Shown here: positions 1 through 64,000 of the stretch, in pieces | Numbering within the stretch: position 1 is the first letter of the stretch | Layout: each line of letters opens with the position of its first letter | NCBI GenBank assembly: GCA_018819105.1 | Contig: JAHJQV010000052.1 | Coordinates: 1 to 64,000, forward strand | Source of the DNA: Gammaproteobacteria bacterium | Lineage (GTDB): Bacteria > Pseudomonadota > Gammaproteobacteria > Xanthomonadales > Wenzhouxiangellaceae | DNA length: 64,000 nucleotides | Reading direction: 5' to 3' | The notes under the pieces: generated by a model | What the model was told of the DNA's origin: nothing | Seen by the model: the letters and a program-made list of their open reading frames with translations, nothing else | The model's database searches: none | Program-made: the position numbers and the translations under genes

Positions 1-68
1 CTGGATATGATTTTTTTCAGCAGTTTAATTTCATCTTTACTTAAATTGATCTTTATAGGTGCTGGCAT
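1..68 (-). CDS. IS630-family transposase, N-terminal fragment (cut by window edge)
   Basis: Read leftward from the ATG at 66-68, the frame stays open to the edge and gives 22 residues beginning MPAPIKINLSKDE. This is the usual opening of IS630-family transposases: M-P-A-P, then a charged helix. Only the start is visible, so the catalytic DDE residues cannot be checked. A TATACT-like -10 hexamer lies on the minus strand at 101-106. The frame sits directly 3' of a lipoprotein gene that ends abruptly, which fits an insertion sequence entering that gene. Family assignment rests on a short N-terminus and is moderate. Confidence 0.55.
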   Translation of the reverse strand, partial: MPAPIKINLSKDEIKLLKKIIS

Positions 69-140
69 ACTGGGCTCGGTTGGTCATTGAGTATGCCGAT
101 AGTATAACATTTCTTGATTAAGTTTAGGACACTACACTAG
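1..140 (-). mobile_element. Left-edge insertion sequence (IS630-like), one end only
   Basis: The region holds the start of a transposase frame (1-68), its leader, and a junction with a truncated CsgG-like gene near 131-143. Compared with the intact paralogue at 7114-8109, the protein match stops at Val-Val-Asp-Ala-Thr and foreign codons follow. A TA dinucleotide, the IS630 target, occurs at the junction. The other end of the element is outside the window, so its terminal repeats and TA duplication cannot be confirmed. Confidence 0.5.
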
Positions 141-678
141 TAGCATCAACCACACGAAGATCAATCGCCATATGGGCTGATCGACTACCTCCGGCGATGG
201 CACCAAGGATGCCGCCACCAAATCCACCGACCCCTCCTCTGCTACCGCTGGAATTGTCCATAAACTCAGTCACTGCAGCAACAATCAACAGTTCTGCACC
301 TTCCACCTCACCGATCACCGCCTCTGTACCTTGTTTGATACGGCCACTCGCACCCAGATCCTGCTCACTAAGTACGGAATCAAGGGTCTGACGCTCAAGA
401 ACGATATACCGCCCCGAGTTGACCAATGCCGTGGTAAGCATATCTGCCATGCCATCACCGATAGATGAGTTATACCAGTTGTTCGAATCAGCTGATTTAT
501 TCTCAAAGCGCGCTACAGCAATGCGGGCCTTAGGTCCATTGTAAGCTTCTGCCTGTGCAGCTTGAATGTCTTGACCAGAGCCTTGCCGTACATTGGTGGT
601 TGTGCCAGCCCCGCTTGGGCAACCTGTGATGAATACCGATGAGGCCAGCAATAAGCAAATTGTGATATTTCGTTTCAT
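124..678 (-). pseudogene. CsgG/TolB-N-like lipoprotein, 3' end lost to IS insertion
   Basis: The start at 678 (MKRNITICLLL) gives a lipoprotein signal with lipobox F-I-T-G-C. An upstream extension of the frame has no signal-like sequence. The mature part (about 165 residues) matches the paralogue at 7114-8109 nearly residue for residue, including PKARIAVARFENK, SIGDGMADMLTTAL and the Gly-rich GGVGGFGGG stretch. The match ends after VVDAT, and four foreign codons plus TAA follow. The distal half and the SH3 domain of the paralogue are absent. It lies 3' of the FHA-ABC transporter gene on the same strand, so it probably belonged to that operon. Its codons are AT-richer than those of the paralogue. 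A folded, exported product is doubtful. Confidence 0.8.
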
Positions 679-802
679 TGAACTTCCCCGCGTGAGCGTT
701 GCAAATATTAAACACCTATAACAAACGACATTAATGGATAAGTCACTGAGTAGTGCTATCTGGATAATGCAGTACCTGAAAGTAGCCATGATTTGCTTAT
801 GG

Positions 803-3370
803 CTACATCTTGAATCTCCTTACGATCAACCAGCGTGTAAGCGTCAGTACTGTAATCGACTGAACCAGGAGATAAACCAAACCTTTGTAGTATACTTGAC
901 GACCGAATTCGAATCCCATCTGATTTTTGACTAGATCACCAATCCAGCTGTAATGTGGTCGATCTGGAAGATCAAACGATGCAGTCAAAAGCATTTCAAA
1001 ACCCCACCTAGATGGCAACAGATCCGCGATTCGTTTCATTGCAACTTCCATGCCAGCATAGAAATCCGGACCCAGCGCACCCGAAAGTACCAGCTGTGGT
1101 AAGACAACGACAACCGCAAGAACTACCGAAAGCTGGCCTCTAGTTGGATCCAATGCACTTACCAACAAACCAATAACACAAGCAGCCCAACTGACAGCAA
1201 TGAGTACAACATAGACCATCAACAAGTTCATCTCGGACAATTCAGGACGAAACGCACAGATCAGCAGAAACAGAGTAACCTGCATTGCGGTAAGACCAAA
1301 AAGGAATGGCAACTTGGAGAGCAAATAATCATTTACATTCAACCCTGCCATGTATTCTCTGCGAAACAATGCCCGCTCCGAAGATAGCTCCATACAGGCC
1401 ATTAAGGTTCCTGTAAAAGATGCCATCATGACGTACATCAAGAGCACACTTAACGGTATTGGAAGATTGATAATGTTTGCGTATTTGATGGAATACAGTA
1501 TTGATACAGCATCAGCATCACTAGCGTTTCTCTCACTGAACACTGATGAAAGCACCTGTTCAATAACATTGTTGTTGCCGCCAACATGCTTGCTGATATC
1601 AATCTTGTTCTGTACTGCCTGATCAGCACTTAGGGGTTCAGGCGCAGACATTGACAGTGTAACCAATCCCAAAACCAATGGAACCAGCAGGTATACAAAG
1701 AAGTTTTTTGAGTTACTCGTCTTTATTGCCAAATGACGTTTCGCCAATACAAATATCGCGGCTGGTGAAAAAACTGCCCATTTAGGAATTGAACTAGATT
1801 TTTTAACAACACTATCCGATTTATTGTCAAGTATGCTAGGTATTACTGCAGTTATAGGCTGTTGGATGTTATTGTCATACAGTTCACTATGTTTGAATTG
1901 AGAAGCTGCCTTATCTGCAATCTGGAAAAGATATTGACTAGGCAATTCACTCGTCTGATTTGCTGACCTGCCTTCCAGATAGTCAAATATTTGGGTAGGC
2001 CTGGTAAGTTGATAACCTGCAAGCCTGCTGAAATATTCAAGTATTTGATCTGGGCTGCCATAGTAACATAAATTACCACGGGCCATGATTATTATCTTAT
2101 CCAGGAGTTGCAGGTTGTAAAGAATATGGGTTGTAATAAGAATTGTGGTTTTGTTATGCTTTGCCATATGCTTCAGGTGAAGCATCAACCTTTCCTCTGT
2201 ACTGGGATCCAAACCGGAAGTCGGTTCGTCCATGTATAGAATCCTTGGCTGTGTAATAAGCTCGGCAGCAACCGATACTCGCTTTCTTTGCCCACCACTT
2301 AGACTGGTAATGCGTTCATTCCTGACATGCTCAAGATTTAGATCTGCTATCGTTTGCCTGATTCTCTCCTCGCGCTCATCCTCACTTAAATCGGAAGGAA
2401 GCCTTAGCTTGGTTACATAATAAAGACTTTGATAAACTGTTAATTCACTGTATACCACATCATCCTGAGGAACATACCCGATGATATTTCGATACATATC
2501 ATAAGAGGCGTACAAGTCCGATGAATTTAGCAGGACATGTCCTGAAGAGGGTCGATTATAGCCATTAAGCGTAGTGAGCAGCGTGGTTTTACCAGCGCCA
2601 CTCGGCCCGAGGATTCCAATAAACTCGCCACCACGAATATCCAGACATACTTGCTTGAGAATGCTTTTCTTTACCCTGGCTCCTACAGTCAGGTCAAGAT
2701 TGACCGCCATCAAGCTCAGTGTAGATATGGGATTCTGAATAATAACTGATAAGACACCATCATGCCCGTCTTCAAATTTCAGATTTGTGTTGCCGACAGT
2801 AATAATATCGCCATGAGATATTGTGCGTTTTCTTATGCGCGATCCATTAATCCATGTACCATTGCTACTGCCAATGTCCTGTAGCATCCACGCCGAATTA
2901 CTTCTGATCAACTTGGCATGCTTGTTACTTATGCTTTTATCAAACGGAATAGCAACGTTGTTGTCCAGCTGCCTACCAATAAGTAGCGAATTGCGCGCGG
3001 GTAAGGTGAAATTACAGGAGTGAGATTCTGGTTTTGATATCAAGAATCTGAATGCGAGCAGGTCTGGGTTTCCAATGCCTATTATATCTCCGTCAGCCAA
3101 AACATGTGGCTGTCTGATTTTCAAATATCCCAAATAGATGCCATTTGTAGATCCCAAATCCTCTATCTGCCATTTGCCGTTCTTGTTCGATATCCTGCAG
3201 TGTTTGCGTGAGGTCAATTGATGATCCACAACAACTGCACATACCATTTCGTCTCTGCCGAGGATGTCCCCATCTGATATCTGCAAGCAGGTGTTAGAAT
3301 AATCTCCGTTGATCCCCAGCAGATAGGCGTGAGTGGCTGTTTGCACAGTCTGCATGGAGTGCGCACTCAT
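803..3370 (-). CDS. Double-FHA-domain ABC-2 transporter (ATPase and permease in one chain)
   Basis: The 855-residue protein has two N-terminal FHA domains, at about residues 30-100 (SRKHCRI, GSTNGIYLG) and 125-200 (ISNKHAKL, GSSNGTWING). An ABC ATPase follows at about 225-450, with Walker A GPSGAGKTT, signature LSGGQRKRVS, Walker B ILYMDEPTSGLDP and H-loop TTH. The C-terminal ABC-2/ABCG-type permease shows about six hydrophobic spans. The layout matches the mycobacterial Rv1747 type, whose FHA domains bind phosphothreonines made by a neighbouring kinase. That fits the Hanks kinase at 5080-6966. Substrate and direction are unknown; ABCG-type transporters are usually exporters. It follows the VWA gene on the same strand and is AT-rich relative to the backbone. 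Confidence 0.9.
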   Translation of the reverse strand: MSAHSMQTVQTATHAYLLGINGDYSNTCLQISDGDILGRDEMVCAVVVDHQLTSRKHCRISNKNGKWQIEDLGSTNGIYLGYLKIRQPHVLADGDIIGIGNPDLLAFRFLISKPESHSCNFTLPARNSLLIGRQLDNNVAIPFDKSISNKHAKLIRSNSAWMLQDIGSSNGTWINGSRIRKRTISHGDIITVGNTNLKFEDGHDGVLSVIIQNPISTLSLMAVNLDLTVGARVKKSILKQVCLDIRGGEFIGILGPSGAGKTTLLTTLNGYNRPSSGHVLLNSSDLYASYDMYRNIIGYVPQDDVVYSELTVYQSLYYVTKLRLPSDLSEDEREERIRQTIADLNLEHVRNERITSLSGGQRKRVSVAAELITQPRILYMDEPTSGLDPSTEERLMLHLKHMAKHNKTTILITTHILYNLQLLDKIIIMARGNLCYYGSPDQILEYFSRLAGYQLTRPTQIFDYLEGRSANQTSELPSQYLFQIADKAASQFKHSELYDNNIQQPITAVIPSILDNKSDSVVKKSSSIPKWAVFSPAAIFVLAKRHLAIKTSNSKNFFVYLLVPLVLGLVTLSMSAPEPLSADQAVQNKIDISKHVGGNNNVIEQVLSSVFSERNASDADAVSILYSIKYANIINLPIPLSVLLMYVMMASFTGTLMACMELSSERALFRREYMAGLNVNDYLLSKLPFLFGLTAMQVTLFLLICAFRPELSEMNLLMVYVVLIAVSWAACVIGLLVSALDPTRGQLSVVLAVVVVLPQLVLSGALGPDFYAGMEVAMKRIADLLPSRWGFEMLLTASFDLPDRPHYSWIGDLVKNQMGFEFGRQVYYKGLVYLLVQSITVLTLTRWLIVRRFKM

Positions 3371-3570
3371 CTGGAGTCACCGACAACCTGAGCAGCCAGG
3401 CCTGCAGAGGCTAACCTGAGCATGCAAGGACAGCCCAGCAGGCTTGCGCCACAGGAATCCTCAACATCAAATACCGCCGCGCAGGCGATATGAGCTAACA
3501 GACACTCTGCGGGTGGTAATGTGTGCTTGATCATTAATGCAATCATTCCATCGACAGCAAACATCAAGTC

Positions 3571-3589
3571 GGGGAGCGCGCGGCTCCCC
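3571..3589. other. GC-rich hairpin between VWA and FHA-ABC genes
   Basis: Perfect 7-bp arms GGGGAGC (3571-3577) and GCTCCCC (3583-3589) enclose a 5-nt GCGCG loop. It lies in the 256-bp gap between two co-directional minus-strand genes. No T-run follows on the minus strand, so a simple intrinsic terminator is unlikely. It could be an attenuator or mRNA-stabilising hairpin. The rest of the gap holds only a TTG-started 74-codon frame (3367-3591) that I do not accept. Confidence 0.45.
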
Positions 3590-3626
3590 AACTCACAATG
3601 CGCGTAATGTACTTTTGACCGTCAAA

Positions 3627-4736
3627 TCAATCGATATTTACACATCTTTGGACATATGAAGTTGCATCTCTGCGCATCAGTCCTGCAAATTTCACAGCAT
3701 AATCGTCGCACATCTTTTTGATAACAGGGAAGCTTATCAGAGACATGGCATCGTAGCTAACATCTTCAAAGCGAATCCTGCCGCTCTGATTCGGCCATTC
3801 CAGACCAACCTTCATATTGTGCTTTTCACCGTCAACCGGCAGGTCTGATAGAAATGTGACGACATAATCACCTTGCAGTATGGAATGAACATTCTCTACT
3901 GCTGGTGTCATCATTTCAAAGCTGGTTCGTACGTCGAAATATTTGCCCATTGAATTGCGGGATATGGCCTGAAGGTTAAGCAAGTGCGCCGGGTCAATCT
4001 TGGTGTAGGCGACACTGTAGACTGGCACCGGAACTTCCATTTGACTTATGCGACCCATCAAATCCGACCTGGTCAATGCGCTGCCTTCATCTTTACCATC
4101 TGAAAATACCAAAACAGCAGTAGAACTTATGTTCACGGCTTCTTGAGACGAAGTGCCCCCCTGAGCGGCAACCATGCTCATCTGCATCGCTGTAGCTATG
4201 CCGTCATACAGTCGGGTAGTGTTACCGATTGCATCAAGATCGGCCAGGCGCCGCGCCAAATACTCTTTGTTCCGTTCAAAGTCAGATACCAATGTGAAAC
4301 CGGCTACTGAATCATCCAGTGCGATGATTGCCATCTGATCCTGAGGACGTTTGAAGTCTATGTATCTTGCTACGGCTTCCAACGCTGCGTTGAAGGGCGG
4401 GCCTTGCATGGTCTTACTGGTGTCCAAGACAACAATGGTCCTGATGGTGTCACTTCTGCCGCGCATGGATTCCACAGTGTAGGGCGTTTTCTCAATATCT
4501 TGTACCGGCTTCCCTTTGATCAGCAATCCAATGTTTTGGGTGTTCACATTGAGTAACGGATCCATCTTCTCGTCGTACGTTCTCATGTAGATTTGTACAA
4601 ATGGATACAAGGTTGAGTCTGTTTTGTAGACTTTGAATCCGAATCCATCCGGCGTCTGCTGCGCGAAAGTAGATTGCGCACACATAAGCAAGAGCATGCA
4701 CGCTGCTTGCGATGTCCTTAATCGTATTGTTTTCAT
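3627..4736 (-). CDS. Secreted von Willebrand factor A domain protein
   Basis: The start at 4736 (MKTIRLRTSQ) gives a typical Sec signal ending near STFA-QQ and has a GGGAG ribosome site about 8 bases upstream. The longer upstream frame is not signal-like. The mature protein (about 345 residues) carries a VWA fold at about residues 110-320. Its MIDAS metal site is readable: VVLDTSKTM (D-x-S-x-T), the threonine of NTTRLYDG and the aspartate of VFSDGKDEGS. VWA domains bind protein ligands through this metal. Kinase/VWA pairings are known, as in PpkA proteins. This gene diverges from the kinase gene and heads the operon leading to the FHA-ABC transporter, so a periplasmic partner of that transporter is a reasonable inference. 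Confidence 0.85.
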   Translation of the reverse strand: MKTIRLRTSQAACMLLLMCAQSTFAQQTPDGFGFKVYKTDSTLYPFVQIYMRTYDEKMDPLLNVNTQNIGLLIKGKPVQDIEKTPYTVESMRGRSDTIRTIVVLDTSKTMQGPPFNAALEAVARYIDFKRPQDQMAIIALDDSVAGFTLVSDFERNKEYLARRLADLDAIGNTTRLYDGIATAMQMSMVAAQGGTSSQEAVNISSTAVLVFSDGKDEGSALTRSDLMGRISQMEVPVPVYSVAYTKIDPAHLLNLQAISRNSMGKYFDVRTSFEMMTPAVENVHSILQGDYVVTFLSDLPVDGEKHNMKVGLEWPNQSGRIRFEDVSYDAMSLISFPVIKKMCDDYAVKFAGLMRRDATSYVQRCVNID

Positions 4737-5079
4737 TGATGTAGGCTCCCGAGTGTCGTGAATTTTATGAATAAGGACGCGTACTGTCGCGCGCATTGAG
4801 CGCGTGTGACAGAGAATCACATCCTGCCATGAATCGAGCTTGGGAGCAGATTGCAGTTCAATCCCTATTCCCCCGCTAGAGATTTATAGCAACCATATAC
4901 GCTTATGTCAAGCTGTTTTTCCCCACTTTCGACCTCGCAATATCGTTGTCATATTTGTGATGACCCACTCCGTCATCACATCCTGCGCCTCATGTGAGGC
5001 GCGTGCTCGCATGATCATGTTGCATTCTCGGGCAAACAGAAGTAGCATTGCTAAAGGGAAATGCGTAGGTAGCGACGTC
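4737..5079. promoter_or_regulatory. Divergent promoter region with three perfect inverted repeats
   Basis: This 343-bp AT-rich space separates the VWA operon from the kinase gene. It holds three inverted repeats: CGCGC/GCGCG (4790-4794 and 4800-4804), TGTGATGAC/GTCATCACA (4956-4964 and 4972-4980, 7-nt spacer) and GCGCCTCA/TGAGGCGC (4985-4992 and 4995-5002, 2-nt spacer). The middle repeat looks like a dimeric regulator site; the last looks more like a hairpin. The kinase reading frame extends back to 4840, but that stretch has no protein-like composition, so I treat it as untranslated. Confidence 0.5.
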
Positions 5080-6966
5080 ATGCGAAGTACTCTTGGGCGG
5101 TATCAAATCCTGGATGAACTGGGCAGAGGGGGCATGGGCATTGTGTATAAGGCACTCGACCCCAAACTCGATCGATTCGTTGCCATCAAATGCATGTCCG
5201 ACGAACTCTCAAAAAACGAACTCAAAGTTACAGCCTTTCTACGCGAAGCCAGACATGCTGCGTCCTTGTCCCATCCAAATGTTGTCCAGGTCTTCAACAC
5301 TGATGAATCTTCCGGCATTCCCTATCTTGTCATGCAGTTCGTTGACGGTGATACGCTATCCTCTTATCTGCATCGTCGTGGATCTTTATCACAAAGCGAG
5401 GCACTCAGGATTATTCATCAGGCTGGTATTGCATTAGAAGCGGCATTCGATGTTGGCATACTTCATCAGGATGTAAAACCTGGTAACATCATGTTAGACG
5501 CAAAAAACCATGTATATCTTACTGATTTCGGAATAGCCAAGGTTGCAAACGAAGGCTCTGATAATAATACGATTGTAGGTACACCATCATACATGGCTCC
5601 TGAACTGTTCCGGCGAGCAGGCTCAAGCATCAAGTCTGACATCTATTCTCTGGGAATGGTTTTGTTCGAGATATTAAATGGCAAACCTTATTTTTCTTCT
5701 GAATCCACGAAAGATATAGTTGTAAAGCAGACCAGGGCGGATTTTCCTGATTTCAAGAATCTGAATCACGATTTGAACCCATCCCTTCTGTTGCTCCTGA
5801 GAAAGATGACTGCTCCCGATCCGGCGCTGCGGTATGCAAATTATCGTGAATTGATTATTGATATCGATTCCTGTAAAGAAACCCTATCCAGCAATCCTGG
5901 AAATCATGCTGATATTTCAACTGACAGCGCACCAACATCAACCCAGGCAATCACTCGTGAGGAACTTGATCTCATCGGCAACATCCATGCAACCCAAACT
6001 GTAAGCATGCCGCTAATGCAAAGGCGCAAACTTTGGATGGCTGCTTCTCTGGCTGGCTTGATCATCACCAGCACCTTGACCCTGATAAAATTTGGCCCTG
6101 ATATTGGTACTGAAATTCGTGATCTGGTGAGCAGTCAGTCTGATGATTCGGGCACAGCTACCACAGTTAGCCTGGCCACCACCCCTGCCACCACTGGCGC
6201 TGATTCAACCGTGCCAGCCACGTCTCTACCTGCTCACACGGGGACACTGGCCTCGGCACCAGGCATCAACTCCGATTCACAATATGTTCCAGCACCAGGC
6301 TATCAGAGCAGTCCTGGTTATACTGACTCCAGCACCAGTGCAGTAGCCTTGCTGGATAAACTAAGAGCAGACAAGCAAAAAAATGTGGGCACCCGCACCG
6401 ACAGTACTGGCAATGCCTTCGAGCCAGCACACATCGCTGCAAGCCCGAACGCCAAGCCGGAGTCGAAGCCAGCCATTGTACAGAAGGCTACACCAGCACC
6501 CTCATCACCTCAAGCTCAGACACCCACCAAAACGAGCATCGTGGCAATGGGTGACGATGCTTTGAACTCGTCGCTGAAATCAAGCATGGAGGCAGAGTTA
6601 CAATCGCGCGGACTGAACATTCTTGATTCTGCTTTTATTCACGGTCTGAACGATCAGGTTGCTGCCGGCTCACTCAATTTATCACAGCTGAGTAAGTCGG
6701 CCACCAGGGATGGAGTACGCTATCTGGTCGTTATAGAATCCTCACCTGCCGGCTCTCAACAGCTGGAATACTACGGCAGGCAATCGACCGCATACACCAC
6801 TATGGTCAACATGAAATGTTACGACTTGGTCAATCTTAGTACCGTTACCACGGTACCCGCAAAACAGATCATGTACACTTCACTGAATGCTTCGAAACAG
6901 GCCAACGAGGTGGTACGTGCCTCTGCATCGAGCATATTTTCACGGCTTTCTGTGGCCAGCGGCTGA
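5080..6966 (+). CDS. Membrane Ser/Thr protein kinase (Hanks type) with C-terminal periplasmic domain
   Basis: The start at 5080 (MRSTLGRYQIL) puts the kinase fold at the N-terminus, as in other bacterial kinases, and follows a GGTAG-type site. Kinase motifs in order are Gly-loop GRGGMGIVYKA, VAIK lysine, HQDVKPGN (HRD variant with Gln), LTDFGIAK and MAPE. One membrane span (LWMAASLAGLIITSTLTLI) lies near residue 320. A Thr/Pro/Ala-rich linker of about 170 residues follows. The last 140 residues begin AMGDDALNSSLKSSMEAEL. Their spacing resembles the SIGDGMADMLTTAL region of the CsgG-like lipoproteins in this window, suggesting a related TolB-N-like fold; this is inference. Likely targets are the FHA-ABC operon products. 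The HQD change is tolerated in active kinases. Confidence 0.93.
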   Translation: MRSTLGRYQILDELGRGGMGIVYKALDPKLDRFVAIKCMSDELSKNELKVTAFLREARHAASLSHPNVVQVFNTDESSGIPYLVMQFVDGDTLSSYLHRRGSLSQSEALRIIHQAGIALEAAFDVGILHQDVKPGNIMLDAKNHVYLTDFGIAKVANEGSDNNTIVGTPSYMAPELFRRAGSSIKSDIYSLGMVLFEILNGKPYFSSESTKDIVVKQTRADFPDFKNLNHDLNPSLLLLLRKMTAPDPALRYANYRELIIDIDSCKETLSSNPGNHADISTDSAPTSTQAITREELDLIGNIHATQTVSMPLMQRRKLWMAASLAGLIITSTLTLIKFGPDIGTEIRDLVSSQSDDSGTATTVSLATTPATTGADSTVPATSLPAHTGTLASAPGINSDSQYVPAPGYQSSPGYTDSSTSAVALLDKLRADKQKNVGTRTDSTGNAFEPAHIAASPNAKPESKPAIVQKATPAPSSPQAQTPTKTSIVAMGDDALNSSLKSSMEAELQSRGLNILDSAFIHGLNDQVAAGSLNLSQLSKSATRDGVRYLVVIESSPAGSQQLEYYGRQSTAYTTMVNMKCYDLVNLSTVTTVPAKQIMYTSLNASKQANEVVRASASSIFSRLSVASG

Positions 6967-7061
6967 GACCATCAGTTGTTGTTGGCATGGTTTTTTGATC
7001 AAGAATTCGCCCCTGTACAACAGCGATGACCGGAGATTCGCTTTCCATGAAGTCACATGTC

Positions 7062-7093
7062 AAAACAAAGCCCGGTGAACCGGGCTTTGTTTT
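7062..7093. terminator. Bidirectional intrinsic terminator
   Basis: A perfect 14-bp stem (7062-7075 and 7080-7093) has a TGAA loop. A-rich and T-rich flanks on the two sides make it functional in both directions. It sits between the convergent kinase gene (ends 6966) and CsgG-like lipoprotein gene (ends 7114). Confidence 0.92.
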
Positions 7094-7113
7094 GTAACAA
7101 GCAAGCAGGACTT

Positions 7114-8109
7114 CTACTGCACCGACACGGTGTAGGCGGCGGCGACCCAGCCGGTTCGACCCTGCGCATCACGCACCTCTATCCAGTCACCGGCGCGGGT
7201 CAGCACATCAACAATGCTGCCAGAAGTCAGTGAAAACTTGGCGGGATTGTCGGATCCTGGGCCGCTGCGCACGTTCAGCGAACTGGCAGTGATGACCACG
7301 CGTTCGCCAGTACCAGATACACTGCTGGCTGCAGGGGCCGCTGCCGGGCTGCTGCCGCCATGGCGCAGGTATTCACCCGGGGTCACTGAGATGACGTAAT
7401 TGACCGCCTCGTTGATGACCTGGCGCAATGCTTTTTCACGCGGCGTGTTCTTCCACGACTGCAGTCCGCCACCCAGCGCACCGCCACCGAAATAACCGCC
7501 CAGCGCACCGCCAATGTTGAAATCCTTGGCTTCGCCTTCGACACTGGTCGCAGCCAGAATGCGGCTGGTGGTGGCATCCACCACGCGCAGATCGATCGCC
7601 ATGTGCGCCGACTTGGAGCCGCCGGCGATTGCACCAAACACGCCACCACCGAAGCCGCCAACACCACCTCGGGTGCCACCGGAGTTGTCATCGAACTCGG
7701 TCACGGCGGCAACGATGAGCAGTTCGGCACCCTCGATTTCACCAATCGCAGCGGCCGTGCCCTGCTTGATGCGGCCACTGGCACCAAGATCCTGCTCGTT
7801 CAGTACCGTGTCCAGACTTTCGCGCTCGAGCACGATGTAGCGGCCGGAATTGACCAGCGCTGTGGTCAGCATGTCAGCCATGCCGTCACCGATGGACGGG
7901 TTGTACCAGTTGTAGGAATCGGCGGTTTTGTTCTCAAACCGGGCCACGGCGATGCGTGCCTTGGGCCCGTTGTAGGCCTCGGCCTGGGCAGCCTGGATGT
8001 TCTGTCCCGAGCCCTGACGGACATTGGTGGTGGTACCGGCACCGCTAGGGCATCCGGACAACAATGGCACTGTTGCCAGCACCAGCAAGATTGCAATGAC
8101 TCTATTCAT
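7114..8109 (-). CDS. CsgG/TolB-N-like lipoprotein with C-terminal bacterial SH3 domain
   Basis: The 331-residue protein starts MNRVIAILLVL with lipobox L-L-S-G-C, so it is predicted to be lipidated. Residues about 45-250 form a CsgG/curli-assembly-like domain (RIAVARFENK, DGMADMLTTALVNSGRYIVLER, Gly-rich loops GGVGGFGGGVFG and GGALGGYFGGGALGGG). The last 65 residues are a bacterial SH3 domain (SSLNVRSGPGSDN to GRTGWVAAAY), a fold that often contacts peptidoglycan or peptides. CsgG proper is an outer-membrane export pore, but pore formation here is unproven. It is host-like in composition, in contrast to its truncated copy at 124-678. It converges with the kinase gene across the terminator at 7062-7093. 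Confidence 0.85.
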   Translation of the reverse strand: MNRVIAILLVLATVPLLSGCPSGAGTTTNVRQGSGQNIQAAQAEAYNGPKARIAVARFENKTADSYNWYNPSIGDGMADMLTTALVNSGRYIVLERESLDTVLNEQDLGASGRIKQGTAAAIGEIEGAELLIVAAVTEFDDNSGGTRGGVGGFGGGVFGAIAGGSKSAHMAIDLRVVDATTSRILAATSVEGEAKDFNIGGALGGYFGGGALGGGLQSWKNTPREKALRQVINEAVNYVISVTPGEYLRHGGSSPAAAPAASSVSGTGERVVITASSLNVRSGPGSDNPAKFSLTSGSIVDVLTRAGDWIEVRDAQGRTGWVAAAYTVSVQ

Positions 8110-8225
8110 GATTGTTCCCGCTGTGGTTGACTGTTGATGATTGTCAGTTTGTTCATTTTTAGTTATCGAATTCTACGGCAAAACTGCGCCAACTCGCAAT
8201 CAACAAACCATGAAGCTCGCATTGC

Positions 8226-10259
<2,034 letters not shown>

Positions 10260-10379
10260 AAAGCCAATTTACCATTTTGCGACCGCCCGGACAGCACCAC
10301 TGCCTGCGCTCAGGCTGCAAGCGGTGGCATCGGATCTCGGCGATAATGCGCCCAGCAGCAACCAACAGCAAACTTGTCG

Positions 10380-11195
10380 ATGCCCGAGTTACCCGAAGTC
10401 GAAACCACCCGTCGCGGCCTGGCCCCGTATCTGCACGGCAATCGCATTGCTCGCATTATCGTGCGCCAGCCCAGTCTGCGCTGGCCTATACCCGATGAGA
10501 TCATCAGCCTGCGCCAGCAGCCGGTGCTGGACTGGCAGCGACGGGCCAAGTATCTGCTGTTGCAGACACCGCCGGGCATCATCATCAGTCACCTGGGCAT
10601 GTCCGGTTCCATGCGCGTGACCACACCCGAAAGCGACTGGCGCCTGCACGACCACGTCGAATGGCAACTGGTCGATGGCCAGGCAGTGCGGTTTCACGAT
10701 CCGCGCCGGTTTGGCTGCATGCTGTGGCAGCCCAGCGCGACCGACACCCCGCACCCCCTGCTGGCCCGCCTGGGCCCGGAGCCGCTCAGCGACGACTTTG
10801 ACGGCGACTGGCTGTGGCAGCACGCACGCGGTCGCCGCAGCGCGGTGAAAAGCCATATCATGGATGCCGGCATCGTCGTCGGGGTGGGCAACATCTACGC
10901 CGCCGAAGCCCTGTTTGCCGCCGGCATCCACCCGCAACGCGCCGCCGGTCGCGTCAGCCGTCAGCGTTACCAGCGGCTGGCTGAGGAAATCAAGAACGTG
11001 CTCGCCGCCGCCATAGACATGGGCGGTACCACATTGCGTGACTTCAGCGGCAGCGGCGGCGAACCCGGCTATTTCGTGCAGAACCTCAAAGTCTACGGCC
11101 GCGACGGCAAGCTGTGCCGGCACTGCGCCAGCATCATCAAAAACCGCCGCATCGGCCAGCGCAGCAGCTATTACTGTCCACGCTGCCAGCGCTGA
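10380..11195 (+). CDS. mutM: Formamidopyrimidine-DNA glycosylase
   Basis: The start is at 10380 because the mature enzyme needs Pro as its second residue (MPELPEVETTRRG); the frame upstream adds only a TTG-started MS. Pro2 is the Schiff-base nucleophile and Glu3 the catalytic acid. The C-terminus has the zinc finger CRHC-(15)-CPRC, and its arginine/glutamine-rich loop contacts DNA. At 271 residues it is standard length. The enzyme removes 8-oxoguanine and ring-opened purines and nicks the abasic site. It marks the backbone just before the accessory block, and vapBC begins about 70 bp downstream. Confidence 0.97.
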   Translation: MPELPEVETTRRGLAPYLHGNRIARIIVRQPSLRWPIPDEIISLRQQPVLDWQRRAKYLLLQTPPGIIISHLGMSGSMRVTTPESDWRLHDHVEWQLVDGQAVRFHDPRRFGCMLWQPSATDTPHPLLARLGPEPLSDDFDGDWLWQHARGRRSAVKSHIMDAGIVVGVGNIYAAEALFAAGIHPQRAAGRVSRQRYQRLAEEIKNVLAAAIDMGGTTLRDFSGSGGEPGYFVQNLKVYGRDGKLCRHCASIIKNRRIGQRSSYYCPRCQR

Positions 11196-11200
11196 TGCGC

Positions 11201-11235
11201 ATGCCAATTGGCATCAAATGATGTATTATTTGATG
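11201..11235. promoter_or_regulatory. Candidate vapBC operator: two palindromes
   Basis: A perfect 14-bp palindrome, ATGCCAATTGGCAT (11201-11214), is followed by a second inverted repeat with 8-bp arms, CATCAAAT (11212-11219) and ATTTGATG (11228-11235), spaced by 8 bp. They lie 31-65 bp upstream of vapB. VapBC complexes typically autorepress by binding such repeats across their own promoter. Confidence 0.7.
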
Positions 11236-11265
11236 ACTTATGTTCAGCTGTGGAGCGCCATCTAC

Positions 11266-11463
11266 ATGCGCACAACCGTCAATATCGATGATCAGCTGCT
11301 GGCCGAAGCCCAGCGCATTACCGGGGTCAAGGAAAAAGCGACCTTGCTGCGCCAGGGTTTGCGCGCATTGATTGAGCGCGAGAGCGCGCGTCGGCTGGCA
11401 CGTTTGGGTGGCACAGAACCAGGGCTAGAGGCTGTTGCGCGGCGGCAAACTGATGCGGCGTGA
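11266..11463 (+). CDS. vapB: VapB-type antitoxin
   Basis: The start at 11266 (MRTTVNIDDQLL) gives a 65-residue protein with the ribbon-helix-helix opening of VapB (TTVNIDDQLLAEAQRITG) and an Arg-rich, acidic-tailed C-terminus that would occupy the toxin groove. The open frame extends further upstream through the mutM 3' end but is not protein-like there. The GTG of vapC overlaps its TGA stop by four bases, so the two are translationally coupled. The palindromes upstream are the likely autoregulatory site. Confidence 0.88.
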   Translation: MRTTVNIDDQLLAEAQRITGVKEKATLLRQGLRALIERESARRLARLGGTEPGLEAVARRQTDAA

Positions 11464-11828
11464 TCCTCGTTGACACAACGGTCTGGGTGGATCACCTGCG
11501 CGCCGATGACGCACAGCTTTCCGCATTGTTGCTCAGCAACCAGGTGCTGATGCACTCGTTTGTAATCGGAGAACTGGCCTGCGGCAACCTGCGCAACCGC
11601 GTCGAGTTGCTGACACTGCTGACCGATCTGCCCCAGGCACCGGTGGCCAGCGATGCTGAAGTGCTGTTTTTCATCGAACGGCACCGACTGATGGGGCGCG
11701 GCATTGGCTACATCGACGCCCATCTGCTGGCGGCCACGGCACTCGGTGATGCAGGCACCAGCTTATGGACGCGGGATCAACGCCTGGCCGCTTTGGCTGG
11801 TGAGTTGCAGCTTGGCATCAGGGTGTGA
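11460..11828 (+). CDS. vapC: VapC-type PIN-domain ribonuclease toxin
   Basis: The 122-residue protein starts at a GTG overlapping the vapB stop. The acidic PIN residues are visible: Asp in MILVDTTVWVD, Glu in SFVIGELACG, Asp in GIGYIDAHLLAA and Asp in LWTRDQRL. PIN toxins cut RNA, often tRNA or rRNA. VapB inhibits it and the complex represses transcription. The gene is full length with no lesion, so the pair is probably active. It sits at the left boundary of the defence block. Confidence 0.92.
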   Translation: MILVDTTVWVDHLRADDAQLSALLLSNQVLMHSFVIGELACGNLRNRVELLTLLTDLPQAPVASDAEVLFFIERHRLMGRGIGYIDAHLLAATALGDAGTSLWTRDQRLAALAGELQLGIRV

Positions 11829-12078
11829 TCCTCACATCAATCTCTGTACTGGCAGCATTGCCCGGCCACCAACCGGGTGATGCGGCATCCGGTGCCAGAC
11901 TGCCGCTACTGCATGAGAGAATGGCGGCCATCACACGACAATCTGTGTAGAATTGTTCACGCACGATTGATAAATGTCCTAAGGTTGTTAGAGGAGAAGA
12001 CGAAGCACGCCGAATCAGCGTATTAAGCCGAATCATCTCGCCAATCATTTCTACTGACCTCATCAGGACTCAACCAGC
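11829..12078. promoter_or_regulatory. Leader of the hsd/CD-NTase operon
   Basis: This 250-bp stretch between vapC and hsdM has no credible gene. It must carry the main promoter of the twelve-kilobase operon downstream; I cannot pick one hexamer pair with confidence. A GC-rich inverted sequence near 11860-11895 may end vapBC transcription. An AGGA-type ribosome site lies about 10 bases before the hsdM ATG. Confidence 0.35.
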
Positions 12079-14556
12079 ATGGCCATCAAGAAATCCGAAC
12101 TCTACTCTTCCCTGTGGGCTTCCTGCGACGAACTGCGCGGGGGTATGGACGCGTCCCAATACAAGGATTACGTCCTGTTCATGCTGTTCATTAAATACAT
12201 ATCGGACAAATACGCCAATTCAGACGACTACACCCCACCTGTCATCATTCCTGACCGGGCCGGTTTTGCAGACATGGTCAAGCTCAAGGGCAAGAGTGAC
12301 ATCGGCGACAAGATCAACACGCAGATCATCCAGCCGCTAATCGAGGCAAACCAGCGCCTGGCGCGCAGCGACTTCCCCGACTTCAACGACCCCAACAAGC
12401 TCGGCGAAGGCAAGGCGATGGTCGATCGCCTGACCAACCTGATCAGTATTTTCCAGAAACCGGCGCTGAACTTCGCCAAAAATCGTGCCGAGCATGATGA
12501 CATCCTGGGTGATGCCTACGAGTATCTGATGCGCCATTTCGCCCAGGAAAGCGGCAAGAGCAAGGGCCAGTTCTACACCCCGTCCGAGGTCAGCCGCATC
12601 ATGGCTCAGGTGATCGGTATTTCGCCCGACAACACCAAGGCCGCCACCACCGCCTATGATCCGACCTGTGGCTCCGGCTCACTATTGCTGAAAGTCGCCG
12701 GTGAGGCCGGCAAGCACATCACCCTGGAAGGGCAGGAGAAGGATGTCACCACAGCAGGCCTGGCGCGCATGAACATGATCCTGCACGACTTCCCCACGGC
12801 CAACATCGTGCAGGGCAACACCCTGGCCAACCCCAAGTTCAAGGATGGCGAGGCACTGCGCACCTACGACTATGTGGTCGCCAATCCGCCCTTCTCGGAC
12901 AAGGGCTGGAGCGCCGGCATCACGCCGGAAGACGACCCCTTCCAGCGTTTCGCCTGGGGCGCGCCGCCGGCCAAGCAGGGCGACTATGCCTACTTGCTGC
13001 ACATCGTCCGCTCGATGAAATCCAGCGGCAAGGGCGCGGTCATCCTGCCCCACGGCGTGCTGTTCCGCGGCAATGCCGAGGCCGCCATCCGCAAGCAACT
13101 GGTGCGCTCGGGTTATCTGAAGGGCATCATCGGCCTGCCGGCCAACCTGTTCTACGGCACCGGCATCCCCGCCTGCATCCTGGTGCTGGACAAGGACAAC
13201 GCCCAGGCTCGCCGTGGCATTTTCATGATCGATGCCTCCAAGGGCTTCATAAAAGACGGCAACAAGAACCGCCTGCGCGAGCAGGACATCCACCGCATCG
13301 TCGATACCTTCAACAAGCAGGCCCCGAACGAAAACAAGGATATGCCGCGCTACGCCCGCATGGTGCCCTTCGACGAAATCGCCGACCCGAAGAACGACTA
13401 CAACCTCAACCTGCCGCGCTATATTGATTCCAGCGAGCCGGAAGACCGCCACGACCTGCACGCCCACATGAACGGAGGCATCCCCGAGCGCGACATCGAC
13501 GGCGACCCGACCGCCATCCCGCCAACGCCGGGCCTGGCTGCCTTCTGGCAGGTCTTCCCGACCCTACGCCGCTGCCTGTTCCGCGCCAACGGCCAACCCG
13601 GTTACTCCGAGCTTGCGGTGGAGCAGGCCGCCATCAAACCCACCATCCTGGAGCACGATGAGTTCGCCGCCTTTCGAGGCCGCGTCACCGCGCTGTTCGA
13701 GGACTGGCGAAACCGCAACCGAGCGGTGCTCAAGGGCTTTGGCATTGACGGCCAGCCCAAGGCCCTAATCACAGAGATTGGTGAGCACCTACTGGAAACC
13801 TTCCGCCTCGCGCTCCTACTCGACCCCTACGACATCTACCAGCACCTGATGGACTACTGGTACGACACCCTGCAGGACGACGCCTACGCAATCGCCGCCG
13901 ACGGCTGGGTGGCCAAGCCCCGCCGCGTGCTCGAAGAAGTCAAAGCCGGCAAGAAAAAGGGGCAGATGAAAGACAAGGGCTGGACCTGCGACCTGATCCC
14001 CAAGCGCTACATCGTCACCCGCTATTTCAAAGCACAGCAGGCCGAACTGGACGCCCTGCAAAGCAACCTCGACACCGCCGCCGCCCAGCGCACCGAGCTG
14101 GAAGAAGAACACGGCGGCGAGGACGGCGCCTTCGCCGAGCTGGACAAGATCAACAAGGGCGAAGTGACCAAACGCCTCAAGGAAATCAAGGGCGACCCCG
14201 AGTACGCTGACGAGGCCAAGGTCCTAAAGCAATGGACCCAGCTCGACAAACGCCAGAGCGAGCTGAAAACGCAGATCAAGAACGCCGACGCCGCCCTCGA
14301 CCAGCTCGCATACGAGAAATACCCCGAACTCAGCGAGGACGAAATCAAGACCCTGGTGGTGGACGACAAATGGCTCACCGCCCTGGAAACCGCCGTGCAG
14401 AACGAACTGGAGCGCGTTTCCCAGACCCTGACCGGCCGCGTGCGCCAACTGGCCGAACGCTATGAAACTCCGCTGCCGCAATTGAGCCAGCAGGTTGAGG
14501 TGTTGTCCGCTCGCGTGGACGAGCATCTAAAAACCATGGGGGTCGCGTGGGGATGA
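12079..14556 (+). CDS. hsdM: Type I restriction-modification methyltransferase subunit, long form
   Basis: The 825-residue protein opens with the HsdM N-terminal helical domain (MAIKKSELYSSLW). The N6-adenine methylase core follows: SAM motif I DPTCGSGSLL near residue 193 and catalytic NPPF near residue 269. Family members are usually about 500 residues. Here a C-terminal extension of about 300 residues ends in charged, coiled-coil-like helices (residues about 640-800). Long HsdM forms are known, and the extension probably helps join S and R subunits. It pairs with HsdS (ATGA overlap) and, 6 kb downstream, HsdR. It methylates adenine in the sequence HsdS recognises. Confidence 0.95.
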   Translation: MAIKKSELYSSLWASCDELRGGMDASQYKDYVLFMLFIKYISDKYANSDDYTPPVIIPDRAGFADMVKLKGKSDIGDKINTQIIQPLIEANQRLARSDFPDFNDPNKLGEGKAMVDRLTNLISIFQKPALNFAKNRAEHDDILGDAYEYLMRHFAQESGKSKGQFYTPSEVSRIMAQVIGISPDNTKAATTAYDPTCGSGSLLLKVAGEAGKHITLEGQEKDVTTAGLARMNMILHDFPTANIVQGNTLANPKFKDGEALRTYDYVVANPPFSDKGWSAGITPEDDPFQRFAWGAPPAKQGDYAYLLHIVRSMKSSGKGAVILPHGVLFRGNAEAAIRKQLVRSGYLKGIIGLPANLFYGTGIPACILVLDKDNAQARRGIFMIDASKGFIKDGNKNRLREQDIHRIVDTFNKQAPNENKDMPRYARMVPFDEIADPKNDYNLNLPRYIDSSEPEDRHDLHAHMNGGIPERDIDGDPTAIPPTPGLAAFWQVFPTLRRCLFRANGQPGYSELAVEQAAIKPTILEHDEFAAFRGRVTALFEDWRNRNRAVLKGFGIDGQPKALITEIGEHLLETFRLALLLDPYDIYQHLMDYWYDTLQDDAYAIAADGWVAKPRRVLEEVKAGKKKGQMKDKGWTCDLIPKRYIVTRYFKAQQAELDALQSNLDTAAAQRTELEEEHGGEDGAFAELDKINKGEVTKRLKEIKGDPEYADEAKVLKQWTQLDKRQSELKTQIKNADAALDQLAYEKYPELSEDEIKTLVVDDKWLTALETAVQNELERVSQTLTGRVRQLAERYETPLPQLSQQVEVLSARVDEHLKTMGVAWG

Positions 14557-15872
14557 ATAGTGAAGAGATGGGAGTGCGGGATGCCTCTCCGGGGTATGCG
14601 CCGCAGGTGGGTATGCCCGTGGTGCCCGAGGGCTACAAGCAGACCGAGGTGGGGATGATTCCTGAGGATTGGGAGGTTAAGCGATTACGTGAAATTTCAC
14701 CCCGCCAGTCCGTGGGGTTAGTCATTAATCCATCCACATACTTTGATCAGCAAGGCACTGTTCCAATGTTGGTTGGCTCGAACGTACACGAAAATTTTAT
14801 TGATTGGTCCTCCGCAAAGAAAATTACGGAAGAATCAAATTCGAGGCTGCCAGCTTCACAACTATTCCCTGGCGACTTGGTCACGGTGAGAGTTGGCGAT
14901 CCAGGAGTAACAGCAGTGGTGCCTCCGGAAATCGGCAGCTTGAACTGCGCCTCGATGATGATAGTCCGTGTGAGCTCTTCATTTGATTCAGATTGGCTTT
15001 GCCATTTGATGAATTCGGAGCACGGTCGCGGCCAGGTCAGGAATGTGCAGTACGGGACTGCTCAAAAGCAGTTTAATATCTCTCATGCGATAGATTTCGT
15101 TTACCCAGTTCCTCCAATAAAGGAACAACGCGCCATCGCCACCGCTCTGAGCGATGTGGATGCCCTGCTGGAGGCGCTGGACCGCCTGATCGCCAAAAAG
15201 CGCAACATCAAACAGGCCACCATGCAACAACTCCTCACCGCCCAAACCCGCCTGCCGGGGTTTGAGGGAGTGTGGCAGATGAAGTTGCTCACGGAGCTGG
15301 CAGAGCTAAGGCCTGGCATCAATAAGCCGCTTAGTGAGATGGGGAGTGGAGTTCTGTACGTGACTGTCCAGGACCTCTACGATGGCACGTCAATACCAAC
15401 AAGCAAACTAAGCCGCATCAAGGTATCACCAATAGAGATAGATTCGAAGTGTCTTGCAGTTGGTGACATAGTCTTCGGTAAATCGTCCGTGAAGCGAGAT
15501 GGCATTGGTTACCCAAGCCAGTTTCTAGGCTGTGATGAGCCTGTGGTTTTCTCGGGTTTCACTTACCGGGCTCGTGCTTATCCAAAATCCGCCGATGCGA
15601 GTTTCTTGTTCTATGCGCTTCGGACGGAACAGACACGTAGGTGGCTCATCGATAATTCGCAGGCATCCGCACTGACGAATATCAATCAGAAAATAGCCGA
15701 TGCAATACCAGTCAGAGTGCCACCAACTGTCAACGAGCAAAGAGCCATCGCCAACGTCCTCTCCGAGATTGACACAGAACTCGAAGCCCTGCAGCAGCAT
15801 CGGGCTAAAACGGTCCTTCTCAAGCAGTCCATGATGCAGGAGCTACTGACCGGGAGGACACGGCTGGTATGA
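14553..15872 (+). CDS. hsdS: Type I restriction-modification specificity subunit
   Basis: The chosen ATG at 14553 overlaps the hsdM stop as ATGA; a GTG at 14547 is the alternative. The protein of about 440 residues has the two-half layout of HsdS. Target-recognition domain 1 follows GYKQTEVGMIPEDWEV. Conserved spacer helix 1 begins PPIKEQRAIATALSDVDALL. Domain 2 follows, then a second spacer repeat, VNEQRAIANVLSEIDTELEAL, ending LLTGRTRLV. The domains set the bipartite DNA target; I cannot predict it. The recognition-domain DNA is AT-richer than the conserved spacers, as expected for exchangeable domains. Confidence 0.95.
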   Translation: MNSEEMGVRDASPGYAPQVGMPVVPEGYKQTEVGMIPEDWEVKRLREISPRQSVGLVINPSTYFDQQGTVPMLVGSNVHENFIDWSSAKKITEESNSRLPASQLFPGDLVTVRVGDPGVTAVVPPEIGSLNCASMMIVRVSSSFDSDWLCHLMNSEHGRGQVRNVQYGTAQKQFNISHAIDFVYPVPPIKEQRAIATALSDVDALLEALDRLIAKKRNIKQATMQQLLTAQTRLPGFEGVWQMKLLTELAELRPGINKPLSEMGSGVLYVTVQDLYDGTSIPTSKLSRIKVSPIEIDSKCLAVGDIVFGKSSVKRDGIGYPSQFLGCDEPVVFSGFTYRARAYPKSADASFLFYALRTEQTRRWLIDNSQASALTNINQKIADAIPVRVPPTVNEQRAIANVLSEIDTELEALQQHRAKTVLLKQSMMQELLTGRTRLV

Positions 15873-17182
15873 CCGTTTCTGAGTTGTTCTCTGAGTTCGT
15901 TTCGAACTTGGCGATTACAAACACGGACACCATCGGCACCCGATATGGGGAGCTAACGTCGGCTTTAAATAAGCAGTTCCGGGACACAGACTCCAAGACG
16001 GCGAACACCCTCCAGGTGGGTTCCTTCGGGAGGAGAACAGGAATTAACGGCATATCTGACCTCGACATGCTGTACATAATGCCGAAGGGAAAGTGGGCTG
16101 ACTACAAGGATGGAAAGCAGCTGAAACTGCTTCAGGATGCTAAGTCCGCGATTCTGAAACGTTATCCATCAACGAAAGTTCGGGTGGACCGTCTGGTGGT
16201 GACGGTGACCTATGCGAACTTCCATATCGAGGTGCAGCCCGTTTTCGAGCAGGATGACCGGAGCTATCTTTACCCGGATACGAAAAACGGTGGAAGCTGG
16301 AAGAACACCAAGCCCAGAGAGGAGATGGAAGCATTTGCTGCAATGGATTCCAAAAAAAACGCCAATCTCCGTCGATTGTGCAAAATGGCTAGGGCTTGGA
16401 GGAATCAGCACGGTGTGGCAATGGGTGGGCTGCTCGTTGACACGCTGGCATACAAGTTTCTTGACCAGACATCCGAATATGATAGTAGGGGATATGCTTC
16501 TTACGATTGGCTTAGTCGGGACTTCTTCAAGTTTCTGTCCGAGCTGCCGGAACAGAATGAATACGCCGCACCGGGGAGTCGTCAGCGTGTAAAAGTGAAA
16601 AAGAGGTTTCAGCGCAAAGCGAAAAAGGCTTACAAACTTTGCTTAAGAGCTATTGAGGCTGAGGGGAGCAAAGGAGTAAACGCTAAATGGAAGAAAGTCT
16701 ACGGAAGACCGTTTCCTGCTGCACCGATCGTTGATCAGGAAGCGCTCGCTGAAGCAGCTCGTATGAATTGGGAGAACACTGAAGAGTTGATCGAGTATAG
16801 GTACCCAATCGATATTAAGGAATTTCTCAAGATTGATTGCGAGGTGAAGCAGAGCGGGGATCGAGAGTTCTCGCTCAGGAGAATGCTCGCCGGCCGGACC
16901 CCTCTACGAACAAAGAGGTCCCTGCGCTTCCATGTTTCAGAAATATCTGTGGAGCCACCATTTGAAGTTTACTGGAAAGTCCTAAATAGAGGGGATGAAG
17001 CGCGCAGAAGGAATTGTATTCGTGGTCAGATCATGCCAGACACTGGCGGAAGGCAAAGGAAGGAAACCACAGATTTTCAAGGGGACCATATCGTCGAGTG
17101 CTACTGCGTTAAAGACGGTGTCGTTGTAGCTAAGGATAGAATTCTAGTCCCGATCATTCCAGAGGCTAGTGGCGATGAATAG
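15869..17182 (+). CDS. CD-NTase (cGAS/DncV-like, SMODS) with C-terminal AGS-C-like sensor
   Basis: This is a 437-residue nucleotidyltransferase. The signature Gly51-Ser52 (VGSFGRRTG) is followed by Asp64-x-Asp66 (SDLDMLYI) and a third acidic residue, Glu121, in NFHIEVQPVF. These are the GS-(n)-DxD-(n)-D/E residues of the cGAS/DncV/OAS superfamily that coordinate metal and NTPs. The last 100 residues (SLRFHVSEISVEPPFEVYWKVLNRG) resemble the AGS-C sensor domain of some SMODS proteins. CD-NTases make cyclic di- or trinucleotides on phage infection to activate a co-encoded effector. The next gene is a 2TM SLATT-type protein, overlapping by 8 bp. The start overlaps the hsdS stop as ATGA. No E1/E2/JAB or HORMA/TRIP13 genes are nearby, so it resembles a minimal type I CBASS. 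The nucleotide product cannot be read from sequence. Confidence 0.9.
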   Translation: MTVSELFSEFVSNLAITNTDTIGTRYGELTSALNKQFRDTDSKTANTLQVGSFGRRTGINGISDLDMLYIMPKGKWADYKDGKQLKLLQDAKSAILKRYPSTKVRVDRLVVTVTYANFHIEVQPVFEQDDRSYLYPDTKNGGSWKNTKPREEMEAFAAMDSKKNANLRRLCKMARAWRNQHGVAMGGLLVDTLAYKFLDQTSEYDSRGYASYDWLSRDFFKFLSELPEQNEYAAPGSRQRVKVKKRFQRKAKKAYKLCLRAIEAEGSKGVNAKWKKVYGRPFPAAPIVDQEALAEAARMNWENTEELIEYRYPIDIKEFLKIDCEVKQSGDREFSLRRMLAGRTPLRTKRSLRFHVSEISVEPPFEVYWKVLNRGDEARRRNCIRGQIMPDTGGRQRKETTDFQGDHIVECYCVKDGVVVAKDRILVPIIPEASGDE

Positions 17183-17735
17183 AGAAGAGCAGATGCTGGA
17201 AGGGCAGATCCGAGAATGCTATGGTCGGGTCGTTTACTCGCACAAGACTCATGAAAGGTGCGCGGATATTATGCTGACCAAAAATGGCCGGATAAAGCTG
17301 GCTCAAATTGTGTTGTCGGCATTCATTACCGGTGGAGTGATATCAACCTTTTTTGACTCCGGAGTCTGGGGTTCTGGAATAAGCGTCGTCTTGTCCTCAA
17401 TGCTCCTGGCGATAAACGCCTACACCAAAGACTACGACCTTGGGGAGATCGCGCAGAAGCACAGGCATGCTGGCGCTGAGCTTTGGATCGTTAGGGAGAA
17501 ATATCTGTCATTGCTGACAGATCTGCGGATTGGGGACTTGTCTCTCACAGTTCTCCGAACTAGGAGGGACGAGATAATGGAGGAGTTGCATTCCGCATAC
17601 CAAGGGTCACCTAGCACTAATTCCACGGCCTACAGAGAAGCTCAGAAGGCTCTAAAAGAGTTGGAGGATATGACATTCTCTGACGAAGAGATTGACGCAT
17701 TCCTCCCTCGAGAGTTGAAGCGTAATAATCCATGA
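17175..17735 (+). CDS. SLATT-type two-transmembrane effector
   Basis: The start at 17175 (MNREEQMLEGQ) has GAGG nine bases upstream; a GTG at 17169 is also possible. The 186-residue protein has an N-terminal amphipathic helix and two adjacent membrane spans (IKLAQIVLSAFITGGVIS and WGSGISVVLSSMLLAI) at about residues 40-85. A long helical, charged C-terminal half follows (DLGEIAQKHRHAGAELWIVREKY). This is the SMODS- and SLOG-associating 2TM (SLATT) layout, thought to form nucleotide-gated pores that kill or arrest infected cells. Overlap with the CD-NTase gene (8 bp) and the following gene (ATGA) makes it the natural effector of that enzyme. I do not assign a numbered SLATT subfamily. Confidence 0.82.
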   Translation: MNREEQMLEGQIRECYGRVVYSHKTHERCADIMLTKNGRIKLAQIVLSAFITGGVISTFFDSGVWGSGISVVLSSMLLAINAYTKDYDLGEIAQKHRHAGAELWIVREKYLSLLTDLRIGDLSLTVLRTRRDEIMEELHSAYQGSPSTNSTAYREAQKALKELEDMTFSDEEIDAFLPRELKRNNP

Positions 17736-18301
17736 GGAGCAACGAGTTACTTGAGACTGTGGCCTGCGGCGAAGACAGCCGCCACCAGTTCAAGCGCAAT
17801 GCCAACAATGCCGATGGCCTTGCTGCCGAACTGGCTGCCTTTGCCAACAGCGGTGGTGGCCAGCTGTTTCTCGGTGTGAAAGACAACGGCAGCATTACCG
17901 GGCTGGATGCGGCCGATGTGCGTCGGCTAAATCAGATATTGAGCAATGCCGCCTCCCAGCATGTGCGTCCGCCGGTGCACCCGCTGACTGAGAATGTGCA
18001 GACCGATCAGGGCATTGTCATGGCGGTGGAGGTGCCCGACGGGCTCGCCAAGCCCTATCTGGACCATCAGGGCCGCATCTGGGTCAAGCAGGGGGCGGAC
18101 AAGCGCCATGTGACCTCGCGCGAGGAAATGCAGCGCATTCTCCAGCGATCCGCGCTGGTCCATTCCGATGTGGTGCCGGTGACGGGCACTTCGACTGAGG
18201 ATATCGCTGAAAAGGCTTTTGTCTCGTATTTTGACCAGCGTTACGGCGAGTGTGGTGAGTTTTCCAGCTTCACGCGGCTGACAGTAAAGAGAGTGACCTG
18301 A
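17732..18301 (+). pseudogene. AlbA_2/RecG-like ATP-binding regulator, N-terminal fragment
   Basis: The first 165 residues are a clear AlbA_2 (Schlafen-like) domain: GEDSRHQFKRNANNADGLAAELAAFANSGGG is the family opening (quoted in parts: GEDSRHQFKRN, then ADGLAAELAAFANSGGG), and VKQGADKRHVTSREEMQRI closes it. Full-length relatives run to about 480-500 residues, with a HATPase_c_4 domain and a winged helix. Here the frame stops after 189 residues (YGECGEFSSFTRLTVKRVT). The matching C-terminal part is found at 20083-20670. The gene appears split, with its middle replaced by the gene at 18301-20025. The fragment could still be translated, since it is coupled to the SLATT gene by ATGA. Confidence 0.75.
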
Positions 18302-20025
18302 TGGATCAAGCTGCCCTAATTGCTCAAATCGACCAGTTGCGCAGTCAGTCGCAAGAATCGTCGGTGACTGAGTTCAAAAAAAACTGGGCTTTGTCCAAGG
18401 ATATAGGCGAATACATCTCAGCCCTTGGCAACGCCGCAGTGCTGGCGGGGCTTGACAGGGCCTGGCTGATCTGGGGTATCGACAATGAAACCCATCAGGT
18501 CGTAGGCACTGCCTTCGATCCGTATTCGGCCAAAGGTGAAGGTAATCAGCCATTGATCATGTGGCTGACTCAAAAGGGTACACCACGCCCGGATTTTCAG
18601 TTTCACGTCGTAGACCATCCCGATGGTCGCGTGGTCGCGTTGGAAATCTATCCGCCCCGTACTACACCCCTTGCCTTTGCAGGCGAACGCTACATTCGCA
18701 TCGACAGCCATAAGACAAGGTTGGCACAGCATCCAGACAAGGAGGCGCGGCTGTGGGACCTGCTGGGGCAGAAACATGACTGGACCGGTGAGATTGTTCC
18801 TGGTGCCACCCTGGATGAACTCGACCCGGACGCCATTGCCGCTGCCAGAAATCGTTTTCAGGAGTATCTGATAAAAAGCGAGCCGAATTCAGAGCGGCAT
18901 GAACAGATCAAGGCAGAAGTCGGTGACTGGGATGTTCCGACGTTGCTGAACAAGGCACGCATTACCAAGCAGGGCCGGATGACTCGTTCGGCACTTTTAT
19001 TGCTCGGCCGCGATGAGGCTGCGCATTTTCTCGCACCTGCCGATGTCAAAATGACCTGGGTTCTGCGTGATGCGCACAACCGAATGGAAAGCTCGCAACA
19101 TTTCGGCATCCCTTTTCTGCTATCGACCGAGAAGGTCTTCTCCCGTATCCGAAATATCATGATCGAGCACATGCCGGATGGATCGCTGTTTCCAACGGCT
19201 GTGACTCGTTATGATGCCTGGGTAATGCGTGAGGCTCTACATAACTGTATCGCTCATCAGGACTATCGGCTTGGCGGCAAGATCAATGTGGTTGAACATC
19301 CTGACAGGCTGGTCTTCAGCAACCTTGGACAGTTTATTCCCCCCAGTGTGGAATGGATGCTGGAAAACCAATCGCCGCCAGAGCACTACCGTAATCAGTG
19401 GCTGATCGACGGCATGATTCGACTGCGCATGATCGACCAGGTCGGCAGCGGCATCCGCCGCATGTTCGAGACCCAGCGTGGGCGATTTTTCCCGCTCCCA
19501 GACTATGTCATTGATACGACTGATGTCGGCCACCCTAGAGTGGAAGTCACTATTTCCGGCACCATTCTCGATGTCAAGTACACCAGAATGTTGATGCGGC
19601 GCGATGATCTCGATTTACGCCAGGTTCTGTTGCTGGATCGGGTGCAGAAGAAAGCCGACATCTCTCCAGAAGAGGCCAAGACGCTGAAGGCCGCTAAACT
19701 CATTGAGGGTCGAGCGCCGAATTACTTCGTTTCGGCCAAGGTGGCCGACTGGACAGGCGACAAAGCCCGGTACATTCGTAATCGCGGGCTGGACGATGAG
19801 TATTACCGAAAGCTGATTATCGACTACCTGGAAAAGTACGGGCAGGCAACGCGGCAGGATATCCGGGAGCTGCTGCTGCCGAAACTGCCCGAGGTACTCG
19901 ATGAGGCGCAGAAGGGCCATAAGATCCGCAATCTGATGCAGGCCATGCGGCGCGATGGGTTGATGCGGCCTGAAGGGCCTCGGTCGAAGACAATCTGGCG
20001 ACTTGGTACTTCGGCTAAATCTTAG
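18301..20025 (+). CDS. AlbA_2 / HATPase_c_4 transcriptional-regulator-like protein
   Basis: The 574-residue protein has an N-terminal AlbA_2 domain (SSVTEFKKNWALSKDIGEYI, IWGIDNETHQVVGTAFDPY). A HATPase_c_4-like block follows (WVMREALHNCIAHQDYRLGG, DRLVFSNLGQFIPPS, GSGIRRMFETQRGR), then a winged-helix C-terminus (KLIIDYLEKYGQATRQDI). These proteins are often annotated as RecG-like or DNA-binding, and commonly lie in restriction and phage-defence operons. Their job is unproven; regulation of the operon or nucleic-acid sensing is possible. Its ATG overlaps the preceding stop (TGATG). It lies inside the split paralogous gene (17732-18301 and 20083-20670), suggesting it was a later arrival. Confidence 0.85.
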   Translation: MDQAALIAQIDQLRSQSQESSVTEFKKNWALSKDIGEYISALGNAAVLAGLDRAWLIWGIDNETHQVVGTAFDPYSAKGEGNQPLIMWLTQKGTPRPDFQFHVVDHPDGRVVALEIYPPRTTPLAFAGERYIRIDSHKTRLAQHPDKEARLWDLLGQKHDWTGEIVPGATLDELDPDAIAAARNRFQEYLIKSEPNSERHEQIKAEVGDWDVPTLLNKARITKQGRMTRSALLLLGRDEAAHFLAPADVKMTWVLRDAHNRMESSQHFGIPFLLSTEKVFSRIRNIMIEHMPDGSLFPTAVTRYDAWVMREALHNCIAHQDYRLGGKINVVEHPDRLVFSNLGQFIPPSVEWMLENQSPPEHYRNQWLIDGMIRLRMIDQVGSGIRRMFETQRGRFFPLPDYVIDTTDVGHPRVEVTISGTILDVKYTRMLMRRDDLDLRQVLLLDRVQKKADISPEEAKTLKAAKLIEGRAPNYFVSAKVADWTGDKARYIRNRGLDDEYYRKLIIDYLEKYGQATRQDIRELLLPKLPEVLDEAQKGHKIRNLMQAMRRDGLMRPEGPRSKTIWRLGTSAKS

Positions 20026-20048
20026 CTAGCGGCCATGGTTTAGCTAAG
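20021..20048. other. Inverted repeat after the AlbA_2 gene
   Basis: Perfect 8-bp arms CTTAGCTA (20021-20028) and TAGCTAAG (20041-20048) are separated by 12 nt. The left arm includes the stop codon of the 18301-20025 gene, and AAAAA follows the right arm. It marks the junction between the inserted gene and the orphan C-terminal fragment. It may be a weak hairpin or a trace of the recombination event. Confidence 0.5.
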
Positions 20049-20082
20049 AAAAATACGTAACCTATTGATTTATATGTTTTCT

Positions 20083-20670
20083 ATGAAAGTATTCAGCAAA
20101 GGGCTTAGTCAACGCAGTCGGGTGGAATTCGTCAGTCCTGGCCAGCTGCCGGACAGCTTGAGCGCTGAGGATATCCGCTGGGGCAAGACCATCCGCAACC
20201 CCACGCTGACCGAGCACGCCAGCCATATCCTGCCATACTGCGGCATGGGCAGCGGCATTCCTCGCGCTCTGGCAGCCTGGCCGCAGATCGACCTGGTGGA
20301 TGATCCGGCGGGCAACAAGTTCAGCGCTGTTGCGTGGCGACCGGAGGCGGAGTGGGCTTCTGATGCAGGTACCCCTCAAGTCACCCCTCAAGTCACCCCT
20401 CAAGTCACCCCCCAAGTCACCCCCCAAGTCACCGGGGAAGTCGAGCGATTGATGGGGGTGTTGAAAGGGGAGATGAAACGCGCCGAAATTCAGCAGCTGC
20501 TGGGTCTGAAAGATCGCAAGCACTTTCAGGAAAAATACTTGCGCCCGGCGCTTGAGGCGGGTATTGTCGAGATGACCATTCCCGATAAGCCCCTGAGCAG
20601 CCGCCAGAAATACCGTCTGACTGAGGTCGGCAAAGCTCTGCTGAAGCCCCGCAAGGCCAGGAGGGAGTAA
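20083..20670 (+). pseudogene. AlbA_2/RecG-like regulator, C-terminal fragment
   Basis: From the ATG at 20083 (MKVFSKGLSQRS) the frame gives 195 residues. They match the second half of AlbA_2/HATPase_c_4 proteins: VEFVSPGQLPDSL, NPTLTEHASHILPYCGMGSGIPRAL, a TPQV repeat linker and a winged-helix end (KDRKHFQEKYLRPAL). The N-terminal domain and about 140 middle residues are missing; the N-terminal part is at 17732-18301. Upstream starts (TTG 20065, ATG 20074) have no convincing ribosome site. It ends 4 bases before hsdR, so translation here might still feed hsdR. Confidence 0.72.
20371..20430 (+). repeat. Five tandem 12-bp units (TPQV-type linker)
   Basis: The unit is ACCCCTCAAGTC, three exact copies followed by two with C in place of T, in phase with the reading frame. 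It encodes a (TPQV)n linker between the HATPase-like and winged-helix parts. The same peptide repeat is common in this protein family and varies in number, so slipped-strand length change is expected. Confidence 0.9.
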
Positions 20671-20674
20671 CCGC

Positions 20675-23600
20675 ATGGCAAGCCGAGCCCGCCCAGAACG
20701 CCTGACACAGAATCGTGTTGTCGAACTGTTCACTCGCCCGGAGCCGGAAGGCGGGCTGGGCTATCGCAACCTGGGCGACTGGCAAAAACGCGAAAACAAC
20801 CGACCCATTGAGCCGGAGCTGCTACGCGCCAATCTGCGCGAGCGTGGCTATTCCGAGGCTCACATTTCGGCCGCCCTGCAAAAGCTGGAGGCCGCTGCGG
20901 ACGTCACCGGCGTGACGCTCTACCAGGCCAATCTACGCGCCTACAACCTGCTGCGCTACCCGGTCAAGGTGCTGCTTGCACCCGGACAGCCGCACGAAGA
21001 TGTGCATCTGATCGACTGGGAGAACCCTGTGCGCAATGACTTCGCCCTGACCGAGGAAGTCACGCTCAAGGGCGGACACGGGCGCCGGCCCGATCTGGTG
21101 CTGTATCTCAACGGGATCGCGGTGGCGGTGATCGAGCTGAAGCGCAGTTCGGTGGAGGTGGCCGACGGTGTACGCCAGCTCATCACCAACCAGGAGCCGA
21201 TCTTCAATGAGCGCTTCTTCAGCACCGTGCAGCTACTGTTCGCCGGCAGCGATTCCCAGGGGCTGCGCTACGGCACCACCGGCACGCCAGAGCAGTTTTT
21301 TGTAAAGTGGAAGGACGAGACCGGTGGCAGCGCGCCGTCTGCCGGTGTTCTGCTGGATAAACCATTGCTGCAGATGTGCGGTAAAGAGCGGCTGCTTGAC
21401 CTGATACGCAATTTCGTGATTTTCGATGCCGGCCAGAAAAAGGTACCCCGGCCGCATCAGTATTTCGGCGTCAAGGCAGCCCAGGCGCATATTTCCCAGC
21501 GCGAAGGCGGGGTGATCTGGCACACCCAGGGCAGCGGCAAGAGCATTCTTATGGTGTTGCTGGCCAAGTGGATCATGGAGCATGACCCGACGGCGCGCAT
21601 TCTGGTGGTCACAGACCGCGACGAGTTGGACAAGCAGATCGTCGGTGTGATGCGCAATGCCGGTGTAGTGGGTGAGGATGAGCCATCTCCCAGGATCAGT
21701 TCACGGTCGCAATTCGTGGAAAAGCTGGCGGCAACCACGCCCAGGCTGCTCTGCGCCCTGGTGCACAAGTTCGACCCGGGCGAGCTTACTGGCGATCCTC
21801 CGCTGACACATGGGCGCTTTTATGTGTTCGTCGACGAGTGCCACCGCACCCAGGGCGGCAAAATGAACCGGCAGATGAAACGCTGGCTGGCTGATGCCAT
21901 CTTCATCGGCTTCACCGGCACGCCTCTGTTGCGCAAGGATAAAAAAACCACGCGCGAGGTTTTCGGCACCTACATCCACACATACAAGTTTCCGGAAGCA
22001 GTGGCCGATGGCGTGGTGCTCGATCTCAAGTACGAAGCACGAGATGTGCCGCAACGGCTGACCTCGCGACAAGCCATTGATGCCTGGTTCGAGCGTAAGA
22101 CCCGCAACCTCAACAACTACCAGAAAGCGTTGCTGCGTAAGCATTGGGCGACGCTGGAACAGTTGATGAGCGCAAAAGAAAGAAAGGAGCGGATTGTTGC
22201 CGACATCATCGAGGATTTCAGCCTCAAGCCGCGCCTGAACAACAATCGCGGCACAGCCATTCTGGTGGCGGCATCCATCTATGATGCCTGCCACTACTTT
22301 CGGCTGTTCCAGCAGACTGCGTTCGGTCCGTACTGCGGCATCATTACATCTTTTGAGCCTAACCATAACGCCATTTCTCGCGAGCCGGCCAACGGCGGCG
22401 AGCGTTACAAATACAACACCTACACCCAGTATGCACTGAAAAACGGCCAGAGCACGACTCAATACGAAACAGAAATGAAACGTCGCTTTATCGAAGAGCC
22501 AGCCAACACCAAGCTTCTGATCGTTGTGAGCAAACTGCTGACCGGCTTCGACGCGCCCTCGTGCAGCTACATCTACCTGGACAACGAACTGCGCGACCAC
22601 AATCTGTTCCAGGCGATCTGTCGCACCAATCGGCTGGATGGCGATGACAAGGACTATGGCCACATCGTCGATTTCAAACAACTGTTTGGGGATGTCCAGC
22701 AGGCCATCGCCGTCTACAGCTCCGACGAACTCGATCTGGATGGCGGCGGTGCTGCTGAGAATAACGTCGAGCTGAAGGATTGGCTCAAAGAAGGCCGCAA
22801 GCAGTTGGATAGCAGCCGCGAAGCACTCAAATACCTTTGCGAACCGGTGCTGCCACCGCGCGAGATCGAAAACTATCTGTACTACTTCTGTGGTGATGCC
22901 TTCACCACAGGCGCGCTGGATGAAACCGAGCTGCTGCGGGTGACTTTCTACAAGACAGTGGCCGATTTCGTGCGTGCCTACTCTGCCATCGCACATGATC
23001 TCGATGCAGCGGGCTACTCACAGGATACGATCAGACTCCTGAAAGATGAAGTGTCATTTTTCAGCGAAATTCGTGATGCGATAAAGCGCTACTCGGGTGA
23101 AGAGCTTGACATCAAGCCTTATGAGGCGGACATGCGTCACCTGATCAACACCTATATCCAGGCTGATGCAGCCAGTAATCTGGGTATGATTAACAATTAT
23201 TCTCTGGTGGAATTGATCATCGAGACCGGTATTCACGATGCCATTGCCAAGAAACTTAATCAAAAAGGTCAATTATCAAAGAATGCGGTGGCTGAGAGCA
23301 TCATTAACAACGTGCGGAAAACCATCATACGCGAGCAGCTTACCGACCCACGATTTTACGAGCAGCTTTCCCGTTTGTTGGATGATCTGATCCGCGACTG
23401 GCGTAATCAGACGGCCAATTACAAGCAGTTCCTCACTCGGGCCGATGCGCTGATCAGAAAAATCGCAGAAGGTCACAACATCGCGGATATACCTGAACAA
23501 CTCCAAGGCAACCGCGCAGCGATGGTGATCTACAACAATTTGCAGGACATATTGAGCGATGATGATCTGTCTCGACTGGTTGCAGAAGACACGGGGGCCT

Positions 23601-23791
23601 ACTTACCGCCGAAAGTGTCTCTTGCCCTGAAACTAGATCGAGCCATGCGCGAGCAGGCACCAGCGGACTGGCGCGGCGACACGGCCAGAGAAAGTCAGGT
23701 CCTTAATGCCTTGTTTCCGATCATGGGGCGTGATCGCAAGGCGACACAGGCTGTGTTTGAACTGATCAAGAATCAGGCAAGCTATCCATGA
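20675..23791 (+). CDS. hsdR: Type I restriction endonuclease / translocase subunit
   Basis: The 1038-residue protein is full length for HsdR. The PD-(D/E)xK nuclease site is at about residues 137-158 ([18 protein letters not shown]). The superfamily 2 motor follows: Walker A TQGSGKSI near residue 283, DECHRTQ near 387 and GFTGTPL. The C-terminal helical region binds HsdM. With HsdM and HsdS it translocates and cleaves unmethylated DNA. It starts 4 bases after the AlbA C-terminal fragment and overlaps the next gene as ATGA. Separation from hsdMS by almost 5 kb of inserted genes in one operon is unusual. Confidence 0.96.
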
Positions 23792-24507
23792 CTGAGATGC
23801 TGACTTTTGGTGAAATCAATATCACCGTAACACGCAAGGCGGTTAAAAACGTGCATCTGTCAGTCCATCCGCCTGACGGACGAGTTACACTGGTGGCACC
23901 GAAAGATACCCGCCCTGAAGTGGCTCGCGCCTACGCCATCACCAAGCTTGGATGGATACGGGCTCAGCAGGCAAAACTGAAAAGTCAGGCTCGAGAATCG
24001 TGCCGTCAGTATGTCGGGCGCGAGAGCCACTATCTCTGGGGGCGACGCTATCTATTGACAGTGGTGGAACGGGACACACCGCCCGGCGTAAGGCTGGATC
24101 ACAAGCACATCGTGATGAACGTACGTCCGGGCAGTGACCAGAACAAACGTGCTGCGGTAATGCATGCCTGGCACAAACGGCTGTTGCACAAAGCTATACC
24201 AGCCCTCATTGAAAAATGGGAACAACGGCTGTGCGTCAAGGTATCTGCATATCATCTGCAGCGCATGAAGACCAAATGGGGCAGCTGCAATCAGCTTGCC
24301 GGTAACATCAGGCTAAATACCGAACTGGTTAAAAAACCCAAGGACCTGCTTGAATACGTGATAGTACATGAAATGGCGCACTTGATTGAACCAACGCATA
24401 ACGAGCGCTTCATCAACATTTTACACCAGCATTATCCCACCTGGCGAGAGGCGCGTGATGAGCTCAATACATTGCCACTGGGCGCAGAAACCTGGCCCCG
24501 GTGGTGA
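23788..24507 (+). CDS. YgjP-like (WLM/DUF45) zinc metallopeptidase
   Basis: The 239-residue protein has the YgjP-type layout. It contains a beta-rich N-terminus ([18 protein letters not shown]), a KTKWGSCN motif, and HExxH in [19 protein letters not shown] with a downstream His as probable third zinc ligand. The family is predicted to hydrolyse peptides, but its substrates are unknown. Genes of this type often close type I restriction operons. Here its ATG overlaps the hsdR stop (ATGA), so it is made with HsdR. It is the last gene of the operon; a tamB 3'-end copy begins 18 bp further on. Confidence 0.88.
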
Positions 24508-24525
24508 TCTGGTGACGATAAAACT

Positions 24526-24739
24526 CTAATCCCTGTTCTTGCGCCAGTTGATCTGCACAGCGGAGTCGCGCTGGCCTGATTCCAGGGTGACGTTCCAGTT
24601 GTCGCTGAATTCGTAACGGGCGTTGGTGACGCTGCCGTTGTCGAACAGGCCGACGCCGTGGCTGACGAACAGGCGCGGGAACAGATACAGGCCTAGTGCA
24701 CCTTCGCCGTTGCCGTGATCGATTTGCTGCCGGTGGCGA
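24526..24739 (-). repeat. Duplicate of the tamB 3' end (left copy of direct repeat)
   Basis: This 214-bp segment matches 26969-27190, the last 70 or so codons of tamB, in the same orientation, with scattered substitutions and a small in-frame gap. It starts exactly at the tamB stop codon (CTA on the plus strand) and has no start or upstream tamB sequence. The two copies flank the hipBA-like locus, as expected if an element entered at the 3' end of tamB and left or restored a copy. A frame (24526-24795) reads through it but is not a gene. Confidence 0.88.
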
Positions 24740-24824
24740 GGATGGCTTGCAACTTTATCAACACACGTTCCACTCCCGGACGGGCATGACTTCATGCGGC
24801 GAAATCATGCCATAAACCCTAACT

Positions 24825-24988
24825 AGGAGCCTGTCGGACTTAACACTGATCTACTGCAGAAAATCCGGATTGGGCCAGATTCTCCGATCTTCATCGTTGC
24901 ATAGGCACACTATTCGCCTCAAAAGATCGAAAAATCTGACTCCAACCGGCTTTCCTTCGCTACGATCGGTCAAATCCGATAGGCTCCT
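24825..24988 (-). repeat. MITE-like dispersed repeat, copy 1
   Basis: About 164 bp is bounded by imperfect inverted ends (AGGAGCCTGTCGGACTT and AAATCCGATAGGCTCCT). Its core, read on the minus strand, matches 48825-48938: GGAAAGCCGG, a CAGATTTTTC block, CTGGCCCAATCCGG and GCAGTAGATCAG recur in the same order. It encodes nothing obvious. Confidence 0.78.
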
Positions 24989-25039
24989 GGGCTATTTTAT
25001 GGCCGCAGATCAAATTGATACGGCATATGCTATAGTAGT

Positions 25040-25085
25040 GTCTTATATGTAAGACTTAAAACCCAATACGTCATACACATAAGAC
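25040..25085. promoter_or_regulatory. Candidate hipB operators
   Basis: Inverted repeat GTCTTA-TATG-TAAGAC at 25040-25055 is followed by a partial second site ending CATAAGAC at 25077-25084, just before the hipB start at 25100. HipB-type proteins autorepress through paired palindromes of this kind. Confidence 0.6.
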
Positions 25086-25099
25086 AAAATTGAAGCAAT

Positions 25100-25438
25100 A
25101 TGACCAAAGCCATCACGCGCAGCTATTCTCGCTACACCCGGCAGGCGCTGAGTCTGCTGGGCATGCTGGTGCGTAGCGGTCGCATCGAGCGGAAGATGAC
25201 AGCCCAGGAGTTGGCGAACCGGGCCGGGATTTCCCGCGATATGCTCTACCGCATCGAGAAAGGCGATCCACGCTGCGAGTTGGGAGCCACCCTTGAGGTG
25301 GCAGCGATTGTTGGCGTGACCCTGTTCGAACCCGAGTTGTCCGACCTGCAAACGCGTAGCCGGGAAACGGCCGATAAGCTCGTGTTGCTGCCCAAGGCTG
25401 TGCGCAAACCGGCCAACGAGGTCCAGGATGATTTCTAG
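25100..25438 (+). CDS. HipB-like XRE-family antitoxin/repressor
   Basis: The 112-residue protein has a helix-turn-helix at about residues 32-75 (MTAQELANRAGISRDMLYRIEKGD is the core, quoted here as MTAQELANRAG and ISRDMLYRIEKGD). It overlaps the hipA-like frame by 11 bp, the usual order for hipBA. HipB neutralises the HipA kinase and represses the operon. Palindromes lie directly upstream. The gene is intact even though its partner is interrupted, so it may now act only as a DNA-binding protein. Confidence 0.85.
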   Translation: MTKAITRSYSRYTRQALSLLGMLVRSGRIERKMTAQELANRAGISRDMLYRIEKGDPRCELGATLEVAAIVGVTLFEPELSDLQTRSRETADKLVLLPKAVRKPANEVQDDF

Positions 25439-26972
25439 CAAGTCTGCAGATCCGCTTGAAGCGTATGTCTGGATCTGGCTGCCGGAGCAGGCAGAGCCGG
25501 TAGTCGCCGGTCGTCTGGCACCGACCCCGCACGGCCTGCAATTCAATTACGGCCAAAGCTATCTGGCGCGTGACGATGCGATTTCCCTGTATTCTCCAGA
25601 ACTGCCCCTGCAGCGCGGCAGCCTGCCGCTATTGCCGGGCCTGCATATGCCTGGATGTCTGCGTGATGCCTCGCCCGATGCCTGGGGGAGACGTGTGATT
25701 ATGAATCGTTTGCTGGGTGTATCAGGCCAGGCTGCGGATACCATCGCTCTGACTGAACTATGCTATTTGCTGGCATCGGGTTCCGACCGCATTGGCGCGC
25801 TGGATTTTCAATGCTCGCCTACCGAGTATGTGCCGCGACTGTCGACGCTAGTGTACCCCGCCGGAAATACTGTGACATTCAGAGCGCGTCCTGAGGCTGC
25901 AGTACAAGACGCAATCCGTAGTGAATGGCAAGCCCTTGACAAGGATTGCAACGCCGTAATGCTGCCTCAGGTGCGCTCCCGCAGGGCGAGCCGGAAAGCA
26001 CTCATCCGCTGTGTTATGGCTCTTGGCCATGGAATGGCCATGACCTGCGAGCCATGCCGTGCGGCTAAGCACTTTCCGACTCGCTGAACGTTACAGTATT
26101 TCCGGCGGGGTACACTAGCGACGCTGAAAGAATTAATGGAATCTGCCGAACGTGTGGAAAAAGGCTTGCCACTGACACAGGCGCTGGCCCAGGCGCTACA
26201 GCATGGCACATCCATAGGCGGCGCACGACCCAAGGCACAGATCACTGATGGCGAACGCAAATACATTGCCAAGTTCTCCAGCTCCACCGACCTGTACAGT
26301 GTGGTAAAGGTCGAGTTCGTTGCTATGCGCCTGGCCGCGTTGGCGGGTATCGACGTGGCCCCGGTCAAGCTCGTCCATACCGCAGCCAGGGACGTGCTGC
26401 TGGTGGAGCGCTTTGATCGGCGCTTCACTCCAGCAGGCTGGCAACGCATGGCGATGGTGTCGTCATTGACCTTATTGGGTCTTGACGAGATGATGGCTCG
26501 CTATGCCAGCTATGCGGAGTTGGCAGAAATCATCCGCCACCGCTTTGCGCAACCGAAGCAAATGTTGCGTGAGCTGTTTGCGCGACTGACTTTTAACATC
26601 CTCTGCGGCAATACCGATGACCACGCCCGCAACCACTCGGCCTTCTGGGATGGGCAACAATTACGTTTGACACCAGCTTATGACATTTGCCCCCAGCACC
26701 GTGTCGGCAATGAGGCCACTCAGGCGATGTTGATTCGTGGCGATAATCGCCGCAGCCAACTAAAGGTGTGTGTGGACGCGGCAGACCAGTTTCTGTTAGC
26801 CGATCACGAGGCACGCAACATCATAGATGCCCAGATAGACAGCATCCGGACGCACTGGGATGCGGTGGGTGATGAAGCAGAACTCACGACAGTGGATAAG
26901 GCCCTGCTGTGGCAACGACAGTTCCTGAATCCGCATGCGTTTGAAGGTTACTCAATCAGCAATGCTGGCTAA
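25428..26972 (+). pseudogene. HipA-like Ser/Thr kinase toxin interrupted by a MITE
   Basis: Two parts in the same frame (25428-25847 and 26124-26972) make one HipA-like protein of about 420 residues once the insert is removed; the junction then reads RLST-LKELMESAERV. The N-terminal part has the HipA N-lobe (PGCLRDASPDAWGRRVIMNR). The C-terminal part holds the kinase core, with NTDDHARNHS and LTPAYDI carrying the expected catalytic and metal-binding aspartates. The insert adds 276 bp including the target duplication, a multiple of three. Only one stop (26085-26087) breaks the frame. A second ORF restarts at 26136. The stop codon overlaps that of tamB by convergent transcription. Confidence 0.9.
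25848..26118 (+). mobile_element. MITE, copy 1 (inside hipA), 271 bp
   Basis: Perfect 26-bp terminal inverted repeats occupy 25848-25873 and 26093-26118, beginning CTAGTGTACCCCGCC and ending GGCGGGGTACACTAG. The element is flanked by CGACG at 25843-25847 and 26119-26123, a 5-bp target duplication. It contains no transposase. A reading frame crosses almost all of it (CNAVMLPQVRSRRASRKALI) and is recognisable in copy 2. Confidence 0.93.
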
Positions 26973-29900
26973 TCCCTGTTCTTGCGCCAGTTGATCTGCA
27001 CGGCTGAGTCGCGCTGGCCTGATTCCAGGGTGACGTTCCAGTTGTCGCTGAATTCATAACGGGCGTTGGTGACGTTGCCGTTGTCGAACAGGCCGACGCC
27101 GTAGCTGACGAACAGGCGCGGGAACAGGTACAGGCCGAGGTTCAGTGCGCCTTCGCCGTTGCCGTGATCGAAGTTGCTGCCGGTGGCGATGTAGGCCAGA
27201 GCGCTTTCTTCGTTGCTGGCCGGGTTGGTGAACAGGCGGATGTCCGGCTGCTGGGCGCGCCCGGTGACCGCCACGCCGGCTTCGCTGACGGCCGGGTCAC
27301 CGAAGATGCGGCGTACGGCGTAGATGTCCAGCCGCGGGTTGTCGGCCGGGGCGTCGTTGTAGCTGACGCGGCTGTCGCGCAGAATCAGGGTCTGGCCATA
27401 GGCCTGCACCTTACCGTCGATCAGCGCGATGCTGCCGTTGGCCTGCGGCACTGGATGCCCCTCCCAGAGCAGATCCACCGCACCCTGCAGCCGGGTGCTG
27501 GCGACATCGGCCCTGACACGCACGTCATCGCCCAGCACCAGCTTGAGCTTGCCGTTGAGATCGATGCTGGGCTGCTGCGCAGGCGGCTGCTCGACACCGA
27601 CCACCACCACATCGGCCGATTCCCGCTGTTGCGTGGCAACCTGTTTTGGCGGTTGCAGCAAAGCCTGCGGTATCAGCAGTTCGCCATTGATGCGGTAACC
27701 ATCGGCTGCTGCACTCAGCTTGAGATCGGGGCTGACACGCAGCTGCAGCACCTGGCTGTCGGCCAGCTGCAGGTTTTCGCCCTGAATGGACAGCTCGGCA
27801 CTGCGTTGCAGTGGGGCCAGCCGGAACTGCATGCTGGCCTGGCCGTCACCGGCGCGCAGCCCGCCTTTGCCCTGAAACGGCTGCCCCGGCTGGCTTTGCC
27901 CCTGCAGGTTGATGTCGCGCAGCGCCAGCCCCACCGGCGCATAGACGATGCGGCCGTCGTGCAGATTCACATCCAGCGCAATCAAAGGCTGCGGCAGTGG
28001 GCCCTTGAACTGCGCATGCATGTTGAGGCTGCCGCCGAGTTCGTTCAGGGTCGGCACCAGGCTCTGCAGCAGACTCAGATCGGGCAGGCTGGTGTACAGA
28101 TCACCGCTCAGTTCGGGCTGCTCGCTGGCCAGCGGGCCGAACTGCCAGTCGGCTTTGATCTCACCTCTGTTCGGCTTGTTGTTCTGGCCTTCGTTCTGGC
28201 CATTCTTCTGGCCATTGCTCTGGTTAACCTGGTGCAGACGCAGCAGCAGATCGCCGGTGATGGTATCGTCCACCAGCTGCAGTCGGGCCTCGCCCTGCTG
28301 CATGTCGACACCGGCTTCGCTATCCCCATCCAGTGACAGGCGTCCGGGCGTCAGCACCACATTGGCGGCAAGCTGCTCCAGTGCATCGGCCAGCGCCAGT
28401 TCGATGTGTCCGGACAGATGCTGATCACTGCTCACGGCTGCGCCGGTCATGCGTGTGAGCAGCGCCACCGGCAGCCGTTCAATGTCCACGCTGGCCTGCA
28501 GCCGGCCGCTGCGCTCGCCCGCCGTGGCAGCACCTGCAGCGTGCTGATCAGGGCGCGCCAGCGTTTGCGTGGCGGCGAAACACAAGGCGGAACCGGCGAC
28601 CTCTTCACTGCCGCGAAGACAGGTCTGCTGCAGCGTGAGTGCGCCATCAATCAGGCTGAATGCTTCGGGGCCGGACTGCCGCCATACGCCCAGCTGACGG
28701 TCTTCCAGCTGTGTCTCCAGCAGTTCACCGCGCCAGGCAAAGCCGGGCTGCCAGGGGGCAAAGCCTGTGTCACCCTGACTGGCGCCATGCAGTGTCAGCT
28801 GCATGCGGGTACCGGCACGACCGGCGGCCAGCTGCAGGCGCTGGCCGGCCGCATCGCTGACCAGGTTTGCGCTGGCCTGACGCAGCAGCTTGTTGCTGCC
28901 ATTGCTGAGCTGCTGCAGGCTGACATCGACATTGCCCAGCAGACCGGTCTCGGCCAGGCGCAGATCGGCTTGCATGGACAGTGTTTCCAGATAACGCTGC
29001 TGCCAGCCCAGATCGCTGCCTTCCAGCTGCAGCTGCAACTGGCCGCGATCCAGCCGCAGGCTGCTGCCGGGCAGCGCCTGCATGCTGATGCTGGCCTGCA
29101 CATTGCCGGCCGCCGCCGCATACAGCTGCCCGGCCGACGGGATGTCCAGCTCAACCAGCAGTTGCTGATCATCACCACGCAGACTCAGGCTGGCAGCGCC
29201 GGATTCCAGCTTCAGACCGTCGCTGACAAATCGCTGATCGGCATAGCGCAAGCTGCCCGATCCGCTGATCGGCTGACCGCGCAGGCTGCCGCTGAGCTGG
29301 TCGATCTGCACGCTTGCCGCCGGCGCACTGAAATCGGCAGCGGCGCTCGCCTGCACTGAGCCGCTGGCCGAAATGTCGCCGGGATAGGCACCCCAGAACT
29401 GTCCCGGATCAATGCCATCAAGCTGATAGTCCAGTTGTGCCTGCAGGGCCTCACCCCATGTGGCGCTGCCGCTCAGGCGTGCCTGTCCACCCAGGGTTTG
29501 CATGAGCAACTGCTGCAGCTGCAGCGATTGCTGCTGCAACACGCTGGCCTGCAGTTGCAGCTGCATTGGCGGAATGGTGCTGCCGGCGAGATCGCTGTCG
29601 ATGTTCAGTTGCAGGTTCTGCAGGCTGCCGCTGGCCTGCAGCACACCCTCACTGCTGCGCCAGTCGGCACGCTCTGCGCTACCAGGCGGCCAGTCCAGCG
29701 CCTGCCAGTTCAGCTTGCCGCTGAGACGCTCATCGAGCAATCCATAGCTGGCCTCGCCACGCAACTGCCAGGGCAGACCGGCCGCCTGCAGCAACAGATC
29801 CTGTAGCAGCAGTTGCTGCTCAGCCAGGCGCAGGTTCACGCCACCACTGACCGGTGGCAGCTCATTGGGCAGGTCGGCGTCAGCGAGCATGTCAGCCAGG

Positions 29901-31069
29901 TGCAGCTGGCTGAGTTGCAGCCGCAGCTCACCCTGCTGCATGGGCGGGGCAAGCTGATAGCTGCCCTGCGCCTGCACGCTACCCTGCAGCAGGTCACCCT
30001 GCAGTGTCTGCAGGGCAAGCTGCTGTCCATCACCGCGCAGCTGCAGCTGCCAGTCACCGGCCAGTTGTGACGGCTGCTGCAAGGCACTGCGCAGGCTAAG
30101 CTGGTAATCGTCCGCTCTGCCGCTGCTGCTGAGTTCGACATCACGCACGGCCACCATGGGCGCATCGCTTGCGTCACCGGCCGACGGCAACGGCCATTGC
30201 AATGCCTCACTGCTGGTCAATTGCAGTTCCCAGCGTGGTTGCTGCATGAGCTGGTACAACTGCACATCGGCGCGCAGCGGGAGGCCATCGCGGCCTTGCA
30301 GGCTGAGCGACAGCGCATCCAGGTCGCCCTCGCTGTGCATCTCAAAGGCCGCCTGCTTGAGCGCTGGCAGCAATTGTTTGCCCACATCCTGCAGGCTCAT
30401 CTGTACATCGTGGGTGTAGGGCGGCTGCAGCGCGGCAGTGCCGCGCAACGTCAGTTCGGCGGCATAGGCCTGTGCCTGCAGGCGCGACACCGTCAGACTG
30501 TCAGCATAAGCGAATTCTGCCTGCAGCTGGACCAGTTGCAGTGGCTGCGCCGATGCCGGTTGATCCGGCAAGCGCAGGCTGAGCTGGCGCAGACGCAGAT
30601 CGCGCACCGTAATGGCCAGCGGACTGCGCAGGTCCGGCAGCGTTTCCGGCGGTGGTTCGTCGCTGGGCAGCACGCTGACCTTTACACCATCAAGGTACAG
30701 CCGCTGGATGATCAGACGTGGCGTTGGCAGCAGTCTGAGTTTTGCCTGCAGCTCGATCTGCTCAATACTGGTGCTGCTGGCAGCATTGCTGAACACCACC
30801 CCGGACAGCCGCAGGCCCTGGCCGATGTTGCCGCTGTTGCGCTTTATCTGCAGTGCCGGCTGCAGCGTGCGCTGGGCCTGATCGAGCACGAAACCGGCAC
30901 CGCTGGCGGTGTGCAGCAGCCACCAGCGCCCACCCAGCAGCAATGCCAGCAGCAACAGCAGCAATGCCAGCAGCGACCAGCCCAGCCAGCGCAGCCAGCC
31001 TGGCTTGCCGCCTGTGCGCTGAGTCGCCTTGTCAGTGTTTGCGTCTGTGGTATGGCTTGTCATGGTCAT
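26969..31069 (-). CDS. tamB: Translocation and assembly module inner-membrane component TamB
   Basis: The start at 31069 overlaps the tamA stop as ATGA; the longer upstream frame lies inside tamA. The 1366-residue protein has one N-terminal membrane anchor (LGWSLLALLLLLLALLL, about residues 30-48). A very long Leu/Gln-rich repetitive beta region follows, ending in the conserved DUF490 domain (NARYEFSDNWNVTLESGQRDS near the C-terminus). TamB-type proteins form a periplasmic groove linking the inner membrane to TamA and help outer-membrane protein assembly and phospholipid transport. The gene is intact. Its last 221 bp are duplicated at 24526-24739, so its 3' end marks an insertion hot spot. 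Confidence 0.94.
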   Translation of the reverse strand: MTMTSHTTDANTDKATQRTGGKPGWLRWLGWSLLALLLLLLALLLGGRWWLLHTASGAGFVLDQAQRTLQPALQIKRNSGNIGQGLRLSGVVFSNAASSTSIEQIELQAKLRLLPTPRLIIQRLYLDGVKVSVLPSDEPPPETLPDLRSPLAITVRDLRLRQLSLRLPDQPASAQPLQLVQLQAEFAYADSLTVSRLQAQAYAAELTLRGTAALQPPYTHDVQMSLQDVGKQLLPALKQAAFEMHSEGDLDALSLSLQGRDGLPLRADVQLYQLMQQPRWELQLTSSEALQWPLPSAGDASDAPMVAVRDVELSSSGRADDYQLSLRSALQQPSQLAGDWQLQLRGDGQQLALQTLQGDLLQGSVQAQGSYQLAPPMQQGELRLQLSQLHLADMLADADLPNELPPVSGGVNLRLAEQQLLLQDLLLQAAGLPWQLRGEASYGLLDERLSGKLNWQALDWPPGSAERADWRSSEGVLQASGSLQNLQLNIDSDLAGSTIPPMQLQLQASVLQQQSLQLQQLLMQTLGGQARLSGSATWGEALQAQLDYQLDGIDPGQFWGAYPGDISASGSVQASAAADFSAPAASVQIDQLSGSLRGQPISGSGSLRYADQRFVSDGLKLESGAASLSLRGDDQQLLVELDIPSAGQLYAAAAGNVQASISMQALPGSSLRLDRGQLQLQLEGSDLGWQQRYLETLSMQADLRLAETGLLGNVDVSLQQLSNGSNKLLRQASANLVSDAAGQRLQLAAGRAGTRMQLTLHGASQGDTGFAPWQPGFAWRGELLETQLEDRQLGVWRQSGPEAFSLIDGALTLQQTCLRGSEEVAGSALCFAATQTLARPDQHAAGAATAGERSGRLQASVDIERLPVALLTRMTGAAVSSDQHLSGHIELALADALEQLAANVVLTPGRLSLDGDSEAGVDMQQGEARLQLVDDTITGDLLLRLHQVNQSNGQKNGQNEGQNNKPNRGEIKADWQFGPLASEQPELSGDLYTSLPDLSLLQSLVPTLNELGGSLNMHAQFKGPLPQPLIALDVNLHDGRIVYAPVGLALRDINLQGQSQPGQPFQGKGGLRAGDGQASMQFRLAPLQRSAELSIQGENLQLADSQVLQLRVSPDLKLSAAADGYRINGELLIPQALLQPPKQVATQQRESADVVVVGVEQPPAQQPSIDLNGKLKLVLGDDVRVRADVASTRLQGAVDLLWEGHPVPQANGSIALIDGKVQAYGQTLILRDSRVSYNDAPADNPRLDIYAVRRIFGDPAVSEAGVAVTGRAQQPDIRLFTNPASNEESALAYIATGSNFDHGNGEGALNLGLYLFPRLFVSYGVGLFDNGNVTNARYEFSDNWNVTLESGQRDSAVQINWRKNRD

Positions 31070-33072
31070 TGCACACCGGACAGATAGGGAAGAGATCCAA
31101 ATGTAACCAGCGGCGTGCCGATGGTCAGATGGATACGCAGGGCATTGTCTCCGGTATCCAGCTGCCGTGCCAGATCCAGCCGGATTGGTCCGACCGCAGT
31201 ATAAAACCTGGCGCCCAGACCGGCGCTCCACTGCAGCTTGGGGCGGGTGAAATCGTTGAAGGCGTTGCCGGTGTCGGAGAACACCGCCACAGACCAGTCC
31301 TGACTGATGCGGTGTTCGTATTCCAGCGAGCCGGTCAACAGATGGTTGGAGCCATTGCGGTTGTTGCTCAGTGATTGATAGCCGTAGCCACGCACACTGC
31401 GATCGCCACCGGCCTGGAAGCGAAACCGTTCCGGCAGCTGGGTGAGGGAAAAATCCAGCGTGTCGCCATCCTGCTCCAGCAGCAGATTGTCCACCTTGGC
31501 TTCGGTGTAGCCAAATTCGGCAGACATGATCAGCTTGCCATTTTCATGCAGTTTTCGCTGATAATTCAGGCCCATGTAGCTTTGCAGGAAGCTGATGTCC
31601 GACAGCACCCCGTCAACTGCACCGATCACCCGCCACAGCGCATTGGTGCCCTCAATGTTGAAGCCCTGTCCGGTGATTTTCTGCAGCTGCCAGGAAAAAC
31701 CGGCATGCAGCACCTGCTGATCCTGGTTCAGCAGCGGCAGCAATTCGGGGTTGTCCTGCAGCAGCAGCAATTGTCTGCTGTCCGGACGCGGCTCGTCGGT
31801 GTTGAACGATTCGTTGAGAAAGCCAACAAACAGTCGCCGCTGCAGGGACCAGCCATCCCATGGCTGCGATTGACGTATGAAGCCACTGTTGACGAGCTGA
31901 TTGAAACGGTTGCCGTCGATTTCCGGGAATACCTCTTCGCCGGTGGCAGTGTCGATGAACTCGAAATCATCGTCCTTGCGCTGCGCGCTGGCGCTGGCAA
32001 ACCAGAACTCGCCCGGATCATCGCCGATTGGCCGCAGGTATTCGGCCTGGGCAAAAAACTCCATGTCGGTGGCCTGCACCCCGAAGCCCAGCGATAGCGT
32101 ATCGCCACGCCGATTGAGGCGGTGGATGTCCCAGCCACTGGTCAGACGCGGACCGGTGTCGGTACCCAATCCGGCACCGACGGTGTAGGTGTTTTTCGGC
32201 CTGGCCTGCAATTGCAGGGTCAGATCAATGCGCGGTGGCTCGGCTTCGGGGCTGAGCCGCTCGATGATGTCGATGCGATCGAAATACCCGCTCGCGGCAA
32301 GGTTGCTGCGCCAGTCCTCCAGCAGTTCGGCGTGGTAAAAATCACCGGCCTGAAACGGCTGCAGGCGGCGCATGGTGTCGTCACGAATGATGCCGGACTC
32401 GTCGCTGACGCTGCCGAACACGGCGCGTGCACCGGTGTCCAGCTGCAGACTGATGTTGGCGCTGTGGATGCCCGGATCCACCTCGATTCTGGCCTGCAGC
32501 AGGCGTGCGGCGATGTAGCCGCGCTGGCGTGCACGCTGCAGCAGATCCTGTTTTGCCTGCTCGTATTGCTGTTGCAGCAGAATGCTGCCGGTCGGCAGCG
32601 GCCAGTTTTTGCGCCACTCACGAAAAACCCGGTCGTCGGCCCCGGCACCGAGCAGGGTGATGTCGAGCTGGTTTACCTTGATCGGCACCCCCGGTTCCAC
32701 AGTAATCTGCAGTCGCCATTCTGGCTTGCTGCCGGCAATCCTCACACTTACTCGCGGGTTGTAGTAACCATAGGGCTTCAGCGCCTCGGCGCACTCTTCG
32801 ATGATCGCCGGGCGGGCCCGGCGCAGTCGCAGCCGGGTGAGCGATTCGGCGCTTTGCAGCGCCAGCAGGATCGGTGCCGCCGCGATGTTGTCTCTGGCGG
32901 CACCATCGATGCCGTCGATCTCCAGTGTCAGGGATGCCGCCGTCGACGGCAATTGCCACAACAGCATGAGCACCAGCAGCCAGCCAGCTGCGAGCTTGCC
33001 ACGCTGGCCTGACCGGTCTGGCTGGTCTTGCTGGTCTGGCGATGACGGTTTGTCTGCTGCCTGCATGAGCAT
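31066..33072 (-). CDS. tamA: Omp85-family outer-membrane protein TamA
   Basis: The 668-residue protein has a signal segment (LAAGWLLVLMLLWQLPSTAASLTLEI). POTRA-type domains follow at about residues 45-280 (YGYYNPRVSVRI, GVPIKVNQLDITLLG). The C-terminal beta-barrel shows Omp85 features, including GGDRSVRGYGYQS (the VRGY lid-loop motif) and a terminal stretch of barrel strands. It pairs with TamB, encoded directly downstream with a 4-bp overlap. The first Met (33072) is used; Met3 is an alternative. Confidence 0.93.
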   Translation of the reverse strand: MLMQAADKPSSPDQQDQPDRSGQRGKLAAGWLLVLMLLWQLPSTAASLTLEIDGIDGAARDNIAAAPILLALQSAESLTRLRLRRARPAIIEECAEALKPYGYYNPRVSVRIAGSKPEWRLQITVEPGVPIKVNQLDITLLGAGADDRVFREWRKNWPLPTGSILLQQQYEQAKQDLLQRARQRGYIAARLLQARIEVDPGIHSANISLQLDTGARAVFGSVSDESGIIRDDTMRRLQPFQAGDFYHAELLEDWRSNLAASGYFDRIDIIERLSPEAEPPRIDLTLQLQARPKNTYTVGAGLGTDTGPRLTSGWDIHRLNRRGDTLSLGFGVQATDMEFFAQAEYLRPIGDDPGEFWFASASAQRKDDDFEFIDTATGEEVFPEIDGNRFNQLVNSGFIRQSQPWDGWSLQRRLFVGFLNESFNTDEPRPDSRQLLLLQDNPELLPLLNQDQQVLHAGFSWQLQKITGQGFNIEGTNALWRVIGAVDGVLSDISFLQSYMGLNYQRKLHENGKLIMSAEFGYTEAKVDNLLLEQDGDTLDFSLTQLPERFRFQAGGDRSVRGYGYQSLSNNRNGSNHLLTGSLEYEHRISQDWSVAVFSDTGNAFNDFTRPKLQWSAGLGARFYTAVGPIRLDLARQLDTGDNALRIHLTIGTPLVTFGSLPYLSGVQ

Positions 33073-33156
33073 GGTTTGCCTGATCTGAACTGATTGCCGG
33101 ACTGCTGCACTGCAGGCTCCGACACAGAGCCACCCTGTTGTTGTGTCAGCGAAAGT

Positions 33157-34014
33157 TCAAGTGGACTGCAACAAGTCCAGCTTGTTCCGGTAATGTCGAC
33201 TCAGCTTGATCTGCTTGCCGCAGTCCATGGTGAGCATGTACTCGCCGTTCTGATAGGGTATCAGGCTTTGTATCGCCTGAATGTTGACCATGGTGGAGCG
33301 ATGCACACGCTGTAGTATGGTCGGATCGGCCTTGCTCTCGATGCTTTTCATGGTTGCCCGCACCACATGCGTGGTGTCTTTGGTCTGCAGGCACATGTAA
33401 TCACCGGCGGCCTCGATCCAGCGGATGTCGGCCTGCTTGATGCGTAGCGTCTTGTGACCATCCTTGAACACCATGCGCTCGGCGGGCAGCAGCCGGTGCA
33501 GCGCAGCCAGTTCCTCGATGGTCTGCTCGTCGCTGCGATCTTCCTGCAGATGCTGCTGCTGCAGATGCTGCAGCAGCTTCTGCAGTTGCTGGTGCTGATG
33601 CAGCTTGTCGCGCTGTTGCAACTGCCCGCGCACGCGCTGCAGCGATTGCGTCAGGCGCTCGTCATCCACCGGTTTAAGCAGATAATCCAGGGCCTGTTCG
33701 GCAAAAGCCCGCACCGCATAATCGTCGTAGGCGGTGATGAACACCACCAGCGGCAGTTCTGTGGCGGCGTTCTGGGCATGCTTCTGCTGCAGTTTCTGCA
33801 CCAGTTGCAGACCGGTCATGCCGGGCATCTGGATGTCCAGAAACAGCACATCCGGTTGCAGTTGCTCGATGCGCTGCAGGGCATCACGACCGTTGCCGGC
33901 TTCGCCCACCACTTCGATGTCGCCAAGCTGCTGCAGGCGCAGGCGCAGGCCCTGCCGGGCCAGCGGCTCGTCGTCGACGATCATCACACGGATGTTGGTC
34001 TGGGCCTGATTCAT
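33157..34014 (-). CDS. LytTR-family response regulator
   Basis: The start at 34014 (MNQAQTNIRVMIVDDEP) is preferred to an upstream GTG. The receiver domain spans residues 1-120, with acidic pocket DDE, phosphoacceptor Asp in VLFLDIQMPG and conserved Lys in YLLKPVDDERL. A Gln/His-rich helical linker follows. A LytTR DNA-binding domain lies at about residues 180-285 (RWIEAAGDYMCLQTKDTTHVV, quoted in two parts in the family as RWIEAAGDYM and VHRSTMVNI). It forms a two-component pair with the kinase gene 25 bp upstream. Such LytSR/AlgZR-like pairs control envelope, polysaccharide or biofilm genes; targets here are unknown. Confidence 0.92.
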   Translation of the reverse strand: MNQAQTNIRVMIVDDEPLARQGLRLRLQQLGDIEVVGEAGNGRDALQRIEQLQPDVLFLDIQMPGMTGLQLVQKLQQKHAQNAATELPLVVFITAYDDYAVRAFAEQALDYLLKPVDDERLTQSLQRVRGQLQQRDKLHQHQQLQKLLQHLQQQHLQEDRSDEQTIEELAALHRLLPAERMVFKDGHKTLRIKQADIRWIEAAGDYMCLQTKDTTHVVRATMKSIESKADPTILQRVHRSTMVNIQAIQSLIPYQNGEYMLTMDCGKQIKLSRHYRNKLDLLQST

Positions 34015-34039
34015 GATCCGGGTATCGCGGTGTTGCACA

Positions 34040-35128
34040 TCAGTTTTCTGCCAGTGTCTGGTAGGGCATCTGCAGGTTCACCTGCACGCCTCCGGCGGCA
34101 ATGTCGTCGATGCGCACCGATTGCCGGTTGCCATACAGTGCCTGCAGTCTGGCGCGGATGTTTTCCAGTCCCAGACCGGTGCCGGACACCGTGGTCAACT
34201 GCTGTGATGTGGCGTCCAGTCCCGGCCCGTCATCGCGGATGGCGATGTTCAGGGCGTCGCCATCCAGACTCACGGCGATGCGGATGTGGCCGCCCTCTTC
34301 ACTGGGCGCAATGGCGTATTTGATGGCGTTTTCGATGATTGGTTGCAGCAGCAGGCTGGGCACGCGCGCGCTGTAGGCTTTGGCATCGACCGCCCAGTCG
34401 ATGCTGAGCCGATCACCAAAGCGAATCTGCTCGACTTCCAGGTATTCATGGATGGCCTGCAGCTCCTCGCGCAATGTCACCATCTGCATGGGTTCCATTT
34501 CCAGACTGCGACGCAGGAAATGCGACAGCTTGACCACCATGCGATTGGCCTTGTCGTTCTCGCCGGCAAGGATCAGCGTGGACACCGCATTCAGTGTGTT
34601 GAACAGAAAGTGCGGATTGAGCTGGTAACGCAGCATCTTCAGTTGTGCCGTCTGTGCGGTGGTGGTGGCTTCCAGCAGCTGCGCGCGCTGCTGCTCCACC
34701 TTGCGGTAGTACTTGATACCGAAATACAGCGCCGACCAGGCCAGCAGCACATACAGCGACAAGGTGTACTGGCGAAACACTTCCCACCAGGCGTTGATCT
34801 GCCAGTCGCTGGGATACAGATTCAGGTAGGCCAGCGCGCGGCTGGCTTCGAACACCACGGCAAACAGCAGCGAGGTGATCACCGCCACGGTAAACATCTG
34901 CAACGGCGGCCGGTTCCAGATGCGCAGGTAGATCTGCCGCATGATCAGGGTGAGGAAAAATCCGGTCAACGCATACACCACACTGGGCACGATGTAGATC
35001 GGTGAGCGGTCGTAGGTGAATCCCTGCAGGAAGTTCATCAGCGCATACGCCACCCAGCCATTGATCTGCAGCAGCCAGAACAGCCGCCGCCGATGCTGCA
35101 TCAGGTCTCTGAGTATCATTCCGCTCAT
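34040..35128 (-). CDS. LytS/AlgZ-type sensor histidine kinase
   Basis: The 362-residue protein has four hydrophobic spans in the first 150 residues. A His_kinase domain follows (LRYQLNPHFLFNTLNAVSTL; the His of NPHFLFN is the phosphorylation site), then a HATPase domain (LLLQPIIENAIKYAI, IRDDGPGLD, GTGLGLENIRARL). The start overlaps the antiporter stop as ATGA, and the response-regulator gene follows. There is no large extracytoplasmic sensor domain, so the signal is probably membrane-borne. Coupling to the antiporter gene hints at sensing ion or pH stress; that is inference. Confidence 0.92.
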   Translation of the reverse strand: MSGMILRDLMQHRRRLFWLLQINGWVAYALMNFLQGFTYDRSPIYIVPSVVYALTGFFLTLIMRQIYLRIWNRPPLQMFTVAVITSLLFAVVFEASRALAYLNLYPSDWQINAWWEVFRQYTLSLYVLLAWSALYFGIKYYRKVEQQRAQLLEATTTAQTAQLKMLRYQLNPHFLFNTLNAVSTLILAGENDKANRMVVKLSHFLRRSLEMEPMQMVTLREELQAIHEYLEVEQIRFGDRLSIDWAVDAKAYSARVPSLLLQPIIENAIKYAIAPSEEGGHIRIAVSLDGDALNIAIRDDGPGLDATSQQLTTVSGTGLGLENIRARLQALYGNRQSVRIDDIAAGGVQVNLQMPYQTLAEN

Positions 35129-37050
35129 GCTGTCTGTTCCGTGTCTGCAGCAGTGCTGCCGTCTCCGTCTGCGGTCTGCGCCGGCACTTCACTGCGACCA
35201 TCCGCTGCCGCTGTTGTCGCATCATCGTCGCCGGCGGTTGCGGCCTGTGCGCTAGCGGCTTTGCGCGGCGCGAAATACAGCACCTTGTTGCCCGGCGTGA
35301 TGGCCAGCGGCTGTTCCGGTGACTGCAGACGCAACTTGCCCTTGTCGGTGATCACGCCCAGCAGCATGATAGTCCCGGCGTCGCGTTCCAGCTGCTCCAG
35401 GTTGTAGTTCTCGCTGATGCGCGTGGTCTGGATGGTCCAGCCCTCTGCCAGCAGGGCATTGAGGTGCTCGATGGAAGCATCGGCCTGCCAGGCGATCAGC
35501 CCCCGCGAGCGCCGCAACAGGCGGCGATGTTCTTTGCTGGCGGCCTCGCTGTCGGGCAATTGAAACACATTGTGCTGACCGAATTCCGACGCCAGCGCCT
35601 TGCACACCAGGGCATTGTAGAAATGGTTTGGCGAGGCGCACAGCAGGGCATTGAGATGGTGCACCGAGACCCAGTCCTTGGCGTGCTCGGACAACAGCTC
35701 GCCATAGTAGAAATCGATGCCGGACTGGCGCGCCGGTTTGAGCCTGAACCAGGAGCCGTCCACCAGCTTGACGTTGAGCATGGCGCGCTGCAGCGCCTGG
35801 CACAGGGCGATGCTGAACGCCGAGGCGCCGATCACCAGCAGACCGCCTTCCGACGGTGATGCCAGCCCCAGCTTGCGGGCCAGCGGCCCGGCAGTAAGGC
35901 CATGTGCGATCACGGTGACCAGAATGACCCCGAAGGTCACCGGCAGCAGCAGTTCGGCATCGGGGTAGCCGGCTGCCACCAGCCCCGGCCCGAACAGACC
36001 GGCGGTGGCGGCGGCGACGATGCCGCGAGGTGCAATCCAGCCCAGCAGCATGCGGTTTTCCCGCTGCATGCCGGAACCGATGGTGGCAATCCAGATGGTC
36101 AGTGGCCGCACCAGCAGCAAAAACACTGCGATCAGCAGACCGGCGCGCCAGTCCAGTCGCTGCAGATCGCTCCATTGCAGCGAGGCGGTCAGCACGATGA
36201 ACAGCGCCGACACCAGCACGATGGTGATGGACTCCTTGAAGCGTTGCAGATCGGCGATTTCACCCAGCTTCATGTTGCCGATCACCACGCCCATCAGGGT
36301 GACCGTCAACAGCCCGGCCTCGTGCTGGAACAGATTGCTGATCTCGAACACCAGCAGCACCACCGCCAGCAGCAATGGCGACTTCAGATGCTCGGGCACG
36401 CCGCCACGCGAGAACCAGCGTCCGGCCAGCCAGCCGCCCACGCCACCGAACAGCAGCGCCGCCAGAACCGCCTTGCCCAGGTCGGCGAACACGTCCAGCA
36501 GGGTGTTGTCCAGCGATGCATACTGAAAATACTGGTAGGACAGCACCGCCAGCAGCACCGCGACCGGATCGTTGACGATGCCTTCCCACTTGAGCAGCGA
36601 TGAGCTGTCCTGATTCAGCTTGGCATGGCGCAGCAGCGGCATGATCACGGTCGGCCCGGTGACCACCAGAATGGCGCCCAGCACAATGCTCACCGGCCAG
36701 CTCAGGCCGCCGACATAGTGACTTGCCAGTGCCCCCAGCAACCAGGCCAGCGGCGGCCCCACGATGACCAGCCGGCCGATGTGGTTGCCGACCCGTTTGA
36801 GCTCACGCAGTTCCAGCACCAGACCGCCTTCGAACAGCACCACGGCCACACCCAGGCCGATCATGTGGCGAAATCCCTCGCTGTCGGCGTTGATGTTCAG
36901 GCCCAGATCCCAGATGCCAGCCACCGGCCCCAGCACCAGGCCGGTGAATATCAGCACGATGATGGCCGGAATACCGATGCGCCAGGCCAGCCACTGGGAC
37001 AGCAACCCGGTGACAATGACCACCATCACGGCAATGCCGATGTTATCCAT
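35125..37050 (-). CDS. CPA1-type Na+/H+ (or K+/H+) antiporter with TrkA-N domain
   Basis: The start at 37050 (MDNIGIAVMVVIVTGLL) is chosen because the upstream frame lies inside hemH. About twelve membrane spans fill residues 1-400, with the exchanger core (GVAVVLFEGGLVLEL, VVTGPTVIMPLL, NDPVAVLLA). The ND of NDPVAV is the usual ion-binding pair. The C-terminal part (about 400-600) has a TrkA-N/RCK-like Rossmann segment (GGLLVIGASAFSIALCQALQ) and a TrkA-C-like end. An acidic, Ala/Thr-rich tail closes the protein. It overlaps hemH by 8 bp upstream and the histidine-kinase gene by 4 bp downstream, so all are probably co-transcribed. Confidence 0.92.
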   Translation of the reverse strand: MDNIGIAVMVVIVTGLLSQWLAWRIGIPAIIVLIFTGLVLGPVAGIWDLGLNINADSEGFRHMIGLGVAVVLFEGGLVLELRELKRVGNHIGRLVIVGPPLAWLLGALASHYVGGLSWPVSIVLGAILVVTGPTVIMPLLRHAKLNQDSSSLLKWEGIVNDPVAVLLAVLSYQYFQYASLDNTLLDVFADLGKAVLAALLFGGVGGWLAGRWFSRGGVPEHLKSPLLLAVVLLVFEISNLFQHEAGLLTVTLMGVVIGNMKLGEIADLQRFKESITIVLVSALFIVLTASLQWSDLQRLDWRAGLLIAVFLLLVRPLTIWIATIGSGMQRENRMLLGWIAPRGIVAAATAGLFGPGLVAAGYPDAELLLPVTFGVILVTVIAHGLTAGPLARKLGLASPSEGGLLVIGASAFSIALCQALQRAMLNVKLVDGSWFRLKPARQSGIDFYYGELLSEHAKDWVSVHHLNALLCASPNHFYNALVCKALASEFGQHNVFQLPDSEAASKEHRRLLRRSRGLIAWQADASIEHLNALLAEGWTIQTTRISENYNLEQLERDAGTIMLLGVITDKGKLRLQSPEQPLAITPGNKVLYFAPRKAASAQAATAGDDDATTAAADGRSEVPAQTADGDGSTAADTEQTA

Positions 37051-38278
37051 GGCTGGTCTTGCGTGCCTGGTGCCGGACTGACTGCGCTGCGGCCGCGGCT
37101 GTGGCCACTGACTCAGGGCTGGTCTGCCCGGTAGATGCTGTGTCGCTGTGCGCACTGGCCACGGGTGGCTGGCGATAATTGAAGGCCTCGGCCAGCTGCT
37201 GTGCGCGCTGCAGGCGATCACCACCACCACCGACCTGCAGGCCGGGCCAGTCCTGCACATGCCGGGTCAGAATGCTGCTCAGTGCCTGCACGTGCAATGG
37301 ATCGTCATTCAGCGCCGGGATGTAATCCAGCGTCTCGCCGCCACTGTCGACAAACAGTTCGGCGTTTTCCATGGCGATTTCCTCCAGTGTTTCCAGACAA
37401 TCGGTGGCAAAACCCGGACACACCACCTGCACCGTCCTGATCCCGTCTGCGGCCAGCGCTTCCAGCGTGTGATCGGTGTATGGCTGCAACCAGGGGTCGC
37501 GCCCCAGACGCGACTGAAACGACACCCGCCACTGGCTGTCGTCCAGCTGCAGCAGGCTGGCGATACGCCGGGCACTCGCCTGGCACTGGCAGAAATACGG
37601 ATCGCCGCTCTGAAAATACTGTTTCGGGATGCCGTGGAAGGAAAACAGCAGTACCTCGGCACTGCCGTTTTGCTGACGATAACCGCGAATGCTCTCGGCC
37701 ACCGCCTGCTGCCACTCGTCGTGCTGGTAGTACTGATTGACCACGCGCAGCTCGGGCAGCCAGCGGAACGACTGCAGCTGGCGGGTCACGGCATCAAACA
37801 CCGCAGCGGTGGTGGTGGCTGAGTACTGCGGGTACAGCGGCACCAGCAACAGTCTGTGCTTGCCCTGTTGTCGCAGCTGCTCCAGCGCGGCGTTGATGGC
37901 TGGCTGGCCATAGGTCATGGCCAGCGCCACCGTGCAGCCGGGGAAGCGCGCGCTCATTTCGGTCTGCATCTGCTGCGCCAGCCGCTCGGAGTAATGCAGC
38001 AACGGCGAGCCCTGCGGCATCCATATACTGCTGTAGGCTCGCGCTGAACGCTTGCTGCGAAACGGCAGCACAATGCCATGCAGAATAAGCCACCACAGCA
38101 CTCTGGGCGCTTCGACCACGCGGCGGTCCCACAGAAACTCTTGCAGATATGGCCGCACCGCAGCCGGGGTCGCCGCCGCTGGCGTACCGAGATTGACCAG
38201 CAATATGGCGAGATCGTCGTGATCACGCGCTGCGTCTGGCCGCTGTTCGGCATGGTCATAGCTTGCTGATCGAAACAT
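37043..38278 (-). CDS. hemH: Ferrochelatase
   Basis: The 411-residue protein is longer than most by an N-terminal 20 residues and a Ser/Thr/Ala-rich tail of about 60. The core is clear: AILLVNLGTP, FLWDRRVVE, SSIWMPQGSPLL, LLFSFHGIPKQY (catalytic His) and ETLEEIAMENAE with its conserved acidic residues. It inserts Fe2+ into protoporphyrin IX, the last step of haem synthesis. A cluster of Cys (DPYFCQCQ plus a downstream VVCPGFATDC) might bind a [2Fe-2S] cluster, as in some ferrochelatases; this is not certain. hemL, earlier in the same pathway, is at 48.9 kb. Confidence 0.95.
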   Translation of the reverse strand: MFRSASYDHAEQRPDAARDHDDLAILLVNLGTPAAATPAAVRPYLQEFLWDRRVVEAPRVLWWLILHGIVLPFRSKRSARAYSSIWMPQGSPLLHYSERLAQQMQTEMSARFPGCTVALAMTYGQPAINAALEQLRQQGKHRLLLVPLYPQYSATTTAAVFDAVTRQLQSFRWLPELRVVNQYYQHDEWQQAVAESIRGYRQQNGSAEVLLFSFHGIPKQYFQSGDPYFCQCQASARRIASLLQLDDSQWRVSFQSRLGRDPWLQPYTDHTLEALAADGIRTVQVVCPGFATDCLETLEEIAMENAELFVDSGGETLDYIPALNDDPLHVQALSSILTRHVQDWPGLQVGGGGDRLQRAQQLAEAFNYRQPPVASAHSDTASTGQTSPESVATAAAAAQSVRHQARKTSHG

Positions 38279-38437
38279 GTTGAAAATACAGGATGATCCA
38301 ATGATTGATTATACAGATGCACAGACTGTTACATATCACTACACTTAGTCCATTGCCTGGACGCGCCTGCCCGGTGACGCATGCAGTGCTGCACAAAAAC
38401 CGGGCGACGCACGCAGATCAATGATCTCATGCACAGA

Positions 38438-38466
38438 TTGGCATAATGCCTTGATAGTGCTACACT
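38438..38466 (+). promoter_or_regulatory. Sigma-70-like promoter
   Basis: TTGGCA (38438-38443), a 17-nt spacer and TACACT (38461-38466) stand 42 bp before the start of the 38509 gene. This is the best promoter match in the 230-bp space between divergent hemH and the secreted-protein gene. Confidence 0.55.
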
Positions 38467-38508
38467 GGGCATCAAAAACAACCCATCGGGAAAACCGATT
38501 GCCATGAC

Positions 38509-39480
38509 ATGAACGCCTCTACCGGACCAGCACCAGCCATCATGCGGCTCATCGCAGCGAGTCTGCTGGCGTTTGCCTGTGCCTGTGCCCAGGCGCAACC
38601 GTTCGGTTTTGTGGTCAATTCAGATGGTGTGGACACCAGCATGTCGCCGGACACGTTGTACCGCATCAACCTGGCCACCGGCGAGGCCACCAGTATCGGT
38701 GCTACCGGTTTTCAGGACATCGAAGCCATGGCTTTCGATGAAAACGGACAACTCTATGGCGTCGATGACGCCAGCAACAGCCTGCTGCGCATCGACGCAT
38801 TCAGCGGTGCCGGCATCCGCGTCGGCGGAATTGAGAACAATCTGGGCCTGAACGCCACCACCTCATTCGACTTCGGCATGACCTTTGTCTGCGGTTCAGC
38901 ACAACCCCTGCTGACCTCGGACACCACCAGTCAGCTATTTCAGCTTGATCTTGCCAACAACGGCAGAGCGCAGGAAATCGGCAGCTTCGGCGAAGTCTCG
39001 CTGACCGGGCTGGCCAGCGCTGTCATCGACGGCGAGTTTCGCATTTACGGCATCGGTGCCGGCAACATCAACCAGGGCCTGTACCGGATTGATCCCGAGT
39101 CACTGCAGGCAACGCTGGTGGGGCCGCTGGCTGCTGCCGCCAGCTACAACGACGCCGGTCTGGCGTTTGCTGCCGACGGCGGCTTGTGGGCGATTACCGA
39201 CCGTACCGCCGTCAACGGACAGAATGCCGGCGGACAGATCCTGAACATTGATCCGGAGACCGGTGCCGCCAGCGTGGCCGGGGAAACCTTTACCGGCATA
39301 GAATCGCTCGCCATCACCGCGCTGGATTGCAGCGGCATCAGCGATGGCGACGGTGATCCAGGCGATCCCGATGGCGACCCGATACCCGATGCGCAAGGCG
39401 TGCCCGCGCTGACCGCGCCGGCTCTGCTGCTGATGCTGGCGATCATGCTCATGGTCGCCGGTCGCAGACTGAAGCACTGA
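38509..39480 (+). CDS. Secreted protein with C-terminal sorting-like tail
   Basis: The 323-residue protein has a signal peptide (MRLIAASLLAFACACAQAQ if begun at Met12, 38542; the ATG at 38509 adds 11 residues). The body is a repeated beta pattern (LYRINLATGEATSIG, LYGVDDASNSLLRIDAFSG), typical of a DUF4394- or propeller-like fold. The end has an acidic DPGDPDGDP linker, then VPALTAPALLLMLAIMLMV and basic RRLKH. This tripartite tail (short motif, hydrophobic helix, basic end) resembles IPTL-CTERM-type sorting signals, with VPALT in place of IPTLS. Function unknown; it is probably processed and kept at the envelope or secreted. Confidence 0.7.
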   Translation: MNASTGPAPAIMRLIAASLLAFACACAQAQPFGFVVNSDGVDTSMSPDTLYRINLATGEATSIGATGFQDIEAMAFDENGQLYGVDDASNSLLRIDAFSGAGIRVGGIENNLGLNATTSFDFGMTFVCGSAQPLLTSDTTSQLFQLDLANNGRAQEIGSFGEVSLTGLASAVIDGEFRIYGIGAGNINQGLYRIDPESLQATLVGPLAAAASYNDAGLAFAADGGLWAITDRTAVNGQNAGGQILNIDPETGAASVAGETFTGIESLAITALDCSGISDGDGDPGDPDGDPIPDAQGVPALTAPALLLMLAIMLMVAGRRLKH

Positions 39481-39568
39481 AACGAATCAACAATAACAAA
39501 GTCATATTCATCAATCTGCAGCATAGTCATGACAGCATATCTGCTGCCAACCAACGAGAGTCATTCCC

Positions 39569-39814
39569 ATGGGTAACATCAGCGCCACACAACTCGTCAT
39601 TCTTCTTATCATCGTCCTGCTGGTTTTCGGCACCCGCCGCCTGCGCAACATCGGCAGTGACCTGGGTGGTGCCATCAAAGGCTTCCGCAAAGGCATGCAT
39701 GAGAACGACGACGACAGCAGTGAAGACATCAAGGCACAGCTGCGCGACGATGCCAGCAACGCCGACAGTGGCGACCAGGTCAACACCGGCGAGCAGCAGA
39801 AAAACCACAGCTGA
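39569..39814 (+). CDS. tatA: Twin-arginine translocase subunit TatA
   Basis: The 81-residue protein has a short N-terminal membrane helix ([16 protein letters not shown]), the FG hinge, an amphipathic helix ([12 protein letters not shown]) and an acidic tail. It starts the tatABC operon. TatA oligomers form the pore through which folded, cofactor-loaded proteins cross the inner membrane. Confidence 0.95.
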
Positions 39815-39845
39815 GCGCTGCCGTCGCGGCTCCGGTTAGATTCAT

Positions 39846-40205
39846 ATGTTTGATATCGGCTTCAGTGAAGTCATGCTTATTGGCCTGCTCGGCCTGCTTG
39901 TGCTCGGCCCCGAGCGCTTGCCGGCTGTCGCCAAACAGATCGGCCGTTACGTCGGCCGGGCCCGCACCACCTGGAACGCCATGCGCACCGAACTGGAGCG
40001 CGAAATCGAGCAGACCGGGGTGAAAGAAATCAAGGATGACATCAGCGGTGCCAGCAAGGAACTGCAGTCCTCGCTGCAGGAAAGCCAACAGGCCCTGAAT
40101 GAAACCCGTAATGAAGTGCATGAGCAAACTGGTGCGGCAAGCGGCAAGCCGGCGGCCAAAATGCCGGCGGCAGTGGACGACAAGGCTGCTGGAGAGCGCT
40201 CCTGA
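39846..40205 (+). CDS. tatB: Twin-arginine translocase subunit TatB
   Basis: The 119-residue protein begins MFDIGFSEVMLIGLLGLLVLGPERLP, read in parts as MFDIGFSEVML and LGPERLP; the Glu in the helix and the LGPERLP hinge are TatB hallmarks. A long charged amphipathic helix and an Ala/Lys-rich tail follow. It binds signal peptides with TatC. Its stop overlaps the tatC start (TGATG). Confidence 0.95.
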   Translation: MFDIGFSEVMLIGLLGLLVLGPERLPAVAKQIGRYVGRARTTWNAMRTELEREIEQTGVKEIKDDISGASKELQSSLQESQQALNETRNEVHEQTGAASGKPAAKMPAAVDDKAAGERS

Positions 40206-40975
40206 TGGCCAAGCCAGCCACCCCGGCAGGCGGTGACGAACAGAGTCTGCTCGGTCATCTGCTGGAACTGCGCACGCGCATCCTGCGCGCGGTGATTGCG
40301 GTGGCCGTGTTCACCACCCTGCTGCTGCCATTCACCCAGGATCTCTACACCCTGCTCGCTGAACCACTGCTGCGGCACATGCCCACTGGCAGCAGCATGA
40401 TCGCGATTGATGTGGCCACCCCGTTTCTGACCCCGTTCAAGATGACCCTGCTGGCCGGCATCATGCTGAGCATCCCGGTGATCATCTACCAGATGTGGGC
40501 GTTTGTGGCACCGGGCCTGTTCGAACACGAGCAGCACCTGGCCAAGCCGCTGCTGGTGTCTGCCACGCTGCTGTTCTATGCCGGTTGCCTGTTTGCCTAT
40601 TTTGTCGTGTTCCCGGTCATCTTCGCGTTTTTCACCAGCGTGGCACCGGCCGGCGTCAGCGTCATGACCGACATCAGCCGCTACCTGGATTTCGTCATCG
40701 CGCTGTTTCTCGCCTTTGGCATCGCCTTTGAGGTGCCGGTTGCCATCATCATCCTGGTCGCAGTGCGCGTGGTGACACCACAACAGCTGGCAAGCAAGCG
40801 CGCCTACATCATTGTCGGTGCTTTCGCCATCGGCATGCTGCTGACTCCGCCGGACGTGATCTCGCAATCGCTGCTGGCGATACCCATGTGGCTGCTGTTC
40901 GAGTTCGGCGTGATCATGGCCAAAGTACTGATCAAATCCGACGCCGAGAAAAAAGAAGACGCCACCGCGAGTTAA
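40205..40975 (+). CDS. tatC: Twin-arginine translocase subunit TatC
   Basis: The 256-residue protein has six membrane spans and family motifs: HLLELRTRI at the N-terminus, FVAPGLFEHEQ in the first periplasmic-to-cytoplasmic region, and AFGIAFEVPVAI. The Glu in HLLELR and that in LFEHE take part in twin-arginine recognition. It completes the tat operon, which is convergent with the methyltransferase gene 7 bp beyond. Confidence 0.97.
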   Translation: MAKPATPAGGDEQSLLGHLLELRTRILRAVIAVAVFTTLLLPFTQDLYTLLAEPLLRHMPTGSSMIAIDVATPFLTPFKMTLLAGIMLSIPVIIYQMWAFVAPGLFEHEQHLAKPLLVSATLLFYAGCLFAYFVVFPVIFAFFTSVAPAGVSVMTDISRYLDFVIALFLAFGIAFEVPVAIIILVAVRVVTPQQLASKRAYIIVGAFAIGMLLTPPDVISQSLLAIPMWLLFEFGVIMAKVLIKSDAEKKEDATAS

Positions 40976-40982
40976 GCAGCTG

Positions 40983-41657
40983 TCAGCTTTGCTGCGGCTC
41001 AACACTGACCAGCATGAATGCTCCTGTCCCCATCGTTGCTGGCAGCGTTGCTTCCAGCACTTTGGCACACCTGCTCGCCGACGGCAGATGGATGGCCGTC
41101 ATCAGTTTCAGATTCTTCACCGGCAGGTTGTGAAACAATGCCCGCACCTCACTGGCGGTATGCCAATGAGCACCGGCATAGCCACCAGACCCACCGTTTC
41201 TGCCTTTCTGCCACCAAAGCAGGCTGTGACGATTGAGCAATCCGATCACCAGCCGCCGTTTCACCACACGCAGAATTTCTTCAATCGCCCGTCTTTCCTC
41301 AGCAATGAAACAAAGCGCGGTGATCGACATGACCAGATCAAAAGCAGCATCGGCAAACGGCAGATGCCTGGCATCGGCGACAGCATAGGCCATTGCAGCA
41401 GATTGCATGGACTTTTGTTGTGCATACTGCATCCATGCCGAATTGATGTCCACAGCAACCGTGGCAGCGTCAGCGTGACCATTGCTGGCACCCACCGCAC
41501 GGGTGAAATAGCCAGTCCCTGCACCAACATCTAGCAGCGATTCACCTGATTGTCGCTGCAAAGCCCTTATCACAAGCGCTACTTCACGGGCACCGATCCA
41601 GCGACCGCGTGGCGTTTCATACCAACTCTCATATGCGGCTGCGTCCATCTGTGTCAT
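40983..41657 (-). CDS. Class I SAM-dependent methyltransferase
   Basis: The 224-residue protein has SAM motif I LLDVGAGTGYFTRAV, an acidic end to strand 2 (VAVDINSAW) and motif ADARHLPFADAAFDLVMS, the UbiE/Methyltransf_11 pattern. The substrate cannot be told: no quinone- or tRNA-specific feature is visible. It lies 7 bp after the SLC13 transporter gene on the same strand, so it is probably co-transcribed with it. Confidence 0.85.
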   Translation of the reverse strand: MTQMDAAAYESWYETPRGRWIGAREVALVIRALQRQSGESLLDVGAGTGYFTRAVGASNGHADAATVAVDINSAWMQYAQQKSMQSAAMAYAVADARHLPFADAAFDLVMSITALCFIAEERRAIEEILRVVKRRLVIGLLNRHSLLWWQKGRNGGSGGYAGAHWHTASEVRALFHNLPVKNLKLMTAIHLPSASRCAKVLEATLPATMGTGAFMLVSVEPQQS

Positions 41658-41664
41658 CGAACCT

Positions 41665-43467
41665 CTACAACGGAAACCACAGCGGCACCACGATCATGGT
41701 GGCGATCAGCAACAGCAACTGCAGCGGCAGACCAACACGGGCAAAATCGGCAAATCGGTAGTTTCCTGGATGATACACCAGGGTATTCACCGGTGTGGCC
41801 ATCGGGGTCAGAAATGCCGTTGACGCAGCGATTGCCACGGTCATCAACACTGCATCCGGGTTGATCCCCAGCGCCACAGCGGCCTGCAGTGCAATCGGTG
41901 CAGCCAGCACCGTGGTGGCGGTGTTCGAAACCAGTTGACTGAGACCGGACGTCAGCACGAACACCGCCAGCAATAATGCATGTGGACCCAGTCCGCTTGC
42001 CAGTTCAAACAGGGCGTTGGCCGCCAGCAGCATGCCGCCGGTGTTCTCCAGCGCCGTGGCCATCGGTAGTATTGCGGCAATCAGAATCACACTTTCCCAG
42101 TTGATGCCCATGAGTGCCTCTTCCATGCTCAGGCAGCGCAGCAGCAACATGGCCACGGCCGCCGCCAGCACAGCGATCACATTCGGCAGCAGACTGAAAG
42201 TCATCGCCAACAACATCAGCAGCATGACGATGATGGCCAGCGGGGCTTTGCTGCTGCGTCGCTCACGCTGTTGCACGTCACCCAACAGAACCAGATTGTG
42301 TCCGTGCTCAGCGACACGCTGCATGGACGCCGTGCGGCCGGTGATGAGCAGAGCATCACCAGCGTCGATGCGTCGATCAGGATCAGGCGGTGCCATCGAC
42401 TCATGTCCCACCGGGCGATGTGCCAGCACGGTGACGCCAGCCCCAGAATGTAGCCGCAAATCACGCAGATTGTGGCCGACGAACGCAGAACGCGGCGGCA
42501 CCACTGTCTCGACCAGGCGCACCGCAGGGGGCAATTCCGGCTGCACATCCATCCGCTGCAGCCCCAGACGCTCACACATGCTGCCAATGGCCGCTTCACT
42601 GCCGGCAACAATCAGTTCATCACCGGCTCTGATCACACTGCCGGCTTCTGCGCGGCGGGTCTGCCTTCCGCGACTTGTTGGGCTGCAGATCGCCAGCGTG
42701 GTGACCGCAAAGCGGCTGCGCATGGCAACATCGGTCAGACTGCAGCCCGTCAGGGTTGACACTGGCAGCACCGCCAGCCGCGTCAAGTGCTGCTTGAGGC
42801 CGTATTCGCGCGCCAGCTCTTCATCGTCCGGCACACTGGCCTGATCGCCTGGAGCTCTTGCCGGCAGCAGACGATCACCGGCCAGGGCAAAATAGGCCAG
42901 CCCCAGTGCCAGCATGACCGCACCGGGAAGAGTGAAATCAAAAAAGCCGAATGCACCAAGTCCGGCGTCAGCGCGCGCGGCACTGACGACAAGATTGGGT
43001 GGCGTACCAATCAGTGTCAGCATGCCGCCGAACAGACTGCCGTATGCCAGCGGGATCATCAGCTTGGATGCACTGAGCTTGCGCGCGGTGGCCAGCGCCA
43101 TGACCACCGGGATGAGCACCGCCACGGTGCCGGTGGAACTGATGAACGCCGACAGCAGCGCGGCCACCAGCATCACCGCCACGGACATCCCTGCCACACT
43201 GTGTCCGGCGTGGCGTTCCAGCCAGCCTCCCATGGTGTCGGCCACGCCGGTGTGAAACAAGCCGCCACCAACGACAAACAGACCAGCGATCATCAGCACC
43301 AGCGGGTGGGAAAAACCGGCCAGCATTTCCTCCACGCTGAGCAGATCGAATGCATACATGGCCAGCAAAGCAACCATCGCGACCAGATCCAGCCGCAGCC
43401 GGCCGCTCAGAAACATGATGAAGGTCGCCGCAATGATGACCAGCAGCAGGCCCAGTTCAGTGGTCAT
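41665..43467 (-). CDS. SLC13/DASS-family transporter with TrkA-C domains
   Basis: The 600-residue protein has about eleven membrane spans. Duplicated SLC13 motifs occur in the two halves: SSTGTVAVLIPVVMAL near residue 115, and SNTATTVLAAPIALQAAV late. Two TrkA-C-like domains sit between them (residues about 210-390; ELIVAGSEAAIGSMCERLGL, DALLITGRTASMQRV). The family carries sulfate, phosphate or C4-dicarboxylates with Na+; TrkA-C-bearing members are often linked to sulfate. No proof of substrate here. It is followed by the methyltransferase gene. Confidence 0.88.
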   Translation of the reverse strand: MTTELGLLLVIIAATFIMFLSGRLRLDLVAMVALLAMYAFDLLSVEEMLAGFSHPLVLMIAGLFVVGGGLFHTGVADTMGGWLERHAGHSVAGMSVAVMLVAALLSAFISSTGTVAVLIPVVMALATARKLSASKLMIPLAYGSLFGGMLTLIGTPPNLVVSAARADAGLGAFGFFDFTLPGAVMLALGLAYFALAGDRLLPARAPGDQASVPDDEELAREYGLKQHLTRLAVLPVSTLTGCSLTDVAMRSRFAVTTLAICSPTSRGRQTRRAEAGSVIRAGDELIVAGSEAAIGSMCERLGLQRMDVQPELPPAVRLVETVVPPRSAFVGHNLRDLRLHSGAGVTVLAHRPVGHESMAPPDPDRRIDAGDALLITGRTASMQRVAEHGHNLVLLGDVQQRERRSSKAPLAIIVMLLMLLAMTFSLLPNVIAVLAAAVAMLLLRCLSMEEALMGINWESVILIAAILPMATALENTGGMLLAANALFELASGLGPHALLLAVFVLTSGLSQLVSNTATTVLAAPIALQAAVALGINPDAVLMTVAIAASTAFLTPMATPVNTLVYHPGNYRFADFARVGLPLQLLLLIATMIVVPLWFPL

Positions 43468-43513
43468 GCCAGCTCAGTGGTCATGCAACAGTCCTGCCCC
43501 GCACACCATGACT

Positions 43514-44236
43514 TCAGCCAGCGGCGGTTTCGTCGGCACTGAAATACGCACTGTTGATGCGCGCGCAGTAGTGCAGCAGCTTGTCGTAGCGTCGTGCCAG
43601 TCTGGACAGGTCGTTGTCCAGCTCGATCAGGGTCACCTGGGCGACAAAGGCAAACACCACGGCATCCAGCGTACAGGGACGCTCGCCCATTATCCACTGC
43701 TTGTCGCCCAACAACAGCGACAGACTGCGCAGAGTATCGTCGGCAATCTGCAGAATTTCCTCATCGCTGTGGCGACCCATGCCCTGTTTGATGAAGGCAT
43801 TGCGGGTAGTGCGCCTGGCCAGCCACGGCACCAGCTGCCGCAATGGCCACGGCATGCCGCCAAAAAACGCCTGACGGATGGTCGGCCAGGTGTCGTCACG
43901 GATCCAGCGGGCGTGGATGATGGTCCAGTAGAAATTCTCGTCCAGGGACTTCTCCACCAGACTGGAAACCGCCCGCTGTTCCGGGCTCAGCCAGCGATCC
44001 AGCGGGTCGTCGTAGTGGCGCTGCAGATGGCGGATGATGAACCAGGAATCGGCAACGATCTGGCCGTTGTCGTCGATGAATGGCAGCTTGCCCTTGGGTG
44101 CACGGCGCAGATGATTGAGGTCGGCCGACCAGCTAAACGGGATCTCGGCAAGCCGCAACCAGGCCGCGACTTTCAACACAAACGGGCTGGGATCGGCGAG
44201 ACCGAAATTGGGGCCGAAACTGTAGAGTGTGATCAT
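43514..44236 (-). CDS. Glutathione S-transferase-like protein (metaxin/FAX type)
   Basis: The 240-residue protein has an N-terminal thioredoxin-like fold (MITLYSFGPNFGLADPSPFVLK, read here as ITLYSFGP and SPFVLKVAAWLRL), a KGKLPFIDDNG loop with cis-Pro and the IVADSWFIIRHL segment. The all-helical C-domain contains CTLDAVVFAFVAQV. The pattern matches the metaxin/failed-axon-connection branch of GSTs, and bacterial members have no known substrate. It is encoded upstream of the SLC13 gene on the same strand, with a 46-bp gap. Confidence 0.8.
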   Translation of the reverse strand: MITLYSFGPNFGLADPSPFVLKVAAWLRLAEIPFSWSADLNHLRRAPKGKLPFIDDNGQIVADSWFIIRHLQRHYDDPLDRWLSPEQRAVSSLVEKSLDENFYWTIIHARWIRDDTWPTIRQAFFGGMPWPLRQLVPWLARRTTRNAFIKQGMGRHSDEEILQIADDTLRSLSLLLGDKQWIMGERPCTLDAVVFAFVAQVTLIELDNDLSRLARRYDKLLHYCARINSAYFSADETAAG

Positions 44237-44355
44237 GCTGTGCTGCCTGTTGTGAACCGTGCACTGGATATCACCATGCTACCAGCGTCTTCGTGCCAGG
44301 GACATGAATTCTGGTGTAGTATGGCGGCAAAGCAATGCCAACTGGAGCACGCCGC

Positions 44356-46986
44356 ATGTCCGTCAAGTCATCCTTCATCCTCATTGCCTTGACGCTGGGC
44401 GGCCTGCTTGCCGCCGGCATGGGCCTGCTGCAGCTGGACTCGCTGACTGATGCGCTGCGCCACAACAACGGTGCTGCTGTGCCCGCAGGCAAGGCTCCCG
44501 CCGCTGCGGTGGCCACACCGGGCAAGGTACCCGGCGGCGGTGATTACTGGGCCACGCGTTACGCCTACCCGACCTTTCAGTTCGACAGCCGCTGGCTTAC
44601 GGCGGCGCGGCCTGAGCATGCGCGCATGCCCGAGCGGGCCCCGGATGGTGCCGCACGTTATGCCAACCGGGGCGGCAACGAGCTGCCGGCCGATCGCTTC
44701 ACCCTGCTGGGTCCCAGACCACTGGATTTCGGTGCCAGTGCAGTGGCCGGACGTACCAATGCGATTCTCAGCGACCCGCTGGATGATCGCATCGCCTATG
44801 CCGGCTCGGACGGAGGCGGTGTATGGAAAACCACCAACTGCTGTGACGCCGACACCACCTGGGAAGTGCTCACCGACGATCCGATGTTCAACACCATCGC
44901 CATCGGCACCCTGCACATGGACCCGAACGACAACAACATCATTTACGCCGGCACCGGTGATCTGCGCTATGGCTCGTTCTCGTTCGGCAGCTCCGGTCTG
45001 CTGCGCAGCAAGGACGCCGGATCCAGCTGGGAAATTCTAGGTCTGGATGTGTTCACCCCGGCCCTGCCGACCACGCCGGGATCGTTCCCGCAATACCAGG
45101 CCATCGGCCAGGTGCAGGTCGATCCGCGCAACTCGCAGACCATTGTGGTCGGCACCAAAACCGGCCTGTTCATTTCCTATGACGATGGCCAGAACTGGGC
45201 CGGTCCCTGTCTGACCAACGGCTTCACCAGCCAGCGCCAGGACATCACCGGACTGCTGCTGCGCGACACCGGCGCCGACACCGAGATGCTGGTCGCGGTC
45301 GGCACCCGTGGCGGCCCCACTGCGGTGCAGCCGGATCTGGACCAGAACGGTGCCAACGGCATTTATGCCGGCACGCTGCCGGCGGCGGCTTGCCCGGTCG
45401 ATTTCCAGTTGATCAGCCGCAGCGACAATGGCTGGCCGGCCGGCACCGGCAACGGTGCGGCCAATGGCCCGCTGGGGCGTCTGGAGCTGGCACGCGCACC
45501 GAGCAACCCCGACATTCTCTATGCCGAAGCGGTGAGCCCGGTCAACCTCGCCTTTCTCGGCGTCTGGCGCAGTGACGATGGCGGTGCCAACTGGGTGCAG
45601 ACCGCATTGTCGGCCGATCTGACCGGCTGCACACCAGGCGGCCAGTCCTGGTACTACGCCGGCATTTCGGTGTCGCCGAGCGACCCTGACCAGCTCTTCC
45701 TCAGTGCGCTTAACCTGTTTCGCTCCGACGATGGCGGCAACAGCTTTCCCGGTGCCACCTGCAACGACAACGTGCACGTCGATCACCACGCCCGTGCCTA
45801 CGTCAACAACGACCCGGCACGGCTGCTGATCGGCACCGATGGCGGCGTGTACTACAGCGCCAACGCCAATGCGGCGACTGCGGCACAGATCAATTACATC
45901 CAGCTCAACAACACCCTGCCCACGATCGAGTTCTATTCCGGCGACATCAGTGCCGATTTTGCCATCAGCAACGAGCGCGCTGCAGCCGGTGGCGCGCAGG
46001 ACAACGGCTCGTCGGTGGTCACCTGGAGTGGCCCGGTGGAGGCCAGCAACTGGACGCCGGTGTTCGGTGGCGATGGCATCTTTGCCAGAATCGAGCCTGT
46101 GCTAGGCCAGCGCTGGTATGTGGAATCGCAGAATGGCAATCTGGGCATTAGCCAGAGCGGTCCATTCGGCCCCTACCAGAACGTTGCCGAGCCGTGGAAT
46201 GGCGACACCCGCTCGTTTCTGTTCCCGTTTGAAATCTACAAGCACGATTGCCCGCCCAGCACCGGCTGCGAACACCTGATTGCCGGCAGCAACCGGGTCT
46301 GGGAAACCATCAATGGTGGCCTTAGCGGCGCGGACTGGCTGCCTAACAGTCCCGATCTGACCAAAGGCGTGCTCAATGACCGCTCATTCATCAACCAGCT
46401 GGCGTTTTCGTTCAGCGACGAGCGCATCGCCATCATCGGCACCAACGACGGCAATGTCTGGTTCGGTTTTGATCTGGGCCAGGGTGTGGCCGATTCGGCC
46501 ACCTGGGTGGATGTCACCGACGGCAACAGCGTGTTGCCAAACCGGCCCATTCTGGATGTGGTCACTGGTGCCGAAAGCCAACTGGTGGGCTATGCTGCCG
46601 TCGGTGGCTTCGATCAGAACACCCCGGCCACGCCCGGCCATGTGTTCCGGGTGGAATGCAATTTCGATTGCAGCAGCTTCAACTGGACCGACAAATCCGG
46701 CAACCTGCCGAACATCCCGATCAACGCCATCATGGTCAACCCCAACAATCCGGCACAGGTGTTTGCCGGCTCCGACTGGGGGCTGTACTTCACCGACGAC
46801 ATCCAGCAGGCCGCGCCACAATGGTCCCGCTTCACCGCCGGCCTGCCGGCAGCGATGATCTGGGACATGGCGGTGGATCGCGGCTTCACCGCACTGGCCG
46901 TGTTCACCCGCTCACGTGGTGCCTATGCCGTGCGCCTGCCGGAGCGCTCCGAGATTATGCTGATCGACGGCTTCGAGTCACCGTAA
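44356..46986 (+). CDS. Large secreted BNR/VPS10-type beta-propeller protein
   Basis: The start at 44356 (MSVKSSFILIALTLGG) gives an N-terminal signal or anchor helix. The mature 850 residues are beta-rich, with BNR/Asp-box-like repeats (SDGGGVWKTTNCC, SKDAGSSWEIL, SYDDGQNWAG, SDDGGANWVQ, SDDGGNSFPG). These form one or two propeller domains, as in sialidase-like and sortilin-like proteins. No sialidase catalytic set is evident. The chain ends MLIDGFESP. A short D-G-F-E tail recurs on secreted proteins of some gammaproteobacteria, but its role is not established. Role unknown: surface or extracellular binding is likely. Confidence 0.85.
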   Translation: MSVKSSFILIALTLGGLLAAGMGLLQLDSLTDALRHNNGAAVPAGKAPAAAVATPGKVPGGGDYWATRYAYPTFQFDSRWLTAARPEHARMPERAPDGAARYANRGGNELPADRFTLLGPRPLDFGASAVAGRTNAILSDPLDDRIAYAGSDGGGVWKTTNCCDADTTWEVLTDDPMFNTIAIGTLHMDPNDNNIIYAGTGDLRYGSFSFGSSGLLRSKDAGSSWEILGLDVFTPALPTTPGSFPQYQAIGQVQVDPRNSQTIVVGTKTGLFISYDDGQNWAGPCLTNGFTSQRQDITGLLLRDTGADTEMLVAVGTRGGPTAVQPDLDQNGANGIYAGTLPAAACPVDFQLISRSDNGWPAGTGNGAANGPLGRLELARAPSNPDILYAEAVSPVNLAFLGVWRSDDGGANWVQTALSADLTGCTPGGQSWYYAGISVSPSDPDQLFLSALNLFRSDDGGNSFPGATCNDNVHVDHHARAYVNNDPARLLIGTDGGVYYSANANAATAAQINYIQLNNTLPTIEFYSGDISADFAISNERAAAGGAQDNGSSVVTWSGPVEASNWTPVFGGDGIFARIEPVLGQRWYVESQNGNLGISQSGPFGPYQNVAEPWNGDTRSFLFPFEIYKHDCPPSTGCEHLIAGSNRVWETINGGLSGADWLPNSPDLTKGVLNDRSFINQLAFSFSDERIAIIGTNDGNVWFGFDLGQGVADSATWVDVTDGNSVLPNRPILDVVTGAESQLVGYAAVGGFDQNTPATPGHVFRVECNFDCSSFNWTDKSGNLPNIPINAIMVNPNNPAQVFAGSDWGLYFTDDIQQAAPQWSRFTAGLPAAMIWDMAVDRGFTALAVFTRSRGAYAVRLPERSEIMLIDGFESP

Positions 46987-47236
46987 CCCGGCAAGCCGCC
47001 GTCAGCATGGCTGGCGGCTGGCGTCCGCACAGGACGGATCTGCGCCTTGTTGGCATTTTCCTGCTGAATCAGGTTATGATGATGCTTCGATGTTGCACAA
47101 CATCGAGCTGGCAGTACAGGACTGCATCAAGGGCACTGAACCAGGGGGGTTTCGATTCATACGTACTATTCCCCAGGTTATCCTGATCAGTTCCGTGGCC
47201 TGCTTTCCACAACAACAATAACGGGAGCACTTCACC
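46987..47236. other. Intergenic region with two hairpins
   Basis: Between two co-directional genes, AGCCGCC (46994-47000) pairs with GGCGGCT (47013-47019). A second short hairpin, CGTCC/GGACG, follows at about 47022-47036. They probably end transcription of the propeller gene, though no strong T-run is present. The remaining 200 bp must hold the promoter of the 47237 gene; a GGGAG ribosome site is visible before it. Confidence 0.4.
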
Positions 47237-48718
47237 ATGAAACCAGTCTTGACCCTTTGCCTTTGCGGCGCAATCACCCTTTTTGCCTCAAACATCAACA
47301 CCAGTGCTGCCGCCGAACCGGCCTCACTGCGCTACGTCGATGGCAGTGGCTGTTCCATTTCACCGACAGAATTCAGCACCTGGTTTGCCCCAGCCACCTT
47401 GGAGTCAGGCACCTCTGTGTCAGGCACCCCGCAGCCGGGAATACCTGAGAAGAATGGCCTTGTCACCTTTGCCGACAGTGTCGGTTTTCCCAGCAACAAC
47501 AGCAAATGCGATTTCTACAAATGGGCGCAGCAGATGTTCCTGTGGATCGTCTCGCCCGACGCCGGCAGCATCGTGCTCGATTCCCCGACCTTCTATGACG
47601 TCAATTTCAACAGCAGCGGCAATGCCGTGTACCTGGCCAACCCGCCGGGCAGCAGCAACAACAGCTTTGCCCTGCGCGGCACCAAGCGGGAAAACTTTCA
47701 GCCGGGTGGCCAGGCCGGTGGCAACGACACGCTGTTGTCACTGCAGGGCTCGCTGGTCTATTTCGGCGTGCACGCCAACGACGTTTATGCCTGGTTCAAT
47801 ACCGCGGTGAGCAACGGCGTGCTGGCGGATACCACGCCATTTCCCACCACTCAGGATGAACTCAACCCCATCGTGCAGTACGCCGCCAGCCAGGGTGCCG
47901 TGCTGAGCGACGCCAACGCCCTGACGCTGGAGTTGAAGACTGCCTGGGTGGATGCCGCCACGGTCACCGATCCGGGTGACTACGTGACAATTCAGGCAGC
48001 TGTGCCCAACTACGTCAAGACCAGCGACACGCTGTGGACCATCAGCAGCAGCGCACCAACCATCAACAAGACGCTGGCGCTGGTCGGCATGCACGTGGTG
48101 GGGCCGGTCAAGGGACATCCGGAAATGGTCTGGGCAAGCTTCGAACACCACAACAACGCCCCGGACAACACGTTTTACTTCAACACCATTTTTGGCCAGG
48201 TGCCGGTGCCGTTCGACTCCAGCGGCGACTGGAACTTCATGAGCAACGGCGGCACCCAGAGCGGTGCACTGATTGCCCAGATGACGGTGGATGGCAGCAG
48301 CGGCGACATCACCGCCACCAGCGGCAACGCCATCCGTGCCAACGATGTCTACCGGGTCAACCCCTGGGGCAATGCCCCCACCAAGGCATCGGCTGCCAAC
48401 AACAGTGAACTGATCTCGCTGAATCTGGACATCGGCCTGATGCTGGGATTGCTCGATGATGTTCGCGCCAATTATTTTCAGCTGGGTGCCGTGTGGACGA
48501 GCAATGGCACGATCCCGAGCAGTCCCGGCGATGCTGCGTTGGTGGGCTCACTGCTGCTGGCAAACTCGACCATGGAAACCTATCACCAGCAGGGCACCGG
48601 CGACGAAAATCAGGGCTGTTTCGGCTGCCACAACGCCACCACCAGCACCGGCACCAGTCATCTGTTCTCGATCAGCAACGTGCCGCTGGTTCCGGCCGCG
48701 GCGAACACCAGGCGCTAG
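47237..48718 (+). CDS. Secreted protein with a single CxxCH haem-c site
   Basis: The 493-residue protein begins MKPVLTLCLCGAITLFAS with a Sec signal cleaved near SAAA-EP. Most of the chain has no family I recognise (DFYKWAQQMFLWIVSPDAGS, GMHVVGPVKGHPEMVWASFEHHNN are conserved-looking blocks, quoted as WAQQMFLWIVSPDAG and GHPEMVWASFEHHN). Near the C-terminus GCFGCHN is a C-x-x-C-H haem-attachment motif preceded by NQG, so one covalent haem is likely if cytochrome c maturation genes are present. A distal Met or His ligand is not obvious. Electron transfer or haem-dependent chemistry in the periplasm is a guess. A hairpin at 48738-48760 follows the stop codon. Confidence 0.75.
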   Translation: MKPVLTLCLCGAITLFASNINTSAAAEPASLRYVDGSGCSISPTEFSTWFAPATLESGTSVSGTPQPGIPEKNGLVTFADSVGFPSNNSKCDFYKWAQQMFLWIVSPDAGSIVLDSPTFYDVNFNSSGNAVYLANPPGSSNNSFALRGTKRENFQPGGQAGGNDTLLSLQGSLVYFGVHANDVYAWFNTAVSNGVLADTTPFPTTQDELNPIVQYAASQGAVLSDANALTLELKTAWVDAATVTDPGDYVTIQAAVPNYVKTSDTLWTISSSAPTINKTLALVGMHVVGPVKGHPEMVWASFEHHNNAPDNTFYFNTIFGQVPVPFDSSGDWNFMSNGGTQSGALIAQMTVDGSSGDITATSGNAIRANDVYRVNPWGNAPTKASAANNSELISLNLDIGLMLGLLDDVRANYFQLGAVWTSNGTIPSSPGDAALVGSLLLANSTMETYHQQGTGDENQGCFGCHNATTSTGTSHLFSISNVPLVPAAANTRR

Positions 48719-48737
48719 CCAATCACACCTTATGGGC

Positions 48738-48760
48738 TGCCCCGGACCCGGTCCGGGGCA
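48738..48760. repeat. Perfect GC-rich palindrome
   Basis: TGCCCCGGACC (48738-48748) and GGTCCGGGGCA (48750-48760) are exact reverse complements around one C. It is 3' of the haem-c gene and 5' of the dispersed repeat at 48825. The lack of a T-run argues against a simple terminator. Palindromes of this kind occur as REP-like units. Confidence 0.7.
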
Positions 48761-48824
48761 TGCCAAGGCGGCTGCGAGCCTGGAGCATCCCGGGCCAACT
48801 GGCAGCTCAGGTTTCAAGTGCTGC

Positions 48825-48938
48825 CAGGGAAAGCCGGCTGGAGCCAGATTTTTCTGTTCTTTTAAGGCAAATAGTTCGCCAATTTAACGCAAAAGCGCGG
48901 GAAAGCTGGCCCAATCCGGCTTATCCGCAGTAGATCAG
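48825..48938 (+). repeat. MITE-like dispersed repeat, copy 2
   Basis: A core of about 114 bp matches the minus strand of 24825-24988 in order: GGAAAGCCGG, GGAG-CAGATTTTTC, TTCTTTTAAGGC-AATAG, CTGGCCCAATCCGG, GCAGTAGATCAG. The inverted end sequences of copy 1 are not preserved here. It abuts the 3' end of hemL (48941). Confidence 0.75.
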
Positions 48939-48940
48939 CA

Positions 48941-50248
48941 TCATATGCGACAGGTTGCAAGCACCTCGTCGGCTGCAGCCACGGTTGCATTGATGGTGGC
49001 GTGATCGTGCGCCTGTGATACAAACCCTGCTTCGAACGCGGACGGGGCAAAGTAATGGCCGCGCTCCAGCATGCCGTGGAAGAAGCGTTTGAAACGCTGC
49101 AGATCACAGGCCTGCACCTGGGCGAAGCTGGTGACGGTTTGCTGCTCGGTGAAGAACAGACCGAACATGCCACCCAGGCTCACCGTGGCCATGGCCACCC
49201 CAGCGCGCTCGGCGGCCTGCTCTATACCCTGCACCAGGGTTTCGGTTTTGCTGCCGAGTTGCGCATAAAAACCGTCGGCGGTGATCAGATCCAGATTGGC
49301 CATGCCGGCGGCCACGGCGATGGGATTGCCCGACAGCGTTCCTGCCTGGTACACCGGGCCAGTGGGTGAGATCTGCTGCATCAGTTCACGCTTGCCACCG
49401 AACGCGCCCATCGGCATGCCACCGCCAATGACCTTGCCATAGGTGACCAGATCGGCCTGCACGCCGAAGACCTGCTGGGCACCGCCCAGGGCAACGCGAA
49501 AACCGGTCATCACTTCGTCGAAAATCAGCACCGCGCCATGGCGGTCGCAGCGCTCACGCAGGGCCTGCAGAAAACCGGGCAATGGTTTGATCATGTTCAT
49601 GTTGCCGGTGACCGGCTCAACAATGATGGCAGCCACCTCGTCACCGATCTCATCCATCAGTTGGTGCAGCGCGTCGGTGTCGTTGTAGGGCAGGGTCACG
49701 GTGAGGTCGGCCAGCGCAGCCGGCACGCCGGGCGAGCTGGGCACACCGAATGTCAGCGCACCGCTGCCGGCATTGACCAGAAAGCTGTCGCCATGGCCGT
49801 GGTAGCAACCGGCGAACTTGATCAGCTTGTCGCGACCGGTGGCACCACGTGCCAATCGCAGTGCGCTCATCGTCGCCTCGGTGCCGGAATTGACCAGACG
49901 CACCTGATCCAGCCCCGGAATCAGCTCACACAGCCGGTCGGCCATGGTCACCTCGCCCGGTGTCGGCGCGCCATAGCTGAGTCCACGCGTGGCCGCCTGC
50001 TGCACCGCTTCGATCACATGCGGATGCGCGTGACCGGCGATCATCGGCCCCCAGGACCCGACATAATCGATGTAGCGGTTGCCATCCACATCGATCAGAC
50101 AGGCACCTTCCGAATGCTCAATGAACACCGGCGTGCCACCCACTGCGGCAAACGCCCGCACCGGGGAATTGACACCGCCGGGGATGTGCCGCTGCGCGCG
50201 CTGCATCCAGATTTCACTGTCGTGGTAGCTGTAATGTTGGCTCATCAT
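48941..50248 (-). CDS. hemL: Glutamate-1-semialdehyde 2,1-aminomutase
   Basis: The 435-residue protein is full length for a class III aminotransferase. [26 protein letters not shown] and [16 protein letters not shown] (Asp for the pyridine nitrogen of PLP) are visible. [18 protein letters not shown] carries the PLP lysine. It converts glutamate-1-semialdehyde to 5-aminolevulinate in the C5 route to haem. thiE is encoded 30 bp upstream on the same strand, an arrangement common in gammaproteobacteria. With hemH at 37 kb, two steps of haem synthesis are in the window. Confidence 0.97.
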
Positions 50249-50278
50249 GTTTCCTGTGTTGTTGCTTTGCTGGTCGTG

Positions 50279-50944
50279 TCACGCAGAAGGTTGTGCAAAC
50301 AGCCGCTGATAACCCTGCACCCGCCGGCCTGGATCGGCGGCGTCGAAGACATCACTGATCACCGCCAGCATGTCCGCACCCGCGTGCAGTGTCTGGGCAG
50401 CATTGTCCAGCCTGATCCCGCCGATGGCAACCAGCGGCAGGCCCAGGCTGCGGGCCTGTTGCAGAATCTCCAATCCACAGCGCTGTGCCGTGGGTTTGGT
50501 GGCCGATGCGAACACACTGCCAAAGGCCAGATAATCCGCACCCGCCGAGCGCATGCGCGCGGCCAGCGCCAGATCGTTGTAGCAGGAGCTACCAATGATC
50601 GCGTCCGCACCCAACTGTTCGCGCGCCAGGCGTGGATCGTTGTCGTCGCGCCCCAGATGCACGCCGGCAGCCTGCACCTGTCTTGCCAGCGTCACATCGT
50701 CGTTGATGATCAGTGGCGTCTGGTAGGCCCGGCACAGGCTGGCCAGCATCTGTGCCGTGGCCAGCCGCTGGCCTGCCGTGGCGCGCTTGTCACGATACTG
50801 CAACATGGCAATGCCGCTGCGCAGCATGGGCTTGAGCCGGGCCTGCAGGCGACCACAGGACCAGCCATCTGGCGTGATCAGATACAGTCCCGGCAGGTTC
50901 AATGTGGCCAACGCCGGTTTGCTTTTGTTGCGGATACGCTGCAT
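50279..50944 (-). CDS. thiE: Thiamine-phosphate synthase
   Basis: The 221-residue TIM-barrel protein has YRDK (phosphate/pyrimidine side), LIINDDVTLARQVQAAGVHLG (read as LIINDDV and GVHLGRDD), GSSCYN, YLAFGSVFASATKP and LVAIGGI, the standard ThiE motif order. It couples HMP-diphosphate and the thiazole phosphate to make thiamine phosphate. It is co-directional with hemL and diverges from rubredoxin. No thi riboswitch is visible upstream in the 100-bp gap. Confidence 0.95.
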   Translation of the reverse strand: MQRIRNKSKPALATLNLPGLYLITPDGWSCGRLQARLKPMLRSGIAMLQYRDKRATAGQRLATAQMLASLCRAYQTPLIINDDVTLARQVQAAGVHLGRDDNDPRLAREQLGADAIIGSSCYNDLALAARMRSAGADYLAFGSVFASATKPTAQRCGLEILQQARSLGLPLVAIGGIRLDNAAQTLHAGADMLAVISDVFDAADPGRRVQGYQRLFAQPSA

Positions 50945-51044
50945 GGATCACGGTCTTTGGATATGCAAGCAGGACTGTCAACCTTGCCTGTCATTTGCTA
51001 TATTACCGAACTTTCAATTACACCATTGGCAAGCGGAAGACATC

Positions 51045-51227
51045 GTGACTGAAGCACAAGACTACAAGACCTGGATGTGTGTGATCTGCGGCTGGATCTA
51101 CGACGAGGCCAAAGGCTCACCGGATGAGGGCATTGCACCCGGAACGCGCTGGGAAGACGTGCCGGATTACTGGACCTGCCCGGATTGTGGCGCCGGCAAG
51201 GAAGATTTCGAGCTGATCGAAATCTGA
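51045..51227 (+). CDS. Rubredoxin
   Basis: The start is a GTG at 51045 (VTEAQDYKTWMC) with GGAAG about 6 bases upstream; the longer frame upstream runs through thiE antisense. The 60-residue protein has two CxxC pairs, CVICG and CPDCG, for one Fe(Cys)4 centre, and the aromatic core YDEAKGSP-PGTRWEDVP-YW. It is a small electron carrier, for instance to alkane monooxygenases or desaturase-like oxygenases. A fatty-acid desaturase gene lies 0.35 kb downstream, but a direct link is speculative. Confidence 0.95.
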   Translation: MTEAQDYKTWMCVICGWIYDEAKGSPDEGIAPGTRWEDVPDYWTCPDCGAGKEDFELIEI

Positions 51228-51247
51228 ACAATCCGGAGCCGGCCAGC

Positions 51248-51442
51248 ATGTCAACCTCCCAGGCACTCAGTCGCGACACCCGCCATGCGCTGATCGGCGG
51301 CGTCTGCGCCGGCATTGCCATGCGCTTTGGCTGGTCACGCAACGGTACTCGCGTGGTGTATGTGATCGTGTCCATCGTCTCGGCTGCCTTCCCCGGCATT
51401 CTGGTGTATCTGCTGCTGTGGCTGCTGCTGCCGCGCAACTGA
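51248..51442 (+). CDS. PspC-domain small membrane protein
   Basis: The 64-residue protein starts at 51248 (MSTSQALSRDTRHALIGGVC). It has the PspC pattern: IGGVCAGIAMRFGWSRNGTRVVYV followed by a hydrophobic span (IVSAAFPGILVYLLLWLLLP), quoted in parts here. PspC senses envelope stress through PspB and PspA in enterics. Solo PspC-like genes exist without a psp operon, and no pspA is seen here. It is 20 bp after rubredoxin, probably in the same transcript. Confidence 0.85.
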   Translation: MSTSQALSRDTRHALIGGVCAGIAMRFGWSRNGTRVVYVIVSIVSAAFPGILVYLLLWLLLPRN

Positions 51443-51581
51443 GCCGCCATTGATCCTGTTTGAGCAGCGATTGATCCATTTCTGACGCTTGTTGTCACAG
51501 TCCGAACCCCCCATCTATGCTATAAAGTTCAGTATTCGCGCGAGCGGAAACACTTCCAGCAGCAGCACTCACGGATTGACC

Positions 51582-52757
51582 ATGCACAACGACAACCAGC
51601 ACCAGGCCAGCAACAGCTGGGACACCCCGCCGATCAACTGGACCACGACCGGATTCTTCATCATCACCAATCTGGCGGTGCTGACCATCGTACCCTGGTA
51701 TGGCCTCAACCACGGTTACAGCGCTGCGGCCTGGATCATGGCAGCGCTGTTCTGGGCCATGAATGGCGTGGGCATCACCGCCGGCTATCATCGCCTGTGG
51801 TCGCACCGCACCTACAAGGCACACAAGGCGCTGCGCTGGCTGCTGCTGATCATCGGCTCCATGGCACTGCAGAACAGCGTGCTGATCTGGGCCAGCCGGC
51901 ACCGCTATCACCACCGCCACACCGACGACAACGAGCGTGATCCCTACTCGGCCAAGCGCGGCGTGTGGTTTTCGCACATGGGCTGGATGGTGCGCGACTG
52001 GCCTTCCAGCGAGCTGGATTTCAGCAACATCAAGGATCTGCTGGACGACCCGATGCTGCAATGGCAGCACCGGCATTACTGGAAAATCGTCTGGGCCACC
52101 AACCTCGGTCTGCCGCTGCTGGCCGGTATCGTGTTCGGCGACATTCTCGGCATGCTGCTGCTGGCCGGACTGGCGCGGCTGGTGCTGAACCATCACACCA
52201 CGTTTTTCATCAATTCACTGGCGCACTTCGTCGGCAAACAGCCCTATTCCGATGCCACCACGGCGCGCGATTCCACCCTCATGGCCAGCATTACCTGGGG
52301 CGAGGGTTATCACAATTTTCATCACAGTTTTCAGAATGACTACCGCAATGGCGTGCGCTGGTGGCACATCGACGTCGGTAAGTGGTTCATCAACGTCTGC
52401 AGCTGGCTGGGCCTGGCCTATGACCTCAAACGTGTGCCCAGCTTCAAGATTCGCCGCGCCCAACTGCAGATGCTGTTCAAGAAAGCCGAAGCCAGCATCG
52501 AGACCTCACCGCTGGCGCAGCGCTGGCGCGAACACCTGGAAGCCGAATACGAAGCTTTCAGCAATACCGTGCGCGACTGGCAGCAGCTGCAAAGACAGCG
52601 CATGAACGCCGCTGGACATCAGTTGCGCGACCGCTTTGCCGACAGCGTGTTGCACACACGCCTGCAGGAACTCGAATACGCCCTGCGTCAGCAGCGCAAG
52701 CGTCTGCACCTGCTGTTGCAGGAGACCGCCATACAGCAGCGCGCCTCGCTGGGCTGA
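51582..52757 (+). CDS. Membrane fatty-acid desaturase (acyl-CoA/acyl-lipid delta-9 type)
   Basis: The start at 51582 (MHNDNQHQASNSW) is preferred over the 31-residue upstream extension. The 391-residue protein has four membrane spans and three histidine boxes: HRLWSH, HRYHHRHTD (HxxHH) and HNFHHSF. These hold the di-iron centre that makes cis double bonds in C16/C18 chains for cold or fluidity control. The C-terminal 130 residues are an unusual highly charged helical, coiled-coil-like tail (QMLFKKAEASIETSPLAQRW, continuing with QLRDRFADSVLHTRLQEL). Most delta-9 desaturases lack such a tail; it may mediate oligomerisation. Confidence 0.92.
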   Translation: MHNDNQHQASNSWDTPPINWTTTGFFIITNLAVLTIVPWYGLNHGYSAAAWIMAALFWAMNGVGITAGYHRLWSHRTYKAHKALRWLLLIIGSMALQNSVLIWASRHRYHHRHTDDNERDPYSAKRGVWFSHMGWMVRDWPSSELDFSNIKDLLDDPMLQWQHRHYWKIVWATNLGLPLLAGIVFGDILGMLLLAGLARLVLNHHTTFFINSLAHFVGKQPYSDATTARDSTLMASITWGEGYHNFHHSFQNDYRNGVRWWHIDVGKWFINVCSWLGLAYDLKRVPSFKIRRAQLQMLFKKAEASIETSPLAQRWREHLEAEYEAFSNTVRDWQQLQRQRMNAAGHQLRDRFADSVLHTRLQELEYALRQQRKRLHLLLQETAIQQRASLG

Positions 52758-52802
52758 ATGCTGGACTGAATGCGCATTGCCTAGTAGTGTACCCCGCGCT
52801 GA

Positions 52803-53609
52803 TCACTGCGCCAGCGGCACAAAGCCAAACAGGCGTCTGGCATTGGCGCTGCTGCAGGCACTGACCTGCTGCACCGTCTGCCCGCGATGCCGGGCCAGTT
52901 CCTGAACCACCCAGGGCAGCCACTGCGGCTCATTTCGATGGGTGCGTACCTTGGGCCGCAGGTTTCTCGGTTTCAGATACGGCGCATCGGTTTCCACCAG
53001 CAGACGCTGATCGGGGATGTCGGCGACCATCTGCTGCAGCGCCAGCCCGCGTCGTTCATCACACAACCAGCCGGTGATGCCAATGTGGCAATCCAGATCC
53101 AGATAAGCGTGCAGCGCTGCACGGCTGTCGGTGAAGCAATGCACCACCACAGCGCTGAGGTGATCGCGGCAGGCACGCAGCAGGGGCAGAAAGTCCTCGT
53201 GCGCATCGCGCTGATGCAGATACATCGGCAGGCCGCTGTCGATGGCCATCTCGATGTGTGCCTCGAAAGCCTGGATCTGTCGCGGCCGCGGTGACAGATC
53301 ACGAAAATAGTCCAGCCCGGTCTCGCCCACCGCCACCACCTGTGGCAACTGCAGCAGTTCGGCAAACAAGTCGGCCAGGTCGGCGTTGAACTCATCGGCA
53401 TGATGCGGATGCAGACCTGCGGTGGCCAGCAGCCGCTGCGGATAACGCGCCGCCAGTTCCGCCGCCGCCACGCTGCCGGGGCCTGAGGTGCCAGCGATCA
53501 GCAGTTGTGGTACACCGGCCTGACGTGCCCGCTCAATGACATTGTCGACATCGTCGGCAAAGGTTTCATGGGTCAGATTGGCGGCAATGTCGATCAGTGC
53601 CTGGTTCAT
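52803..53609 (-). CDS. tatD: TatD-family metal-dependent DNase
   Basis: The 268-residue TIM-barrel hydrolase has the TatD signature: IAANLTHETF at the N-terminus (Asn in place of the first HxH, as in E. coli TatD), GLHPHHADEF, AVGETGLDYFR, MYLHQRDA, VVHCFTDS and LLVETDAPYL. The acidic and His residues bind two or three metals. TatD is a 3'-5' exonuclease with a role in DNA repair; despite its name it is not part of the Tat pore. It follows the amidohydrolase gene by 21 bp on the same strand. Confidence 0.94.
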   Translation of the reverse strand: MNQALIDIAANLTHETFADDVDNVIERARQAGVPQLLIAGTSGPGSVAAAELAARYPQRLLATAGLHPHHADEFNADLADLFAELLQLPQVVAVGETGLDYFRDLSPRPRQIQAFEAHIEMAIDSGLPMYLHQRDAHEDFLPLLRACRDHLSAVVVHCFTDSRAALHAYLDLDCHIGITGWLCDERRGLALQQMVADIPDQRLLVETDAPYLKPRNLRPKVRTHRNEPQWLPWVVQELARHRGQTVQQVSACSSANARRLFGFVPLAQ

Positions 53610-53630
53610 GTCACTGCAGCCGGCTGCACC

Positions 53631-55217
53631 TCAGTCCTTTGCCCTGGACGCAGCTTCGGCCTCGGTTTTGGCCGCTGTCACCAGATCTCGCACGTCCTGC
53701 AGCAGCTCATCGGCGGCATACACGATGCCGTCCTTGATGGTGTAGCGCAGGCCGCGCACGTAACCGGGCGTGCCATCTTCGCGCAGGCGGTAGTGACCGG
53801 TGCCATACAGCAGCTTGAAGTTGCGCAGCGGGTTTTCCGTGACCACCACCAGATCGGCTTTCTTGCCCACTTCGATGCTGCCGATCTCATCGGCCATGCC
53901 CAGTGCCTCGGCACCGTTGAGGGTGGCGGCCTGCAGCACTTCCAGCGGGTGAAAGCCGGCCTCCTGCAGCAGCTCCAGTTCGCGGATGTAGCCAAAGCCA
54001 TACAGCTTGTAGATGTAGCCGGCATCAGATCCGGTGGTCACACGACCACCATGATTCTTGTAATCGTTGAGAAAGTGCATCCAGCGCTGATAGTTCTGTT
54101 TCCAGTCGATCTCGTTCTGCGTGGTCCAGTCAAACCAGTACGAGCCGTGCGCTTCCGGGCTGGGCTGGAAGAACTCCAGCAGCCTGGGATGGGCGTAGTC
54201 ATCGTGCCAGATGGCGCGCTGCTCACGCATCAGATCGCGGCTGGCCTCATAAATGGTCAGGGTCGGATTGATGGTGAAATCCAGCTCGATGAGCTCGTCG
54301 CGCACCGCATTCCAGCGCTCGCTGCCGGGCGCTGCCGCCTGCTGCCAGAGCCGGCCGGCCTCGCCGAAACGGTGCTGTTCATTGTTGTAGTTGTAGTCCA
54401 GTGGATAATCCTGGATCACCTGATCGTCGAACATGGCCTCGGGCAAACCGTACCAGTGTTCCATCGTGGTCAGCCCGGCGCGGGCGGAATCCAGCACGTT
54501 CCAGCGCACCACGTTGAGCTGGGCATGGTGCATGGCACTACCCAGATTCTGCTGGTTCAGTTCGGCAAAAGCCGCCTGCATGATCGCTGGTGGCGCGCCG
54601 AAAAACTTGACCCCCCTGGCACCCTGGCGGGCAATGTCCTGCACCCATTCGCGCGCCTGTTTTGGCGTGCTGATCGGTGCCTCGGCCCCCAGACCGAACC
54701 CGGCATAGGGAATGATGCGCGGCGCCACGATGCTGTTGGCATTGCTGCGCCGGACATGATCCAGCACCCAGTCCAGGCCGTTGAAGCTGCCCGGCTCGCG
54801 CACCGTGGTGATGCCATGCGCCAGCCACAGCTTGAGCACGTATTCGGCTGTAACCCCCTGCTCGTCGCCGCCCAGATGGCCATGCATGTCGACAAATCCC
54901 GGCAGCACATAATGACCGCTGAGATCCATCTCCTGATCACCCTCGCCCGCCTGGGGTCGATTGTCGGGATCGATTTCCGCACCGGGATTGCCCACACTGA
55001 CCAGTCTGACAATGCGGTCGTTTTCGATGACGATGTCCATCGGGCCGGCTGGTGGCGCACCATTGCCGGCAACCACCGTGACACCGCGCAGGATCAGACG
55101 CTGGAAGGGGCCATCGCCACGATCGCGTTCGGGTGCCGGCTCGGGCGCGGCCAGTGTGAGGCTGACCAGGCTGCACCACAGCAAGGTTACAAAGCAGGTA
55201 CGGGAAAGTGTATGCAT
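53631..55217 (-). CDS. Secreted metal-dependent amidohydrolase
   Basis: The start at 55217 (MHTLSRTCFVTLLWCSL) has GGAGAG about 10 bases upstream and gives a Sec signal ending near LTLAA-PEP; the alternative M8-upstream start lacks a site. The 528-residue protein has the imidazolonepropionase-like fold. It has metal site PGFVDMHGHLGG, HHAQLNVVRW with further His residues (TTMEHWYG), the catalytic Asp in VTTGSDAGYIYKLYG, and a terminal EVGKKADLVVVTENP composite-domain motif. The substrate is unknown; exported members act on peptides or cyclic dipeptides. It is co-transcribed with tatD. Confidence 0.9.
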   Translation of the reverse strand: MHTLSRTCFVTLLWCSLVSLTLAAPEPAPERDRGDGPFQRLILRGVTVVAGNGAPPAGPMDIVIENDRIVRLVSVGNPGAEIDPDNRPQAGEGDQEMDLSGHYVLPGFVDMHGHLGGDEQGVTAEYVLKLWLAHGITTVREPGSFNGLDWVLDHVRRSNANSIVAPRIIPYAGFGLGAEAPISTPKQAREWVQDIARQGARGVKFFGAPPAIMQAAFAELNQQNLGSAMHHAQLNVVRWNVLDSARAGLTTMEHWYGLPEAMFDDQVIQDYPLDYNYNNEQHRFGEAGRLWQQAAAPGSERWNAVRDELIELDFTINPTLTIYEASRDLMREQRAIWHDDYAHPRLLEFFQPSPEAHGSYWFDWTTQNEIDWKQNYQRWMHFLNDYKNHGGRVTTGSDAGYIYKLYGFGYIRELELLQEAGFHPLEVLQAATLNGAEALGMADEIGSIEVGKKADLVVVTENPLRNFKLLYGTGHYRLREDGTPGYVRGLRYTIKDGIVYAADELLQDVRDLVTAAKTEAEAASRAKD

Positions 55218-55557
55218 GGGTCTAAGGCTCTCCGGAGGCATTTTTGCACAGGACGCCGGCTAATCTAGCCTTTGTGTACAGCAATTGCAAAGCAATGCGA
55301 CAGAATGGGGTCTGGCCGGAACTTTGTGCAGGCATCCTGGGCTGTCGGGAAAACTGTGCAGGATCTGCCCAGTGGGCAGGCCCGCTCAGCGACTGCGTCG
55401 CTTGGCAGGCTGTTGTAAAACAGCCTGCCAAGCGCTCCATGGATGGGACGCAGTGTTTCTCAAGCACGCAAGTGCTTGAGAAACGGAGCATGGCGCGGAC
55501 ATGCGCCGCGCCTATGCGAGTTGAAAAAGGCCAGGGATGGACTTTCTCAACATCCTG
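55218..55557. repeat. Hairpin-rich repeat region 3' of hppA
   Basis: This 340-bp gap has no credible gene. It contains a 16-bp perfect stem (55399-55414 and 55419-55434, loop GTAA), a 13-bp perfect stem (55455-55467 and 55472-55484, loop GCAA), and a shorter GGCGCGG/CCGCGCC pair at about 55492-55512. The left third (55218-55390) is GC-rich with no feature I recognise. The stems may buffer or terminate hppA transcription and look like REP/palindromic-unit DNA. Confidence 0.75.
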
Positions 55558-57573
<2,016 letters not shown>

Positions 57574-58060
57574 GCTTGTATTCCTGAACTAGGGATTATT
57601 GAGAATGTAGGCTGTGAGGCCGATTGTCCGGTCAGCCAGCTATTCTACTGACAAACACCTGATGGCAGCAACAGCCCTGCCGCACTGACGCCATGCTTCA
57701 ATGCGCCATGTGCCTGCCTGCTGGATTCGAGCTGGTGTTCTCCGCCGGAAACACGGTAACAATCGGCGAGCCTGAAAGCGCTTAACCAAAGGCAAGGCTC
57801 GCAGGTCAATGTCTCTCCATGGCCAACAGCCACAACACAGCGGATGAGTGCTTGCCGGCTCGCCTCGCGGGAGCGCACATCAGGCAGCATTACAGCGTTG
57901 CAATCCTTGGCAACGGCTTGCCATTCAGACTCAGACATCATCGTTCGCGCCTGATCCTGCAGCCACTGGACGCGCTCTGAATATCACAGTATTTCGGTGG
58001 GATATACTAAACTGTGACGCTGTTCGTTGAATCTACTCCACCACAGAATCCATCACCATC
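57574..58060. other. Intergenic region containing MITE copy 2
   Basis: This 487-bp gap between divergent hppA and a sulfotransferase gene holds no credible gene. The hppA leader has an AGGAA ribosome site. MITE copy 2 occupies 57732-58009, and 51 bp of leader remain before the sulfotransferase start. Confidence 0.6.
57732..58009 (-). mobile_element. MITE, copy 2 (diverged)
   Basis: Homologous to 25848-26118 in reverse orientation. The ends read TCTCCGCCGGAAAC at the left and ACAGTATTTCGGTGGGATA at the right, versus perfect repeats in copy 1. Internal peptide frame WQAVAKDCNAVMLPDVRSR matches WQALDKDCNAVMLPQVRSR. The ends have drifted, so this copy is probably immobile. A TATACT hexamer at 58003-58008 in the right end faces the sulfotransferase gene and could serve as a -10 element. 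Confidence 0.85.
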
Positions 58061-58924
58061 ATGCATCGAGCCTACAGCCTGCCGCAGTTCCTCATCATCG
58101 GTGCGCAGAAATGCGGCACCAGCTGGTTGCATGCCTGTCTGCGTCAGCATCCCCAGGTGTACCTGCCTGCGGACAAGGATCAGGAAATTGACTTTCGCCA
58201 GCGCAGCCAGCTGGCCAAGCTGCAGCAGCGGCTGTCCGGCCGATCGCCGGAGCAGTTGCCCGGCGATGCTTGCGCGGCCTGGTTCTGGACGCAGCGTGGC
58301 AGCGACCCCTCCACAGGACAACCCCGCAACATCGTGGATGACATCGCCGATGTACTCGGCACCGACATCAGACTGATCCTGCTGGTCAGAAACCCGGTGC
58401 AACGAGCAATTTCCGGCTATCTGCACCACGTTCGACATCGTTCACTCGATCCCAACATCGGCATTCTTGACGCCAGTCCATCGCTGGGGATCACCGATTT
58501 GAGCCGTTATGGACTGCACTTGCACAACTGGCTGCAACGGTTTCCGGCTGATAGCCTCACGGTTCTGCCAGCCCCGTCGGAAGCTGCTACCGACGGGATT
58601 TTCAACGCCGTTCTGACATTTCTGCAATTGCCAGCTTGCGACCAGAAGCTGAACATTGATGAACAGGTGATGCCGGGTCTGTGCAACGTCATGCAAGCCG
58701 ATGGCCTGTGGGTGCGGCTGGATGAAGCCTGTTTCCAGCATGTACGCTGGGAACCATCGGTACCAATCCGGGAGCTTGCGCATCAGCCGCATGTCAGGCT
58801 GATCAGTAGCGAAGAGATCAAGGCGCTGACGGAGTCGTTGTCCAAGGACACCCGGTGGTTTCTTAAGCAAACGTGCGAGCATGGCTGGTGGCACGATGCC
58901 TTCGCCCTGTGGACACAGCCGTAA
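58061..58924 (+). CDS. Sulfotransferase (Sulfotransfer_1 type), copy 1
   Basis: The 287-residue protein has the 5'-phosphosulfate loop FLIIGAQKCGTSWLH and the 3'-phosphate site LVRNPVQRAISGYLHHV, both of which bind PAPS. It resembles the heparan N-sulfotransferase-like group. It would sulfate a sugar or lipid headgroup. It converges with a polysaccharide deacetylase gene 16 bp downstream. A paralogous pair repeats the layout at 60786-62499. It differs from the second copy mainly in the linker and C-terminal half. Confidence 0.85.
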   Translation: MHRAYSLPQFLIIGAQKCGTSWLHACLRQHPQVYLPADKDQEIDFRQRSQLAKLQQRLSGRSPEQLPGDACAAWFWTQRGSDPSTGQPRNIVDDIADVLGTDIRLILLVRNPVQRAISGYLHHVRHRSLDPNIGILDASPSLGITDLSRYGLHLHNWLQRFPADSLTVLPAPSEAATDGIFNAVLTFLQLPACDQKLNIDEQVMPGLCNVMQADGLWVRLDEACFQHVRWEPSVPIRELAHQPHVRLISSEEIKALTESLSKDTRWFLKQTCEHGWWHDAFALWTQP

Positions 58925-58940
58925 GGCGCTCGGTGCCGGC

Positions 58941-59810
58941 TCAGACCTTGCCTGCCAGCAGTTCAGCCAGGCCGTCTGGCGAATGCCAGTCGCGCCGAAA
59001 CACATAGCGTGGCAGACGCCAGCGATTGCTGTCTGGCGTGACCACATCCGCTGCCGTGGTGACCGCCGCCAGCAGCCCCATCCCGGGACCGTATCTGGGC
59101 AGATACTCTGCAGCCACGATTTCGGGCACCTGGCCATAGGGATAGGCGAACACCGGCGACGGCGCTGTGCCCAGAATCTCATGCAGATAAATCTGGGTCT
59201 GACGAATCTGCCAGTCACATTCCTGCTTGTCGCTGAGCTGTGCGAAGCTGCCATACTCTATACAGCGATCATCCTTGTCAGCCGACTCGTAGCGCAGCCC
59301 TGGTGGCAAGGCGGCATGGCGGTGATCCCAGCTGTGGTTGCCGATCTGCAGCAGGCCTTCGCTGTGTGCCTGGTTCCGCCAGTCATCGCCCCACCAGTCA
59401 CGGCCGATCAAACAGCTTTGATCCAGCGCTTCCCGCGCACTGGCAGAACCGATAACAAAACTTGTGGCCTGCAGCCGCGGCTGCGCATCACTGCCATATT
59501 GCTGCTGAAAATCGCGCAGTATGTTGACCATGCTGCGTTGCATGCCATGCACAGGGTGCGGCAGATCATACCAGTCAAACCAGCTGCCATCGTCCAGGGT
59601 CAATACCACCGATCGCGTCGGCAAGTCAGCCCAACCCCCCTTGAGCAGCGCTTGTATCAGCGTCTCCAGAGCGATTACCTGCCAGCCCAACTCGTGCAGC
59701 AGCGTCAGATCACGTTGCAGTCCGATGTGATCGTTTGCGGCATAGTCATCGCCATCGACGTGAATGCCATGATAGGTGAGTATGGGGATGGAGGGTACGG
59801 TACCAAGCAC
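58941..59810 (-). CDS. Polysaccharide deacetylase-like protein (CE4 fold), copy 1
   Basis: The start is a GTG at 59810. The 289-residue protein opens IPILTYHGIHVDGDDYAAND, read as ILTYHGIH and DDYAAND. NodB-type motif 1 is VVLTLDDGSWFDW and motif 2 IGNHSWDHRHA (H-S-x-x-H). A later FAYPYGQVPEIV block is typical of CE4 enzymes that remove N-acetyl from sugars. No signal peptide is seen, so it may act in the cytoplasm on a lipid-linked precursor or reach the surface by another way. It converges with the sulfotransferase gene and pairs with copy 2 at 61678-62499. Confidence 0.85.
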   Translation of the reverse strand: MLGTVPSIPILTYHGIHVDGDDYAANDHIGLQRDLTLLHELGWQVIALETLIQALLKGGWADLPTRSVVLTLDDGSWFDWYDLPHPVHGMQRSMVNILRDFQQQYGSDAQPRLQATSFVIGSASAREALDQSCLIGRDWWGDDWRNQAHSEGLLQIGNHSWDHRHAALPPGLRYESADKDDRCIEYGSFAQLSDKQECDWQIRQTQIYLHEILGTAPSPVFAYPYGQVPEIVAAEYLPRYGPGMGLLAAVTTAADVVTPDSNRWRLPRYVFRRDWHSPDGLAELLAGKV

Positions 59811-59892
59811 AGCTTATTGTAGACTACACGAAGTGCGCCGACCATCAACAGCAGACCGCCGACACCAGACTCCAGATGGAACACACATTCTG

Positions 59893-60786
59893 ATGCTTGC
59901 CCGAATGCAGCGTGAATCGATCGATTTCATGAGCTTTTTCCTGATGGCCGTGGTGGCCCTGCTGCTGCCGTGGTCGCTGGCCTATCGCTTTTATTATCGC
60001 CTGGCGGGACGCCCCTGGCTGTTTCGCCAGCGTGTATGTAAGGCTCACGCCAATGCCAGCAAACTGCTTGGCATACATGACGACCATGAATGGTGTCGCC
60101 GCCACCGGCTGATTCTGATGCTGGATGTGATCGATTTCTGGATTTCATTTCTGCAACCATGGCGCGTCAGGCATCTGGTGCAGCAGGATGGCGAGTGGCC
60201 AGATGATCGCCCGCTGGTCATCGTTGGCACCCATTGGGGACCGGCGTTCATGTTGTTGCGCAGTCTTTACAACCATGCCATCCAGCCAATCTATGTGTTG
60301 CGCAAAAACCCCTCGTCAGTGTTCAGGGGTGAGCGCATACGCCAGCTGTATGTCAGCTGTCGACGCCTGCACATGCGTCGCATGTTTCCCGGCAAGCGCT
60401 ATCAACCGGGTGGATTTCCGCGCCCATTGCTACGTGCCTTGCAGATGAATGAATCCATTCTCGTGCTCGCCGATGTGCCGGCATCAAGCAAGCGTGGGTT
60501 TCGCACTATCTCACTGTATGATTCCAACGCGAGGATAGATCCCGGAATGTTCGATCTGTTTGTCAGCAGGCAAGCACACTTCGCAACCTATCGCCTGGAA
60601 TTCGATTTTTCATCAGGACAACGTCTTTTATCGATCCAAAACATCGACAGGCCTGGCGATAGCGAAGATTATTGGTTGACACTCGATGCCTTTATTGCCG
60701 GCACACTACAGTCTGACAGCGCACAGTGGAATTTATGGCAGGTGGCAGATAGTTATTTTGTTGACCTCAGAAGTACACCAGGCTGA
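59893..60786 (+). CDS. LpxL/HtrB-like lipid acyltransferase
   Basis: The start at 59893 (MLARMQRESIDFMSFFLM) or 59905. The protein of about 297 residues has an N-terminal membrane helix (FFLMAVVALLLPWSLAYRFY, quoted as VVALLLPWSLAY). An LpxL-like core follows: LVIVGTHWGPAFMLLRSL, VLRKNPSSVFRGERIRQLY and ILVLADVPASSKRG. In lipid A acyltransferases the His is followed four residues later by Asp/Glu (HX4D/E); here HWGPAF has Phe at that point, so the motif is not canonical. It may still transfer an acyl chain to a sugar or lipid. It overlaps sulfotransferase copy 2 as TGATG, so the two are co-made. Confidence 0.75.
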   Translation: MLARMQRESIDFMSFFLMAVVALLLPWSLAYRFYYRLAGRPWLFRQRVCKAHANASKLLGIHDDHEWCRRHRLILMLDVIDFWISFLQPWRVRHLVQQDGEWPDDRPLVIVGTHWGPAFMLLRSLYNHAIQPIYVLRKNPSSVFRGERIRQLYVSCRRLHMRRMFPGKRYQPGGFPRPLLRALQMNESILVLADVPASSKRGFRTISLYDSNARIDPGMFDLFVSRQAHFATYRLEFDFSSGQRLLSIQNIDRPGDSEDYWLTLDAFIAGTLQSDSAQWNLWQVADSYFVDLRSTPG

Positions 60787-61664
60787 TGTCAGTTCCCGGA
60801 CCAGATTTTTTTATCATTGGTGCGCAAAAGTGCGGAACCTCCTGGCTGCATCAGCAATTGCGACGACACGAAAATGTCTACATGCCAGCAGACAAGGACC
60901 CACCGCTGCATCTGCTCGATCAGACAGATTGCCAGCGACTTAAAGACAGGCAAAACAGCGGCGATGAAGACCAACTCAGAGGTGATTGCAACGCGGCTTA
61001 CCTGTGGACAACAAGCTCAATGCAGGTTGACGAAGACTTAACTGAAACCCCGCCGCACCACTTTAATCCCGACATTGTCGAATTGTTTCATGCCTGCATG
61101 GGCAGTAACATGAAAATCATTGTACTCTTGCGTGACCCGGTACAACGAGCCGTTTCCGCCTATCTGCATCATATTGCAATGCGCAGTCTGCAGGCATCAA
61201 CGCCCATTTTTCAGTCACCTGCTGACCTGGGAATTATCAGCATGGGATTTTATTCCGTTCACCTGAATAACTGGTTGCAGAAATATTCGCCTGAGCGCAT
61301 TTTATTGCTGCCCTCACCTGAGCAGAACAATGCAGATCAATTGCTGACTGAAACAAGCAGATTCCTGCAAATCACTCCTTTCAGTCATATCAGCAAGACT
61401 GTTGTGTTTCCAGGCCTGAGGCGACATAAGGATGAGCATGGCGTCTGGGTGAATCTTGAACATGCTGCTTTTCAGCAGCAATACATACCTGCCAGCATCC
61501 CGTGCAAGTTGATTTCCGGCGTGAATCACGCCCTGCTGATATCCTGCATGGATTTGCAACGGTTGCATGTCATCTATCGTGAGGAGTTGAATCGTCTGCA
61601 TGATCTCACCAGCAAGATCTGGCCAGCAGTGAGCTTGCCCTTTCTGGCTATCGGCGCCCGCTGA
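60786..61664 (+). CDS. Sulfotransferase (Sulfotransfer_1 type), copy 2
   Basis: The 292-residue paralogue of 58061-58924 shares FFIIGAQKCGTSWLH, PADKD, LLRDPVQRAVSAYLHHIAMRS and GFYSVHLNNWLQKY. PAPS-binding residues are intact. Its ATG overlaps the acyltransferase stop by one base, so acylation and sulfation may act on the same product. It converges with a second deacetylase gene 13 bp on. The AT content is higher than in copy 1, suggesting the copies diverged or came from different sources. Confidence 0.85.
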   Translation: MSVPGPDFFIIGAQKCGTSWLHQQLRRHENVYMPADKDPPLHLLDQTDCQRLKDRQNSGDEDQLRGDCNAAYLWTTSSMQVDEDLTETPPHHFNPDIVELFHACMGSNMKIIVLLRDPVQRAVSAYLHHIAMRSLQASTPIFQSPADLGIISMGFYSVHLNNWLQKYSPERILLLPSPEQNNADQLLTETSRFLQITPFSHISKTVVFPGLRRHKDEHGVWVNLEHAAFQQQYIPASIPCKLISGVNHALLISCMDLQRLHVIYREELNRLHDLTSKIWPAVSLPFLAIGAR

Positions 61665-61677
61665 CGCTGGCCTCAAA

Positions 61678-62499
61678 TCAAGACTGGCGTAAAATGTTCT
61701 GCAGTTGTTCTGCCTGTCGCCAGTGCAGGCCATGCACATAACGCGGCAGCTTCCAGCGATCACTGTGCGCATCAATGTGCTTTCCTGCGGTGGTAAAGGC
61801 CGCTCGCAATCCGGCCGTCGCGCCATGCTCTGGCAGGTAGCAGTCAGCCAGATAATCGTTGACATCACCATATGGATAGGCGAACAGTTCGGGGCGGCGC
61901 CCGCTCAGTTCCTCGATCAGCTCACTGGCTGGTTCGATCTGGCGTCGGGCTGCTGGCAGATCATCCACACCACGAAAACTGTTTCTGGGCGTGGCACAGG
62001 CTTCTGTGGCGACGGCCATGTTGTGATCCCAGCTGTGGTTTTCGATGCTCATCAGCCCACTGGCTGTGGCATCCGGCCACCAGTCTGAAGCCAGCCAGTT
62101 GCGTCCATACAGCAAATGCTGATCAGCCTGCATGCGTGCCAGCGGTGAGGCAATGACAAAACAACTGGCGTGCACGCTGGGTTGCTCGTATTGATGTTGG
62201 CGGGCGAACTGCTGCAGTATCGGCAACAGCCCTGGGAGCGTGCCATACTGGGGGTGCTCGACCGGCTGGAAGTCCAGCAGCGTGCCGTCATCGAAACTGA
62301 TGCCTACCGCGTTGATCATGTCCGCGTCTTCGCGTCTACCCTGCAGCCAGTCGACGATCCAGCGCAGCGGCACAATGCGTCGGCCACAAGCCTGTATCAG
62401 CTGCAGATCTTCCGCCAGCGCAATGTGTGCATTGCCGGCATAGTCGTTGCTGCCGATGATGTGGGCGTGATAACACAAAACCGGAATACCCAGCGCCAT
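61678..62499 (-). CDS. Polysaccharide deacetylase-like protein (CE4 fold), copy 2
   Basis: The start at 62499 (MALGIPVLCYHAHIIG) is next to the prmA stop; the longer frame upstream overlaps prmA and is discarded. The 273-residue protein parallels copy 1: VLCYHAHIIGSNDYAGNAH, GISFDDGTLLDF, IENHSWDHNMA and FAYPYGDVNDYL. The Asp and the two His needed for the metal are present. It is co-directional with prmA and may ride on that transcript. The sulfotransferase/deacetylase pairing is repeated from 58-60 kb. Confidence 0.85.
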   Translation of the reverse strand: MALGIPVLCYHAHIIGSNDYAGNAHIALAEDLQLIQACGRRIVPLRWIVDWLQGRREDADMINAVGISFDDGTLLDFQPVEHPQYGTLPGLLPILQQFARQHQYEQPSVHASCFVIASPLARMQADQHLLYGRNWLASDWWPDATASGLMSIENHSWDHNMAVATEACATPRNSFRGVDDLPAARRQIEPASELIEELSGRRPELFAYPYGDVNDYLADCYLPEHGATAGLRAAFTTAGKHIDAHSDRWKLPRYVHGLHWRQAEQLQNILRQS

Positions 62500-62500
62500 G

Positions 62501-63379
62501 TCAGTTGCCCACCAGTTGCATGCAGATCCAGTCGTCCATCTGCCACTGCTGCTGGCGGCGCATCTCTGGCAGATAGCTGGCCGCCACCACGTCTGCCTGC
62601 GGCGACAATATGCCCGACAGCACGAGGTCACCGTGCGGCAGCAGACTGCCCAGCAGTGTGCTTTTCAGGGTAATCAGTGGGCGGGCGATGATGTTGGCAA
62701 TGACGATGTCTGCCGGCGGTGGCCGTAGCTCAATCGTCAATCCTGCTTGCACCGTTTGCTCGACCTGGTTGTTGCGGGCATTGGCCCGGGTGGCCTGCAC
62801 CGCCTGTGCATCATGATCGACGGCATAGACTAACTCGGCTCCGAGCCGGGCGGCGGCAATCGCCAGTATGCCTGAGCCGCAACCATAATCGATCACCACC
62901 TTGCCGCTCAGATCGGCCTGTTCCAGCCACTGCAGGCACAGCTGCGTGGTCGGGTGAGTGCCGGTGCCAAAGGCCAGCCCCGGATCCAGCCGAATGACCA
63001 CGGCGTCATCTGCGCCGGGCGCATGCAGATGACTCGGACAGATGTGCAAGCGACCGCACTGCAGCGGCCGGTAGTGCTGCATCCAGGCACGGATCCAGTC
63101 CTGATCGGGCACTGCACCAGTGACCATGTCGGCGGCTTCCACGCCGAGTTGCTGCAACATGGCGCGGGTACTGTGCAGGTCATGATCGGCGACAAACAGG
63201 GCACTGACACGGGTCTGTGACCACAGCGGGTGCTGGCCGGGATCGGGTTCCAGCAGCGCCTGATCGGCGGCGTCTTCCAGGCTGATGCTCAAGGCCCCCT
63301 GCGCCTGCAGGCATTGCTCCACCGCAGCCACGTCACGGCAGCGCAGCACGCTGAGCTGCTGCCAGGTTGTGTTGCTCAC
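62501..63379 (-). CDS. prmA: Ribosomal protein L11 methyltransferase
   Basis: The 292-residue protein starts with GTG at 63379. The C-terminal SAM domain has LDPGLAFGTGTHPTTQLCLQ, quoted as FGTGTHPTT (PrmA signature), then VVIDYGCGSGILAIAAARLGA and DIVIANIIARPL. It trimethylates ribosomal protein L11. The N-terminal substrate domain (residues 1-90) is present. accC lies 18 bp upstream on the same strand, the usual accBC-prmA order in gammaproteobacteria. Confidence 0.96.
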   Translation of the reverse strand: MSNTTWQQLSVLRCRDVAAVEQCLQAQGALSISLEDAADQALLEPDPGQHPLWSQTRVSALFVADHDLHSTRAMLQQLGVEAADMVTGAVPDQDWIRAWMQHYRPLQCGRLHICPSHLHAPGADDAVVIRLDPGLAFGTGTHPTTQLCLQWLEQADLSGKVVIDYGCGSGILAIAAARLGAELVYAVDHDAQAVQATRANARNNQVEQTVQAGLTIELRPPPADIVIANIIARPLITLKSTLLGSLLPHGDLVLSGILSPQADVVAASYLPEMRRQQQWQMDDWICMQLVGN

Positions 63380-63397
63380 GACCGTATCCCGATCGGA

Positions 63398-64000
63398 TCA
63401 GGGCTGGTCGTCGGCCAGCAACTTTTCCAGATAATGGATGTTCTGGCCACCTGCGGCAAAGCCCGGATCGCTGATCAGCCGCTGTTGCAGCGGTACATTG
63501 GTCTTGATGCCCTGGATCACCATCTCGTCCAGTGCCACGCGCATGCGCGCACGCGCGGTTTCGCGATCCTTGCCGTGGGCGATCAGCTTGCCGATCATGG
63601 AGTCGTAATTGGGTGGCACTGTGTAGCCATCGTAAATGTGGCTGTCGACACGTATGCCGGGGCCGCCCGGGGTGTGCATGGTCTGGATGCGGCCGGGTGA
63701 CGGCATGAAAGTGCGCGGGTCTTCGGCATTGATGCGGCATTCGATGGCGTGGCCGTTGATGCGGATGTCGTCCTGGCAGTAGCTGAGTTTCTCGCCAGCG
63801 GCGATGCGGATCTGCTCGGCGATCAGGTCGACGCCGGTGATTTTCTCGGTGACCGGGTGCTCGACCTGGATGCGGGTGTTCATCTCGATGAAGTAGAACT
63901 CGCCATCCTCGAACAGAAATTCAAAGGTCCCGGCGCCGCGATAGCTGATGCGGCGGCAGGCATCGGTGCAGATGCGGCCGATGCGTTCACGTTGTGCCGC
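63398..64000 (-). CDS. accC: Biotin carboxylase subunit of acetyl-CoA carboxylase, C-terminal part
   Basis: The frame is open to the right edge, so about 200 residues of the C-terminal half are seen; the protein start is outside the window. [24 protein letters not shown], quoted as TFEFLFEDG and [15 protein letters not shown], is the ATP-grasp/biotin-carboxylase signature. [13 protein letters not shown] and [15 protein letters not shown] follow. The enzyme carboxylates biotin on AccB with ATP and bicarbonate. prmA follows on the same strand. Confidence 0.96.

Follow-up and report, generated by a model that had tools for sequence, protein, structure and literature searches.

A Hanks-type receptor kinase, an FHA-ABC protein, a VWA protein and CsgG-like lipoproteins as a possible trans-envelope signalling module in the Wenzhouxiangellaceae

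A transmembrane kinase, an FHA-ABC protein, a VWA protein and an outer-membrane lipoprotein, encoded side by side in a member of the family Wenzhouxiangellaceae, may form a single trans-envelope phospho-signalling module that relays the condition of the cell envelope, a reading to which we give about an even chance. The genes lie at the beginning of a 64,000-nucleotide stretch of DNA (the window), which starts at base 1 of contig C45 of a 3.14 Mb genome (68 contigs, 98.7% complete). The first-pass annotation had proposed that the four protein families belong together, and the search for their co-occurrence returned two recurring sets: the kinase with the CsgG lipoprotein, often joined by the FHA-FHA-ABC protein, in the same order and orientation within the family, and the kinase with the FHA-ABC and VWA proteins in 28 loci from several phyla. 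All four did not recur together, as the VWA-bearing loci elsewhere never contain CsgG.

Using Pfam we confirmed all five ORFs between 124 and 8109 of the window at their coordinates, and the family assignments of the first-pass annotation hold (Table 1). One gene was not as described: the lipoprotein ORF at 124-789 is not a whole gene, being cut by an insertion element. Judging from the sequence, starts at 678 (csgG1), 4736 (VWA) and 5080 (kinase) are likelier than those of the ORF caller. The kinase gene diverges from the VWA gene and converges with csgG2. A proposed operon of VWA, FHA-FHA-ABC-2 and CsgG-like lipoprotein genes stands as to genes and orientation; a 13-bp hairpin without a convincing T-run (3595-3565) separates the VWA and FHA-ABC genes, so that a single transcript is not assured. 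The related lipoprotein placed beyond a convergent terminator was found there, as an intact csgG2 behind a terminator-like palindrome. Elsewhere, the window carries a type I restriction-modification operon (12079-24507; HsdM 12079-14556, HsdS 14547-15872, HsdR 20675-23791). The interval from HsdS to HsdR encodes a CBASS-type oligonucleotide cyclase (15869-17182, PADLOC Cyclase 1.4e-192) along with other ORFs. By eye, a small ORF at 11460-11828 resembles a VapC-type PIN-domain toxin, and the ORF immediately upstream may encode an antitoxin.

Table 1. Features of the module and its borders in the window
Feature	Position	Strand	Evidence or remark
IS element end interrupting csgG1	1..140	.	Repeated at other contig ends
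csgG1 ORF, CsgG domain	124-789	-	Pfam 7.5e-33
csgG1, 5' half only, from likely start	124..678	-	CsgG-like lipoprotein, cut after ...RVVDAT
FHA-FHA-ABC-2 half-transporter, 855 aa	803..3370	-	Six hydrophobic segments
FHA-ABC domains: FHA x2, ABC_tran, ABC2_membrane	803-3370	-	Pfam 1.7e-35 / 1.3e-31 / 1e-12
Second FHA domain of FHA-ABC, residues 130-193	2792..2983	-	Phosphothreonine-binding residues present
VWA ORF	3627-4820	-	Pfam VWA_2 3.8e-10
VWA protein from likely start, predicted periplasmic, signal peptide and MIDAS residues (DTSKT, SDG)	3627..4736	-	
Kinase ORF	4840-6966	+	Pfam Pkinase 1.8e-53
Hanks-type kinase, 628 aa from ATG 5080	5080..6966	+	VAIK / HQD / DFG, periplasmic C-terminus
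Kinase transmembrane helix (single), residues 398-416 of long ORF	6031..6087	+	
Kinase periplasmic sensor domain, predicted CsgG/PelC/TolB-N-like fold	6523..6966	+	AlphaFold2 and Foldseek
34-bp palindrome, terminator-like, between convergent kinase and csgG2	7061..7094	.	Self-match
csgG2, intact CsgG-like outer-membrane lipoprotein, lipobox LLSGC, C-terminal SH3b	7114..8109	-	Pfam CsgG 8.8e-49, SH3_3 1.2e-12

Within the Wenzhouxiangellaceae, full FHA-FHA matches were present in 12 of 43 genomes, the window's included, and in all 12 the FHA-FHA-ABC gene shares a contig with the gene of this kinase, adjoins it and is transcribed away from it. No other genome gave an FHA-FHA match at 1e-30 in one even sample of 369 genomes of the class. 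The kinase and CsgG genes converge within about 3 kb in 13 family genomes besides the window's (G006, G012, G016, G018, G020, G022, G025, G027, G031, G034, G425, G426 and G428), and the arrangement FHA-FHA-ABC (-), kinase (+), csgG (-) is reproduced exactly in G034 and in G016, the latter taken as the cultured strain Wenzhouxiangella AB-CW3 (PMC7691419). The trio occupies another chromosomal site in Wenzhouxiangella genomes than in the window. Such recurrence of a gene set across genomes points to an association beyond chance, and the idea of CsgG as a mere resident neighbour was dropped because the trio recurs in other family genomes. In G012, the FHA-FHA-ABC gene is followed by an ECF sigma factor and a TPR-bearing Hanks kinase resembling a PknS/EcfK pair (L137:13681-16763).

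The VWA protein has a different distribution. It was absent from the 60 relatives searched and occurs in no other family genome; homologues at 45-51% identity were found elsewhere, among them those of four genomes of the class at about 47-51%. Scanning genome contigs, we found VWA, FHA-ABC and kinase genes together in 28 loci of Gammaproteobacteria, Desulfobacterota and Hydrogenedentota, some of them cut by contig ends. Most also encode a glycine-zipper lipoprotein and an M48 protease, and none of the 28 has CsgG. Type A loci run FHA-ABC, zinc-ribbon kinase, VWA, glycine-zipper lipoprotein and M48 protease; where at least 5 kb of upstream DNA is available (n = 19), the FHA-ABC gene is in place in 18 loci and the kinase in all 19. 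Among the hosts are Methylotuvimicrobium buryatense 5G, Marichromatium gracile, Thiobaca trueperi, Thiococcus pfennigii and Desulfobacterota. The three type B loci (one Desulfobulbaceae, two Hydrogenedentota) have the VWA gene preceding the FHA-FHA-ABC gene with the kinase adjoining, and L036, one of the three, has a divergent kinase gene like that of the window. The best NCBIfam model for the type A M48 protease is BepA (5e-13, below cut-off). Because the type A partners resemble quality-control proteins, the signal may concern envelope assembly or damage. The intact MIDAS residues and signal peptide make a ligand-binding role for the VWA protein plausible. Among the type A modules, one on a contig labelled as a Klebsiella pneumoniae MAG (L046) is 67-89% identical to that of a groundwater gammaproteobacterium and is probably mis-binned. 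A Desulfobacteraceae locus (L055) has a kinase-VWA pair and, about 4 kb downstream, a separate FHA-ABC-kinase pair, a split or duplicated module.

The conserved GR, S-x-x-H and N-G alignment columns are present in both FHA domains of the window's FHA-ABC protein, whose nucleotide-binding domain (NBD) has intact motifs, GPSGAGKT (residue 255), LSGGQ (357) and DEP (379). A motif scan detected Walker A and LSGGQ in the window, in two of three type B and in all type A FHA-ABC proteins; in the Hydrogenedentota copy at L036 the first glycine of Walker A is gone. All three motifs, Walker A, signature and Walker B, were absent from all eight family homologues long enough to scan; in an alignment with the window and type B proteins, their Walker A is replaced (for example by LQRPRQATA), the signature is lost and the Walker B glutamate is missing.

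The state of these motifs bears on kinase-gated export, in which the FHA-ABC protein would export an envelope component once phosphorylated, a licensing proposed for Rv1747, the VWA protein would be a periplasmic adaptor and the CsgG protein would be the outer-membrane exit. CsgG is a secretion channel, and the motifs retained in the window and in types A and B (save the one glycine in L036) are consistent with transport, as are an ABCG-like sequence match and the view of Rv1747 as an exporter (PMC3908365). However, none of the NBD motifs survives in family homologues that have the same neighbours, the VWA-bearing loci lack CsgG, and CsgG-SH3 proteins also stand alone, without the module, in relatives. 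Since homologues without ATPase motifs occur in the same gene arrangement, export through CsgG is unlikely to be a function common to the family's FHA-ABC proteins. On the same grounds we part from the first-pass proposal of an exporter whose cargo leaves through CsgG; moreover, of the two lipoprotein genes it is the copy in the operon that is broken by the insertion element. We consider kinase-gated export rather unlikely, a weaker reading than trans-envelope phospho-signalling, which we favour.

In the window kinase, VAIK, DFG and the catalytic Asp and Asn are conserved; it has HQD where nearly all other compared kinases have HRD, so that the control of its activation loop may differ. Its sensor domain has no Pfam match. 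An AlphaFold2 model built from 24 diverse sequences had a mean pLDDT of 95.6, and the best solved structures in Foldseek were an LPHT-ring component, GNA1162, PelC, CT253, CsgG, FlgT, LptE and TolB, with moderate scores (E 4e-6 to 1e-3, TM 0.4-0.58). A CsgG/PelC/TolB-N fold is thus confidently predicted for the periplasmic domain. Sequence homology with CsgG was not found: a comparison of the sensor profile with the family CsgG profile was negative (hhalign probability 0.2%). The likeness is therefore one of fold only and may be distant or convergent. The sensor domain occurs in 90 of 250 genomes of the order, with few exceptions as the last part of a kinase frame of 600-800 aa. In many of these genomes the kinase adjoins housekeeping genes, and CsgG or FHA-ABC genes were not seen there, which argues for other uses of the kinase. 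In G047 (contig C14; L099:8560-9303) the sensor fold occurs as a secreted protein on its own, encoded downstream of genes that read as T6SS-like (TssM/TagF-like). An anti-phage role was discarded: the PADLOC kinase models (PD-T4-6) match the kinase only through its generic kinase domain, and the VWA and CsgG proteins gave no hit.

Copies of the first ~140 bases of the window, 99-100% identical, lie at the ends of six other contigs, and these bases belong to an element that we take to be IS630-like from its first residues. Contig C28 opens with the same terminal repeat as C45, followed by the missing 3' half of csgG1 with its SH3b domain (L014:142-597), hisIE and hisF. The two halves of csgG1, split between C45 and C28 behind a common repeat, indicate that the gene was broken by the insertion element; csgG1 is probably inactive and csgG2 whole. 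Both genes are direct repeats whose DNA is only 75-79% identical (blastn), which explains why a repeat search missed them, and the 3' region of csgG2, including the 34-bp palindrome, shares homology with the sequence that follows csgG1 on C28. The csgG2 product matches a solved CsgG structure at 6e-9 and fails the curated CsgG equivalog model (29.7 bits against a cut-off of 505). Curli partners were not found nearby; the neighbours read as HisIE, HyuA and MutM. CsgG-SH3 or a relative is present in 34 of 41 family genomes; a CsgG model from 10 sequences was poor (pLDDT 51) and unusable. Tandem csgG-SH3 duplicates without kinase or FHA-ABC genes between them were observed at L094, L096 and L097 (G015, G009 and G005, respectively).

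Trees indicated different origins for the parts of the cassette. The window FHA-ABC protein groups with type B (support 83/69), a grouping that is modestly supported given the long branches and only three type B loci. The kinase is placed in the sensor-kinase clade of the order (98/92), apart from the type B kinases, and is nearest to family kinases (up to 47% identity). For csgG1, each half analysed separately took a position inside the genus, together with csgG2 and the copy of the same-genus genome G001. With the ABC protein on the side of type B, and kinase and CsgG of family type, the window thus appears, by these sequence comparisons, to be a mosaic joining a foreign VWA and FHA-ABC pair to a family-type kinase and lipoprotein. 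In G001 the order is HisF-HisIE-csgG-HyuA-MutM, where csgG is single and the cassette is missing; the window has the cassette between two direct csgG copies at the HisIE-csgG-HyuA site, and we infer that it entered by recombination at csgG. The insert has a GC content of 43-49%, compared with about 61% around it, and csgG1 is GC-poor although its protein is genus-like.

This history also suits a reading in which the lipoprotein is a bystander: a cassette that came in through homologous recombination at csgG would leave copies on both sides, and only the kinase, FHA-ABC and VWA proteins would cooperate. Its support comes from the single csgG of G001, the direct repeats of the window and the lack of CsgG in type A and B modules. 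Against it, both the convergent kinase-csgG pair and the FHA-ABC/kinase/csgG trio are found again at another site in Wenzhouxiangella, and we regard a bystander lipoprotein as unlikely.

In the phospho-signalling module that we favour, the SH3b domain would hold the lipoprotein on the peptidoglycan, and the kinase sensor would read the state of the lipoprotein, at a guess through contact between like folds. Once the envelope is disturbed, the kinase would autophosphorylate and phosphorylate threonines on itself or on the FHA-ABC protein; the FHA domains would bind these phosphothreonines and dock or switch the ABC protein, and the VWA protein might clamp some periplasmic protein onto the complex. 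The ABC portion would be a switch or scaffold, ATP-powered in the window genome and unpowered in relatives, and not an exporter feeding a CsgG channel. In favour of this reading count the recurring gene neighbourhoods, the trees, the predicted sensor fold, the degenerate NBDs of family homologues, the PknF/Rv1747 pair and the low GC of the insert. Weighing against it are the negative comparison of sensor and CsgG profiles, the poor CsgG model, the many genomes of the order in which the kinase adjoins housekeeping genes, and the lack of VWA in other family genomes. For the family as a whole a more specific version can be put forward, although we think it improbable: the receptor kinase would sense the outer membrane by homotypic CsgG-fold contact with a CsgG-SH3 ring and signal to a pseudo-ABC FHA scaffold, an outer-to-inner relay made of recycled secretion parts.

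To our knowledge, the signals sensed by bacterial receptor kinases with uncharacterised periplasmic domains are largely open. For one such kinase a likely sensor fold, a neighbouring lipoprotein and a likely phospho-reader can now be named, and there are cultured carriers of both forms, Wenzhouxiangella AB-CW3 for the CsgG form and Methylotuvimicrobium buryatense and Marichromatium gracile for the VWA form.

We found no description of the gene set in a search limited to open-access papers, in agreement with the first-pass view that it is not a named system; several known systems share parts of it. PknS/EcfK of Xanthomonas citri has a transmembrane Hanks kinase and belongs to the same order. 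The periplasmic domain of PknS is of the TPR type and its target is a sigma factor (PMC13147305), and a PknS-type identity was rejected for the window kinase, whose periplasmic domain is different. The CsgG domain of the window lipoproteins places them near CsgG (curli), HfaB (holdfast), PelC, LpoB, TolB-N and GNA1162, and structure prediction gives the kinase's periplasmic domain the fold of the CsgG/PelC/TolB-N group. Unlike curli CsgG, the window lipoprotein adds SH3b and has no curli genes nearby, and the kinase domain differs from this group in being tethered to the inner membrane and lacking a CsgG sequence signal.

In the TagQRST-type pathway a kinase, an FHA reader, ABC proteins, a VWA protein and an outer-membrane lipoprotein span the envelope. 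The threonine phosphorylation pathway of the P. aeruginosa H1-T6SS has similar parts (PMC4348357), and the module resembles it loosely. By contrast with PpkA/PppA/Fha1/TagQRST, no T6SS or PP2C phosphatase was seen, VWA is separate from the kinase, FHA is fused to ABC, and the kinase C-terminus has another fold. That the module serves a type VI secretion system is highly improbable despite the parallel with PpkA-Fha1-TagQRST, a weak TagQ-model match of the type A glycine-zipper protein (0.00026) and the sensor-fold protein beside T6SS-like genes in G047, as the set has a separate VWA protein and no phosphatase and VipA/TssB (PF05591) had no match in the window's own, 98.7% complete genome while the positive control matched; a T6SS link was rejected for this genome.

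PknF/Rv1747 of Mycobacterium tuberculosis is the precedent for a kinase paired with an FHA-ABC protein: an adjacent transmembrane kinase and a two-FHA ABCG-type half-transporter in one chain, and Rv1747, which carries FHA domains, is a substrate of PknF (PMC3908365). The kinase and FHA-ABC protein seen here differ from that pair in several ways. PknF and Rv1747 form a two-gene operon, whereas the window genes are divergent with VWA between them; the window adds a VWA protein and an outer-membrane lipoprotein, and its kinase has another sensor. The NBD, which keeps its motifs in the window protein, is dead in the other Wenzhouxiangellaceae proteins scanned, and this degeneration suggests that Rv1747 and other FHA-ABC proteins could signal separably from transport.
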